A stretch of 64,000 nucleotides of DNA, from contig CM046344.1 of assembly GCA_025403435.1 (NCBI GenBank), positions 23,320,047-23,384,046 on the forward strand, given 5' to 3'. The stretch comes from Artocarpus heterophyllus. Its lineage: Eukaryota; Streptophyta; Magnoliopsida; Rosales; Moraceae. Position numbers and translations under genes: made by a program. Shown in pieces: positions 1 through 64,000 of this stretch. The notes beneath the pieces were generated by a model. It was not told the origin of the DNA. It ran no database searches and was given only the letters and a program-made list of their open reading frames with translations. Positions within the stretch are counted from its first letter, which is position 1. Every line of letters begins with the position of its first letter.

Positions 1-857
1 TTCTCGGTATCCAGATCTTTTGGGATAGGAAGAACAAAATGATAGCTTTGTCCTAGGCTGGCTACATAGATAAAATTCTTAGGAGGTTTGCAATGCAGGA
101 TTCTAAGAAAGGTGGGCAACCATATAGGTCTGGAATTACTCTTTCTAAGAAAGACTCTCCAAAATCCTATGAAGAAAGAGAATACATGAAGAAGGTGTCT
201 TATGCTTCGGCAGTAGGTAATCTCATGTATGCCATGCTTTGCACACGACCAGATATTAGTTATGTGGTCGGGATTGTAAGTCGATTTCAGGCAAATCCAG
301 GACCGAACCATTGGGTTGCGGTAAAGCATATTTTCAAGTACCTGAGAAGGGCTCGAGGGTATATGCTTGTATATTAAGATGGAGACCTGACTTCTCTAGG
401 ATATACTGACTCAAATTTTTAATCTTGTCTGGATTCTAGGAAATCAACTTCGGGTTTTGTGTTTACCCTGGGCGGCGGTGCCATTAGTTGGAGAAGTGTT
501 AAGCAAGATTGCACTTCGGATTCAACGATGGAGGCCGAGTATGTGGCAGCTAGTAATGCATCAAAAGAAGAAGTGTGGCTCTACAAGTTCCTTGGGGATC
601 TTGAAGTAGTTCCTGGTATGGATAAAGCGGTATCACTATACTATGATAATAGTGCAGTGGTAGCTAATGCTAAGGAACCAAGATTTCACAAGAAGAGTAA
701 GCATATTGATCGTAAGTATCATGTGATAAAGGACTTCGTTGAGGGCGGGCATGTCACGGTGTGTAAGATCACGTCAGAAGACAATTTAGCTGATCCATTT
801 ACGAAGACACTTACTAGGAGAGTCTTCGAGAGGCATGTGGAAGCTATGGGGATGTGA
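1..857 (+). pseudogene. Copia pol remnant: end of reverse transcriptase plus RNase H
   Basis: This is the last part of a Ty1/copia polyprotein, cut by the window edge. Two reading frames (93-377 and 459-857) carry Copia landmarks: CTRPDISY in the RT/RNase H linker, SDSTMEAEY in RNase H near 516-542, and KSKHIDRKYH with NLADPFTK near the C-terminus. The normally continuous protein is broken by a stop at 375-377 (after YMLVY) and another near 421. It lies directly upstream of a PPT and a matching LTR, so it is the 3' end of one element. It is colinear with the nested Copia copy at 25000-26620 and shows that copy's undisrupted RNase H junction. It encoded cDNA synthesis functions and is now non-functional. 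Family assignment is secure; the clade (Tork/Angela-like) is an inference from motif style. Confidence 0.9.
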
Positions 858-884
858 GATATGTCATATTTACACACTTAGTGC

Positions 885-895
885 AAGTGGGAGAT
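885..895 (+). other. Polypurine tract of the first Copia element
   Basis: Purine-rich AAGTGGGAGAT lies immediately before the LTR start TGTTAG. This is the expected plus-strand priming site. The nested Copia element has the same tract at 26625-26635. Confidence 0.7.
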
Positions 896-2932
896 TGTTA
901 GACATGTATGCCCTAAGGAGTAAAAATGTAATAAGTTTTTGGAGACATTTTTATCAATAAAGAATTTATTCATTATTGATATACCAAATCTTGTCCTCTT
1001 TACGTTCATATTTGTTGAATATATGTTAAGCAAACAATAGTCTGAGACTATCGGTTTAAACCTTAAGAAATGGGCATATGATGGATGGATTATGCGGAAG
1101 ACACGATTCTTAAGGTGATGGTCTAAATCATACGATCAGCAATAGAGGGAATAAAGTTGGGCGCTTTATTCATGCAAAGATTGTTATGTTGTCTATAACC
1201 CTTTTGGGAGATGGTTTGTCTTGACCATCAGAGGTAGACTCCGTGAATAGAAACATTGGCACGTTGTCATAAGTGACGATGTGTTGGATCAAGACATAAA
1301 GTGAATTGATTTGGATTAATAATTTTGTCTCGGCAAATCGATTCACTTTAGACAATCATTTGTGTTGTATCTTAATCCTAAGATGAACAGTGGGCCCGTT
1401 GTCTTGGCTTGTGTCTTTTGATGTACCAAAGGGTGACACCCACATCTTAATAGTGGTATGCATGCTGGTACGTTGGAGGCATGACTCTTGATAGCATAGA
1501 CCTGTTATTCATAGATATGGAATCCATAGCTCCTCTTTAGGAGTAATGATATCCTCTTATATACGTTATCCTGTAATTGAAAAACTAGAGCGCTCAACCA
1601 TTTGGATACATAGGTGTAACCGCATGGTATACTGTCATTGGATAGTAAGTTTTCTGATGGTGAGATAATGGAACGTAAGATAAAAATAATCAGGAAGGTA
1701 AGATAGAATTTGCCCTTAAGCCAATTATGGATTATCATATGGGGATACGATACACTATGATATGTCATGGAGACTTAGCTATACGAGCTTCGTAATTCTA
1801 TGTAGTCGAGAGTGCAGCTCCAAGCTTTTAGTAGAGTAGCGTTGGAGTTGATAATTATGAAATATATATATGGGATATTGGGTTTCATAATTATCAGGAG
1901 CTTGAACTATATAGGTCCATTTTGTCCCCTTTGCTAGCTTACAACATCCTGTAACGACATGCCGTGCTTTTCTAATAATTGATGACTTATGTCGAATTTA
2001 TTAGATTGGTTGAAATTTAGAAGAAACAAATAATTCATGTCTATTTATCGGTTGAATTAATTTTGTGATTAAAAAAATTAATTCAAGATAAACTTGTTGA
2101 ATTATAATGATCGGACAATTCTTATCTGTTTATCGGTTGATTTAATCTTAGATAACTTAGATCAAGATAAACTTGTAGAATTATTAGGAATTGATTTATT
2201 TTCTTAAAGATTATCTAGATAAAGTTGTTTTGATTAGATAACTTCTCTATTGGGTTATTTGAATTAAAACTGAGACTTTATCCTATAAAATCTCGGGTGA
2301 AAAATAAAAGATTCGTGAAATTTTTATTCGACAGTTCGGCCTACCGATGGACGTGTTCGGCCTGTCGATGGGACCTGTTAGGTCTACCGATCAGGTGGTT
2401 TGGCCTACCGATCAATGAAGGATAAGATCACGTATTTCTACGCTGATCTTATCATATATTGATCCGAACTTGATTCTATTTCAAGTTTTTGAGACCTAAA
2501 TCTGATAAGGACTGACCCCAGGACCAATCTCTATGTAAAGGGAGTAAGTCGTAAGAGTTACTTAGATCAGTTGAGAGATTAAGAGTGATACTCTATTGGT
2601 GAGAATCTGAAAAACTCCCTGAGAGCTTTTGTTCACAAATCATGAACACTTGCTTTGGGTTCTCTTGATTGGTTGGAAGGAGAGTCACCTAGTGGAAGAG
2701 CTGTACGTGTGAGACCACACTCACTCCGGTCGTGGAAAGAGAATGGCAAAGAAGACCAGTTGGTTGAGGCTCTTCTGGAATGTTGCTTTTCTTCACGTTT
2801 TGTGAGGGTTCTTCGGCACACAAAGGTTAGTAAGATCTGGTTAATTTATGCATATAGCATGTCAAACTTGTGTTTTAAAAAATACTCTGATGTAAAATTT
2901 TTAAAATTCTGTTGCGCACTCTTTTTCCTACA
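896..2932 (+). repeat. 3' LTR of the first Copia element
   Basis: A full LTR of about 2.04 kb runs from TGTTAGACATG to CCTACA. Its sequence is colinear throughout with the LTR at 18383-20396, including the conserved block before the end (GCGCACTCT, then 9 nt to the terminal CA). The usual TATAAATA is decayed here (TATGTAAA near 2533), so its promoter is probably weak. The 5' part of the element lies outside the window, so the TSD cannot be checked. The stretch matching a 145-aa ORF at 2655-3092 is LTR sequence, not a gene. Confidence 0.9.
2333..2420 (+). repeat. Cluster of TCGGCCTNCCGA near-palindromes in Copia LTR
   Basis: Four spaced copies of a TTCGGCCTACCGAT-like unit, with single-base variants, lie about 120-200 bp upstream of the decayed TATA position. 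The same cluster is present in the other Copia LTRs of this family. Confidence 0.75.
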
Positions 2933-3839
2933 TTATGCACCAACAGTCATAAATGTTAAGCATATTAGCACATTCAACAAGACGAGGACACAGACACCTT
3001 CGACTAGCTACCGTTTGTCTCGATACATGGTAAGTAGAAATTTTTTTCAATTACACCACAAAATTAATATTGTAATATATGTGTTTCGCTAGCTCATTTG
3101 CAAGTATGGTGTAATGGCATATGTATAATTTTTTAAAGAAAAATCATCATACCATGAGAAAGAGGCTATTTATGTATGCATTGTGTTTGCTTGTAAATGG
3201 CCTTAATTAGTTCCATGGGTTAAATTGGGACTCAAATGGTTTCATACTATATATTGAGACAATTTTTAGACCTTTTTGTATTTCCTAGGATTGAGGGACA
3301 GCAATGTCCATGGGTTAGATTGAGGTATGTATTATTTGGTGAATGTTTGTTGGCATCCACGAATTCTTTACATTAGGCCTGGGGAGTAATTCATGATGTA
3401 CTTAACTATGCGCATATTATATGTTTTTATGATATGATAGGTTTGATGGAAGTTTTATGAGCCTATACAAGATGTCACTATATTGAATTGCATAATTTTT
3501 ACTAACTGGGTGTTAGCTCATGTGGTTGTTGTGATGCAAATGATGGTGCGTCTTAGCAGCGTGGGTTGGAAGGTCAACTGACATGCTTTTTGTTCTCATG
3601 TATACGCATATATGGACACTACTGACCGTATGTGGGCACACTTTTGTTAAAACATGACATTTTGGAACTTGTAATTACTATGAGATTGTTATAATTATGG
3701 TTGAGGTAATGTTTCAAATTTGTTTAGTATTTTCTTCAGTAATTATATTACTTTTAAAGAAAATATAACGTTACATAGCTTAATTATATTTTAGCAATAT
3801 GGTTAAGTTAGACAGGCGTTAGACATCAACTTTAACTTC
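2933..3839. other. Intergenic, no recognised feature
   Basis: AT-rich sequence downstream of the Copia LTR. I found no ORF with recognisable motifs, no RNA gene and no clear repeat structure. Confidence 0.5.
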
Positions 3840-4265
3840 AAATAATTTATCAAAACTCGGAAGGGCTAAAATGGAAGCCGCAGTCAATTTTTCTTTCAGT
3901 TCGTCAAAACTTCGTTATTGATTGATCCTCAAATATTTTTTTCTCCATTGTTGAACTAAAGTTTTGAAAAAATTTCCGTAAAGAGTTGCTAATCCATGGA
4001 AGCTTTGAACATCTTTCATGTTATTTAGAGTAAGCAACTCCAAATAGCCTGAACTTTTGATTGATCAACACCAATATAAATTTCCTCCAAGCAAATCACA
4101 AATCCAAGAAATAAATTTTCTAATGATAAAAAACCGGACTTCTTTAAATTCAACTATATAAAAGCTCATTACAATTCTGATAAATGCTCTATATGATCTT
4201 CAGTAGTCTTTCTGTAAATTATAATATCATCCAAATAAATAATAAACTGTTGTAATACCTTATAA
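3840..4265 (-). pseudogene. Decayed Gypsy-type reverse transcriptase fragment
   Basis: On the minus strand, reading down from about 4262, a conceptual frame gives FIIYLDDIIIYRKTTEDHIEHL, which contains the YLDD active-site motif of LTR-element reverse transcriptases. Further along, with frame changes and stops, there follow LGFVIC..GIYIGVDQSKVQAI-like and SFHGLATFY-like stretches, the usual order downstream of the RT active site in Ty3/gypsy and related pararetroviral polymerases. No frame is open across the segment. Together with the gag-like remnant at higher coordinates it forms one old minus-strand element whose middle has been lost. A caulimovirid origin cannot be excluded from this short stretch. 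Confidence 0.6.
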
Positions 4266-4689
4266 ACAATTAGGTGCTAAAAATTGTTTGTGAAACATCT
4301 ACTTCATTCGCGGCCAAGAGAAGATGGGGATTTTACATTTAATTTCTCAATCAAGTTGCACGTTTTCCCGCCATGCAGAGGCTCCATTCGTTAATTAAAC
4401 AAAACTATAAGAGAGTCTTACGGTCTTCTGCGGTGCCTATGTAGAAAAAAATAATCTTGCGCCAATTTAGCAAATCTAAACAATCTTCAATACTTCCTTC
4501 ACCATTGAGAGGCCTTTAGCAAGTGTGGTTAATACATTATTATTTAAAACACTATAGCATATAAGAACTTTACACTGTAATAATTTTTTACTTTTTACTA
4601 TAACATATAAGAGTTTTATACTATTTGGTAACAATTTTGATGGTTCTAACTATGGTTGCCAAACACCTTATGAATTTCAAGATATCAAA

Positions 4690-5215
4690 TTTCATCTTAA
4701 AATCGTTTTTCAATGATTATGAATACGACGATGATTATTTCCATTAACATTGTTATCTTCAAGATCAATGTCTTGTTGCAACATATCATCATAATAATGA
4801 TTTTGATTGGGCAAAAATTGGTTGTGAAAGGGCGGAACATAGTCGGCCCTATTTGGCTAAAAATTAGCCTATTGTTGTCTTCGTTTGGCAAGTGGGAGTT
4901 GAGGTCGGCGGGCGAATGGGTCGGGTATGACGAATTGTTGTCACCTCTGGTTGTTCTTCGATTCATCATCAGAATCTTTGTTGCCCTGTTGCATAGGTTC
5001 TTGAACATTAATAGCCGTGGCAGTGGACTGATTGGGGTTCATTTCCCGAGTTTGGCTAGGGTTGTCAATGTTGTCTAGAAGTTGAAGAAGTTGAGTGAGA
5101 AGCTCGTTGGTGGTGTTTTGAGCATCCTCAAGTCCCGATAGCAGTTGTTCGATATCACGCACTCGGGTGACAAGTTCTTCAACACTGATGAGATCTTCAA
5201 CAACAATTTCTTTAG
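4690..5215 (-). pseudogene. Decayed Gypsy gag N-terminal fragment
   Basis: The minus strand encodes a coiled-coil-like start (IEQLLSGLEDAQNTTNELL, around 5100-5160). An acidic, Asn/Gln-rich linker follows across at least two frames, down to LQQDIDLEDNN near 4750. This matches the layout at the beginning of plant Ty3/gypsy Gag proteins: coiled coil, then an acidic/Arg-Asp-rich linker before the conserved core. It precedes the RT remnant at 3840-4265 in the same orientation. Frameshifted and non-functional. The overlapping plus-strand ORF at 4713-5078 is a shadow. Confidence 0.5.
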
Positions 5216-6044
5216 AGATATTTTCGTCCTTTGGTGCCGTATTTCTAGAATTATAAACAAGCTTTTGAGTTGAAAATTATGAATGGTATTGATTGATTCC
5301 CGTAAAGGACATGGAATACATAATTTATAACTCTGTTTTTTGACACACAAAAGCTAAATAAAATAAAACTAAATAGGATAAAGCCTGAAATATCTAAAGC
5401 TTTTCAACTAAAAATAAAAAATAAAACCAAAAGATAGATCCGTATCCTGCATCAATAAAAGTACAGAAATGAAATATCGGTTGCATGATAATTGTGAATC
5501 TTATTGATTTTAGAAATGATTTTCAGCTAATTTCCACTCAGATAAATGGATTCTTTGCCATTGCTATAAAAATTTTAATATTTCATCCATAATTCTAAAT
5601 TAGTTGAACTTCTATATCAAGAGAGATAATTTTTTTTTTTTCAATTTAATTTGTAGGAACTTCCTTCCATGTCCGTGTTGTTAGTAAAGGAAACTGGAAA
5701 CCTACTGCACCCAACAGTAATGCATGGCCAAAAAAAAAAAAAAAACCAATGACCTTCTTTATCTTCTACTTTTGCATGTTCCCCCCACAATAATGCAAGC
5801 ACCTCGCAATTATTATCAGCAACCTTTTGTGGGTTTTTCTTGTTCACTCAACTTTATGAACAATAAAACAAAATCGTATACTCCACTCTCTCTCTCGTTC
5901 TCCGCACTATTTTTCTCTTTGCTGGGAATTGCTATCAAGCACTACAAAACTTTGAGATATTTATTTATAACTAATAAAGATGATAGTAATTGAATAAAAA
6001 AAATAAAGCTAATAATAATGATTTTATGTGAAGAGTGAAACTAA
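5216..6044. other. AT-rich intergenic, no recognised gene
   Basis: Contains homopolymer runs (poly-T near 5631-5640, poly-A near 5730-5745) and two short ORFs with no recognisable domain, one of them low-complexity (5724-5993). Nothing else is supported. Confidence 0.4.
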
Positions 6045-6479
6045 GAGCATCTCAAATATAATGCTAAGTTGATATGTTAATGACAAATTTAAAATTTAAG
6101 TGTAAAAAAGTCATCAATGCAATGTCATTTTTAATGCTAAATTTGCTATATATTAAACTTTGTAGCAAAATTGTCACAAGATTTAGCATATAGTAAACAT
6201 AGCATTTGATTTCTTTTAGTTGATAGATTAACTCTTTTTCTTTAGTAATTATAACATTCTTAATTTTTAATTATTTTAATGTTAAAAATTTACTTTTACA
6301 AGTTTCAAGATTTAATAATTATAATAAAAAAAAAGAGAATATTTTAACTTGTATTATATATTAGAGTATAAAATAACATATTAAATATGTTATTTTTAAA
6401 TTTTTAAATATGTTTTTTTTATATTTTTGTAATGGTAAATATACATTGACATTGGTATTTGTATAGGAGGTAATCTAAC
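6045..6479. mobile_element. MITE-like element, copy 1
   Basis: Starts GAGCATCTCAAATATAATGC and ends near GGTAATCTAAC. It is colinear with 10645-11017: shared blocks include the ATATAATGCTAA start, the CTAAATTTGCTATAT middle, a TTGATAGATT block and an AATATACATT end. The two termini are roughly inverted to each other (CATCTC.AATNTAATG types). It has no coding capacity. Family and exact ends are uncertain. Confidence 0.5.
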
Positions 6480-6848
6480 ATGATTAATGGTCAAATACTT
6501 GAATGCTAGATGCATCCTTTATGGTGTTGAGATTTAACTAAGCGCGTGTGTATTACATTATATATTAAACAATAACAAACCAATTGTATGTCATTAAAAT
6601 ATTAAGTATATCTAACAACAATTAATATAAATTACTTTTGCAAAAGTATGCCTCAATGAGAATAATGTTGCGCCATTAAGGACAAATTAAAAAAAGAAAA
6701 AGTAATTATCTCTAAAGACTTCTCTCACACATTGCTGCTAAACAACAACAGCAACAACCGCCAAAACCATTTTCTTTTTATTTATCTGTCAATGTTTTTG
6801 GGGTCTACCTGCTCGAAATTACGAAAATACCCTTACACGGTTCTTCAA

Positions 6849-6854
6849 TATAAA
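6849..6854 (+). promoter_or_regulatory. Candidate TATA box upstream of the MYB gene
   Basis: TATAAA in TTCAATATAAACAAGC, followed by a long pyrimidine-rich leader typical of plant 5' regions. The start site is not determinable by eye; another TATAAA-like stretch near 7596 is an alternative. Confidence 0.35.
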
Positions 6855-7652
6855 CAAGCTGGCCAATCACAAGCCGTCCACTTCAACACTGATTTTTTGG
6901 TTGGGGTTAAGCATCTCTCTCTCTATCCGCTGCGCCCGCGCCCACAAACACCATGCCCACCAATCACAGCTCAACAGTTTTTTACCTCTCTCTCACCCTT
7001 CATTCTCTCTCTAACCCATCACCTTGCTTTGCTGTTTGTTTTGTTCCTATTCCATAGATCGATCCCTGTATTGCAAGTACAAAGCCCGGCCTCACAACAA
7101 TTTTTTTAGTTTATTTGCTTCTCGCTCTCTCTCTCTCCACTCCTTTTGCTGTAAGTCTCGCAACGGAAAAAGGAGAAAAGAAGGGTTCGGAAATGAAAAA
7201 CCACTAAAAGCTTTCTAATTCAATCAAGCCACCTTTGTTTTTTTGGTTTTTCCCTTATCGTTTCTTTTCACGGGAATTCAGAATCTTTTCCTTTTCTGTA
7301 GAAGGAAGCTCTTAATTCACAGTACTTGATCTGGGCTTCGCTTCTTTTGTTCTACCTATCCTTGGGTTTGTGAGCTTTGGATCTGAAAAATGGGAGGTCT
7401 AGGATTTATCTTATAAAAAAAGAAAAAAAAAATCAAAGACTTTTTTTTTTTTTTCTCTCTCTCAACTTTCCTTCTCTAATTTTCCTTGGATTTTGGAAAG
7501 TTGAGAGCTTTTATTGATTCCATTATGCTTATTTGAAAAAGGCTGTTAGATTCCATTCAAAATGCCTCTCAATCAATCCATGACTCTTTTTTGTTTATAA
7601 ATTATAAATAATAAAACCTCCAAAACAAAACTTCTTTGCATTTCCTCTCTGT

Positions 7653-7700
7653 GTTTTCTCTCTCTCTCTGAAAGTTTAAGTTCAAAGAGAGAGAGAAAAC
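7653..7700 (+). promoter_or_regulatory. 15-bp perfect inverted repeat in the MYB 5' leader
   Basis: GTTTTCTCTCTCTCT (7653-7667) is the exact reverse complement of AGAGAGAGAGAAAAC (7686-7700), with an 18-nt spacer. In RNA it could form a long hairpin, and the (GA) tract just downstream could compete for the same CT arm. It also offers GAGA/BPC-type protein sites in DNA. Confidence 0.6.
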
Positions 7701-7707
7701 AGTACAC

Positions 7708-7734
7708 GAGAGAGAGAGAGAGAGAGAGAGAGAG
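7708..7734 (+). repeat. (GA)13 microsatellite in the MYB 5' leader
   Basis: An uninterrupted GA dinucleotide run lies 44 bp before the MYB start codon. Confidence 0.9.
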
Positions 7735-7738
7735 TCAT

Positions 7739-7762
7739 ATGCACTTATTACAAACCCCATAA
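7739..7762 (+). other. Upstream ORF of 7 codons before the MYB start
   Basis: ATG at 7739 reads MHLLQTP and stops at 7760-7762, ending 15 nt before the main ATG (7778). If the mature leader includes it, it could reduce or condition translation of the MYB. Confidence 0.5.
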
Positions 7763-7777
7763 GATAAAAGTAAAACC

Positions 7778-9069
7778 ATGTACAGAGGAATTGAGATTCT
7801 CTCTCCTGCCACTTATCTGAAAAACTCGAATTGGCTGTTTCAGGAGAGCAGACAAGCTAAATGGACAGCTGAAGAGAACAAACAGTTTGAAAATGCACTT
7901 GCTCTTTATGACAAGGACACCCCTGATCGGTGGGTGAAAGTGGCTGCCATGATTCCTGGAAAGACTGTGGCAGATGTGATGAAACAGTACAGGGAATTGG
8001 AAGAGGATGTGAGTGATATTGAGGCTGGTTTGATCCCAATTCCTGGCTATTCGTCAAACTCCTTCACATTGGAATGGGTTAATAACAACAGCAACGTTCA
8101 GGGCTTTGATGGGTTCAAACAGTTTTACTGTGTTGGTGGCAAGAGAGGGACTTCCACAAGACCTTCTGATCAGGAGAGGAAAAAAGGTGTGCCATGGACT
8201 GAAGAAGAGCACAGGTATATTTTTTAATAGGTTTTTACACTTTACATTTGCAATTACATTTATGATTTTGAATGTCTTGCTTCTTTTTTGTGTGATACAA
8301 AATTTATGATTTTGACAATGTTAAAAAATGTCAGAATTACTTGGAACCTATTGAAGCTTGAATTTTTCTGTTGCTTGATAGAATGGAATTCTGAGTGGTG
8401 AAGGTGGGCATCTATTTACTTCACTTTATGAGATCTTAGTGAGTAATTCACTTTATGGTTTGGGGGGACCTTGCTTTAAGACTCAAGTATATATATATAT
8501 TTTTAGATTTTCTTTAGTGATTTAGAGGCTCATTTTCCTTGTTGTTTCTTGATGGATGAAACTGCAGACAATTTCTGCTGGGACTTAAGAAGTATGGTAA
8601 AGGTGACTGGAGAAACATCTCTCGCAATTTTGTGACCACGAGGACTCCAACTCAGGTTGCAAGTCATGCTCAGAAATACTTCATCAGACAACTTACAGGA
8701 GGCAAAGATAAGAGGAGATCAAGCATCCATGACATCACAACTGTCAATATCCTGGACTCCAAATCTCCCTCACCGGACAGTAAAATACCTTCACCAGATC
8801 ACTCCTCATCAATTACACAGCCCACGAAGAAGCATCCGAAAATCACTGGCATGGTTAAACAGCAGTATGACTGGAAACCATCAAACGAAGGTTTGCCCGT
8901 GGTTTTTACTCCGACGAATGGCAATGCTATCTTCGGACCCTTTTGCGGGATTTCTTCATATGGATCTAAGCTGCAGGAGCAGAATTTTCTGAGTGGAGAT
9001 GTCCATGGATCGCAGTTCGGACCTTACAGTAGTACACTTTGTCAGATGCAATCTATGCATCATCAATGA
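7778..9069 (+). CDS. DIVARICATA-like: DIVARICATA-like MYB transcription factor (two MYB/SANT domains)
   Basis: Nuclear DNA-binding protein of the plant 1R/2-repeat MYB class, related to DIVARICATA. Two exons, 7778-8214 and 8568-9069, join in phase to give 312 aa. The N-terminus [20 protein letters not shown] is the family signature. MYB domain 1 spans about residues 28-80 ([14 protein letters not shown], ending in the [15 protein letters not shown] stretch) and is followed by [15 protein letters not shown] domain 2 spans about 137-187 ([16 protein letters not shown], then VASHAQKYF at 176-184), the SHAQKYF-class repeat that recognises GATAA-like sites. A basic [14 protein letters not shown] follows, then a Ser/Pro-rich tail. 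The intron position, between the two halves of domain 2, fits this family. Stop TGA at 9067-9069. The ATG was chosen because it begins the conserved N-terminus. Members control floral dorsoventral form, stress and sugar responses; the role of this one is unknown. The gene appears intact. Confidence 0.95.
8215..8567 (+). other. Intron of the MYB gene
   Basis: Donor CACAG|GTATAT and acceptor CTGCAG|ACAATT. Removing 353 nt restores the WTEEEHRQFLLGL reading frame across an AG|A arginine codon (phase 2). It is T-rich, as plant introns are. Confidence 0.93.
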
Positions 9070-10644
9070 AAATCAAACAATGGGGTGGAGGTTTTTTGAA
9101 TTCTGAAGATATTTTAGTCCCAGAAAATTGTCGTTTGGAGGTTGGACTCTTACAATCTGTGCCATATTGTGGCTTTTGTGAATGTATTGACGAGGACATT
9201 GAATTAGTCCTTCTAGCAATCAGGCTTTATGAAGAAATCTGTTAGCTCGTATTCTGATTTCGTATTTAAATTCTGAACCATTAAAACCATAAAAGAAAGG
9301 CTTATTTAAATTGAAGCTTAAGCTTTTTTTACTCTTGATGTTCTTTGATCCTGCTGCTTTGGAGTGAGTACAGTCAAGAAAGTATTTGGGATTGAATTGG
9401 TAGTGTAGTACAACCAGTTCTATTCTAAAAACTGTTGTCTACAATTGACTTTGAAATTGCTTAAAAATAATAAAATAAATACAGGGTTTAATTTATTGGC
9501 TTAGAAATGTTATGTGAAAAAACACTTTTCTGCTACAAATTGCATTATGTGATTGGTCATGAAGCCTTTGAAACATATTTCTTTTGGAGTTAAACTTTTC
9601 GTTCTTGTCCAAAGCATACTTGGCAATAAACGCCATTTTTGTTCTTCCCTAACTATACATTTACTTAAAGAGTTAGGTTTTCTATGCCTCTAACGAATTG
9701 AACTGCAAATTTTTGCGTGGCAACTTAAGTTCCTTGGTATAGTCTAAAGCAGTGTTAACATATGCCGAGTCACAATGCATTTCTTCAAATTCGACGCAGA
9801 TTTTAATCTGGATCCTTTTTCCTAACTCGCTCTCTCAAAACAGGGTCTCCACATCAAATGGTGACTAATTAGTCGATCTGCTATTAACAACCTAATCTGA
9901 TCCGATCCCTAGTTCCAGAGACCAAGAGCCACTTGTGTAAGCATCTCATTCTTCTTTCTTTCTGTCTGCTTCTTTTCTTTTTGTTCCCCGCTTGAGGATG
10001 AGAGCAATTCCTCTTCTCTTCATTGAGATTGATTATTCATTATATGCTGAGGTGAAAGAAGATCCTCCGGGCTCTTGGGTGGGTTGGTGAGTATTACCAA
10101 ACCAAAATAAACTCAACTTTTGCTCAAGTCCTTTTGCTTGTTTCTTTGTGTCCACTTTTATTAAGAAGGAACCAATGGTAAAGCACTAGTCAGTTAGACT
10201 TTGTGCAAATAATCATGGTTTTATGATTCTTGGAACTGTATTATTACCGATAAAAGGAAATATGAAAAGGCCAATCCTGTTTCTAATCCTTATTCTCTCC
10301 TGAGGACCGCATGCATTACATAGGGTATCTAAGCTACAGTTAGGTCTGATTATACTAATTAACCATTTTCTACATGTCACGGCAGATTTAATATTCTTTT
10401 TTAAAAGCACAGGATGGGCTTTAAGATTCTGTCAGTGAGTGAGAAAATTATTATATTTTATTTCATTACCAAGAAGGGTGGTGCCATATGCCAAAGAATC
10501 TTCTCCTAGTCAAGCACAAATGTGGACTGAAATGACCTAAAACACAATTGATGAATGTAATGGTATAGGTGCCCGAGTATTCCTACTTTCTATAGAATCC
10601 CACAAAAAAGGTTACACAACTGTGCCTTTTCAACCATTAACTAG
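9070..10644. other. MYB 3' UTR and downstream intergenic region
   Basis: The first few hundred bases are the probable 3' UTR, with poly(A)-signal-like AATAAA matches near 9467-9476. Around 9830-10100 there is a CT-rich stretch and a good splice-donor-like GGTTGGTGAGTA near 10083, so an unannotated transcript start is possible. No coding frame with recognised motifs is present. Confidence 0.4.
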
Positions 10645-11017
10645 TGTTATAACATATCCAATATAATGCTAAATTGACGTGCTAATGATAAATTTGGCAT
10701 TTCAGTATAAAAAACTCTCCAATGTAATGTTATTTTTAGTACTAAATTTGCTATATGCTAAACTTTGTTGCTCTATTGGTTGATAGATTGACTTTTTGCT
10801 TTAATAATTACAACATTCTAACTTTTCAATTATTTTAGTATGAAAAGTTTACTTTTCAAGTTTTAAAATTTAATAATTATAAATAAGAAAAATATGATAT
10901 TTTTAGTTAAATTATGCATTAGAGCACAAAATAAAACCACACATTAAATATGCAATTTTTATACATTTGATGATAAATATACATTAATATTGACATTTAC
11001 ATTAAAGATAGTCTAAC
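10645..11017. mobile_element. MITE-like element, copy 2
   Basis: Colinear with 6045-6479 but shorter and diverged: starts near AACATATCCAATATAATGC and ends near GATAGTCTAAC. With copy 1 it brackets the MYB gene. Non-coding; ends approximate. Confidence 0.5.
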
Positions 11018-12954
11018 TATTTATATATAGGTCCAACAAAGCCCACATATACCAAAGAATCTTCTTCTTACTCAAGCTCAAATATTAACTGAAATAATCT
11101 TAGAGACAATTGCTCAGAGTAATGGTACAGGTGTACAGGTGCCTTGTTGTTAGGGAAAAACACAAGATTCTGAATTGAAGTAAAATTCGACGTTCCACCT
11201 TGCATTAACAAGAATTACAAAAAATAAAAGAATATTCCTTTAAATTATTAATCTCTTTAAAATCCTTCCATCCTAACACCTTTTAGTAAATTAATTAATG
11301 TCATAAAATTAAAAAAGATCTCAAGTTTATCTTGACATATAGTTTTCTTCACGTCTATACCTAATTGTAATTGAAGGCAATTATAATGTCTGATTTTTAT
11401 CGCATCTCGTATCAAGGGTGGAATATTTATGGGATTGATCATTTGAAAGGTTATTAATTTTCTGATTAATTCTTGAAAATGTAAGGTTTAATATTGCACG
11501 GAGAAAATTTTTGTAATTGTCCCTAACTGTTATTATGGTTATGGAGATCAACAATCACATATTACACTTTTGTTCCCCCTTTTTTTTTTCCTTTTCTTTA
11601 GAACTTAGAGGTTGGAGATTTGAACTGTATTATCATATTTTAAATAACGTGTGTGATTACAGTTAAGCTATATTAGCAACCATATTGTTGTTCCCTCATA
11701 ATTGATAATGTTTATAATAATTTATATAAAGGAACAACAAAACACTTATGGGATCCACGTTCGTATGTAGTTCTGAACAACGAGGGTTGGTTGTCAGCAT
11801 TCTCCATGGAATTAAGGACACGAAAACACAGTGTTATTCTGGTGCATATAAAATCAGATTTCATGTTGTTTCGAGAAAAAGGAAAAAAAAAAAGAAATCA
11901 TATTCCACGGAAGCTGTTTTAGAATGAATAAGTGGAAATGAAATTTGCAAGGACTGTTTGGTTTTCTTTGCCAACTAATTATGTTGGCACCTGTATCCCT
12001 TTGTCCAGTTTCTTCTGTTGTTAATTGCTGTCGCTAACTTTGTCGCTTTTGCAGCATTTCATGAAAAAAATATAGTGCCCACCAAATTGCTTGCACAAAT
12101 GATTTAGGTCCCACCCACTAGACAAACACTTGTAAGGGGCAACACAAACACTTGTAAGGGGCAACACACCCCTGGCTAACATATTTAGCAAATGCGAAAA
12201 GGAGGATGCCCTACATTGTAAAACCTCACTTCAGTGTGACAAATTTGCCACTTTCTCTTTATAAAAAGGGATCAACTTTTCTGCAAGTTGCATAGGAAAG
12301 CACTTTGTGGATACTTATTCTAATTTTGATGAGAACTTTTAGGCTGATTTAAGACCACATAACTAGTCTCATAGACCCACAATTTTTGGCTTTCCTCGTT
12401 TTCCTTCAATGTTTCTGAAAATATTCTGATTCTTCCTCTCTTATTATTGTTCCAATAGGCCATGCCTCAGCAAGTAATGCTTAAACTAAAAAAAGGTTGC
12501 AAACTAGCAGAAAATATTGGTTGGAAAGAAAAGGCTTTTGGTCCATAGGTATTTAGGAATTATCCCTTGTGGGGTCTTTTTGATTAATCTCGCCAAAAAA
12601 AAAAAAAAAAAAAAAAAGAACAGAAGCTTTAAAAGAAGGAAGAAAGTGTGGGAGATACATTTAATACCTTACCAAGGAGCAACGATAAAAATATAGCTTC
12701 GGCTTATTTTATATCCAAACAAATGAAATATGTTTCATTATGGGTTTGGTCAAGAAAAGGAGTACTTGAATATTATTAAGCAGCACTGGCCTTCTGCATT
12801 AACAATTACATTTTCAATTGAAAATGTGATTTTTGGGAAATAGCAAAACACACAACAAGTAACCAGATGAGCTGTGATGTGCTTGATTTGCATATGCAAT
12901 TGCAATTTAAGGGGTGCATTCCCTTGTCATTGTCGGGATTGTGTGCTCTTCAAA
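11018..12954. other. AT-rich intergenic region
   Basis: No gene recognised on either strand. Contains a small tandem duplication (12122-12165) and a poly-A run near 12594-12617. Confidence 0.5.
12122..12165. repeat. Tandem duplication of a 22-bp unit
   Basis: Two exact head-to-tail copies (12122-12143 and 12144-12165) of ACAAACACTTGTAAGGGGC plus AAC. Probably a simple local duplication. Confidence 0.9.
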
Positions 12955-15266
12955 GCCTATATTATGTAAATATATTTTTTGAAATCAATAATATTGAGGT
13001 TATTTTAGTATATCTTATGTGCATAAATATAATTGACTAAATGTCCACTTAATCATATAATATGTAGTTGTGTGAAGTTTATAGCTATTCATAGAAGACA
13101 TAAATACAAGTTATCTTATGATTAAATAAATATAATTCATAGTCGATAAATAAAGTTGGACACTTTATTTATGTTTAGGTTATAGTAAATTCATCGATGA
13201 TTTGTCTTGATCATATATGAATTTACCGGTATAGTTTGTCAAAACTGAACTTGATCATAAATGAGATTTGATTAACTTTAAAATGACTGTCAAACTTATT
13301 AAATTTTATAGGCATTGTTTTTACTTTAATCTTAATTTTGAATTAATTATAATTTCATATTTATAAATGTAATTCTATTTGAGTTGCTAATAATTGAGAC
13401 TCAATGGAGAATCAATATTCTTAGTGACTTGGTGGGAGCATTTATTGATAGGAAATTATGGAAATAATTTAAAATTTGTATTATATATCTCTTGATTGGT
13501 TTTCGGTGCTTGATCATTAGATTTTTTGGCCAAAGTGTGTCAACATTTATTATAAATTAATTTTCATAATTAAGATTGTTGAAATTGATCATTAGAGAAA
13601 ACCAGCAAGTGTCAAGGTACAAGATATAATTAAATTGATTGTTCAATCGAGATATCAATTTAATTATGATATAGTATAAAGGATTGTAAAGTAATGTAAC
13701 AATGTGACATGGGTTGACAATCTAATTCCTTAGTGGAGTGCAATTTCGATCTTTTAATGGAATAGATTTGAAATTAAATAATTGGTTAACTATTTGGAGC
13801 AATATTTGTGTGTACCCATTTATTCCCAAAACTAACTCATTTAATTGATCATACCACTATAAGTCTAATTAAATGGTACATTAGCTAATTGGACCTTGAG
13901 CCCAAAAATAGAACATGCAGACTATTTGGCACAATTTTAAAGTGCCATATGGAGGAATTTTAATTTAATTGGTATTTTGCTATGTAGGATTCTTTTTAGA
14001 GATTTTAGATATTCAAGTTACTTATTAATTTAAATTAAATCTAAGTAAATAAAGTATCTGAGATTTACGTTGTAATTGATTTTTTGTAAAAAATTGATTT
14101 GTTAGAATTCAAATTAATATATATTTTTTAGTGATAAAAAATTGTAATTAAAGTGCCATTCATGGGATATCATGATCTTTTGGGTGGTACACTACCTCTG
14201 CTTTAGTGCAAACGATGGAGTGAACCACCCATCAAGCTTAACGTGGGAGTTAGGCTCCCAGGGGTAAAAGTTTAATAAAAAAATTAAAAAAAAAAAACAA
14301 AAAAGGCTTGTGTATATTATAATAGGGGTGGCAAAATGGGTTGGCGAGTCGGGTTCGTGCCGGGTTGGAGTTAATTTTTACAAAATTAGGTCGACACTAA
14401 CCTGACCCGTGACACGAACGGGTTGAGAATTCTCAACCCTAACACGACCCGTTTTGACACGGGTTGACACGAACACGACCCGTGTCAACTCGTTTCTTCT
14501 ACATAGTGTCAAAAAATAATGACCCGTGACCCGATTTTGACCCGTGACCCGATTATGACCCGCAACCCGCCTCTAACCCGCCCACATTAATATATATAAT
14601 ATTAAAAAAAATAAAATTAGAAGAGTTTCATACCACTTCAACAAGAAGATGAGTGATAAGAGAGGTAGGGTTTGATATTTTAAGAGCTTATATTATATAT
14701 GAAATAATATTAATTTTTTTAAAGTTAATTAATTAAATATGAGTTAGAAACGGGTCATTTTAGTGTTAGACAAGTTGACCCGAACACGACTCGTTTTTTG
14801 ACGGGTCAGTTTTGGGTCGACACTAAAATGACTCGTGGTCAAATTTTTTGACACTAACTCGCAAAAAAACGTGTCGGATTCATGTCGTGTCGTCGTGTTG
14901 CAACCTGTATTGCCGGCCCTATATTATATATAAGGTTTTGCTTTCTTTTGGGTTTTGACGTGAATCTTTCCACAGAGCCAAAAGCAAGAAGAAAATAGAA
15001 TAAAAAAAGAATCACGTAAAAGTTCTATTCCTCCTCCTTCTTAAGAGAAGAACACAGAGAAAAAACTTTAGGGTTTTCTTGTGTGACTCGGGCTCTAGAA
15101 GATTCTGTTGTTAGAGAAATCAAACCTAAGTCAAGGAATTTATCTGTAGTTAAAGAAATCAAAACTAAGTCAAGAAAACTCATTTTCAATTTTCTCTGAC
15201 ATTGATTTTTGTGTTCATCTTTGCTAATCTATTTTAATTATTGTAGTGCAAACGGTGTCCACTCGC
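12955..15266 (+). repeat. Old, diverged Copia-type LTR (host of later insertions)
   Basis: Blocks occur in the same order as in the modern Copia LTRs here: AATAAAGTTGGACACTTTAT near 13147, GATTTGTCTTGATCAT near 13198, then an ACTTTAATCTTA block near 13321, followed by a long tail. It is heavily diverged. It continues after the inserted chromovirus at about 37064-37180. A hAT-type MITE sits inside it at 14323. The outer ends are approximate. Confidence 0.5.
14323..14921. mobile_element. hAT-type non-autonomous element (MITE)
   Basis: 599 bp with terminal inverted repeats TAGGGGTGGCAA / TTGCCGGCCCTA (10 of 12 match). It is flanked by an 8-bp duplication TATTATAA (14315-14322) / TATTATAT (14922-14929), one mismatch; 8 bp is the hAT hallmark. 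The interior is rich in repeated GACCCG / CGGGTC words in both orientations and has no ORF. Confidence 0.8.
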
Positions 15267-15532
15267 CTAGTTGTAATGCCCAGAGATTAATTAAGCATGA
15301 TTAGTATGTAAAATGGTGAATTAGTGTACCTTATTGGAATTTAAACTTAATCTATTTATTTTGCAGTATGTTTCTAATTAACTTCACTATTAATTATCTT
15401 AAATTTTGGAACAAAACAATTTATCAAATTCTAAATAAATCCCCTCTTACAAAACTGAGACAAATCTGGAACTACCTCACTGAAACCATGTGCAGGTCAT
15501 GTTTTTATCTCAAAACCACTCCATTACTCAGC

Positions 15533-15540
15533 ATAAAAGG
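15533..15540 (+). promoter_or_regulatory. Probable TATA box of the chromovirus LTR
   Basis: ATAAAAGG in CAGCATAAAAGGGGAGCTC, followed within about 30 nt by a pyrimidine-rich initiator tract (CCTCTTGCCCTCACTCTCC). This implies a short U3 and a long R-U5. The 3' LTR keeps a variant (GCATGAAAGG) near 35186. Confidence 0.5.
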
Positions 15541-15576
15541 GGAGCTCACTCCCTCTTGCCCTCACTCTCCCTCATT

Positions 15577-15577
15577 T

Positions 15578-15608
<31 letters not shown>

Positions 15609-15612
15609 CTCG
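15577..15612 (+). repeat. CT/CTTT microsatellite in the chromovirus LTR
   Basis: A run of CT and CTTT units downstream of the TATA-like box. A shorter version is in the 3' LTR near 35230. Confidence 0.8.
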
Positions 15613-16099
15613 TCTTTCCCTTTTTCCTCTCTCTCAACACCCTCTTCTCTCTCTCTTCCTCTGATTGTCTAGCCAATCCGAGGCCAAGAAACAAGGTTCA
15701 AGTCAACTCAAATTAGCTCAAAACTTCAAATTTGAGGTTAGCTCTCTCTCTCTCTCTCTTCCTCTTTAAAGTTTCAAAGTTTGGTTTCAAAATTTTAAAT
15801 CTTCCTTGAATGATGTAATCCGAGCTTCCTTAAGCTCAAATATGTAGAATGTGATTTACTATGAATCTAAGCTAGTTTGAACAAAAATCGAGCTAAACTA
15901 AGTTTTTGCCCTTTTTTCATTTTTGGAATAATTTGTAAATTTATGTGAAAAACTTGTTAGAAAGTGTTTAAATATGTTCTATCATGCTATTTAATCACTT
16001 TTGGACATTACCCCCATCCTCTAAGAACTGAGAAAAATTAAGTTTAAATGAGCTTTTGAGCTCAAGGAGGGCGAGACTCGAAATCTGGAATTTTTCAAA

Positions 16100-16260
16100 T
16101 TTCAATAGTTCGGTAGGCTGGATTCAAAAGTTTTGCAAGCCGAACCCATTTTTTCAGCAGGCCAGATTCAAGTAGTTCGGTAGGCCGTACTCAAGTGGCC
16201 GGTAGGCTGAACATTGTTGTTCGGCAGGTTGGACTAGGGAAAACGACAAGCCGATAGGGC
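16100..16260 (+). repeat. Cluster of GGCAGGCCGA-type near-palindromes in chromovirus LTR
   Basis: Degenerate units (GGTAGGCTGG, GCAAGCCGAA, GCAGGCCAGA, GGTAGGCCGT, GGTAGGCTGA, GGCAGGTTGG, ACAAGCCGAT) at intervals of about 20-30 nt, lying several hundred bp downstream of the TATA-like box. The 3' LTR has the equivalent cluster at 35750-35900. Confidence 0.75.
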
Positions 16261-17443
16261 TATATGAAAATGGTTATTTTCCACTAATTTTCACTATTTA
16301 AAGCATAAATAAAGATTTTAACCTTGAGGCATGATTTCTTGATAGCTAAAGGCACACGAAGACACCATGAAATAAATAGCATACTAGGTAGAATGCTCTA
16401 AGTTAGGTATTGACGAATCAATTTACACCTAAGGTTGTTCGCGGTTCTGAGAATTTAACGCATAGTAGGCTAGGCTTGCGGTGTATCTGATATCATGCTA
16501 AATAATGAGGTAGGACTCTAGCCCCCCTTTCTTTGTTAGCCATGGATTTAAAAGTGTTTTGGCCACAAGGTATACCTCTTGACAATGATTTTCAGAAATG
16601 ATTGTGATGTATTTATTTGGTTATTTTAGCAATTGTTGAATTGTGAAATGTTCATAAATGAACGAAATAATGAAAGTAAATCAGAAAACTCTGTAATATG
16701 AAACTTGAATAATGATAGTACCGAACAAGTTAGAAACACCATTTGGAATGATATACTAGGGCATGATGCCATGTTTAGAGATCAGGTCATGTGGAGAGCG
16801 ACCTTGAGGGCAGGTCCTAAAATCCAATGGGGCCACTACGGTGGTGATTCTTTTAATGGCTTTGCTCAAGATAAAATGATAAAAGTAGCTTCAAGTAAAT
16901 GTTGGACCGATGGCAAGCATGAGGTTAAAAGAAACTTATTACTGTGTTTTTATAACCTTGGTATTAATGAAAAATTATATATTAAAGTCAATGTTTTCAA
17001 AGCTTAAGTCCTACTGAGCCTTCCACTTATAGTTTTATTGTTTTAAAATTTTCTCCCCTTTTGGTGGTTTGCGGCATAGTACTGACTGGGACGCTACTAA
17101 TCAAATGTGTGGGCTATAGGACTTTTATAATTAAGTTTTTGCTTACTTAATCAAGGCATGTATTACTTAATCATTCTTTATTTAGATTGAATTGTGGTTG
17201 TATATATCTATGTCGATACTATATGTGTGTACAAATGTAACTCTTGTATGGCCCGACTCCTATTTATTAGTTTTTATTATTTTACGCTACTTTAGCTTAG
17301 AGGTAATTTTTCTAATAATTTTTAAATCTACCATGTTTTTATAAATAATGCTGTTAATTAATTGGCAAGTTTAATTAAACTTTGGTTTAATTACTTTAAT
17401 TAATCAACCATGTCACCACCTAGTTTTAGGTTTGTGACAGATT

Positions 17444-17455
17444 TGGTATCAAAGC
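17444..17455 (+). other. Primer binding site (tRNA-iMet type)
   Basis: TGGTATCAAAGC, one mismatch from the plant initiator-Met complement TGGTATCAGAGC, four nt after the 5' LTR end. A short hairpin AGGTT-TTG-AACCT (17459-17471) follows directly. Confidence 0.9.
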
Positions 17456-17543
17456 ACTAGGTTTTGAACCTTGGGAATCGCGCACACATAGGTACAACAA
17501 TGAAGAACCACTGAAGTCCAACTTTGTTTTTAGAATTGAGAGA

Positions 17544-18377
17544 ATGGCACCTAGGCGGCGTCCAGCTACTGTTGATGCAAATCCTGCTAATGATGAAGGC
17601 ATGATGGGATCTATGTTTTTTGCTTTTTGGCATATGGCGGCAAGGGGAAGGCATGATGATTCTGAGGCAAGTCGCTGGCATGAATATTTCAAGGAGTTTC
17701 AACGTACGGCCATCCTAACTTTTGACTAAAATGGGGACTTACAGGCAGCCAAGTATTGGTTAGATTCGATGGTAAAGCATTTAGATACTCTTGGAATACC
17801 AACAGAATACCAAGTTGAATTTGCAGCTGACAAACTGGAGGGAACTGCAAACACCTAGTGAAAGTAGGCCAAATGCATGGAAAATAATAAAAACATGGAC
17901 TGGGATAGATTTGAAGAATTATTCTACGAGCGCTATTTTTCGCAAGGATATAGAGATCAAAAGATCGCTGAATTCTACCGATTGGAACAAGACGACATGA
18001 TAGTCCAAAAATATGAAGCAATGTTCACTGAATTGGCCAGATCTGCTGCATCCGCCATGGCTTTTGATTAGAAAAAGTGTATTAAGTTTCAAGAAGGGCT
18101 TAAAGGATCCATTTGACAACAATGATTGCCTTGCAAATCCGAAATTATGGTGAGTTGGTAGCGTTAGCTTTGTCAGTGGAAAGTGACAATGCTACCTATT
18201 AAGAGAACAGGGTGAGGACTTCAAGAGGGCCCCAAAGGAACAACAAGAGAGGTAATAACAATCGTTAAGCTCAAGTGAAGAATTAGCATGGTAATGCCAA
18301 TAGTGGGAGTAGTAGTTCTTCAAGTAGCAGATTAGGCAATCCTCACAACCTCCATTGTCGCTACTACTAGCAATCAG
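17544..18377 (+). pseudogene. Chromovirus gag, 5' portion (interrupted in the zinc knuckle)
   Basis: Structural protein for packaging element RNA. ATG at 17544 reads MAPRRRPATVDANPANDEG, matching the gag start of the minus-strand chromovirus (47587). Downstream, in shifting frames: YFKEFQRTAILTFD, FEELFYERYFSQGYRDQK, FYRLEQDDMIVQKYEAMF and ELARSAASAMAFD. Several stops and frameshifts break it (first stop at 17727-17729). It ends at the zinc knuckle, whose residues CRYY*QSEH (18355-18382) are cut by the Copia insertion; the rest (IKRNC) resumes at 31247. The second Cys is Tyr and the following codon is a stop, so the knuckle is dead on both counts. Confidence 0.85.
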
Positions 18378-19814
18378 AACACTGTTAGATATGTATGCCC
18401 TAGGGAATAAAAATGTAACAAGTTTTTGGAGACATTTTTATCAATAAAGAATTTATTCATTATTTTATATACCAAATCTTGTCCTCTTTATGTTCATATT
18501 TGTTGAATGTATGTTAAGCAAACAATAGTCTGAGACTGTCGGTCTAAACCTTAAGAATTGGGCATATGATGGACAGATTATACGGAAGACACAATTTTTA
18601 AGGTGATGGTCTAAAACATAAGATCCGCAATCAAGGGAATAAATTTGGGCGCTTTATTCATGCAAAGATTGTTATGTCGTCAATATCCCTTTTGGGAGAT
18701 GGTTTGTCTTGACCATCGAAAGTGGACTCCGTGAATAAAAACATTGGCATGTTGTCATAGGTGACGATGTGTTAGATCGGGACATAAAGTGAATTGATTT
18801 GGATTAATAATTCTATCTCGACAAATCAATTCACTTTAGACAATCATTTGTGTTGTATCTTAATCCTGAGATGAATAGTGGGCCCGTTTCTTGACTTGTG
18901 TCTTTTGATGTACCAAAGGGTGACACCCACATCTTAATAGTGGTATGCATGCTGGTACGTTGGAGGCATGATTCATGATGGCGTAGACTTGTTATTCATA
19001 GATATGGAATCCATAGCTCCTATTTAGGAGTAATTATATCCTCTTATATGCGTTGTCCTGTAATTGAAAAATTGAAGCGCTCAACCATTTGGATACATAG
19101 GTGCAACCAAATGGTATACTATGTTTGGATAGTAAGTTTTCTGATAGTGAGATAATGAAACGTAAGATAAAAAATTGAGAAGGTAAGACAGAACTTGTCC
19201 TTAAGCCGATTATGGACTATCATATGGGGAAACGATACACTATGATATGTCATGGAGACTTAGCTATACGAGCTTCGTAATTCTATATAGTTCGAGAGTG
19301 CAGCTCCAAGCTTTTAGTGGAGTAGCATTGGAGTTGATAATTATGAAATGTATATCTGGGATATTGGGTTTCATAATTATCGGGAGCTTGAACTATATAG
19401 GTCCATTTGGTCTCCTTTGTTAGCTCACAACATCTTGTAATGACACGACGTGCTTTTCTAATAATTGGTGACTCATGTCAGATTTATCAGATTGGTTAAA
19501 ATTTGGAAGAATTAAATAATTTATGTCTGTTTATCGGTTGAATTAATTTTGTGATGAAATTAATTCAAGATAAACTTATAAAATTATTGGATCGGATAAT
19601 TCTTGTCTGTTTATCGATTGATTTAATTTTGGATAAATTAGATCAAGATAAACTTGTAGAATTATTGGGAATTCATTTATTTTCTTAGAGATTATCTAGA
19701 CAAAGTTGTTTTGATCAGATAACTTCTCTATTGGGTTATTTGAATTAAAACTGAGACTTTATCCTATAGAATTTTGGGTGGAAAATAAAAGATTCGTGGA
19801 GAGTTTTTATTCGA

Positions 19815-19876
19815 CAGTTCAACCTGTCGATGGACGTGTTCGGCCGGCCGATGGGACCTGTTCGGCCTATCGATCA
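19815..19876 (+). repeat. TCGGCC-GCCGA near-palindrome cluster upstream of the Copia TATA
   Basis: Units TTCAACCTGTCGATGG, TTCGGCCGGCCGATGG and TTCGGCCTATCGATC are spaced about 20-25 nt and end roughly 115 bp upstream of the TATA box, an enhancer-like position. Confidence 0.75.
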
Positions 19877-19991
19877 GCGAAGGATAAGATCACGCATTTT
19901 CACGCGGATCTTATTAGATATTGATCCAAATTTCATTCTGATCTGAGTTTTGGGACTTAATCTGATAAGGACTGACCCTAGGACCAATTTC

Positions 19992-19999
19992 TATAAATA
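19992..19999 (+). promoter_or_regulatory. TATA box of the Copia LTR
   Basis: TATAAATA in TTTCTATAAATAGGGAG. It is conserved at 28267-28274, 30265-30272 and 30837-30844 in the other LTR copies. Transcription should start about 30 nt downstream, giving a U3 of about 1.6 kb. Confidence 0.75.
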
Positions 20000-20398
20000 G
20001 GGAGTGATTCTCACAAGTTACTAAGATCAATTGAGAGATTAAGAGTGATACTCTGCTAAGTGAGATTAAAAAAAAAACTCCCTGACAACTTTTGTTCACA
20101 TATCATGAACACTTGCTTTGGGTTCTCTCGATTGGTTGGAAGGAGAGTCACCGATGGAAGAGCTGTACGTGTGAGCCCACACTCACTCCGGTCGTGGATA
20201 GAGAATAGTAAAGAAGACCAGTTGGTTGAGGTTCTTTTGGAACGTTACTTCTCTACACGCATTACGGAGGTTCTTCTGCAAACAAAGGTTAGTAAGATTT
20301 GGTTAATTTATACATATAGCATGTCAAACTTGTGTTTTAAAAATTACTCTGATATAATTTTTTTTAAAAATTCCGCTGCACACTCTGATTCCAACAAT

Positions 20399-20410
20399 TG
20401 GTATCAGAGA
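20399..20410 (+). other. Copia primer binding site (tRNA-iMet type)
   Basis: TGGTATCAGAGA, matching the plant initiator-Met complement except at the last base, begins two nt after the 5' LTR end. Confidence 0.88.
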
Positions 20411-21927
20411 CATAGTTTTTACATAAATTTACAAGTTTGTGATCATGTTATATGTGTAAATTTTGTGATCTTAATCTATCCTATGCTTGAATTTAATTTT
20501 ATAGAGAGTTGGCACTCTAGTTTTCTATATATTATATATGTTGTCATGAATTATGTGGTAAATGTTTATTAATTAATTATGGTTGATTAAATTGTTATTT
20601 AATTAATTATTAATTAATTAATTTATGCTGGTTATGGTTCCTTAGAGGTTAGAATGTGTATCAAACTTTTTCATATAATTAGATAGCGGACTATCATCTT
20701 CATCTAGGAATTATTATTTAGTTTTAAATTTGTAAGAATTTTGTAATTAAATAATTATTCAGAGAAGACAGATCTAGAAGATTAATGATAATGCTCATAG
20801 GTATTTCCCGAGTCTTTAATTTTATGTTTTGAATTGTTGAAAATAAAATTGATGAATTGCATTAAAAATTGTATTTTCTAGAATGGAGATTTCTACTCGG
20901 TCGGCATGCCAAACCTTACAATTCGGTAGGCCGATGGTCATAGATCGGTAGGCTAGACGTGTGGTTCGACAGGCCGTCAGTAGCACATAAATCGGCAAGC
21001 TCTGCCTGCAGGCCGAACTTCTAGTTCGGTAGGCCAAACTTTCATGGGTCAACAGGACATTTTTTTGATCGGCAGGCCGAGGAAGCATGACCGGCAGGCC
21101 GAGTCGACCGAGAGTTAAAAATTTTCCAGAAAAGGGGCAGTTTTTTAGGTGCAGTTTTAATTTTATTTTTGGGACGATTCTGAGAAACATTAAATTTGGA
21201 TATGACCGGAAATATGAAGTATTCGATTCATATAAGATTGAAGACTTGAAGATGGAAATTACATGAAGAAGGATATAACTTAAGGATTCAAGGATGAAGA
21301 ATCGATAATATGTCTCGATTATTCTCTTGTAATCTTAGTTTTTTGTTATCTAGGATGGAACCATAATATTACGGTTATTTATTATTTTGCTTGTAGCTTT
21401 GCTTAATTGCTTTGCTTGTTTGTATTATAATATGATTTGCCATGTATATTGATAACATGTCATATAGAATAGGGAGTGCCGCTCATATTAGAATTGTTCA
21501 TGCATAATTTTAAAATAAAACCTTGATTTCAAAAGATTGAGTGGGAGAAGGTTTTCAAAGAGAGAACCTAAGGCCTCCATCGTTGGTTCATAGGCAGAAC
21601 ATGGTGGTCCCGAACCCTAAGAAGGGATTTCTATCATGTACCAGATTAGACCTCTGAGAGAATAAGGTATTTTAGTATGATTTATGGTTGCACACCCCTG
21701 GGTGGTGATTATAAATCATGGATGGCATATATTAATCAGGAGGGGATCTGTGTTCCTGATTGAATTTGGCATGACTCCCCTAGGAGCTTGTTGAATTCTG
21801 AGTTAGGAATTATCGTTGTAAGGTTGTGATATTTTCAAGGTTTTGACACATAAACACATTTGTATGAGTTAGGAATTATGATATGTTTGCTTATATTTGG
21901 TATATGATTCTTTATTGTAAATTAAAA
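20411..21927 (+). other. Copia untranslated leader
   Basis: About 1.5 kb between the PBS and the gag ATG, without a recognised domain. It holds a second cluster of near-palindromes (20890-21110). The 122-aa minus-strand ORF here is a shadow of that repeat. Confidence 0.7.
20890..21110 (+). repeat. GGTAGGCCGA / GGCAGGCCGA cluster in the Copia leader
   Basis: About ten units, for example TTCGGTAGGCCGATGG, GATCGGTAGGCTAGAC, TTCGACAGGCCGTC, GATCGGCAGGCCGAGG and ACCGGCAGGCCGAGTC, at intervals of about 20-25 nt. Here the sense strand carries the AGGCCGA form, whereas the LTR cluster carries the CGGCCT form. Confidence 0.75.
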
Positions 21928-22745
21928 ATGTCTAAAAATGCTTTATCATCGATACTTGACAAAAACCTGTTAATAGGTGAGAACTATAACGATTGGAAAC
22001 AGAACCTAGATATCGTCCTGTCCTTTGAGAAACTGAAATATGTACTGATAACCCCTTGTCCTCCCGAGCCTATGGGAGACTCATCTAATGAGCAATTCCA
22101 AGCGTACGATCGCTGGAAAGATGCTATGTTATGGCCAGCATGAATAATGTGCTGCAGGCTCAACATTAGGATTATGAGACTGCAAAGCAGATCTTGGATA
22201 ATCTTGAGGATATGTTTGGAGGCTAGGCCATAACAAAGCAGCAAAGGGCGCTTTGGAAACTCTTAAACTACATACAGAGGCCGGGGACATCTGTAAAGGA
22301 GCATATGATGTTGGTCATGGGTTACCTCACTGAGGCTCAAACCAATGGAGCCGACATCGATGCTGAAACTCAGATGACTATGGTCTTTGAGACTCTGTCT
22401 ACGAAATTTATTCTGTTTAGAGCTACTTTTAATTTGATCAATAGACAGGATATGACCTTGACAGAACTGATGAAACAGTTACAAGAGTTTAAACTATTGA
22501 TCAGGGAGTCTCCTGCGGGTGGTGACGCCAACATGGTAGCTGCTTCTGGTTCCAATCCTAACATTGGGAATGGAAAGAAGCAACGAGCTAAGAACGAGAA
22601 GCCTTCTATTCTTGCTACTACCAAGAGCAAGAAAAAGAAGAAGAAGAACCCAAAGAAGCTTAAGTGCTTCTTCTGTGAGAAGGTCAAGCATATCAAGAAG
22701 CATTGCAAGGACTTCCTTTCCAAAAGAGGTAGGTGTGATCTTCTG
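21928..22745 (+). pseudogene. Copia gag
   Basis: Starts at ATG 21928 (MSKNALSSILDKNLLIGENY), with NYNDWKQNLDIVL typical of the Copia Gag N-terminus. The frame breaks after MLWPA (22141-22143). A second frame resumes at about 22305 with ETLSTKF and the EFKLLIRES segment. A Lys-rich linker leads to an intact CX2CX4HX4C zinc knuckle (CFFCEKVKHIKKHC, about 22664-22705). Needs at least one frameshift and stops to be ignored; non-functional. Confidence 0.88.
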
Positions 22746-24110
22746 TATTTAGAAACTTGTTTGGTTGAGGAATCCAGTGACATATGGGTCATAGGTTCTG
22801 GTGCAACTAATCATGTTTGTGTTTCTCTGCAGGGGTTCAAAGAAACGAGAAGTCTGTTGCATGAAGACTTCACGCTTTGGATGGGCGATGGATCCTTGGT
22901 CTCAGCAGAAGCAATGGGAGACGTCCATCTTTATTTTGATAATTATAGGAATTTATTTTTGCAAGATTTTTTATGTTCCTAAATTTAAAAGGAATTTAAT
23001 TTCTATATCTTGTTTATTTAAAGACTCCTATTTGGTTTCTTTTAATGAAAAAGTGGTGATTCGTAAAAACAAATCTTTTATCTATTCTGGATGGATGCAA
23101 AATAATCTATATTTTATCAAACCTAAGATAGACTTATTGCTTAATGCTGAGATGAATGATAATAACTCTAAAAGACTTAAAACTTCTTACTATAATAAGA
23201 CTTATCTTTGGCATTTGCGCCTTGGTCATATTAACCTGAATAGGATTCAAAGGTTGCTAAGGGATGGACCTTTAAGTCACTTAAAGGTGGAATCTATACC
23301 TCAAAGTGAATCTTGTTTGGAGGGTAAAATGACCAAAAGACCATTCAGGTCTAAGGGCAATAGGGCTGAAGGGGTTCTAGAACTAGTGCATAGTGATGTT
23401 TGCGGACCGATGAACATCCGAGCACGAGGAAGGTATGAGTACTTTGTCACTTTTATTGACGATTACTCAAGATATGGGTATGTGTACCTGATGCACCACA
23501 AAAATGAAACTTTTGATAAGTTTAGGGAGTTTGAGGCTGAAGTGGAAAAACAATTGGGTAGACCCATAAAGGCACTTTGATCCGATCGAGGTGGGGAATA
23601 CCTTTCTGATGAGTTCTTGGAACACTTATTAGAAAATGAGATTCTATCCCATTTGACTGTACCGGGCACTCCGTAGCAGAATGGCATACCGGAGAGAAGG
23701 AATAGGACTTTGTTGAACATGATCAGGTCCATCATGAGTTATTCATCATTGCCTTTTTCCTTTTGGGGATGTGCACTACAAACCGCATGTTATCATTTGA
23801 ATAATGTGCCTTCAAAATTGGTCGCTAAAACTCCTCACGAGTTGTGGACAGGTAAAAAGACATCCTTAAACCATATTCGCATATAGGGATGTCTGGCTCA
23901 TGTCCTGTTTAAGGATCCGAATAAGTTGGAAGCACGTTCAGAAGTTTGCGTGTTTGTAGGATATCCAAAAGGGACTAAAGGGGCTATTTTTATAACCCAA
24001 AGGAAAATAAAGTCGTGGTTTCAACTAATGCAACTTTCCTTGAGGAGAGCTATATGAACGACTTTAAACCTCGAAGCAAAGTGGTGCTTGAGGAGTTAAG
24101 GAGTGACTGA
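22746..24110 (+). pseudogene. Copia protease and integrase region
   Basis: The protease shows WVIGSGATNHVC where active copies have an Asp before SGA, so the catalytic Asp is lost. After a frameshift near 22980 comes GAG-pre-integrase sequence with LWHLRLGHINLNRIQRL (the His pair of the integrase zinc site); of the Cys pair only one remains (SESCLEGK). The integrase core keeps all three acidic positions (HSDVCGP, SDRGGEY, PERRNRTLL) but a TGA stop at 23578-23580 sits just before the second Asp. Another stop (TP*QNG near 23673) follows, with more further on. Domain order is that of Ty1/copia. Confidence 0.88.
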
Positions 24111-25369
24111 TCACTCCGGAGGTTTCGAATGAAACCGTTCCGATTAGTGTAGAAAAACCAAACAAACCTGAACAACAACCTCAGGGGCTTCGACGTAGTA
24201 GGAGGATTGGGCGTCAACTAGAGAGGTATATGTTCAATGGGGAGGTCTTCTTGGCTGAACTGGATGAACATGATAGGGATCCTTATACTTACGCAGAAGC
24301 TATGGAGGATGTTGATTCAAAACTCTGGACCGAGGCCATGAACACAGAGATGAAGTCTATGGAGACTAATCAGGTCTAGGAGCTTGTGGATCTTCCCAAA
24401 GGGGTAAAACCTATAGGGTGTAAGTGGATCTACAAGATCAAAAGAGAAGTGGATGGAAAGGTCGAAACCTTTAAGGCTAGACTGGTAGCTAAGGGTTATA
24501 CGCAAAAGGAAGGAATCGATTATGAGGAAACCTTTTCGCCTATAGCCATGCTTAAGTCCATCTGGATTCTCTTGTCCATAGCTGCCACTCTCGACTACGA
24601 GATTTGATAGATGGATGTCAAGACGGCTTTTCTAAATGGCTATCTTGATGAGTCCATTTATATGGAACAGCCAGACGGGTTCAAGGTCACGGGTCAAGAG
24701 GGTATGGTTTGTAAGCTGCTAATGTCAATTTATGGACTTAAGTAGGCTTCTTGTTCTTGGAACATAAGATTTGATCAAGTGATCAAGACTTATGGGTTCT
24801 CACAAAATGTGGATGAACCATGTGTTTACAAACACATTAAGGATGGGAAGGTGGTTTTTCTACTGCTCTATGTAGATGACATTCTACTAATTGGCAATGA
24901 CGTTGGGGCATTGTCATTGGTCAAATTATGGTTGACCAAGCAGTTTGACATGAAGGACTTGGGTGAGGCTAATTTTATTCTCAGTATCCATATCTTTCGG
25001 GATAGGAAGAACAAAATGATAACTTTTTCTCAGGCCGGCTACATAGATAAAATTCTCAGGGGGTTTGCAATGTAGGATTCCAAGAAAGGTAGGCAACCAT
25101 CTAGGTCTGAAATTACTCTTTCTAAGAAAGACTCTCCAAAGTCTTATGAAGAAAGAGAATACATGAAGAAGGTGCCTTATGATTCAACAATGGGTAGTCT
25201 CATGTATGCCATGCTTTGCACATGACCGGATATTAGCTATGCGGTCGATATTGTAAGTCGATTTCAGGCGGATCCAGGACCGAACCATTGGGTTATGGTA
25301 AAGCATATTTTCAAGTACCTTTGAAGGACTCGAGGGTATATGCTTGTATATTCGGGTAAGGACCTGACT
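24111..25369 (+). pseudogene. Copia reverse transcriptase
   Basis: RT landmarks in order: [29 protein letters not shown] split across frames at about 24419-24500, QMDVKTAFLNGYL near 24609, IYGLK near 24732, and the catalytic LLYVDDILLIG near 24866-24898. At least four in-frame stops occur (near 24605, 24743, 25073 and 25223). The region ends at the start of RNase H, where the 758-bp foreign fragment is inserted. Confidence 0.9.
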
Positions 25370-26127
25370 TGATGAGGACATCGTTAGCACAAGCCAGAGC
25401 ACGTGGGAGACATATTTAGATCCAATTCAAGTTTCCATTGGTCCGGTTACAAGAGCTCATGCGAAGAAGTTTAAAGAAACACTTATTGGGCTGATTCAAG
25501 CAACTTGGGCTCAAGCTATTGCATGGAGGCCCATTGAGGGAATTGCATGCGACAACTAGACCAACAAATGCGTGATTCAAAAGCCGAAAGTATTGAGTGT
25601 AAACACGAGTGAAATTGAGTGAACCAATTCATGAGTGAAACACGTAAGGGAGTGTGGTAAGGTCCTTTGGAAAATGTCAAACAACAGCAAGAACACTATT
25701 GAGGGTACCTCGGGTGCAGCAAACCCAAAACTTCTTATGGAAGCGATGATGGGGGAGATGAGGCGATTGTTGAGGGGAGAGATAGGACAGCTTCATGAGA
25801 GGATAGACCGGATAGAGAATGCACGTGTGGAACAACCACAACATGTTCCTCATGCGCGAAGGCGAGAAAGGGTTCCGGTTAGAGGAGAGGTTGATGACTA
25901 CTATAGGAATGATGGGGAAGAGTTTGACGAAGGAGAAGATTCAGTGGGTAGTCACCGAAGATTTGGACGGGATAGAGGCGTTAGGAACAGGGAAGATGAT
26001 AGTCTGAGAGGCATAAAAATGAAGATACCATCATTTCAAGGCAAATCCATCCAAAACCGGTTAGAAAGTTGATCTTGGAAACCAACTTCGGTTAGGGTCG
26101 CGTCAGTTCTTGGCGTGGTTCGTATCA
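25370..26127 (+). mobile_element. 758-bp chimeric Gypsy fragment with its own target-site duplication
   Basis: Comparison with the undisrupted copy at 379-410 shows an extra segment exactly between TGACT (25365-25369) and TGACT (26128-26132). The insert starts TGATG and ends TATCA, that is 5'-TG...CA-3'. It carries a stretch like the C-terminal end of a Gypsy Pol (GPVTRARAKKFKE near 25440). This is followed by the beginning of a Gypsy Gag (from about 25674, MSNNSKNTIEGTSGAANPKL, then a coiled coil and an Arg/Asp-rich linker up to KMKIPSFQGKS). No LTR is seen between the two. The pol-end-before-gag order is unlike any normal genomic copy. Confidence 0.75.
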
Positions 26128-26132
26128 TGACT

Positions 26133-26620
26133 CCTCTAGGATATACTGATTCAGATTTTCAATCCTGTCTGGATTTTAGGAAATTGACTTCAGGTTTTGT
26201 GTTTACTCTAGACAACGGTGCCATTAGTCAGAGAAGTGCTAAGCAAGATTGCACTTCGGATTCAACGATGGAGGCCGAGTATGTGGTAGCTAGTGATGCT
26301 TCGAAAGAAGCAGTGTGGCTCCGCAAGTTCCTTGGGGATCTTGAGGTTATTCCTAGCATGGATAAGGCGGTATCAATGTACTGTGATAACAGTGCGGCGG
26401 TAGCTAATGCTAAGGAACCAAGATTTCACAAGAAGAGTAAGCATATTGATCGGAAGTATAACGTGATACAAGAATTCGTTGAGGGCTGGCATGTCACAGT
26501 GTGCAAGATCACGTCAAAAGACAATTTAGCTGATCCATTTACGAAGACACTTACTGGGAGAGTCTTCGAGAGGCATGTGGAAGCTATGGGGATGCGAGAT
26601 TTGTCATATTTACTCACTTA
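26133..26620 (+). pseudogene. Copia RNase H
   Basis: Continues the Copia pol after the foreign insert: DSDFQSCLDFRKLTSGFVF, then SDSTMEAEYVVASDASKEAVW, MYCDNSAAVANAKEPRFH, KSKHIDRKY and DNLADPFTK. The segment itself is open to the stop before the PPT and closely matches 400-857. It is separated from RT by the insert, so no full Pol can be made. Confidence 0.9.
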
Positions 26621-26624
26621 GTAC

Positions 26625-26635
26625 AAGTGGGATAT
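26625..26635 (+). other. Polypurine tract of the nested Copia element
   Basis: AAGTGGGATAT directly before the 3' LTR start TGTTAG at 26636. Confidence 0.7.
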
Positions 26636-29600
26636 TGTTAGACATGTATGCCCTAGGGAGTAAAAATGTAATAAGTTTTTAGAAATATTTTTATCAATAA
26701 AGAATTTATTCATTATTTTATATACCAAATCTTGCCCTATTTACGTTCATATTTGTTGAATGTATGTTAAGCAAACAATAGTCTGAGACTGTCGGTCTAA
26801 ACCTTAAGAATTGAGCATATGATGGATAGATTATGCGGAATACATGATTCTTAAGGTGATGGTCTAAAGTATAAGATCCGCAATCAAGGGAATAAAGTTG
26901 GGCGCTTATTCATGCAAAGATTGTTATGTTGTCTATATCCCTTTTGGGAGATGGTTTGTCTTGACCATCGGAGGTGGACTCTGTGAATAGAAACATCGGC
27001 ATGTTGCCATAGGTGACTACGTGTTGGATCGGGACATAAAGTGAATTGATTTGGATTAATAATTTTGTCTCGACAAATCGATTCACTTTAGACAATCATT
27101 TGTGTTGTATCTTAATCCTGAGATGAATAGTGGGCCCGTTGTCTTGACTTATGTCTTTTGATGTACCAAAGGGTAACACCCACATCTTAACAGCGGTATG
27201 CATGCCGGTACGTTGGAGGCATGACTCTTGATGGCGTAGACTTGTTATTCATAGATATGGAATCTATAGCTCCTCTTTAGGAGTAATGATATCCTCTTAT
27301 ATGCGTTGTCCTGTAATTGAAAAACTAGAGCGCTCAACCATTTGGATACATAGGTGTAACCGAATGGTATACTATGTTTGGATAGTAAGTTTTCTGATGG
27401 TGAGATAATGGAATGTAAGATAAAAAAAATCGAGAAGGTAAGATGAAACTTATCCTGAAGCCGATTATGGACTATCATATGGGGATACGATACACTATGA
27501 TATGTCATGGAGACTTAGCTATACGAGCTTCGTAATTCTATATAGTTCGAGAGTGCAGCTCCAAGCTTTTCGTGGAGTAGCGTTGGAGTTGATAATTATG
27601 AAATGTATATCTGGGATATTGGGTTTCATAATTATCGGGAGCTTAAACTATATAGGTCCATTTGGTCCTCTTTGCTAGCTCACAACATCCTGTAACGACA
27701 CGGTGTGCTTTTCCAATAATTGGTGACTCATGTCGAATTTATTAGATTGGTTAAAATTTGGAAGAATTAAATAATTTACGTCTGTTTATCGGTTGAATTA
27801 ATTTTGTGATGAAATTAATTCAAGATAAACTTGTTAAATTATTAGATCGGATAATTCTTGTCTGTTTATCATTTGATTTAATTTTGGATAAATTAGATCA
27901 AGATAAACTTGTAGAATTATTGGGAATTCATTTATTTTCTTAGAGATTATCTTGATAAAGTTGTTTTGATCAGATAACTTTTCTATTGGGTTATTTGAAT
28001 TAAAACTGAGACTTTATCCTATAGAATTTCGGGTGGAAAATAAAGATTCGCGGATATTTTTTATTCGATATTTTTGCCTGTCGATGGACGTGTTTGGCCG
28101 ACCGATGGGACCTATTTGGCCTGCTGATCAGGTGGTTCGGCCTACCGATCAACGAAGGATAAGATCACGCGTTTTCACACGGATCTTATCAAATATTAAT
28201 CCAAATTTGATTCTGATCCGAGTTTTGAGACTTAATCTGATAAGGACTGACCCTAGGACCAATCTCTATAAATAGGGAGTGATTCTCACAAGTTACTAAG
28301 ATCAATTGAGAGATTAAGAGTGATACTCTACTAAGTGAGAATCAAAAAAAAAAAACGCCCTAAGAGCTTTTGTTCACATATCACGAACACTTGCTTTGGG
28401 TTCTCTCGATTGGTTGGAAGGAGAGTCACCGATGGAAGAGCTGTATGTGTGAGCCCACACTTACTTCGGTCGTGGATTAAGAATAGCAAAGAAGACCAGT
28501 TGGTTGAGGCTCTTCTAGAACGTTACTTCTCTACAGGGATTGCAGAGGTTTTTCGGCACATAAAGGTGGAAAATAAAAGATTCGCGGAGATTTTTTATTC
28601 GACAGTTCAGCCTGTCGATGGACGTGTTCAACCGGCTGATGGTGTTAGACATGTATGCTCTAAGGAGTAAAAATGTAATACGTTTTTGGAGACATTTTTA
28701 TCAATAAAGAATTTATTCATTTATATATACCAAATATTGTCCTCTTTACGTTCATATTTGTTGAATGTATGATAAGCAAACAGTAGTCTGAGACTGTCAG
28801 TCTAAACCTTAAGAGTTGGGCATATGATGGGATGATTATGCGGTAGACACGACTCTTAAGGTGATGGTCTAAAATATATGATCCGCAATCGAGGGAATAA
28901 AGTTGGGCACTTTATTCATGTAAAGATTGTTATGTTGTCTATATCCCTTTTGGGAGATGGTTTGTCTTGGCCATCGGAGTTGGACTCCGTGAATAGAAAC
29001 ATTGGCGCGTTGTCATAGGTGACGATGTGTTGGATCGGGACATAAAGTGAATTGATTTGGATTAATAATTTTGTCTTGGCAAATCGATTCACTTTAGACA
29101 ATCATTTGTATTGTATCTTAATCCTGAGATGAATAATGGGCCCGTTGTCTCGATTTGTGTCTTTTGATGTACCAATGGGTGACTCCCACATCTCTATAGT
29201 GGCATGCATGCCGGTACGTTGGAGGCATGACTCTTGGTAGCGTAGACTTGTTATTCATAGATATGGAATCCATAGCTCCTCTTTAGGAGTAATGATATCC
29301 TCTTATATGCGTTGTCCTGTAATTGGAAAACTGGAGCGCTCAACCATTTGGATACATAGGTGTAACCGAATGGTATACTATCTTTGGATGGTAAGTTTTC
29401 TAATGGTGAGACAATGGAACGTAAGATAAAAATAATCGGGAAGGTAAGACAGAACTTGTCCTTAAGCCGATTATGGATGATCATATGGGGATGCGATACA
29501 CTATGATATGTCATGGAGACTTAGCTACACGAGCTTCGTAATTCTATAAAGTTCGAGAGTGCAGCTCCAAGCTTTTAGTGGAGTAGCGTTGGAGTTGATA

Positions 29601-31241
29601 ATTGTGAAATGTATATCTGGGATATTGGGTTTCATAATTATCATGAGCTTGAACTTTATAGGTCCATTTTGGTCCCCTTTGCTAGCTCACAAAATCCTGT
29701 AACGACACGGCGTGCTTTTCCAATAATTGATGACTTATGTCAGATTTATCAGATTGGTTTAAAAGAATCAAATAATTCATGTCTGTTTATCGGTTGAATT
29801 AATTATGTAAGAAATTAGTTCAAGATGAACTTGTTGAATTATGGCGTTCGGATAATTCTTGTCTGTTTATCGATTGTTTTAATTTTGGACAATTAGAACA
29901 AGATAAACTTGTAGAATTATTGTGAATTGATTTATTTTCTTAGAGATTATCTTGATAAAGTTGTTTTGATCAGATAACTTTTCTATTGGGTTATTTGAAT
30001 TAAAACTGAGACTTTATCCTATAGAATTTCGGGTGGAAAATAAAGATTCGCGGATATTTTTTATTCGATATTTTTGCCTGTCGATGGACGTGTTTGGCCG
30101 ACCGATGGGACCTATTCGGCCTGCTGATCAGGTGGTTCGGCCTACGATCAACGAAGGATAAGATCACGCGTTTTCACACGGATCTTATCAAATATTAATC
30201 CAATTTGATTCTGATCCGAGTTTTGAGACTTAATCTGATAAGGACTGACCCTAGGACCAATCTCTATAAATAGGGAGTGATTCTCACAAGTTACTAAGAT
30301 CAATTGAGAGATTAAGAGTGATACTCTACTAAGTGAGAATCAAAAAAAAAAAAAAACGCCCTAAGAGCTTTTGTTCACATATCACGAACACTTGCTTTGG
30401 GTTCTCTCGATTGGTTGGAAGGAGAGTCACCGATAGAAGAGCTGTATGTGTGAGCCCACACTTACTTCGGTCGTGGATAGAGAATAGCAAAGAAGACCAG
30501 TTGGTTGAGGCTCTTCTGGAACGTTACTTCTCTACATAGGTCGCGGTGGTTCTTCGGCACACTGAGGTTAGTAAGATCTGTTTAATTTATACATATAACA
30601 TGTCAAACTTGTGTTTTGGAAAATACTCTGATGAAAAATTTTTAAAATTCCGCTGCGCACTTTGTTTCCAACAGATGGGACCTGTTTGGCCTGCCGATCA
30701 AGTGGTTCGGCCTGCCGATCAACGAAGGATAAGATCACGTGTTTTCACACGGATCTTATCAAATATTGATCCAAATTTGATTTTGATCTGAGTTTTGAGA
30801 CTTAACCTGATAAGGACTGACCCTAGGACCAATCTCTATAAATAGGGAGTGATTCTCACAAGTTACTAAGATCAATTGAGAGATTAAGAGTGATACTCTG
30901 CTAAGTGAGAATAAAAAAAAAAACTCCCTAAGAGCTTTTGTTCACATATCACGAACACTTGCTTTGGGTTCTATTGATTGGTTGGAAGGAGAGTCACCGA
31001 TGGAAGAGCTGTATGTGTGAGCCCACACTCACTCCGGTCGTGGATTGAGAATAGCAAAGAAGACCAGTTGGTTGAGGCTCTTCTGGAACGTTACTTCTCT
31101 ACACGGATTGCGGAGGTTCTTCGGCACATAAAGGTTAGTAAGATTTGGTTAATTTATGCATATAGCATGTCAAACTTGTGTTTTGAAAATTACTCTGACA
31201 TATATATTTTTTAAATTTCGCTGCGCACTCTGATTCCAACA
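26636..31241 (+). repeat. 3' LTR of the nested Copia element, partly duplicated and interrupted
   Basis: LTR sequence runs from 26636 to about 28566, near the normal end (CGGCACATAAAGGT). It then jumps back about 530 bp to GGAAAATAAAAGATTCGCGG and runs again, interrupted at 28643 by a solo LTR. It resumes at 30679 and finishes TTCCAACA at 31241. So the downstream quarter of the LTR (28035-28566) is present twice in tandem (second copy 28567-28642 plus 30679-31133), with two TATA boxes (28267 and 30837). Confidence 0.85.
28643..30673 (+). mobile_element. Solo Copia LTR inside the Copia 3' LTR
   Basis: 2031 bp, TGTTAGACATG to TTTCCAACA, flanked by perfect TSDs GATGG (28638-28642 and 30674-30678). 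There is no internal region, so it is a solo LTR left by LTR-LTR recombination. From about 29945 onward it is almost identical to 27955-28480 of the surrounding LTR, whereas its first half is clearly more diverged. Confidence 0.92.
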
Positions 31242-31246
31242 GACAC

Positions 31247-34200
31247 ATCAAGAGAAATTGCCTAATAAGGAATTCTTGGTATGGATCCCACACTAGAAAG
31301 GGTGCAAACAGTCAGTCCTAAGCTCAATCTTTTGCTCAACTTTAGAAAATCCCTCAACCACAGTTTCACCAGTTCACTCCTCTGTAGATGCACTATCCAG
31401 CACTAGGTTATCAGCAGTCAAATTTTTAGAGGAACGTTTTACAATATAGAGCATCCAGTACAGCTAGTGTGCAGTCTCCTCCACCACAACGGTATTTGCT
31501 GGCAAACCCTAGACCTAGCAATGCTAATAAAAGAAAAGAAAAAGCTCCAGTTCAAGTTCATACCATGACCACAAGAAGTTATGATGCCTAGACTAGTAAT
31601 GTAGTAGTTGACAATATGATTCTTTCACAATCTTTAGCTCATGTCTTATTTGATATCGGTGCCACACATTCTTTCATTTTGAATTTATTTGTAAATGCCT
31701 TGGAATTAGAATAGAGGAATTTAATGAACCTTGATAATTACCTCACCCTTAGGGCCAGTGTATGTGAATGGTATGTTTAAATCTTGTAAGATAATGATTG
31801 GGGGTGAGATTTTGAGAAGTGATTTGATTGTAATCCCCATGAGTACACATGATGTAATCTCAGTGACTGACAGGGGAACAATGATTATCTACCAAGGTGG
31901 TAATGATCGAGTGACGAGTGAGCGATTCATGAAGACATGTCTTGGAGGATGAAGAAACTTGGCTTGTTATGCGCTTCTTTTGAACCTACAGGAAGAGTCT
32001 AGTGCAGTTGGAAGAAACACAGCGATACTGGTGGTTGATCAGTTTGAGAATGTCTTCCCCAACGAGTTATCTAGCTTACCACTACATTGAGAAATTGAGT
32101 TCAGTATCGAGTTACTCCCCAAAACCTCTCCAATTTCCATAGCACCATATCGAATGGCACCGATAGAGATGAAGAAACTGAGGAAGCAACTTTAGGAACT
32201 TGCAAATAAGGGGTACATCTGGAACAGTATGTCATCGTGGGGTGAACCAGTTCTATTTTCCAAGAAACACGACAAAACTCTCAGATTGTGTACTGATTAT
32301 CTACAGCTAAATCGGGTCATAGTGAAGAACAAGTATTCATTGCTAAGAATAGATGATCTATTTAATCAATTAGAACGTTCCCGTTACTTTTTAAAGATAG
32401 ACTTACGTTCAGGATACCACCACCTTAGAATCAACGAAGAAGGCATTCCAAATCAGCCTTTAGGACCCGATATGGATACTTCGAGTTTTTGTGATACATT
32501 TGGATTGACAAATACCTCTACAACCTTCATAGATTTGATGAATCAGATTTTTAGGCCCTATTTAGATTAGTTTGTGATTGTGTTTATCGATGACATACTA
32601 ATTTATTCTAAGACCTGGGAGGAACATGAACAACACCTAAGGATTGTGCTTTTAAACTTTGTGAAAACATCAACTGTATGCCAAAAAGCAAAAGTGTGAG
32701 TTTTGGTTGACCAAAGTTAAGTTTCTGGGACATGTCATCTCTGAGCAAGGTATTTTAGTGGATCCTTCCAAGATAGAAGAAATAGTGCAATGGGAACGAT
32801 TGAGGAACGTGGCTAAGATCTGCGCTTCTTAGGACTTGCTGGGTACTATAGAAAATTCGTGCAAGATTTCTCAAAGATAGCAGCACCATTGACACGATTG
32901 ATCAAGAAAAATGTCATAGGATGCAGAATGCGAGTATGCCTTCCAAGAGTTGAAGAACTGGTTAACCACGCTCCAATGTTGATCATACCAAGTAGTGACA
33001 AGCTGTATAAAGTCTACATGGATGCCTCGGGACACGGCCTTGGATGCTTTTAAACGCAACATGGATGGGTTGTGGCATATGGATCGTGACAACTAAGAAC
33101 TCACAAGCAAAACTACCCCACTCATGACTTTGAGCTTACGACAGTGATTCATACACTAAATATTTGGAGATGTTATTTGTATAGAGCGACATTCAAGATT
33201 TTCTCGGTTTATAAGAGTCTAAAGTACTTGTTCACTCAAAAGGATCTGAATATGAGGCAACGGAGATGGATGAAATTTATGGAAGATTATGATTTCATGC
33301 TGTAGTATCATCCAGGAAAAGCCAATGTAGTTGTAGATGCACTCAGTAGAAAGTCTTCTGGAATTCTCGCTTGTTTAGCACTTGAGGATTGGAAAAGAGA
33401 TGCAATGGTAAGTGAGTATGGGCTACAATATTATAAAGATTGTGATCAAGTTTTGATATACCATATGGAGTCTACCCCAGTGCTTGTTCAAATGGTGAAG
33501 TAGAACCAATGGTGGGATCAACATCTACAAGGGATGTGGACGCGGATTCAAAATAGAGAGCAATTTGAAGAATGAAAAATACATGTAGATGGGTCGTTGT
33601 ATATCAGGAAACTTTTAGCGATACTTGTGATAGAAGAAGTGACAAAGGCTATAATGGACGAAGCCCACAAGTCTTGATTTGCTATTCATCTGGTAAGCAC
33701 AAAAATGTGTCATGATTTAAAGAGACAATACTGGTATAGAGGAATGAGAAAGGATGTCCTAGAATACATCGACCAGTCTGTGACTTGTCTCCAAGTGAAA
33801 GCCAAACATTAGAAGCTCGCTGGACAACTCAACTGCTTTCCATTCCTGGGTGGAAATGGGAGCATGTTACGATAGATTTCCTCACTGGTTTGCCAAGGAT
33901 AAAATAGAAGCACGATGCAATTTAGGTTGTTGTTGACAGATTGATGAGATTAGCACATTTTATACCTTTTAGATCAACGTAATTGAGGAAAGACTGCATG
34001 GAGTTCCATTATCTATTACTTTCGATAAGGATATCCAGTTTAATGCCAAGTATTGGAGAAGTTTCAGAGAGCCTTAAGCATAGATTTGAATTTCAGCACC
34101 GTTTTTTATCCTTAAACTGATGGATTGTTTGAGCGAGTTATTCAGATTCTCAAGGACATGTTACGTGCTTGTGTATTGGATTTTGGTGGAAGCTGGAAGA

Positions 34201-34870
34201 GACACCTACATCAGGCAGAATTCATGTACGATAACAGTTACCAAGCAAGTATCGAAATGGCACCGTTCAAGGCACTTTATGGAAGACCGTGTCAATTACC
34301 AGTGTGTTGGTCAGAACTAGAGGATAGGATCGTTATCGGACCTGACAAGATCCGTGAGAGTAATGAGAAGGTTTTTGTGATTCGTGATCGATTGAAAGCT
34401 GCGTAAAGCTAGCAAAAAAGTTATGTTGATAAGAGACGCCGACCTTTGGAATTCGAAGTAGGTGACTTTGTTCTTTTGAAGGTTTCCCCATGTAAAGGAA
34501 TTTTGCACTTTGGTGTAAGCAGAAAACTTACACCGAGGTACGTCAGACCATCTGAGATTACTCATCGTGTTAGTGTGGTTGTTTATTGACTTAATCTTTC
34601 TCCCGAGCTCTATCAAGTTCACAATGTGTTCCACGTGTCAACGCTTCGAAAATGCCCGCCTGAGCCGATTAAAGTTGTTTCATTTTATGTTGTACTGATA
34701 TAAGAAGACACAACCTACGAGGGCTCCAGGTAAAGATCATTGATCAGAAGATAATAAGTTTACGACGTCGTGGCATACCATTAGTGAAAGTCACATGGCA
34801 CCATCATGGGGTTGATGAGGCAACCTGGAATTAGAATCAATGATGCAAGAACTATACCTACATTTATTTT
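31247..34870 (+). pseudogene. Chromovirus gag end and pol (protease, RT, RNase H, integrase, chromodomain)
   Basis: Resumes the host chromovirus after the Copia insertion. IKRNC completes the zinc knuckle. The protease region follows with FDIGATHSFI in place of the D-[ST]-G-A motif, and with a deletion between STHDV and VTDRGT relative to the minus-strand copy. RT at about 32229-32620 includes [13 protein letters not shown] and FIDDILIYSKT; RNase H near 33025 has MDASGHGLGC. The integrase zinc site near 33660-33795 is damaged. The core near 33870-34160 keeps FERVIQIL with its Glu. The C-terminal GPY/F- and chromodomain-like tail spans about 34440-34870. Dozens of stops and several frameshifts make it non-functional. 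Confidence 0.88.
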
Positions 34871-34913
34871 GCTTTTGAGATGAATTCTAATTTTGAGGAC
34901 GAAAGTTCCTTTT

Positions 34914-34925
34914 AGGGGTGGAGAG
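34914..34925 (+). other. Polypurine tract of the plus-strand chromovirus
   Basis: AGGGGTGGAGAG precedes the 3' LTR. It is identical to the tract of the minus-strand chromovirus. Confidence 0.8.
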
Positions 34926-34926
34926 T

Positions 34927-37058
34927 CGTAATGCCTAGAGATTAATTACGTATAATTAGTATGTAAAATAGTGAATTAGTGTGCCTTATTGCAATTCAAA
35001 CTTAACCTAGTTATTTTGTGATATTTTTCTAATTAACTTCACTATTAATTATCTTAAATTTTGGAACAAAACAATTTGTCAAATTTCAAATAAGTCCCCT
35101 CTTACAAAACTCAGACAAATTTGGAACTGCCTCACCGAAACCATGTGTAGGACATGGTTTTATCTCAAAACCATTCCATTACTCAGCATGAAAGGGGAGC
35201 TCACTCCCTCTTGCCCTCATTCTCCCTTATTCTCTTTTTCTTTCTTTCTTTCCCATTTCCCCCTTTTTCCTCCCTCTCGACACCCTCTTCTCTCTCTCTT
35301 CCTTTGATTTTCTAGTCAATTTGGGGCCAAGAAACAAGGTTCAAGTCAACTCAAATTAGCTCAAAAGTTCAAATTTTAGGTTAGCTCTCTCTCTCTCTTT
35401 AAAGTTTCAAAGTTTGGTTTCAAAATTTTTATCTTCCTTGAATGATGTAATCCAGCTTACTTAAGCTCAAATAACATTTAATCTGAGTTGTAGAATGTGT
35501 TTTACTTTGAATCTAAGCTAGCTTGAACAAAAATCGAGCTAAACTAAGTTTTTACCATTTTTTTCATTTTCAGAATAGTTTGTAAATTTCTATGAAAAAC
35601 TTGTTGGAAAGTGTTTAAATATGTTCTATCATGCTATTTTATCATTTTTAACATTATCGTGCTCTGAGAACTAAGAAAAATAGGTTTAAATGAGCATTTG
35701 AGCTCGGGGAGGCTGAAACTCAAAATCTAGAATTTTCTAGATTTTGATAGTTTGGTAGGCTAAACTTATGCTTCGGCAGGCTAGATTCAAGAGTTTGGCA
35801 GGCCGAACCCATTTTTTTGGCAAGCTAGACTCAAGTGCCTGGTAGGCCAAACATCATTGTTTGGCAGGCTAGACTAGGGAAAATGACAGGCCGATCGGGC
35901 AATATGAAAATGGATGTTTTTCACTAATTTTCACCATTTAAAGCATAAATAGAGATTTTGATCTTCACGCTTGATTTCTTAAACATTAAAGGCACACTAA
36001 GACACTATGAAATAACATACTAGGTAGAATGCTCTGAGTTAGGTATTGAGAATCAAGTTTACATCTAAGGTTGTTCGCGGTTCTGAGGAGATGACGCATA
36101 GGGGTCGGGGCTGTGGTGTATGTGATATCATGCTAAACAATGAGGTAGGGCTCTACACCCCCTGTATTTGTTATCCATGGTTTTAAAAGAGTTTTGGCAA
36201 CAAGGTATTTTTCCTGACAATGATTTCAAGGAATGATTGTGATGTACTTATTTGGTTATTTTAGCAGTTTTTAAATAGTGAAATGTTCATAATGAACGAA
36301 ATAATGAATGCAAATGAGAAAACTTGATAATATGAGACTTGAATAATGATATAATACTAAACGAGTTAGAAACATCGTTGGAATGATATACCAGGGCATG
36401 TTGCCATGTTCAGAGATCGGGTCATGTCGAGAGCGACCTTCGGGGTGGGTCCTGAAACCCAGTTGAACCATTACGGTGGTGATTTTTTAAATGGCTTTGC
36501 TTAGGTGAAATGATAAAAGCAGTTTTAGGTAAATATTAGACCAATGGTGAGTATGAGGTTAAAAGAAACTTATTTATTGTGTTTTTATAACCTTGGTACT
36601 AATGCAAGATTTATATATTAAGTCAATGTTTTCAAAGCTCAAGTCCTACTGAGCCTTCTACTCATAGTTTTATTGTTTTAAAATTTTTCCCCTTCTAGAT
36701 GGTTCGCGACATAGTGCTGACTAGAACGCTACTGATCGAACTCGTGGGCCATAGGAGCTTTATAATTAATTTTTTACTTACTTAATCAAGGCATGTATTA
36801 CTTAATTGTTTTGTATTTGGATTGGACTATTATTGTATTTATTTATGTCGATATTATGTGTGTGCACAAATGTAGGTCTAGTATGGCCCGACTCGTATTT
36901 ATTAGTTTTTATTATTTTAAGCTACTTTAGCTTTGGGGTAATTTTTCTAAAAAGTTTTAAATCTACCACGTTTTTATAAATAACACTGTTAATTAATTGG
37001 CGAGCTTAATTAATTTAATTAATCCGCCGTGTCACCACCTGGTATTGGGTTCGTGACA
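34927..37058 (+). repeat. 3' LTR of the plus-strand chromovirus
   Basis: Begins CGTAATGCC (the terminal T has become C) and ends GTGACA. 2132 bp, colinear with 15272-17439 but with many substitutions and small indels, so the insertion is old. It carries the near-palindrome cluster at 35750-35900. Confidence 0.92.
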
Positions 37059-37063
37059 CTAGT

Positions 37064-38461
37064 ACAATCAATAATGAGTCATAGTCTACAAGATCTTTTG
37101 GTGACGGAATTCATCATCAAGATCTTGTGTTAGTGTCGCCGTCAATTTGACTAAGATATAATTTTTATTTTTGTTTTATGTATTTTATGAGTAGATTTAT
37201 GGTTTGGGATAATTCCGTTGTGCTCAAATATGTGATTATTATTTGATGTAAAATTTTTGTTTATCACTTAGTTCATAAATCACATGTTTTACAATTTTTT
37301 CCCTTCAGTCATGTCCTCCATCTCTTGGTGCAAAGGAATTAAAAATCCTTCCGCGTGTTATAGGGACATTATAGCACTTCTTGACTGAAATCTCATCCTT
37401 TATATTAAGTTTCCCCAAGAAAAAAAAAATGTGTGCTAAAATTTCCATAGAAAATTTTTGTAGAATATAGCAAACGGACATATTGGTTAGTAGGATAGAA
37501 ATTTGAGGTTAATAAAGATCCACTACTTTACTGCGAGTTAGTACAAAATAATTACATTTTTACGTCTATACTCTACATAAAGTGGCACGTACAAAATGGC
37601 CGAAGAGCTTGCCCAATAGCCAACTTGTGGTGAATATTGGATTGGCAGGGATAATATATATGGCGACGTATATTGTAGCATGCTACCACTATATATCTTT
37701 TATGGTGCTTGGTCTAACTTAATTTTCAAATTCACACGTAGACTAATATTCAAAGCCTGCAAAAACTAGCAAAAAGAAGAAACGGAATATAAAAGCAAAA
37801 ACAAATCAAGAGAGAGAATTATTTTCCACCAATTGAAATTTATACATCAAACTGGAAGAGCTAGTGTTGGTTAACTCGTGACAAACAGGAAAGAATTGAG
37901 TTCTGCTAATAGAGAATAGAGGAATTTAAGAGGGAGCAACAAAAGGTGCATCGGCAGGGAATATCATTGACAAATTACAGTATTATTCTTTTATAAATAA
38001 CGTTAAGGAACAGATTATTGAAGCTTTCTGTACAACTTGAATTACGAGGTCATGTAATGCATATACATAAACATTTACAATAACCGAGAATTTGTTACAT
38101 TGATTGATCACAACTAGTGTTTTCTATCAAACATCGACGATCAATTGCCGGGACTTGAAGCCTGAAGTGGTTGAGAATGAAAGAAGTAATAATCCATATT
38201 GTTTAGGTAAATCATAATGTTGAAGCACGCGGGGAAAAAGACATTAACCTTGGCTATCAATGTTTTTTTCTTATCTTTTTTTTTTAACAGTTTGAAAAAA
38301 AAAAGATAATATAAATGTCATCAAGAAGTCTTTTCTAAATATTTCACAGGTTACATTATTGTTCAACAAAATTTGGATACATATGCCGTATGCTATAAAA
38401 TAAAAAAAAAAAAAAAGTGAGCTGATAACGCTAAAGCGTCGGGAATAATTAGCATCAACAA
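37064..38461. other. Tail of the old Copia-type LTR, then intergenic
   Basis: 37064-37180 continues the host LTR sequence left of the chromovirus (CAATCAATAATGAGTCATAG onward). The rest is AT-rich with poly-A runs near 37420 and 38400. No gene recognised. Confidence 0.45.
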
Positions 38462-38610
38462 TGCCGTTAGAGAAAATGCCCGCTAGGATTAGTGTCTTAC
38501 AGTAAGATACATAAAATGTATTTTTGACATTTTAGATCGATAAAGTTTATTCTTTCATGTACCAATGATCTTAATTTGCTTTAATTTTGTTGATTATATG
38601 ACAAGGGACC

Positions 38611-40576
38611 TGTAACACCCCTATGTGGGGGTTAACAGTTTTAAATAAATAAAAATAATTTTAAATTTTATATTATTTAAATCAATTAAACAATGCCCAT
38701 GGGTCTTTAAACAACAAGAAAAATAAAAATAAACGTTTTAAATACAAACCACAGTTTTTAGTGTAGCACCAAATATATATAATTACAGTCATCATCACCA
38801 TAGTACAATTCCCAAATAACTTAACACAGCCATAAAAAAAAATAATACAACTCTTACATGTTGTAGATAAGCTGTAATTAAACAGGGTCTTCTAACACGA
38901 AAACAGCAGGATTGTTTTCGTTTATTCCTCTTCAAATATGTTGCACTGAGTTCCACCTGAGATATGAAGATATGATAGGGATGAGCATCGACATGCCCAG
39001 TAGGGAAATCATGACTCACCTTATGGTTTATCCATTACCACATTAAAAACTGCATGGTTAGTAGGTTACATCATATTCCAGATTATGAGGTTTATTATGA
39101 TCACATCTTATGGATACCGTAGTTAATCATTACCAAGTGTCATAATTACACATTTATACAAATATTACCAATCATCATTGTTCCTAGGTATCCATGTTAA
39201 ATTGAGTATCACTCAACTCATCGAAACCCAAATGGGCGCACTTGATCACCCCATAAACATTCCAAGGGTGTTCCGGTGAGGGGACATCAAGCCCCGAGTC
39301 CTCACCAAATCAATTCCTGTACAGTGTGTTTTGGGACTTTCAACCCAAGGAAGCGTCATCACCTTCCCCCTATTTTACCTTTTTGGGTATTCATGCCCAA
39401 GGACGTAACCGCCGCCCTCTTCATGTCTCACCATTTCTCTATATTAAATCATTATTAATAGAGTCAGTTTTCCTAACCATGCTTCTCAATTTATAACATG
39501 TGTCAATTCATTATGTTCCTCGCCGTACAATACAAGACGAGTCCATGTCATAGTTTCATATGTGATAATCATATAATATCAGTTCAACATAGATATATAT
39601 ATATTGCGGCAAAACAATCAATTTTAATTCTATAAAAACCTCACAAAAATGAGTAATAGAATCCCTACCTTTCAAGCTTATCAACAATCTTTTAATCCTG
39701 GAATTAATTAACGTTAGCTCCACACATCCTTGACCCTAAGGCATGCATAAGGACAATTAAAACTAAAGCACAACGTATAATCACATTCATAAGTGAGTTA
39801 AGTGTAAACCCGTCTACTAGTGCCATTAAAGTATTTTTATGCATTAAACATGGAGAAAATGCATACTAAAAACTAAGTTTAGATTAAAGAAAACCTACCT
39901 CAAAACTTCTTTGAAAAGCACCAAAGTTTGGGTTATCAATCAAGCTTGAATTAACTTTAAAACCGCCTCGATCATCGTTGGGAATTATAATTGTCTTGGC
40001 CACAAAGAGAGCTTTGTGCTCTATGTCTTTAGTTAGAAATTTGAAGTGAGAAGGGAGAGAATGAGAACTAGAGAAGAAGGTGGTGATAGTTAAATAAAAA
40101 GATATCAAAATGCTTAAGAGGAATGAGATGTTTACGGGGAAAAGTTGTAAGAAGAAACAAAAGAGTCTTAAAGGAAAATATCATCTTGTCTCCCATGAAG
40201 ACTTTTAGCAAATAATGCCAACATAATTGAGGGGATAATTGGAGTGAATTATAGAAGAAGATAAGGAAATAATTAATTAGGTGGTTGAGAAATATCTCCA
40301 TGTCTTCTATGAATTGACGGAAAATAATTCAATGTCCCCTTCGGATACCTTTAGCAAAATGAGAAGAAGTCTATATAATTGAGCAATAATTTAGGGAGAC
40401 AAGATTGGTAGAAGTAAGTGTTGGTAAGTTTTGAATGTTTCTTAGGAAGACTTGGTAAGAAAATACTAAAATGGTATTTTTTTTAAATGATCATAAACAA
40501 CTTAGTAATTTTAAATAGTCACATTTTATTCATTAAATTTTACAAAATTATGCCCGTTAAAAATACGGGTGTTACA
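38611..40576 (-). mobile_element. Solo LTR related to the LOG-carrying element
   Basis: TGTAACACCCCTATGTGGGG at one end and ACGGGTGTTACA at the other, 1966 bp, flanked by perfect TSDs GGACC (38606-38610 and 40577-40581). The centre (39050-39720) is closely similar to the LTRs at 55113 and 61866, so it belongs to the same family. Orientation is inferred from that match. The short ORFs inside are shadows. Confidence 0.92.
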
Positions 40577-40755
40577 GGACCAAAGCTATAATACTATTGA
40601 TTGCAAAATCTTGATTCGCACATATATGCATTTATGTGTAGAAAGATGTGATTAAATGATAATAATCGAAATATATGTAATTTGCAATTTGTGGAACGAA
40701 GGTGAGCACTTTGTCATTCTTAAGATTGTAAGTTCCTATTTTCAATAAAAGAGAC

Positions 40756-42965
40756 TGTCACGCCCCGGAGTACGGGAGGTGATGTGGCGGAATATTTAGA
40801 TTAATTAAAAGCGGATTTAATTAAAATTAAGTGTTTAAGAATCCAATTAAGTAAGAAATAAAGAGATTTTCCACCACATTTGATAAACGAATTTATAAAT
40901 ATTTAGCAAATAATAATAATTAAATAAAAACCGCGAATATGGGTTCCACAACCCACAACTTGTGCACACACATGGTTCTGACAATATCACAAATACAATT
41001 ACAGTCCAAGTACAAATATGGTTAAGTCTTACATGCCCTGATTAATAATACAGAATATAAATAAACTCTCCTATTGCTCCTGAGTTCGATCTGAAGAATC
41101 TTCTCCAAACCTAAATGGAAGACCACCTAGATGGGGGAAATTTAAAACAATAAAACGTGAGCGAAAGGCTCAGTGGAACTATGTTTTATAAAAATAGTTT
41201 AACGCAAAGGAACACAGCATTATTAGAAGTTATTCAAAGGAAACTTAAATAAATAAATAGATAAACAATTTGAGTAGAACCGTCCTGACACAGAACAGTC
41301 TACTCGTCAAATCAAAACACCAATTTACTTTTACCTAGGCAAACCATGAAATCACCACCGTAGTGGCCCAGCTGGGTTTCGGGACCTGCCCCCAAGGTCG
41401 ATCGCTACACGACCCGATCTCTAATATGGCATCATGCCTTAGTGTTTATTATCATTGTCATTCAAAACCCAATTACCGAGTGTTGTCAGTTACATTTATT
41501 ATGAAGTTCATTTCATAATCACGGTATATTAAAATATAACCGATAAAACCATTTTCAAACAACCGTTGAAAACATTTTGATAGAAATCATTTTCAAAGCC
41601 AAATCATTTCAAAACCAGGCTACCAAAGAAATAGGATAGAAGTCCTACCTCAATACTCGTGCCAGTACCCCACACCGTAATCCCGGTCCGCTATACGTTA
41701 GCTCCACGGAACCACGAACGATCCTAGATACAAACTAAGTCGATCAATATCTAGTTCGAGACATTCTATGTTACTAAATCATTTCATGATGTCCTAGTGT
41801 GCCATTTGTACCTTTAAAATCATCCTATAAGGTTGGGATTTAAATCAGGGTTCAAAACAGTGAAAACGGGTAAAAATCACAAAATTTTCCATGCCTCGGT
41901 CGGCCTGCCGGACGCCCTGCTTTGGCCTGCCGGACGCCCTGCTTCGGCCTGCCGGACGCCCTGCTTCGGCCTGCCGAACTGCACAGTTTGGCCTGCCGGA
42001 AACAAGGTTCGGCCTGCCGAACATTTCTCCAGATTCGGCCTGCCGGTCGGAAGAACACCGGCCTGCCGATCATCACTCCGGCCTGCCGAACATGAACTTC
42101 GGCCTGCCGAACTGGGAAAACCCAGAAATCCCAGCCACGGGTTTCTCGATCCCCAAAATCCAAATCTTGTTTCTAACCTATTTTTCTCAAATCCCAGGCA
42201 TGAAAAACAACTATAGTTGATAGAAAAACATTCTAGAACATGTTTGGAATCATTTAAACAACATTTAAACTCAAAATCCTCAAAAATCCGAAAATGAGAA
42301 AAAGAGGAGAAAAATGAAAAATCTTGAATCCAATCCGTTTTTCTTCAATCTAGGCTTAGATTCTAGTTGTTCTAAGTTCATTTAACACAAATCCACAGTT
42401 TTCTAAGCTTAAACAAACTTAGATTTCAAAAACACACAAAATTGAAAATTTTGTAAAAAGTTTAGAAATTTCGAATCTAACCTCGAATCGAAGCTTCAAT
42501 CCGCGTTCTCGGTTGCCGAATCACGTCCCCGAGCTTCCTCCTCGCTAACCCGAAGCTTGGATTCGAATGTGGTTTCAAAATTTGTGAAGAAATTAGAGAG
42601 AGAGAGAGACTGCCGAGAGATCAAGAAAGAGAAGAGAGAGAGTGAAACCGGGAGAGAATGAGAGGAGAGAGAGAGGAAGGAAATAAATAGAGAAAATCGG
42701 TGGGCGGTTTTACTGTGCGAAAACCATGTGCCGCCCACGGTTTTCCAAAACGGAGTATTTTTAACATTTTACAAATTGTAGTGTTTTAAAACTCAAAACA
42801 TCATTTTAAAACAATAAGAAATCCTTCGAATTCATTAATTTAACAAAACAACCAAAAATTCAAAAATCCAACCAAATAGTCTAATAAATGTTAAAACTTT
42901 AATTATGGCACACTAATTCATCATTTATATTACACTTAACATTAAATAAATTTCGGGACGTTACA
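40756..42965 (-). repeat. 3' LTR of the minus-strand chromovirus
   Basis: 2210 bp, reading TGTAACGTCCCG to GGCGTGACA on the minus strand. Holds ten GGCCTGCCG units (41903-42112), a GA-rich tract (42594-42680) and an 8-bp inverted repeat GTGGGCGG / CCGCCCAC (42700-42738). Confidence 0.94.
41903..42112 (-). repeat. Array of ten TCGGCCTGCCGA-like units, chromovirus LTR copy 1
   Basis: Ten GGCCTGCCG cores spaced about 22 nt; many are full TTCGGCCTGCCGAA palindrome-like units. The first three belong to exact 22-bp tandem repeats containing GGACGCCCTGCTTCGGCCTG. The translated Gly-Leu-Pro-rich ORFs over this region are repeat artefacts. Confidence 0.9.
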
Positions 42966-42966
42966 A

Positions 42967-42978
42967 CTCTCCACCCCT
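42967..42978 (-). other. Polypurine tract of the minus-strand chromovirus
   Basis: AGGGGTGGAGAG on the minus strand, next to the 3' LTR. Just upstream in element sense is an inverted repeat AAATTTCG / CGAAATTT (42984-43003). Confidence 0.82.
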
Positions 42979-43013
42979 AAAAGAAATTTCGTCCTCGAAA
43001 TTTACAACTCATC

Positions 43014-43586
43014 TCAAAAACAAAACAAATGCGGATACAATTCCCGCATACTCGACTCTAACTCCCAAGTGGCTTCATCAATCCCATGATGCTGCCACAT
43101 GACCTTTACCAACGGTATCTCACGACGACGCAAGCTAATCACTTTCCGGTCGATAATCTGAATCGGCACTTCTTCGTACGTCGTATCCTCCTGAACCTGT
43201 ACATCGCGAAACGAAACTATCTTATCCTGCCCAGGTGGACATTTTCTAAGCATCGACACATGAAGTTCGGGCGGAAGATCAAGCCGATAAGCGACCACAC
43301 CAACTCGCTGAGTGATCCCGAACGGCCCAATATACCTCGGCGCGAGCTTCCCACTCACTCCGAACCGCATAGTTCCCTTATGAGGTGACACCCTCAAGAG
43401 AACAAAATCTCCAACCGCGAACTCTAAGGGTCTACGTCTCCTATCTGTGTAGCTCTTCTGCCGACTCTGAGCTGCTCTCAACCGATCCCAAATCACAGCG
43501 ACTTTCTCGTTGCTGTCACGAATCTCATCTGGCCCAAGAATAACTCTATCTTCCGGCTCGGCCCAACACACAGGTGACCGACACGG
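43014..43586 (-). pseudogene. Chromovirus integrase C-terminus and chromodomain-like tail
   Basis: An open segment ending HLFCF at 43014. It contains EFAVGDFVLLRVSPHKG and RYIGPFGITQRVG, the GPY/F module of Gypsy integrases. A chromodomain-like end follows (IIDRKVISLRRREIPLVKV, then MWQHHGIDEATWELE), which in chromoviruses guides integration into chromatin. It is separated from the integrase core by a TGA stop at 43587-43589, where the context predicts Arg (LYG*PCRSPVCW), consistent with CGA to TGA deamination. Confidence 0.88.
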
Positions 43587-44994
43587 TCACCCATACAACG
43601 CCTCAAATGGTGCCATACCGATACTCGCCTGATAACTGTTGTTGTACGCGAACTCCGCCAAATGCAAACATTGCTTCCAATTCCCGCCGAAGTCCAACGC
43701 ACAAGCACGCAACATATCCTCGAGAACTTGAATAACCTGCTGAGACTGCCCATCCTTCTGAGGATGAAACGCCGTACTGAAGTTCAAATCCGTACCCAAA
43801 GCCTCCTGAAAACTCCTCCAGTACTTAGCATTAAACCTGGTGTCTCGATCAGAGGTGATGGATAAAGGAACTCCATGCAACCTCACAATGTTCTGCATAT
43901 ACAACTCCCCGTGAATCTTCCTAGAACACGTCGACCTAAACGGAATGAAATGCGTCGATTTCGTCAACCTGTCGACCACAACCCAAACTACATCATGCCG
44001 CTGCTCCGTCCTCGGCAAACCTGTGAGGAAATCCATCGTCACATGCTCCCATTTCCACCCTGGAATAGGAAGCGGCTGAAGCTGACCTGTAGGCTTCTGA
44101 TGCTCAGCTTTCACCTGGAGACACGTCGAACACTTGGCCACGTACTCTCGAACATCTTTCTTCATGCCTCTCCACCAGTATTGTCTCTTCAAATCACGAT
44201 ACATCTTGGTGCTCCCCGGATGAATAGCAAACTGAGACCTATGAGCTTCATCTAGAACGGCTTTCGTCACCTCGGCGATAACTGGAACTGCAAGACTCTC
44301 CTGGAAGTACAACGATCCATCAGCAAGCACGCTCCATTCTTCAAACTGCTCCTCGTTCTGAATCTGTGACCAAATCCCCTGCAAATGCTGATCCTGCCAC
44401 TGGCTTTGGTTCACCATCTGAACAAGAGCTGGAGTCGCTTCCACATGATATAACGAAACACGATCACCATCTTCACGATACAGTAGCCGATACTCACTCA
44501 CTGTCGCATCCCTGCTCCAGTCCTCAAAAATCAAACAAGCGAGAACCCCTGAAGACTTCCTGCTAAGCGCATCCGCGACTACATTAGCCTTCCCGGGATG
44601 ATACTGCAACGCAAAATCATAATCCTCCATGTACTCTACCCATCTGCGCTGCCTCAGATTAAGATCCCTCTGAGTGAACAAATACCTCAAACTCTTGTGA
44701 TCAGAGAAGACCTGAAACGATGCTCCATACAAGTAACATCTCCAAATCTTCAGCGCGTAGATCACCGCTGCAAGCTCTAAATCGTGAGTAGGATAATTCC
44801 GCTCGTGAGGTCGTAGCTGTCTCGATCTGTACGCAACTACACATCCATGCTGCATCAACACGCATCCAAGTCCACGCCCTGAAGCATCAGCATAAACCTC
44901 ATACGGCTCGTCACTACTAGGAATAACTAATACTGGAGCTGAAGTCAACTGGTTCTTCAATTCCTGAAAAGCAAGCTCACAATCTTCATCCCAC
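43587..44994 (-). pseudogene. Chromovirus RNase H and integrase core
   Basis: The longest open piece of this pol (from 44960, 457 aa). RNase H comes first: YADASGRGLGCVLMQ, DLELAAVIYALKIWR, FSDHKSLRYLF and the ADALSRK end. Then the integrase zinc site H-H-C-C (HRSQFAIHPGSTKMY, KCSTCLQVKAEH) and the catalytic core with Asp in TMDFLTGLP and Asp in SITSDRDTRF. The third catalytic acid is missing: where relatives have Glu, this copy reads DGQSQQVIQVLEDML (Gln). It ends in a stop at the LYG position. Integrase is therefore inactive on two grounds. Confidence 0.9.
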
Positions 44995-45303
44995 TCAAAC
45001 CTGACATTTTTTCTTGATCAATCTCGTCAACGGAGCTGCAATCTTCGAAAAATCCTTTACAAATTTCTTATAATATCCAGCAAGACCTAAGAAGCTGCGA
45101 ATCTCCGCTACATTCCTTGGTCGTTCCCACTCCAATATAGCTTCAATCTTGGATGGATCCACTGAAATACCATGCTCCGAGATGACATGACCCAGAAACT
45201 TGACCTCAGTCAACCAGAACTCACATTTTTCCCTCTTAGCATACAACCGGTGCTCCCGCAGAGTCTGAAGCATGATCCGAAGATGCTGCTCATGCTCCTC
45301 CTA
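44995..45303 (-). pseudogene. Chromovirus RT thumb/connection segment
   Basis: Reads [40 protein letters not shown] and [20 protein letters not shown], then loses frame in the A-rich codons after LTRLIKK near 45005 (single-base indel). It is joined to the RT palm segment only across a stop. Confidence 0.88.
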
Positions 45304-45555
45304 TGTCTTAGAATACACAAGAATATCATCGATGAACACGATCACAAACTGATCCAGATACGGCCTAAATACCCTGTTCATCAGATCCATAAAAGCTGCT
45401 GGAGCATTTGTCAATCCAAAAGACATGACCAGAAACTCGAAGTGCCCATACCGAATCCTAAAAGCTGTCTTGGGAATATCCTCTTCCTTGATCCTGAGCT
45501 GATGATAACCTAAACGCAAGTCAATCTTCGAGAAGTATCGCGAACCTCCCAACTA
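45301..45555 (-). pseudogene. Chromovirus RT palm segment with active site
   Basis: [39 protein letters not shown] and the catalytic [15 protein letters not shown]. It is bounded by TAG stops at 45553-45555 (Gln expected after LFD) and 45301-45303 (Trp expected before EEHEQHL). Confidence 0.9.
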
Positions 45556-46700
45556 ATCAAATAGCTCATCAATCCTAGGCAAGGGATACTTGTTCTTAAC
45601 CGTAACACGATTCAGCTGTAGATAGTCCACACATAACCTGAGAGTCCCATCGTGCTTCTTAGCAAACAAAACAGGTGCTCCCCACGGAGATGTGCTATTC
45701 CGAATATATCCTTTATCAGCAAGCTCCTGAAGGTGCTTCCTCAATTCCTTCATTTCTGCCGGCGCCATCCGATAAGGTGCCATAGAAATCGGTGATGTCC
45801 CTGGAAACAACTCGATACCAAACTCAATCTCCCGATGCGGTGGTAATCCTGGCAACTCGTCGGGGAAGACATCCTCGAACTCATCAACCACCGGAATCAC
45901 TACACTACCTTTCGAAACATAGGGCTCGCAATCTAGATTGGCAAGAAAAGCAAAACAATCTAGATTCCTTCGCCCTCCTAAACACGACTTTATAAGGCGC
46001 TCACTCATTAGCCAATCACCACCACCCTGGTAAGTGATTACCGTCCCCCTATCAGACACTAGGGTCACTTTTCTAAGTTGGCAGTCCACAACTGCACTAT
46101 ACTTGGACAACCAGTCCATCCCTAAAATCACATCATAGGAACTCATGGGGAGTATAATCAAATCATTTTTCAAAATCTCATGCCCAATCTTTATTTTACA
46201 TGATTTACACATACAATTCACACACACCCGCCCCAAGGGAGAAGTTATGACTAGGGGTTCCTTAAACTCTTCTACTTCTAATCCCAAGGCATGTACAAAA
46301 GAACTCGAAATGAGAGAATGAGAGGCACCGGTATCAAATAAAACACGAGCTAAAGATCTGGAAACCAAAATCATACCATCGATAACCGCGTTACCAATCT
46401 GAGAATCTGACCCTCCAGATGCCATTGCATGAACCTGCACTGGCGCTTTCCCTTTTCCTCTACCAACATTACTGGGTCCTTGGATTACTCGGTCGATGCT
46501 GTTGAGATGGAGACGATTGCACACTACTGTACTCGGTGCTCTATACTGAGGAACACTGCGCTGAAAATACTGCGGCTGCTGCCCTCGTACCGGATGTGAG
46601 AATTGCTGAGGAGAAAACTGCAGGATACTGCAGCTGCGGGTACTGCGGAGGCAGAGGTAGGGTCTGAGGCTGAGGCTGAGATGAACGACTGGCATCCTCC
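45553..46700 (-). pseudogene. Chromovirus protease and RT N-terminus
   Basis: The protease keeps its catalytic motif ([17 protein letters not shown]) and an intact [15 protein letters not shown] flap region. Then the linker [20 protein letters not shown] and RT fingers ([20 protein letters not shown]), ending at the TAG in LFD*LGG. The same frame stays open upstream to 47343, but that upstream part is a shadow of gag; the frame change near 46700 marks the gag-pol junction or a frameshift lesion. Confidence 0.88.
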
Positions 46701-46705
46701 CCGGT

Positions 46706-47587
46706 CTACGATCCAAGACGAGCACTCCTGATTGGGCAATTCCTCTTGATGTGTCTGGGCTGCTGACAGAAATGACAATGAAAGCTGTAGGGATTGCTGC
46801 GCCCGCTGCCAGACGAACTGCTGCTGCCACTGGTCGCACCGCCTTGCTTGCCTTTCCCCGGAGCTGGACGACTACTAATGCTCTTCCTGCCACTCCTCTG
46901 CGGTCCTCCGGAAGCCTTGGCTCGGTCCTCACAATACTGCACATAATCATTCTCCACGGAGATCGCCGACGACACAAGCTCTCCGAAACCCCTAAGCCGT
47001 AGGGCAACCAACTGCCGCCGAATAGGAGCCTTGAGTCCCTCCTGAAACTTGATGCATTTCTCGCGCTCCGATGCCACAACTGATGGAGCAAATCTAGCCA
47101 ACTCGGTAAACTTTGCCTCATACTCCCGAACTGATAGATCACCCTGCTGCAATCTATAAAACTCAGTTGCCTTCTGGTCTCTATACCCCTGTGGAAAATA
47201 CCGATCATAGAACAGCTCCTCGAACTTGTCCCAACCGATATCGCCACCGCGCTCCAGACGCTTAGTTTGTTTCCACTAGGTGTCGGCGCCACCCTCGAGC
47301 TTATACGCCGCAAACTCCACACGATACTCCTTAGGCACACCAAGAGTATCTAGATGCTTCAAGATCGAATCCAACCAATATTCTGCTAACTGCGGATCCC
47401 CATTGCCATCAAAAGTCGGAATAGACGCCCGTCAGAATTCCTTAAAGAAAGCATGCCGACTACCAACACTGGAGTCTTCTGGTCTAGCCCTGGCTGCCAT
47501 CTGCCGAAAAGCTGCAAACATAGACCTCATCATGCTCTCATCATTTCTGAACTCGGCATCAGCAGTCGAACGACGTCTAGGTGCCAT
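46706..47587 (-). pseudogene. Chromovirus gag
   Basis: Starts at ATG 47587 (MAPRRRSTADAEFRNDESMM). It has [18 protein letters not shown] and [20 protein letters not shown], a Ser/Gly-rich linker, and a complete CX2CX4HX4C zinc knuckle ([14 protein letters not shown], near 46740-46790). Two stops break it, one in KEF*RAS near 47431-47436 and one near 47278 (T*WKQTKR, TGG to TAG). From 47152 onward the frame is open. Structural RNA-packaging protein, defective as it stands. Confidence 0.9.
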
Positions 47588-47676
47588 TCTCTCACTTCTG
47601 AAAACAAAATTTAGACTGTCAGAGGTATTTCATTGTCAACCTATGTGTGCACAATTCCCAAGGTTCATAACCTTGA

Positions 47677-47688
47677 GCTCTGATACCA
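47677..47688 (-). other. Primer binding site (tRNA-iMet) of the minus-strand chromovirus
   Basis: Minus strand TGGTATCAGAGC, a perfect initiator-Met complement, three nt inside the 5' LTR. A hairpin CAAGGTT-ATG-AACCTTG (47659-47675) follows in element sense. Confidence 0.93.
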
Positions 47689-47691
47689 TTC

Positions 47692-49884
47692 TGTCACGCC
47701 TCGGAGTACGGGAGGTGATGTGACGGAATATTTAGATTAATTAAAAGCAGATTTAATTAAAATTAAGTGTTTAAGAATCCAATTAAGTAAGAAATAAAGA
47801 GATTTTCCACCACATTTGATAAACGAATTTATAAATATTTAGCAAATAATAATAATTAAATAAAAACCACGAATATGGGTTCCACAACCCACAACTTGTG
47901 CACACACATGGTTCTGACAATATCACAAATACAATTACAGTCCAAGTACAAATATGGTTAAGTCTTACATGCCCTGATTAATAATACAGAATATAAATAA
48001 ACTCTCCTATTGCTCCTGAGTTCGATCCGAAGAATCTTCTCCAAACCTAAATGGAAGACCACCTAGATGGGGGAAATTTAAAACAATAAAACGTGAGCGA
48101 AAGGCTCAGTGGAACTATGTTTTATAAAAATAGTTTAACGCAAAGGAACACAGCATTATTAGAAGTTATTCAAAGGAAACTTAAATAAATAAATAGATAA
48201 ACAATTTGAGTAGAACCGTCCTGACACAGAACAGTCTACTCGTCAAATCAAAAAACCAATTTACTTTTACCTAGGCAAACCATGAAATCACCACCGTAGT
48301 GGCCCAGCTGGGTTTCGGGACCTGCCCCCAAGGTCGATCGCTACACGACCCGATCTCTAATATGGCATCATGCCTTAGTGTTTATTATCATTGTCATTCA
48401 AAACCCAATTACCGAGTGTTGTCAGTTACATTTATTATGAAGTTCATTTCATAATCACGGTATATTAAAATATAACCGATAAAACCATTTTCAAACAACC
48501 GTTGAAAACATTTTGATAGAAATCATTTTCAAAGCCAAATCATTTCAAAACCAGGCTACCAAAGAAATAGGATAGAAGTCCTACCTCAATACTCGTGCCG
48601 GTACCCCACACCGTAATCCCGGTCCGCTATACGTTAGCTCCACGGAACCACGAACGATCCTAGATACAAACTAAGTCGATCAATATCTAGTTCGAGACAT
48701 TCTATGTTACTAAATCATTTCATGATGTCCTAGTGTGCCATTTGTACCTTTAAAATCATCCTATAAGGTTGGGATTTAAATCAGGGTTCAAAACAGTGAA
48801 AACGGGTAAAAATCACAAAATTTTCCATGCCTTGGTCGGCTTGCTGGACGCCCTGCTTCGGCCTGCCGGACGCCCTGCTTCGGCCTGCCGAACTGCACAG
48901 TTCGGCCTGCCGGAAACAAGGTTCGGCCTGCCGAACATTTCTCCAGATTCGGCCTGCCAGTCGGAAGAACACCGGCCTGCCGATCATCACTCCGGCCTGC
49001 CGAACATGAACTTCGGCCTGCCGAACTGGGAAAACCCAGAAATCCCAGCCACTGGTTTCTCGATCCCCAAAATCCAAATCTTGTTTCTAACCTGTTTTTC
49101 TCAAATCCCAGGCATGAAAAACAACTATAGTTGATAGAAAAACATTCTAGAACATGTTTGGAATCATTTAAACAACATTTAAACTCAAAATCCTCAAAAA
49201 TCCTGAAAATGAGAAAAAGAGGAGAAAAATGAAAAATCTTGAATCCAATCCGTTTTTCTTCAATCTAGGCTTAGATTCTAGTTGTTCTAAGTTCATTTAA
49301 CACAAATCCACGGTTTTCTAAGCTTAAACAAACTTAGATTTCAAAAACACACAAAATTGAAAATTTTGTAAAAAGTTTAGAAATTTCGAATCTAACCTCG
49401 AATCGAAGCTTCAATCCGCGTTCTCGGTTGCCGAATCACGTCCCCGAGCTTCCTCCTCGCTAACCCGAAGCTTGGATTCGAATGTGGTTTCAAAATTTGT
49501 GAAGAAATTAGAGAGAGAGAGAGACTGCCGAGAGATCAAGAAAGAGAAGAGAGAGAGAGAGTGAAACCGGGAGAGAATGAGAGGAGAGAGAGAGGAAGGA
49601 AATAAATAGAGAAAATCGGTGGGCGGTTTTACTGTGCGAAAACCATGTGCCGCCCACGGTTTTCCAAAACGGAGTATTTTTAACATTTTACAAATTGTAG
49701 TGTTTTAAAACTCAAAACATCATTTTAAAACAATAAGAAATCCTTCGAATTCATTAATTTAACAAAACAACCAAAAATTCAAAAATCCAACCAAATAGTC
49801 TAATAAATGTTAAAACTTTAATTATGGCACACTAATTCATCATTTATATTACACTTAACATTAAATAAATTTCGGGACGTTACA
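47692..49884 (-). repeat. 5' LTR of the minus-strand chromovirus
   Basis: 2193 bp. It differs from the 3' LTR by one fewer 22-bp unit in the palindrome array, a 4-bp longer GA run near 49550, and scattered substitutions. Confidence 0.94.
48834..49027 (-). repeat. Array of nine TCGGCCTGCCGA-like units, chromovirus LTR copy 2
   Basis: Eight good GGCCTGCC cores plus one degenerate GGCTTGCTGG at the left edge. One 22-bp unit is missing relative to 41903-42112. Confidence 0.9.
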
Positions 49885-50150
49885 GAGACAATTTATCTTG
49901 ATTGTCGGAGTAGAGAATCTAAGGTAGAAACTTTGATATATGCCTAATGGTGGATATATATCAAACTGGACATAAAGTGTGCAGTTGATTTTATCAATCA
50001 TTCTCTTTAACTAAATTAATTTACTTTGGTAATCATTTATATAATAATCTTAATATGGATGTGGACTTTATGTTTATGACTTGTGTCATTTGATGTACTA
50101 AAGGTATGAACTCAACATAACTTGGAAACTTGAGCATGTGAATTCATTTA

Positions 50151-53046
50151 TGCATAGCATATTGAATTATGTAATTATAGCAGAGTTATTTCATTAATCC
50201 ATATGAAACATCCATTCATCACAAACATATCCTTGAAAGCATGTAGAATCATCAACCATTCATATAAATATAAAAAAAAAAACAAATTATTACCTATTGC
50301 AGGTGAGGTCTGCACTTGCTTAGTGTACAGAAACTTCTCTGCGAACTTTCCTCGTCTATGCCCGATCGGGAACTTGTCTAAATTTAATAACACTCCAACA
50401 ATTAGAATGAACTCTTAGGTCATTTCACCATTAGGTATATTATAACTCTTTAAGACTTCAAATCCTATTTGAACTTTGATTATGGAATTTGGTCTTTGTT
50501 TACATTTCAAGTTAATGTTAAACTAATCAACTTTAATTGCTAAGATAAGCTGAATTGGTTACCACATGTCTCGCTAGATTACATGGTACAAAGTCTCCGT
50601 CTCTTATTGGGCTTCTCTTCGTTCATGGGGTCTAGCTAATCTCACTAGTTCGAACTCTCTTATTAATAGTTTCAATCAAGGGTAAAAATGTCCACAATAT
50701 TTTCTAAATTTTCACAACAATATTCATATTTTTAAGTCTCGACATGAATATGTGGGAGAAGAAGGAAGAATTTTTCTTCTAAGATGTTTATAAAATATCC
50801 ACAATATTCACAAATATCATCTATCTTGATGAATATTTAGGATATTTTAAGAAATAGTCACAAAATATCCAAAAACGTTAGGAATATGTTCTTTTTTGCA
50901 CAAAAATAAATTTTGTAGGACTTTTTTATTTATTATTTAATAAAAGGTGACTAATATCTTCAACCTAAAAAATAAGAAAAGAAATTTATTAAGACTTATT
51001 TCGACTTTAGATAATTTTTACCTTTTAAATGAACAGTTTAGAACTTCGCATTCGAAAATTAAGATTTTTGTAATAGAATTAGTTTACTTTTCTATATTTT
51101 TTTCTTTGAAAAATACACTCATGACTTTAATTTTTTTCTTCAGAGAATATATTTATGAGATCTTCTATTTTCTTCCATAATATTTTAAGCTTTATATCAT
51201 CTAAATGTAGATATAGTAAACTTCTACTATTTGTCTATTAGTGTAAATTATTGTTGTTTCTCATATAATATATTTGTGAGATTGTTCATTATTCTTTTGC
51301 AAAGTCCTATGTCATGTTAAATATAGATGTGTATACCACATTTAAGCTTTATACCATTTAGATGTAGATATAGTATACTTCAACATACTTGTATATCCTC
51401 CGCCACAAATTACTATTAAGATGATATTATGAATTCATGAAGACTAATCATCAAGTTGAATAAACCATCAATATCAGATTTATAGGTCAACAGTGGGAAG
51501 AGATCAAGAAACATACATGTAGCATATAAATATTACCTCCAGAACTATTCAAGTATAGTATCCTAGCAAAAGAATTGTTTAGATCAAGATTGGAACTTAT
51601 ATAATATTTTCCAACTTGTCAGAAACTGCTTTTGGCGTTGAAGACACTTCAAGTTTTTATGTTCCTTATTATGTTTGGAGATTTTTTTTCTTCATGTTTT
51701 TCCATATACTATATTATATTTTGTATCTTCTTTTTAATGAGTATGTAAAATAATATTAGAATTATAATTAATAGTCAGTTATGATAATTTCCCTTTATAC
51801 TATGAGACAAAACTCTCATATTAGACTGAAAATCTATTATTTATGTTATTATCTTAGTTCAAATTAAGTAATATTGATTGTTTCAGCGTTTTATAAATTT
51901 TTAAAAAAAGATTTTAAGTTTTTTCCCTTCATGATATCCAGCTTACCTAAAAATCCGTCAACATTGACATTTTAGTTGATTTTATAAAAATAAATAAATA
52001 AATAAATACTTACGAGGTCCCAATCCTTTTTAAAAAGGTGGAAATTGGTCCCAAACCTTTTTTTTACTTAATTAGATCTTCTAACCTTTAGATTGAGGTG
52101 CCAAAGAATCAAGTTAACATAATTTTAGATGGAAATAAATTTTTTGACTTTAGTTTTCATCAAAATTACTAAACTATCTTGAAAATCCTGGCTTTCTTTC
52201 TCCCTCTTCAGTTGAAAAAAATAAATATTAACTCCCCGGCTTCCTCTTCTCTTACTCCTCTTCCTCCACCATGGACCCTTTGTTATTGACAATCATGATA
52301 CCGACGATCCTGAGGAAATCAACAAGAATACTTAGATCAACAAAAAGAAAATAAAAGAAAAAAACATGTTCATCACTGAATAGAACAAAAAGCAAAATCC
52401 AATTCACATGATCAAATAGAGACTTCAGCCGAAATAAGAGGAAATGATAATTGTTCATCATCAGAACAAAATCAATAAACCAACAAAAAAAAATTAAACG
52501 AACCAAAAAGCATCATTTCAATAAGCAAAACAAACAAAGATCCTTAAAAACAGATGTCCTCAAAGCCACTCATAATTCAACCTAAAACAATCGTTCTACA
52601 TCTTTTTTATTTAACAAAAAAAAATCACTTTTATTTAAAAAATCTATCCCCTCAAAAAAATGTGTCTTTGGGAAAAAAAAGAAAATAACATAGAAGAATA
52701 TGAACAGATAAGGGAGAGTTGAAGAAGTTAACCTCTAATGGTCTCTTAAACTCGCTAAATGACATGGCTCTTTTTAATTGGTGGACATGGTTCGTGACAA
52801 CATTTTGGGACAGAACCACGTAATAAATTTTTAATTTTACATATCTTTTTTTAAAGAAAAAATAACAAGCCACTTTAGCATGTCAAAATAAGTTACCAAA
52901 CTAAATTATATTTTTAAATATTCTTAAATTAAATGCTTATTAATTATTAAAATATTTTTTTGGTCAATTGTTTATTTAATTACAACCATCAGATTTATAT
53001 CAAACTGTTAATACAACATTAACCAATGGAGACGTAACCATTGAAA

Positions 53047-53086
<40 letters not shown>

Positions 53087-53279
53087 CTATTTGCGTCAGT
53101 TAATTGTATTTCATATAATTATTTTTTCTATAAAATTTACAAAAGAAGTATTACTAAGAATCTTATTAATCAAGAAAGTTCCAACAAATTCTTTAAAGCA
53201 TATTGTTTCTCATAAAATAAATTTAGATTTATCTACTTTTGTGTATTTAATTAGAATTTTTATGTAACGGTTGTTGTTC
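50151..53279. other. AT-rich intergenic region
   Basis: No gene recognised on either strand. Contains the TA microsatellite at 53049-53077. Around 52010-52090 there is a GGTCCCAAnCCTTTTT-like stretch of the kind found at the ends of some plant repeats, but no partner terminus was identified. Confidence 0.4.
53049..53077. repeat. (TA)n microsatellite
   Basis: A 29-nt uninterrupted TA run, followed by TGTATGTATG. Confidence 0.95.
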
Positions 53280-54366
53280 TCGTGGAAGAATATACTGTCA
53301 CAAGTGAGAAAGTAGTGTATAAATTATCGATCCTATGAGAATTGTGTTTAATTCCAGTTAAGTATTAAAATTGATTGGTTCTAAGATTATTTGAATGACT
53401 AGTTAGCGCAACGGATAAAAGAACTAGTAAAAATAACTAAGCAAATGGAATTAAGTAACAAAGATAGAAAATTAAAGATATTAGAGCATCAATTTCACCA
53501 TAATAAATCTGCATTAATTTTAGTACTAAGTGAGTCTCATATTTCATTAGTCAAAAACTCTCAATTAACTCAATTATCTCTCAAATCAGATAATATGCTC
53601 AAAAACACGATTTTGGTATCCTTATTAAGAACTAAATAATTTAAACATTCATTAAGCTTTAGTTCTTTTAATAACTACGAAGATATTTTAAGCCTTCCAA
53701 ACTCTAAAAAAGCTAAGCCATGTTATCTAAATCAGACGTATAAAATTACCTCCACCGAGCATCAAATTTTATAAATGTAGGTCGGATATTTGAATGTTGC
53801 TTGAGTTAGCGAGGGGTTGCTAGATAGATATTATCGAATAGCACAACAAAATCATCTAATTCATTGGCCAAATAAACTAGAAACATATAAGAATAGGACA
53901 ACACAAGTTAACCACAAAAACCACTAAAAATAAATCAACACTTCATAACTAGGCAAATCTAGACTCCAGAAAAAACAACTCTTTCATAACTAAATTTAAA
54001 CAAGCTAAAATCAAGGGTTTAGTATTTACAAATCACAAAAATTAAAAAAAGATAATAGGAATGAGAAAACCCAATTTGGAGTTGTCATGGTCTCCAAGTT
54101 CTTTTTCTTCTTCTTCTCCACTCCTACGTTTTGATCTCCAAATGCTTCTTCCAAGAATATTTATTGGAAATAAAACCTAAATCTAAACTAGAAATAAAAT
54201 TATAAACTAAAAACAAAAGAAATATATATATTTTAGTTTTTTTCTTCATTCTCTTCATTGGAATTAGCTCTAAATCTCACTTGGAAATTATGCCTCCTCC
54301 AAGAAAAATAGAGGCTTTCTCTGTTGTGTTCCTCAATAGGGTTTTTGGGTTGAAGTGCGTATTTAA
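53280..54366. repeat. Possible decayed retroelement-derived repeat
   Basis: The text TGTCACAAGTGAGAAAGTAG, then ATCGATCCTATGAGAATTGTG and a run of AA-rich near-repeats, resembles a dispersed plant LTR-element-derived repeat that I recognise by style only. No termini or coding domains were found. Confidence 0.25.
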
Positions 54367-55112
54367 TGTGACGTCCCAGAAAAGGGGTCTGGGAGTTTTA
54401 GGTAAATAAGATAAACTAACCGAGGTAAATAAAGAAAAAGTAAATAAATATACGTAGAAAATAAATAAATATCATCAAAAATAAATAATAACATCGGCAG
54501 TCACCATCATGTGATTGCCACGAAGTGGGGTCGAGACCTTATTCTCATTCACCATCAGTAAGTAAATAAAATACAATTATCATCAATAATAATAATAATA
54601 TAAGAATACTAAAAATCATCGTCTTTGAAATAAATGACGTGGTGGGACTCACAAAGACGAAAATGACATCAACAGCGACATTGGGACAAGTCGTACAGGA
54701 CACGCATCATACCACAGTTCCATAGAAAATACCATTCCTATCCAAAGAGCCAGGTTTCGATCCCAGGCCCATCTTTCCTTCTCAAACCTAGAAGGGGAAT
54801 TTTTTTTTTTAAAAAAAAACAAGAAAACGTGAGCGGAAGGCTCAGTAGGATAATTAGTTAAAAACAAGTTATTTAAAAATGGTAATCAAAAATAGAGAAT
54901 TGTTCATAAATCGTTCTAATTGAAATAAATCTCAAAGTCTTAACAAATCAATAAAAACACTTACTTGAAAGCAAATTGATAAAACATCACCGTACGGGTT
55001 TTGAAAATCCGAAAGAAATATCAAAATACAATTCTTCAAAATCAAAGGTAGAAATCATTTTCATCAATCATTCAAAGGGTCAAGCATTTGGCCAAAATAG
55101 TTTAAAAGGGGC
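54367..55112 (-). repeat. Gypsy LTR fragment, host of the LOG-carrying element
   Basis: Starts TGTGACGTCCCAGAAAAGG. It contains ACGTGAGCGGAAGGCTCAGT (54828-54847), a box shared with the chromovirus LTRs (41156 and 48092). It is cut at 55112 by the next element; its continuation should lie beyond the window. Confidence 0.65.
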
Positions 55113-57473
55113 TGTAACGCCCCTATATGGGGGTTAACAGTTTTTAATGAGATAAAATAAAAATAAATAATAAAAGTAAAACCTTAAAGATTAAAATTTG
55201 CCCGGGACTTAAATGAAAACTCTCAACTCAAAAATAAAAATATAAACGACAAATAAACCACAGTTTTAATGTAGCACCTTAAATTTAATAATATAAACTG
55301 TTGTCATCATCATTTTAACCCTCAACACATTATAATACAGTCACAGAAAGTAACAATTGATGCTTACATTATCATGAAGAACATTCTCAACGATTGAAGC
55401 AGTCCCAATGTAATATAGCTACATCACTTCATCAACTATATTTCTCGTAGCCACCTCACACTTAGTGAGTCCTGAAAAGATAAAAATATAAGGGTATGAG
55501 CAACACTATGCTCAGTAGAGAAAGCCATTACTCACCTTCAGGTTTTTATCATTACCACATTAAAATCTGCATGGTTAGTAAGTCACATCATATTCCAGAT
55601 TATGAGGTTTATTATGATCACATCTTATGGATACCGTAGTTAATCATTACCAAGTGTCATAATTACACATTTATACAAATATTACCAATCATCATTGTTC
55701 CTAGGTATCCATGTTAAATTGAGTATCACTCAACTCATCGAAACCCAAATGGGCGCACTTGATCACCCTATAAACATTCCAAGGGTGTTCCGGTGAGGGG
55801 ACATCAAGCCCCGAGTCCTCACCAAATCGATTCCTGTACAGTGTGTTCTGGGACTTTCAACCCAAGGAAGCGTCATCGCCTTCCCCCTACTTTACCTTTT
55901 AGGGTATTCATGCCCAAGGACGTAACCGTCGCCCTTTTCATGTCTCACAATTTCTCTATATTAAATCATTATTAATAGAGTTAATTTTCCTAACCATGCT
56001 TCTCAATTTATAACATGTGTCAATTCATTATGTTCCTCGCCGTACAATACAAGACGAGTCCATGTCATAGTTTCATATGTGATACACATATAATATCAGT
56101 TCAACATAGATATATATATTGCGGCAAAACAATCAATTTTAATTCTATAAAAACCTCACAAAAGATGAGTAATAGAATCCCTACCTTTCAAGCTTATCAA
56201 CAATCTTTTAATCCTGGAATCAGTTAACGTTAGCTCCATACTCCCTTGATCCTAAGGCGTGCATAAGGACAATTAAAACTAAAGCACAACATACAACTAC
56301 ATTCATAAATAAATCATGTGTAAACTTATCTTACTAGTATGCCATTAAAGCTTTTATATAAATCTCTTTCGAATACCACAGTAAACAATTTTTGTCTTAA
56401 CACAATATAAAATGTGAACAAGTAATCTATATGTTTTAGTCCCTAATAAGATTCATCAATCACTTAGGATAATATTGGAAAGGTTGCAAGACATTAAAGA
56501 ATTAGGTGGTGAGCAAAGATGGGTTCTTGGTTCAGGTTAGCAGCTGGTATACCATAACAAACTGGCAGATTTACTAGTTTCCAATACAAAAATTGAATAA
56601 TTCTTAGAAAATAAAATACAACTCCGATTTAGGTTTATGATAGCTCGTTAGAAAGCCTAGGATGCTACTTTTCAAATATGCAAACCAATTCATAAAATTC
56701 ATTTTAATTTAATCTTAGAATTTCAAGAAATAACCACTGCCCATAGAGGTATTACAAAGTTTAACAATATAAATTTTCTGTCTAGGGCATATACACTTAG
56801 ACTTCATACATATGCTCCAAAATAGCAACAAACATATACTTAGGTTTAAGAACGCAAATTTGAATAATCCTTTAGTATAAAAGAAAATTTATAAATGAAA
56901 GACTAAATTTGTTCATAAGATTCTAACCTCGGATTATGGTTAGTTGGAAGCTTGAAATGGCTTCAAAACAGGTTCCTTTACTTCGGTATGACTGAAATTC
57001 TTGCTCAAATGGAGGTGATGGTGGCTGATTTTTATGGCTGCCTTGAAGAAGTTCTCTAAGTATTTTGCTTCAGCAAAGAAATGAGAAGAAGAGTGTGGGA
57101 ACCGTGGAAGAGAAAGGAAGAAAAGATGAAGTCTTTGAAGAGAAGTGATGGAAACAATTATAGAGGAGACATGTTGAAGCATGTCACGGAGGAAATAAAG
57201 AAAATGAGGGTCAAGAGTAGTTGGAAAAGATATCCTTATGTCTCATCTAAAGACTTTAACACACATAATGCCAATATGACATTTTTGAGATTTATTAGAA
57301 GTTCTAAGGCTTTTTAGTAATCATACTAAATAAATATAGGAGAATTTTAGAAAATTTAAAAATAGATAAAAATAAATATTATAAAATAAATTTAAATGAA
57401 GCAATTTTTTTTTTATACATTAAAAATTAATTTAATTACCTCAATACCCGTTAGAAGAATAACGGGTGTCACA
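55113..57473 (-). repeat. 3' LTR of the LOG-carrying element
   Basis: 2361 bp. In element sense TGTGACACCCG to GGGGCGTTACA. The ORFs within (55793-55975, 56940-57182) recur exactly in the other LTR and have no recognised domain. Confidence 0.93.
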
Positions 57474-57474
57474 G

Positions 57475-57487
57475 CTCTACCCCCCTT
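57475..57487 (-). other. Polypurine tract of the LOG-carrying element
   Basis: Minus strand AAGGGGGGTAGAG, two bases from the 3' LTR. Just upstream in element sense is a 9-bp inverted repeat GAAATTTCG-4-CGAAATTTC (57491-57512), also present in the chromovirus. Confidence 0.85.
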
Positions 57488-57512
57488 AAAGAAATTTCGT
57501 CCTCGAAATTTC

Positions 57513-58428
57513 AATTCTAGCAATACTAGTAAAAATTATGATTCCACTATGATTCCAATTCTGAGTCTAAACCGTTAATGTTGTTTGTCCTCCAAATTTA
57601 AGTTATCGTATCTCCACTTATCCCCTTGCATAATAAATCTTACTCCTAAATCCCTCAATGAGAGTATTTCTGACAAGTTTCAACTTATAACACCGTATAA
57701 TAGTCTAAGAATCTGATCAGGCATACATATTGACCATATCATGATTCCAGTCCTTCATTGTCCATGGACTGTGATTTACAATCACATTTAAGGAGATTGC
57801 CAGAGAAATTTTATATACTTCATCTTTAGGTTCCTTTTCCTTTTTGAGTAAGGAAAAGTCAAATATATTTGATTTCATACCTCAACTAATAAACTAAAAC
57901 ATAATCATAAAACATATATCACAAACACTTTTATTCAAAACTATACATTAAACTTACTCATAGAGATATTAAACGGAATCTCAGAGTTGCAAACATACCC
58001 GACATATTTTTCATTAAACAGCTATCCTCATGACACAAAAATTCAACCCAAATAATATACTCATATTTCATATGGAATATCCCCATAACTGACTCTGGTA
58101 CTTCCACATAATATTAACAGAATATTACACATTACAAACATAATACGGATACGTTTCGAGAGTACAAGGCACTCCGTATACCAGCTATCCATATCATGCA
58201 TGCTTATAGGATACAAAAACATCGATAAACAAAAGATCGGACCTTAAGAAGGATGCGTTTCGAGAGCATCAAGTACTCCGTATCCAGCCATCCCGGCATT
58301 AGGCTCAATGAATCTAAAAGATTGAACAACAACGTACCACAAGAAACACAGAATACAAGGCAAACGGTTATTCGTAACACACGAAATACGGACACACATG
58401 CCTACATGCCAAAGATAAAACAAAAAGA
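57513..58428 (-). other. Non-coding stretch between LOG-like ORF and 3' LTR
   Basis: About 0.9 kb without a recognised ORF. It includes an imperfect direct repeat of about 44 bp: 58147-58190 and 58251-58293, sharing CGTTTCGAGAG and ACTCCGTAT cores. Probably the 3' untranslated part of the LOG-like transcript. Confidence 0.6.
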
Positions 58429-59079
58429 TTACAGATGGAGATTCAAATCAATTGGCCGCTCTCGGCTTTCCCTTTCCCATTCAAGCTTGGATGTTGCAGT
58501 GTCGGATTCTGGATGTATGATTTGCATTTTATCTATCAATTCCTCAGCTGTTGAAGCAGTGACAAAGATTTGTCTCTCCGATTCTGTAGTGATGTTTTCT
58601 TCCACAGCGTAATCTAGAAATTTTAAAAGACCGTCATAAAAACCCTTTACGTTCAGCAGTCCCAAAGGTTTGGAATAAAAGCCCAACAATTGCCCACAAG
58701 CAACTATAAATATTTCCTCAAGAGTACCTAGACCACCAGGTAATGCTATAAAAGCATCAGAATTATAGATTATGTCTTTAAAATTTTTAGGGATACTCCT
58801 GACTCCTTCTCCCTTACCTATGGCTTCCTTACAAAGGTTTCCTTCAACTGGAATATGAGGCCAAATTCTTACATCAGTAGCGTCGCTAGACCTAGCTGCT
58901 AGTGCCATATTTACCATCATTTTTATACTACCACCCCCATAGATTATGTTAATCTTCTTGTGTGCTAGGACTTGCCCTAAGTGATTTGCAGCTTCTAAAT
59001 AAGCTTTATCTTTTCCAAGGCTGGAACCACAAAAGACACAAACATTCTTTATTTTCTTCGTGGACTGGGAGGTAAACAT
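58429..59079 (-). CDS. LOG-like: LOG-like protein (cytokinin riboside 5'-monophosphate phosphoribohydrolase family) inside an LTR retrotransposon
   Basis: LOG enzymes release active cytokinin bases from their riboside monophosphates. The 216-aa product has the family length and Rossmann layout: VCVFCGSS (13-20), IIYGGGSI (45-52), SDAFIALPGGLGTLEE (107-122, containing the PGGxGTxxE signature with its catalytic Glu region), then KPLGLLNVKGFYDGLLKFLD and SKLEWE near the end. Divergences: the Arg-Lys pair normally found eight and seven residues before SDAF reads Asn-Phe, and the glycine after GGGSI is Lys. Activity is therefore uncertain. The C-terminus ends DLNLHL, an LxLxL (EAR-like) motif. It is intronless, unlike ordinary plant LOG genes, which fits capture from a spliced RNA. 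Start: ATG 59079 begins a normal-length protein; the frame extends to 59118 but only with a GTG there. It lies on the element sense strand, so the LTR promoter can drive it. Confidence 0.9.
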   Translation of the reverse strand: MFTSQSTKKIKNVCVFCGSSLGKDKAYLEAANHLGQVLAHKKINIIYGGGSIKMMVNMALAARSSDATDVRIWPHIPVEGNLCKEAIGKGEGVRSIPKNFKDIIYNSDAFIALPGGLGTLEEIFIVACGQLLGFYSKPLGLLNVKGFYDGLLKFLDYAVEENITTESERQIFVTASTAEELIDKMQIIHPESDTATSKLEWERESRERPIDLNLHL

Positions 59080-59812
59080 ATTTGGTTTATAGAAGTGGTT
59101 GCTTAATGTCTGCTCCACTTAGACTTCGGGTTCTATATGAGATTTTAAAGATGAGAAATATACAAAAAGGGCTAAAGAGATAGACGAGTAGGTAATGAAA
59201 AGGTAATCCAAAGATTTAAACAAAATCTTGTGCGGATAAGAAAGTAAGATAAGGTGATTGATAGTTTTCAGAAAATCTGATTCACTTTTTGAAAAAGATT
59301 AGACTCTAATTGTATAACTTTTGACAATTGAGAACAATTCGACAGAAGACCCTCATGACACAACTGTAGACTTTTTGACAAATATACACCAAGTCTAGAA
59401 ATTTAATATAAACGACAAATACTGTAGAACTTTTGAAATTTGAGACACAAATCTTGAAATATCTGGATAAGCTTTTCAAAATTCAAACATATTACTGTAC
59501 CGTATGTAACGTGTCTGATAAGATAATATATTTTATTATATATATATTTAAGAAAATCATAAATTAAATAAGATATTAACACTTACTGTATCAATCTAAT
59601 AATCACAATTATTTCAAACACAAAAGCAAATATTCTGAGTAAAAGAAAAACACAAACTGTTGAACATCAGCTAAAACTGCTTCAAATAAGTAAAGACTAA
59701 ATAACCTTTATAGTGCGATGACTTATTCCCCATCCAGTTTTCTTATGGCTTGGCAAACAGGATCTAGAAATACCATATTCCTGAGGCGTTGTCTTTCTGT
59801 ATAAAATTTAGG
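59080..59812 (-). other. Spacer between the two ORFs of the LOG-carrying element
   Basis: AT-rich, about 0.73 kb. No ORF or recognised motif. It could contain a splice site or promoter that separates the two coding units; none is convincing by eye. Confidence 0.5.
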
Positions 59813-60244
59813 TCAGAGTTTAAAAATAGCTCCTTGAACATATCCACTAGGGTGACCGTGGAGAGGAGGATGGATGCTATCCAAGTTCTCCTTTGAAAGT
59901 CCATCCCTACAAAACCTTATTTTATCCTCTCTATTCGTAGACATATAACCAGGTGAAGTACATTTACCGTTACAATTTTGTCTTCCACATTTGTTACAAG
60001 TGACCACGATGGCACGAGCTCTTCTTTTCATTGCACTACGACTGGTACCTGTTCCTGGTAAACCGACATCTTGACTAAAGTCACTCGGACGGATTTTCCC
60101 CTCTATCAACATTCTCACATCACAAGGGATACCAAAACGCATAAGAATCCACAACCGAGTAATTCTAGCCTTGTATTTCTTTCTGAGAATCTTTTGGGAG
60201 AGTGATGGGAAATACTTTCTCAGGTGTTGGTACTTTGGGTCCAT
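59813..60244 (-). CDS. Basic cysteine-rich protein, resembles carlavirus-type nucleic-acid-binding proteins
   Basis: Intact 143-aa ORF from ATG 60244 in element sense. Seen: a Lys/Arg-rich N-terminus (to about residue 30); a hydrophobic segment with a Pro-x-Asp-Val (residues 40-43); a GTGTS turn (64-68); a basic MKRRARA stretch (72-78) that could be a nuclear signal; then a CX2CX4CX3C zinc-binding-like cluster (Cys 83, 86, 91, 95). PGYMSTN and a downstream FCRDGL follow. Known: this order (helix, Gly-Thr-Gly, Arg-rich motif, four-Cys finger, Pro-Gly) is that of the small cysteine-rich proteins of carlaviruses and relatives, which bind nucleic acid and suppress RNA silencing. Inference: it may be a captured viral gene. 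Alternative: a degenerate Gag nucleocapsid or an unknown plant protein. No membrane segment or signal peptide is evident. Confidence 0.6.
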   Translation of the reverse strand: MDPKYQHLRKYFPSLSQKILRKKYKARITRLWILMRFGIPCDVRMLIEGKIRPSDFSQDVGLPGTGTSRSAMKRRARAIVVTCNKCGRQNCNGKCTSPGYMSTNREDKIRFCRDGLSKENLDSIHPPLHGHPSGYVQGAIFKL

Positions 60245-61846
60245 GATGAGATGAAAGAAGAGTAAATAGAAAGGAAAAATTAAGATAGTAAATTACAGAA
60301 TCCTAGAATTCCTTCTTCTTTTAGAGGAAAAGAAGAATTTTTTAATGAAAAAGAAGAGGATTTGCGATTTAGAGAGAAAATAACAAATTAAGAGAGAAAA
60401 AGTGAACTCGGAGAAATAAGCTCCTATGCACAGTAAACGTATATGTAAACAATAATTAAACCACTGTATATGACACGTATAGAGACCACGTGGGAGAGAC
60501 AGTGTGAATCAAACTGATTTAAGATTTGAACTAGGCCCAAATGTTCTAAGTTGAAAATGGTCAGGTTGTTTCGGGCCTTAACACATTTAGAACAAGTTAA
60601 ATAACAAACATAAAATTGAAAACCAATTTGTATAAATCTTAAACCCAATTTAAAGCCCACTATAGATAAAGTTAATTATGAACAACAAATCTAATTTAAC
60701 GACAACAAGGATCTTCCTGAATGATATTTAAAATCATTTCATAACAACATAATCTTCCAGCAACTCGAATAATTTTGTTTTAATCAAAACCTTATTGAAC
60801 AATACATACACCCATATGTTATTCATAATACTTAACATCTATCAATGGATTCATCATCATTGCTACCAAGGGTTTAGAATGTGACTAACCTTGAAATCAA
60901 TACGATTTACGTCTTTCAACGTAGACCATATCAACGAACAAAGACACTTGATGTTACTACTTAAGAACATCTACAATCCTCACAATTCTACTTATACAAT
61001 ATATAATTTCCTCATATAACAAAACCTTAGGTAACCAAAAGATTCACATCTAAACATCTAAAACTTAAACATTTTATCGTAATTATCCAAAATTATTATA
61101 AGTGCCTTAAGTATTATGATTTACTTAAGGAAACTCCTATTGATCATTTTTCTATTGCATCTATATATAAAGATTCACTGATACACTTAAATACAATGTA
61201 CGTAACAAAATATTCCAATTTTGAGATTCATGCATTCTAGACTTTACACAGTCTCAACAGACCAAAAGTCTAACATTTATCTCTCTCAAGATTCAATACC
61301 ATGATTCCCAACTTATATCATATTCCTCAAATAAATAGAACTTTTAAGAAAAGATATTGACACTTATGTGTTCCATCGAATCCACACATAATCATTACTT
61401 AGGTTTGAATCAATTACGAAAAATTTGGCATATCTATGTCAAACTTTAAAATCAATAAATCAAGCCTTATATTTCTTATTGTTTTTCACGAGACAAAAGG
61501 CTCTTAAATCCTCGTATCTATATGAATTTCTCATCGTTTATACGAATTAAATATGCTTATAGATCCAAATATTATACGAATCTCTCATAAGCATTCTACT
61601 TATAAACTCATTCCATATAATTATCATTCCCTCATAACTATTAATACTTTCCTTCTATATAATTATTGTACTCATATAACCATTAGTATTTTCATTCTAT
61701 GGCCTTTCCATGTTACATCCTTCTAGACTGTATAAATCAATGTGAAGGTTCATTTTGATGATGACAATGAAAATTCAGCTTCAAAACCATCTCAAAAATA
61801 TATTTTTTTAAAGTGGTGCTACACTCCCTAGGTTAACCGAACCTAG
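60245..61846 (-). other. Leader of the LOG-carrying element
   Basis: About 1.6 kb between PBS and first ORF. A hairpin CCTAGGTT-5-AACCTAGG (61827-61847) directly follows the PBS in element sense. Otherwise no ORF with a recognised domain; length and AT-richness resemble retrotransposon leaders. Confidence 0.6.
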
Positions 61847-61858
61847 GCTCTGATACCA
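61847..61858 (-). other. Primer binding site (tRNA-iMet) of the LOG-carrying element
   Basis: Minus strand TGGTATCAGAGC, an exact initiator-Met complement, seven nt from the 5' LTR. Confidence 0.93.
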
Positions 61859-61865
61859 AAAATTC

Positions 61866-64000
61866 TGTAACGCCCCTATATGGGGGTTAACAGTTTTTAA
61901 TGAGATAAAATAAAAATAAATAATAAAAGTAAAACCTTAAAGATTAAAATTTGCCCGGGACTTAAATGAAAACTCTCAACTCAAAAATAAAAATATAAAC
62001 GACAAATAAACCACAGTTTTAATGTAGCACCTTAAATTTAATAATATAAACTGTTGTCATCATCATTTTAACCCTCAACACATTATAATACAGTCACAGA
62101 AAGTAACAATTGATGCTTACATTATCATGAAGAACATTCTCAACGATTGAAGCAGTCCCAATGTAATATAGCTACATCACTTCATCAACTATATTTCTCG
62201 TAGCCACCTCACACTTAGTGAGTCCTGAAAAGATAAAAATATAAGGGTATGAGCAACACTATGCTCAGTAGAGAAAGCCATTACTCACCTTCAGGTTTTT
62301 ATCATTACCACATTAAAATCTGCATGGTTAGTAAGTCACATCATATTCCAGATTATGAGGTTTATTATGATCACATCTTATGGATACCGTAGTTAATCAT
62401 TACCAAGTGTCATAATTACACATTTATACAAATATTACCAATCATCATTGTTCCTAGGTATCCATGTTAAATTGAGTATCACTCAACTCATCGAAACCCA
62501 AATGGGCGCACTTGATCACCCTATAAACATTCCAAGGGTGTTCCGGTGAGGGGACATCAAGCCCCGAGTCCTCACCAAATCGATTCCTGTACAGTGTGTT
62601 CTGGGACTTTCAACCCAAGGAAGCGTCATCGCCTTCCCCCTACTTTACCTTTTAGGGTATTCATGCCCAAGGACGTAACCGTCGCCCTTTTCATGTCTCA
62701 CAATTTCTCTATATTAAATCATTATTAATAGAGTTAATTTTCCTAACCATGCTTCTCAATTTATAACATGTGTCAATTCATTATGTTCCTCGCCGTACAA
62801 TACAAGACGAGTCCATGTCATAGTTTCATATGTGATACACATATAATATCAGTTCAACATAGATATATATATATTGCGGCAAAACAATCAATTTTAATTC
62901 TATAAAAACCTCACAAAAGATGAGTAATAGAATCCCTACCTTTCAAGCTTATCAACAATCTTTTAATCCTGGAATCAGTTAACGTTAGCTCCATACTCCC
63001 TTGATCCTAAGGCGTGCATAAGGACAATTAAAACTAAAGCACAACATACAACTACATTCATAAATAAATCATGTGTAAACTTATCTTACTAGTATGCCAT
63101 TAAAGCTTTTATATAAATCTCTTTCGAATACCACAGTAAACAATTTTTGTCTTAACACAATATAAAATGTGAACAAGTAATCTATATGTTTTAGTCCCTA
63201 ATAAGATTCATCAATCACTTAGGATAATATTGGAAAGGTTGCAAGACATTAAAGAATTAGGTGGTGAGCAAAGATGGGTTCTTGGTTCAGGTTAGCAGCT
63301 GGTATACCATAACAAACTGGCAGATTTACTAGTTTCCAATACAAAAATTGAATAATTCTTAGAAAATAAAATACAACTCCGATTTAGGTTTATGATAGCT
63401 CGTTAGAAAGCCTAGGATGCTACTTTTCAAATATGCAAACCAATTCATAAAATTCATTTTAATTTAATCTTAGAATTTCAAGAAATAACCACTGCCCATA
63501 GAGGTATTACAAAGTTTAACAATATAAATTTTCTGTCTAGGGCATATACACTTAGACTTCATACATATGCTCCAAAATAGCAACAAACATATACTTAGGT
63601 TTAAGAACGCAAATTTGAATAATCCTTTAGTATAAAAGAAAATTTATAAATGAAAGACTAAATTTGTTCATAAGATTCTAACCTCGGATTATGGTTAGTT
63701 GGAAGCTTGAAATGGCTTCAAAACAGGTTCCTTTACTTCGGTATGACTGAAATTCTTGCTCAAATGGAGGTGATGGTGGCTGATTTTTATGGCTGCCTTG
63801 AAGAAGTTCTCTAAGTATTTTGCTTCAGCAAAGAAATGAGAAGAAGAGTGTGGGAACCGTGGAAGAGAAAGGAAGAAAAGATGAAGTCTTTGAAGAGAAG
63901 TGATGGAAACAATTATAGAGGAGACATGTTGAAGCATGTCACGGAGGAAATAAAGAAAATGAGGGTCAAGAGTAGTTGGAAAAGATATCCTTATGTCTCA
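61866..64000 (-). repeat. 5' LTR of the LOG-carrying element (truncated by window end)
   Basis: Matches 55113-57245 apart from a 2-bp AT expansion near 62863. The last about 230 bp lie outside the window, so the element's start site and right TSD cannot be checked here. Confidence 0.93.

Follow-up and report, generated by a model that had tools for sequence, protein, structure and literature searches.

Steinbauerova et al. 2011 (Genetica) reportedly described two Athila-like elements that are similar to LOGL4, and the interiors of the non-autonomous LARDs are usually described as non-coding. In Citrus sinensis and C. clementina, Gypsy consensuses are already on record as containing a LOG (YgdH) domain, and a Populus trichocarpa LOG/YgdH record appears when no copy filter is applied; the study concerned cites Steinbauerova et al. 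2011 and regards it as rare for plant LTR elements to fix additional conserved domains (PMC9289625). Given these Citrus and Populus elements, the statement in an initial annotation of the present locus that no described element with this cargo was known does not stand: LOG cargo in LTR elements is already known, and the element presented here is an unusual variant, not a first.

Architecture of the element

The locus, extending from position 55113 to beyond position 64000 of the window (the whole stretch of 64,000 nucleotides that was analyzed), is a recently inserted LTR retrotransposon on the minus strand (Table 1). Its placement on this strand follows from the positions of the primer-binding site (PBS) and the polypurine tract (PPT), and both of its ORFs are in the sense orientation. 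The minus-strand orientation is absent from the initial annotation. The LTRs are two direct copies with TG...CA ends, and their local alignment contains no substitution in 2133 aligned bases, the sole difference being a 2-bp AT indel (56110/62863). The second LTR runs past 64000, and the value of 64228 for its far end is an extrapolation that assumes the same length as that of the 3′ LTR. The first 12 nucleotides of the PBS are also found after the LTR of a complete gypsy element in the same window, and the PPT flank has blastn matches within the window at 42967-43007 (90%) and 34882-34925 (82%). The latter is a similar motif beside another repeat of the window. Both this gypsy element and a solo LTR of a related subfamily are bordered by 5-bp target-site duplications (TSDs). 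An Rfam search of 55113-64000 gave no matches at gathering scores.

Table 1. Coordinates of the element, its components and related repeats in the window
Feature	Position	Strand	Details
Solo LTR, related subfamily	38611..40576	-	perfect TSD GGACC (38606-38610, 40577-40581)
Complete gypsy element	40756-49884		gag, RNase H, integrase zinc-binding domains; TSD GAGAC
Candidate TSD, left flank	55108..55112	.	GGGGC; partner position outside window
LTR, 3′ in sense orientation	55113..57473	-	2361 bp; TGTAACGC...GTGTCACA; direct repeat with 61866-64000
PPT	57474..57489	-	TTAAGGGGGGTAGAGC; directly adjoins 3′ LTR
PPT-flanking motif	57490..57511	-	AAATTTCGAGGACGAAATTTCT; identical copy in gypsy element 40756-49884
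LOG-like ORF, stop-to-stop	58429..59118	-	229 aa
LOG-family ORF, first ATG at 59079	58429..59079	-	216 aa; PF03641; PDB 2a33 (AtLOG3); residue check
ORF2	59813..60244	-	143 aa from ATG; 159 codons stop-to-stop
PBS	61846..61858	-	TGGTATCAGAGCC; 7 nt inside LTR; matching tRNA presumably iMet
LTR, 5′ in sense orientation	61866..64000	-	window end inside LTR; direct repeat with 55113-57473

A tblastn search of the interior with seven protein pieces taken from Ty3 and copia sequences of the window recovered no trace of gag-pol (best E 0.76), and by this absence the element belongs with the LARD-type, non-autonomous elements. In first-order Markov sequences of the length and composition of the interior, an open frame of at least 229 codons never arose (0/1000) and one of at least 159 codons arose in 4 of 1000, while the codon-position asymmetry of the LOG ORF exceeds that of all 708 background windows and that of ORF2 exceeds 785 of 786, this background consisting of overlapping windows presumed to be non-coding. 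An additional 127-codon frame (58229-58612, plus strand) runs antisense to the LOG ORF over about half of its length and gave no matches in a Pfam search. Thus, the structural account of the initial annotation is borne out: it had described a recent element with TG/CA LTRs alike but for a 2-bp repeat change, a PBS and a PPT, with gag-pol missing and two intact ORFs, one of them LOG-like.

A LOG-family protein with an altered active site

The longer ORF belongs to the LOG family, as indicated by a retained PGGxGTxEE motif (PGGxGTxxE in the family) and by profile matches above cut-off to PF03641 (8.9e-22) and TIGR00730 (7e-38); it further matches PDB 2a33 (AtLOG3) at 2.6e-43 and aligns with Arabidopsis LOG3 in an ungapped, colinear fashion over 200 residues with 40.5% identity. 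A difference of ~59% from LOG3 accumulated with neither a stop nor an indel suggests long selection on the frame, either before or after its capture. LOG3, LOG8, the bacterial LOG 5zbj and YvdD have 52 invariant columns in common, and the present protein retains 31 of these (residues 24-62, 11 of 13; residues 63-118, 3 of 16; residues 119-200, 17 of 23); the middle block departs from the rest with a Fisher p of 1.2e-4, for block limits set after inspection. A compensated double frameshift behind this divergent block was rejected: its in-frame alignment score of 58 is equaled by none of 200 shuffles, and the two alternative frames are matched by 161 and 126 of 200 shuffles. In this ORF the catalytic MHxRK motif reads IPKNF. 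Searches for LOG relatives with few exact 8-residue words in two non-plant collections yielded 3 pattern matches in viral_contigs and 19 in genome_contigs, none of which was confirmed. The single-sequence structure model of the protein (mean pLDDT 39.3) is too poor for use.

Maintenance of the frame could also have taken place in a divergent host gene that was then captured recently, a single copy being seen here. One version of such a history is a chance capture, in which the transcript of a diverged LOG-like host gene was transduced shortly before the insertion and the ORFs, having no role, will decay. As the LTRs are free of substitutions, decay after insertion would still be invisible, but this scenario requires a host LOG family devoid of MHxRK, and we know of none. 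Two separate coding ORFs together with the absence of residual gag-pol also suggest a longer history. Genes captured by LTR elements are common (672 in rice and 1343 in sorghum) and most of those in rice are under non-purifying selection, but sorghum has a higher share under purifying selection (PMC3726574), and LOG domains recur in the above-mentioned Citrus and Populus LTR elements (PMC9289625). On balance, we consider a recent chance capture unlikely.

The initial annotation had gone on to propose that an intact hormone-metabolism gene is being spread, which could alter the growth of cells expressing the element and thus favor the element’s own transmission; on this reading, an active LOG would raise cytokinin wherever the element is expressed. 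The intact frame, the ungapped match to LOG proteins, the two profile matches and the preserved PGGxGTxEE are all consistent with this proposal, but the active site argues against it. When mapped by motif spacing, the positions of R99, M96, H97, K100, E125 and W129 in the Corynebacterium glutamicum LOG are occupied in the present protein by N, I, P, F, I and G, with E121 and E122 being kept; hence, the catalytic Arg is replaced by Asn, the Glu122 equivalent is retained, and none of the five proposed prenyl-pocket residues (M96, H97, K100, E125, W129) is preserved. The Arg and Glu of LOGs are called fully conserved in a review (PMC8234997), and in the C. glutamicum LOG Ala substitutions of the AMP-binding or catalytic residues tested nearly abolished activity, with the exception of S19A; the prenyl pocket is itself inferred in that source, where the mycobacterial LOG also differs (PMC4979012). 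Moreover, the score against the NCBIfam LOG equivalog is 85.5, under the cut-off of 300, with the model perhaps being tuned to bacterial LOGs. An active LOG is therefore quite unlikely, and, with the catalytic Arg and all five residues of the proposed prenyl pocket lost but PGGxGTxEE kept, we consider a pseudoenzyme more probable than a cytokinin activator. The altered active site of the protein could still support another hydrolase activity.

The second open reading frame

ORF2 codes for a Cys-rich, basic protein, in which a basic patch is followed by C-x2-C-x4-C-x3-C. Its best Pfam matches are to the plant-virus families Viral_NABP (E 0.0068) and Carla_C4 (E 0.063), followed by MCM_OB (E 0.066); the two viral families align to the same stretch (63-118), and both fall below their curated cut-offs (bit scores of 16.8 vs 23 and 13.7 vs 20.9, respectively). 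A set of 20 controls, made up of nine full and ten local shuffles plus one reversal, contains no match to Viral_NABP or Carla_C4, but four of the controls match some family, with a best E of 0.011. These two viral matches raise the possibility that ORF2 descends from a nucleic-acid-binding protein of a plant RNA virus, of the Viral_NABP/Carla_C4 type, and that it suppresses silencing on behalf of the element. Consistent with this, the basic patch lies directly before the Cys motif, as described for one carlavirus protein, where it precedes a C-x2-C-x12-C-x4-C finger (PMC8839810). However, that finger spacing is absent from ORF2, MCM_OB (0.029) moves ahead of Carla_C4 (0.61) in a scan restricted to the 91-aa core, the N-terminal 64 aa have no Pfam family match, and a search of the non-plant collection viral_contigs with few exact 8-residue words found no close relatives. 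A match to the unrelated NCBIfam model KduD (4.7e-4) likewise counts against a viral descent, which we regard as doubtful; as identities for ORF2, both KduD and eL37 were set aside as probable chance matches. A scan of viral_contigs with the carlavirus-type protein motif returned 6 contigs. The single-sequence structure model of ORF2 (mean pLDDT 41.6) is too poor for a fold search.

A more elaborate scenario, to which we give long odds, is that the element traded its gag-pol for a plant-virus-like kit, comprising a small, basic, anti-silencing zinc protein of the flexivirus-NABP type and a dead LOG, both being under selection and copied by another element; in such a kit the dead LOG may interfere with host LOG dimers or bind nucleotides. 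That ORF2 is instead a decayed gag nucleocapsid is disfavored as very improbable: its C-x2-C-G-x3-C-x3-C looks like a CCHC zinc knuckle by eye, but its similarity to the gag of the gypsy element in the window is not significant (its score is equaled or exceeded by 188 of 500 shuffles), and ORF2 has no Pfam gag or zf-CCHC matches.

Proposed mode of propagation

We favor, with a probability of roughly 0.7, the interpretation that this is a LARD-like, Ty3/gypsy-type element moved in trans, which captured a long-maintained LOG turned pseudoenzyme and codes for an accessory protein in ORF2. The element would be transcribed from its own LTR, with the gag-pol of a Ty3/gypsy partner carrying out its packaging, reverse transcription and integration in trans. 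Such a partner is suggested by the PBS and PPT flank that are common to the element and the complete gypsy element, and would be one whose PBS and PPT context is the same, for example, of the type of that gypsy element. The partner is perhaps a chromovirus, a label that is a guess from the likeness of the PPT and PBS, which we take to resemble the chromovirus (Tekay-like) type; a Pfam search of the C-terminal piece of the gypsy element found no chromodomain at E 0.001. The LOG would have been captured long ago as a processed mRNA and then kept as a gene of the element, its product being a LOG-fold pseudoenzyme that might bind nucleotides or act as a non-productive dimer partner of the host LOG, while the ORF2 product would be a nucleic-acid-binding accessory protein. 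If the LOG frame is indeed kept while catalysis is lost, this would show that parasites of parasites can be selected for accessory functions, and a LOG with broken catalysis and an intact frame would suggest that the LOG fold is put to a non-enzymatic use.

Comparison with known elements

The present element resembles those of Citrus and Populus in that a Ty3/gypsy-type LTR element houses a gene of the LOG family; those elements carry pol, because they were found through reverse transcriptase, whereas here none is detectable and a second ORF is present. With LARDs it shares long LTRs, a PBS, a PPT, a long interior without gag-pol and presumed movement in trans, but differs in having two coding-like ORFs. 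In Phalaenopsis, Gypsy elements carry an AlkB m6A demethylase gene, likewise an accessory gene from a known enzyme family within a Ty3/gypsy element, and AlkB is also carried by flexiviruses; unlike the present element, these Phalaenopsis elements are 25 kb in size, were found through reverse transcriptase and code for an enzyme active in vitro (PMC9289625). Bs1 and other transducing plant LTR elements also enclose a host gene, usually in sense orientation (PMC7264820, PMC3726574), but the present ORF extends over the LOG protein from its ATG to its stop codon and has diverged strongly. Thus, what is unusual here is the combination of a gag-pol-less element, a LOG that is intact but, as judged by its active-site residues, catalytically broken, and a basic Cys-rich ORF.

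A recent LTR retrotransposon without gag-pol

A plant LTR retrotransposon on the minus strand (hereafter the LOG element) occupies the final 9 kb of the window. Its LTRs are, as the initial annotation had it, nearly identical, with 0 substitutions and one 2-bp AT-repeat indel over an alignment of ~2.13 kb. Zero changes at 2133 aligned sites put the 95% upper bound on the insertion age at ~54 thousand years for a rate of 1.3e-8 substitutions per site per year, at ~100 thousand for 7e-9 and at ~281 thousand for 2.5e-9. The primer binding site (PBS; TGGTATCAGAGCC, 7 nt past the 5' LTR), which we take to be of the tRNA-iMet type, and the polypurine tract (PPT; TTAAGGGGGGTAGAGC, directly adjoining the 3' LTR) are likewise present, as had been claimed, and both are read on the sense strand. 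GGGGC at the left flank is a candidate target-site duplication (TSD); the right flank lies beyond the window.

Features of the LOG element and related elements (positions in the window)
Feature	Position	Strand	Details
LTR of LOG element	55113-57473	minus	pairs with LTR from 61866
Second LTR of LOG element	61866 to past window end	minus	pairs with 55113-57473
LOG-like ORF	58429-59079	minus	216 aa from first ATG
ORF2	59813-60244	minus	143 aa
Complete gypsy element	40756-49884	minus	LTRs 98.1% identical; TSD GAGAC; protein domains
Solo LTR, same broad family as LOG-element LTR	38611-40576 (with TSDs 38606-40581)	minus	perfect TSD GGACC

A ~870-bp block of the solo LTR, which is of a related subfamily, shares 93% identity with the LTR of the LOG element, the remainder of the solo LTR being more diverged and gapped. 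This suggests that recombination between co-packaged subfamilies may have produced a mosaic.

Except at the PPT flank, the 4.39-kb interior of the LOG element matches no other DNA of the window. The proposed absence of gag-pol held: when seven pieces of Ty3 and copia proteins taken from the window were used as queries, the interior yielded nothing better than E 0.76. The LOG element and the complete gypsy element have in common the PPT flank (AAATTTCGAGGACGAAATTTCTTT) as well as the initial 12 nt of the PBS. In the gypsy element Pfam detects gag and RNase H domains together with integrase zinc-binding ones, distributed across several frames. The signals shared by the two elements make a Ty3/gypsy partner of this type plausible. 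Long open frames run on both strands in both LTRs of the gypsy element (41818-42344 and 48754-49264) and are probably compositional. The PPT and PBS presumably resemble those of Tekay-like chromoviruses, hence our suspicion of that lineage. This assignment is tentative, since Pfam identifies SH3_Tf2-1 but not a chromodomain in the gypsy element's C-terminal piece, and PBSs for tRNA-Met are widespread (39% of the elements covered in the accessible text of PMC6317226).

The two encoded proteins

The LOG-like ORF belongs to the LONELY GUY (LOG) family of cytokinin-activating enzymes (PF03641, 8.9e-22; TIGR00730, 7e-38; AtLOG3 structure 2a33, 2.6e-43), with 40.5% identity to AtLOG3 over 200 ungapped residues, 34.0% to LOG8 (1ydh) and 39.3% to the bacterial LOG 5zbj, presumably that of P. 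aeruginosa. It has no intron-like break, whereas plant LOG genes contain introns, from which we infer probable capture from an mRNA.

In the C. glutamicum LOG, as described in the accessible text of PMC4979012, Arg99 and Glu122 are catalytic, Met96, His97, Lys100, Glu125 and Trp129 are proposed to form the prenyl pocket, and Ala substitution of the AMP-binding or catalytic residues tested, except S19A, nearly abolishes activity. Placed on the LOG-like ORF by motif spacing, Glu122 is kept and Arg99 becomes Asn (1/2 kept), and the pocket residues become Ile, Pro, Phe, Ile and Gly, respectively (0/5). Of the two losses, that of the Arg carries more weight, since the pocket differs in a mycobacterial LOG as well (PMC4979012, accessible text). 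The supposedly intact hormone gene is indeed an intronless LOG-family ORF, but its active site appears disrupted. Altogether 31/52 columns invariant in four LOGs are kept, the losses clustering in residues 63-118 (3/16 kept vs 28/36 elsewhere; Fisher p=1.2e-4, with block limits set after looking at the data). A frameshift artefact was ruled out as the cause of this divergent block. Selection of the protein for its fold and phosphate-binding loop, and not for cytokinin activation, would fit these sequence features.

ORF2, the second intact frame claimed, is supported by a coding signature above 785/786 background windows. Its top Pfam matches over the whole protein, Viral_NABP (E 0.0068) and Carla_C4 (E 0.063), fall on the same stretch, both below cut-off, with MCM_OB (E 0.066) close behind the latter and outranking it in the 91-aa core (0.029 vs 0.61). 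Neither Viral_NABP nor Carla_C4 was matched by any of the controls, which comprised nine full shuffles, ten local shuffles and one reversal; four of these 20 matched some other family (best E 0.011). The N-terminal 64 residues had no match, and that of ORF2 to an NCBIfam dehydrogenase model (4.7e-4) is probably chance. The layout, a basic patch followed by a Cys cluster, is like that of the carlavirus cysteine-rich protein described for jasmine virus C, although the Cys spacing differs (accessible text of PMC8839810). Kinship to NABP would be a lead rather than a finding.

Other features of the window

A ~2-kb repeat occurs in several, partly tandem copies roughly 85-95% alike (388-2932, 18383-20396 and 26128-31243); frames 423-857 and 2646-3092 have no Pfam match. 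A copia-type Pol_BBD domain (Pfam) lies at 22227-22982. The host gene at 7763-9069 encodes two Myb domains (PF00249); these lie in different frames that are probably exons, and the gene presumably resembles DIVARICATA-type MYBs.

Proposed mechanism and comparison with known elements

Most likely, the LOG element would be transcribed from its own LTR and mobilised in trans, its two proteins either serving it or being hitchhikers. The interior has 43 ATGs ahead of ORF2 and 6 more between ORF2 and the downstream LOG-like ORF, so that translation of the latter would need splicing or internal initiation.

A literature search, mostly of papers outside subscription, found neither a described element that combines the absence of gag-pol with LOG and a second ORF, nor a report of active-site loss in LOG-bearing elements. 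The abstract of Steinbauerova et al. 2011 reportedly names two Athila-like elements similar to LOGL4. A screen of 121 angiosperm genomes, which cites that study as an earlier report, places YgdH, a domain known from LONELY GUY proteins, in Gypsy consensuses from two Citrus species (C. sinensis and C. clementina) and, when its copy filter is left off, also in Populus trichocarpa (PMC9289625, accessible text). Given these Citrus and Populus elements, the earlier statement that no element with this cargo had been described is wrong, and LOG cargo in LTR elements is a known type.
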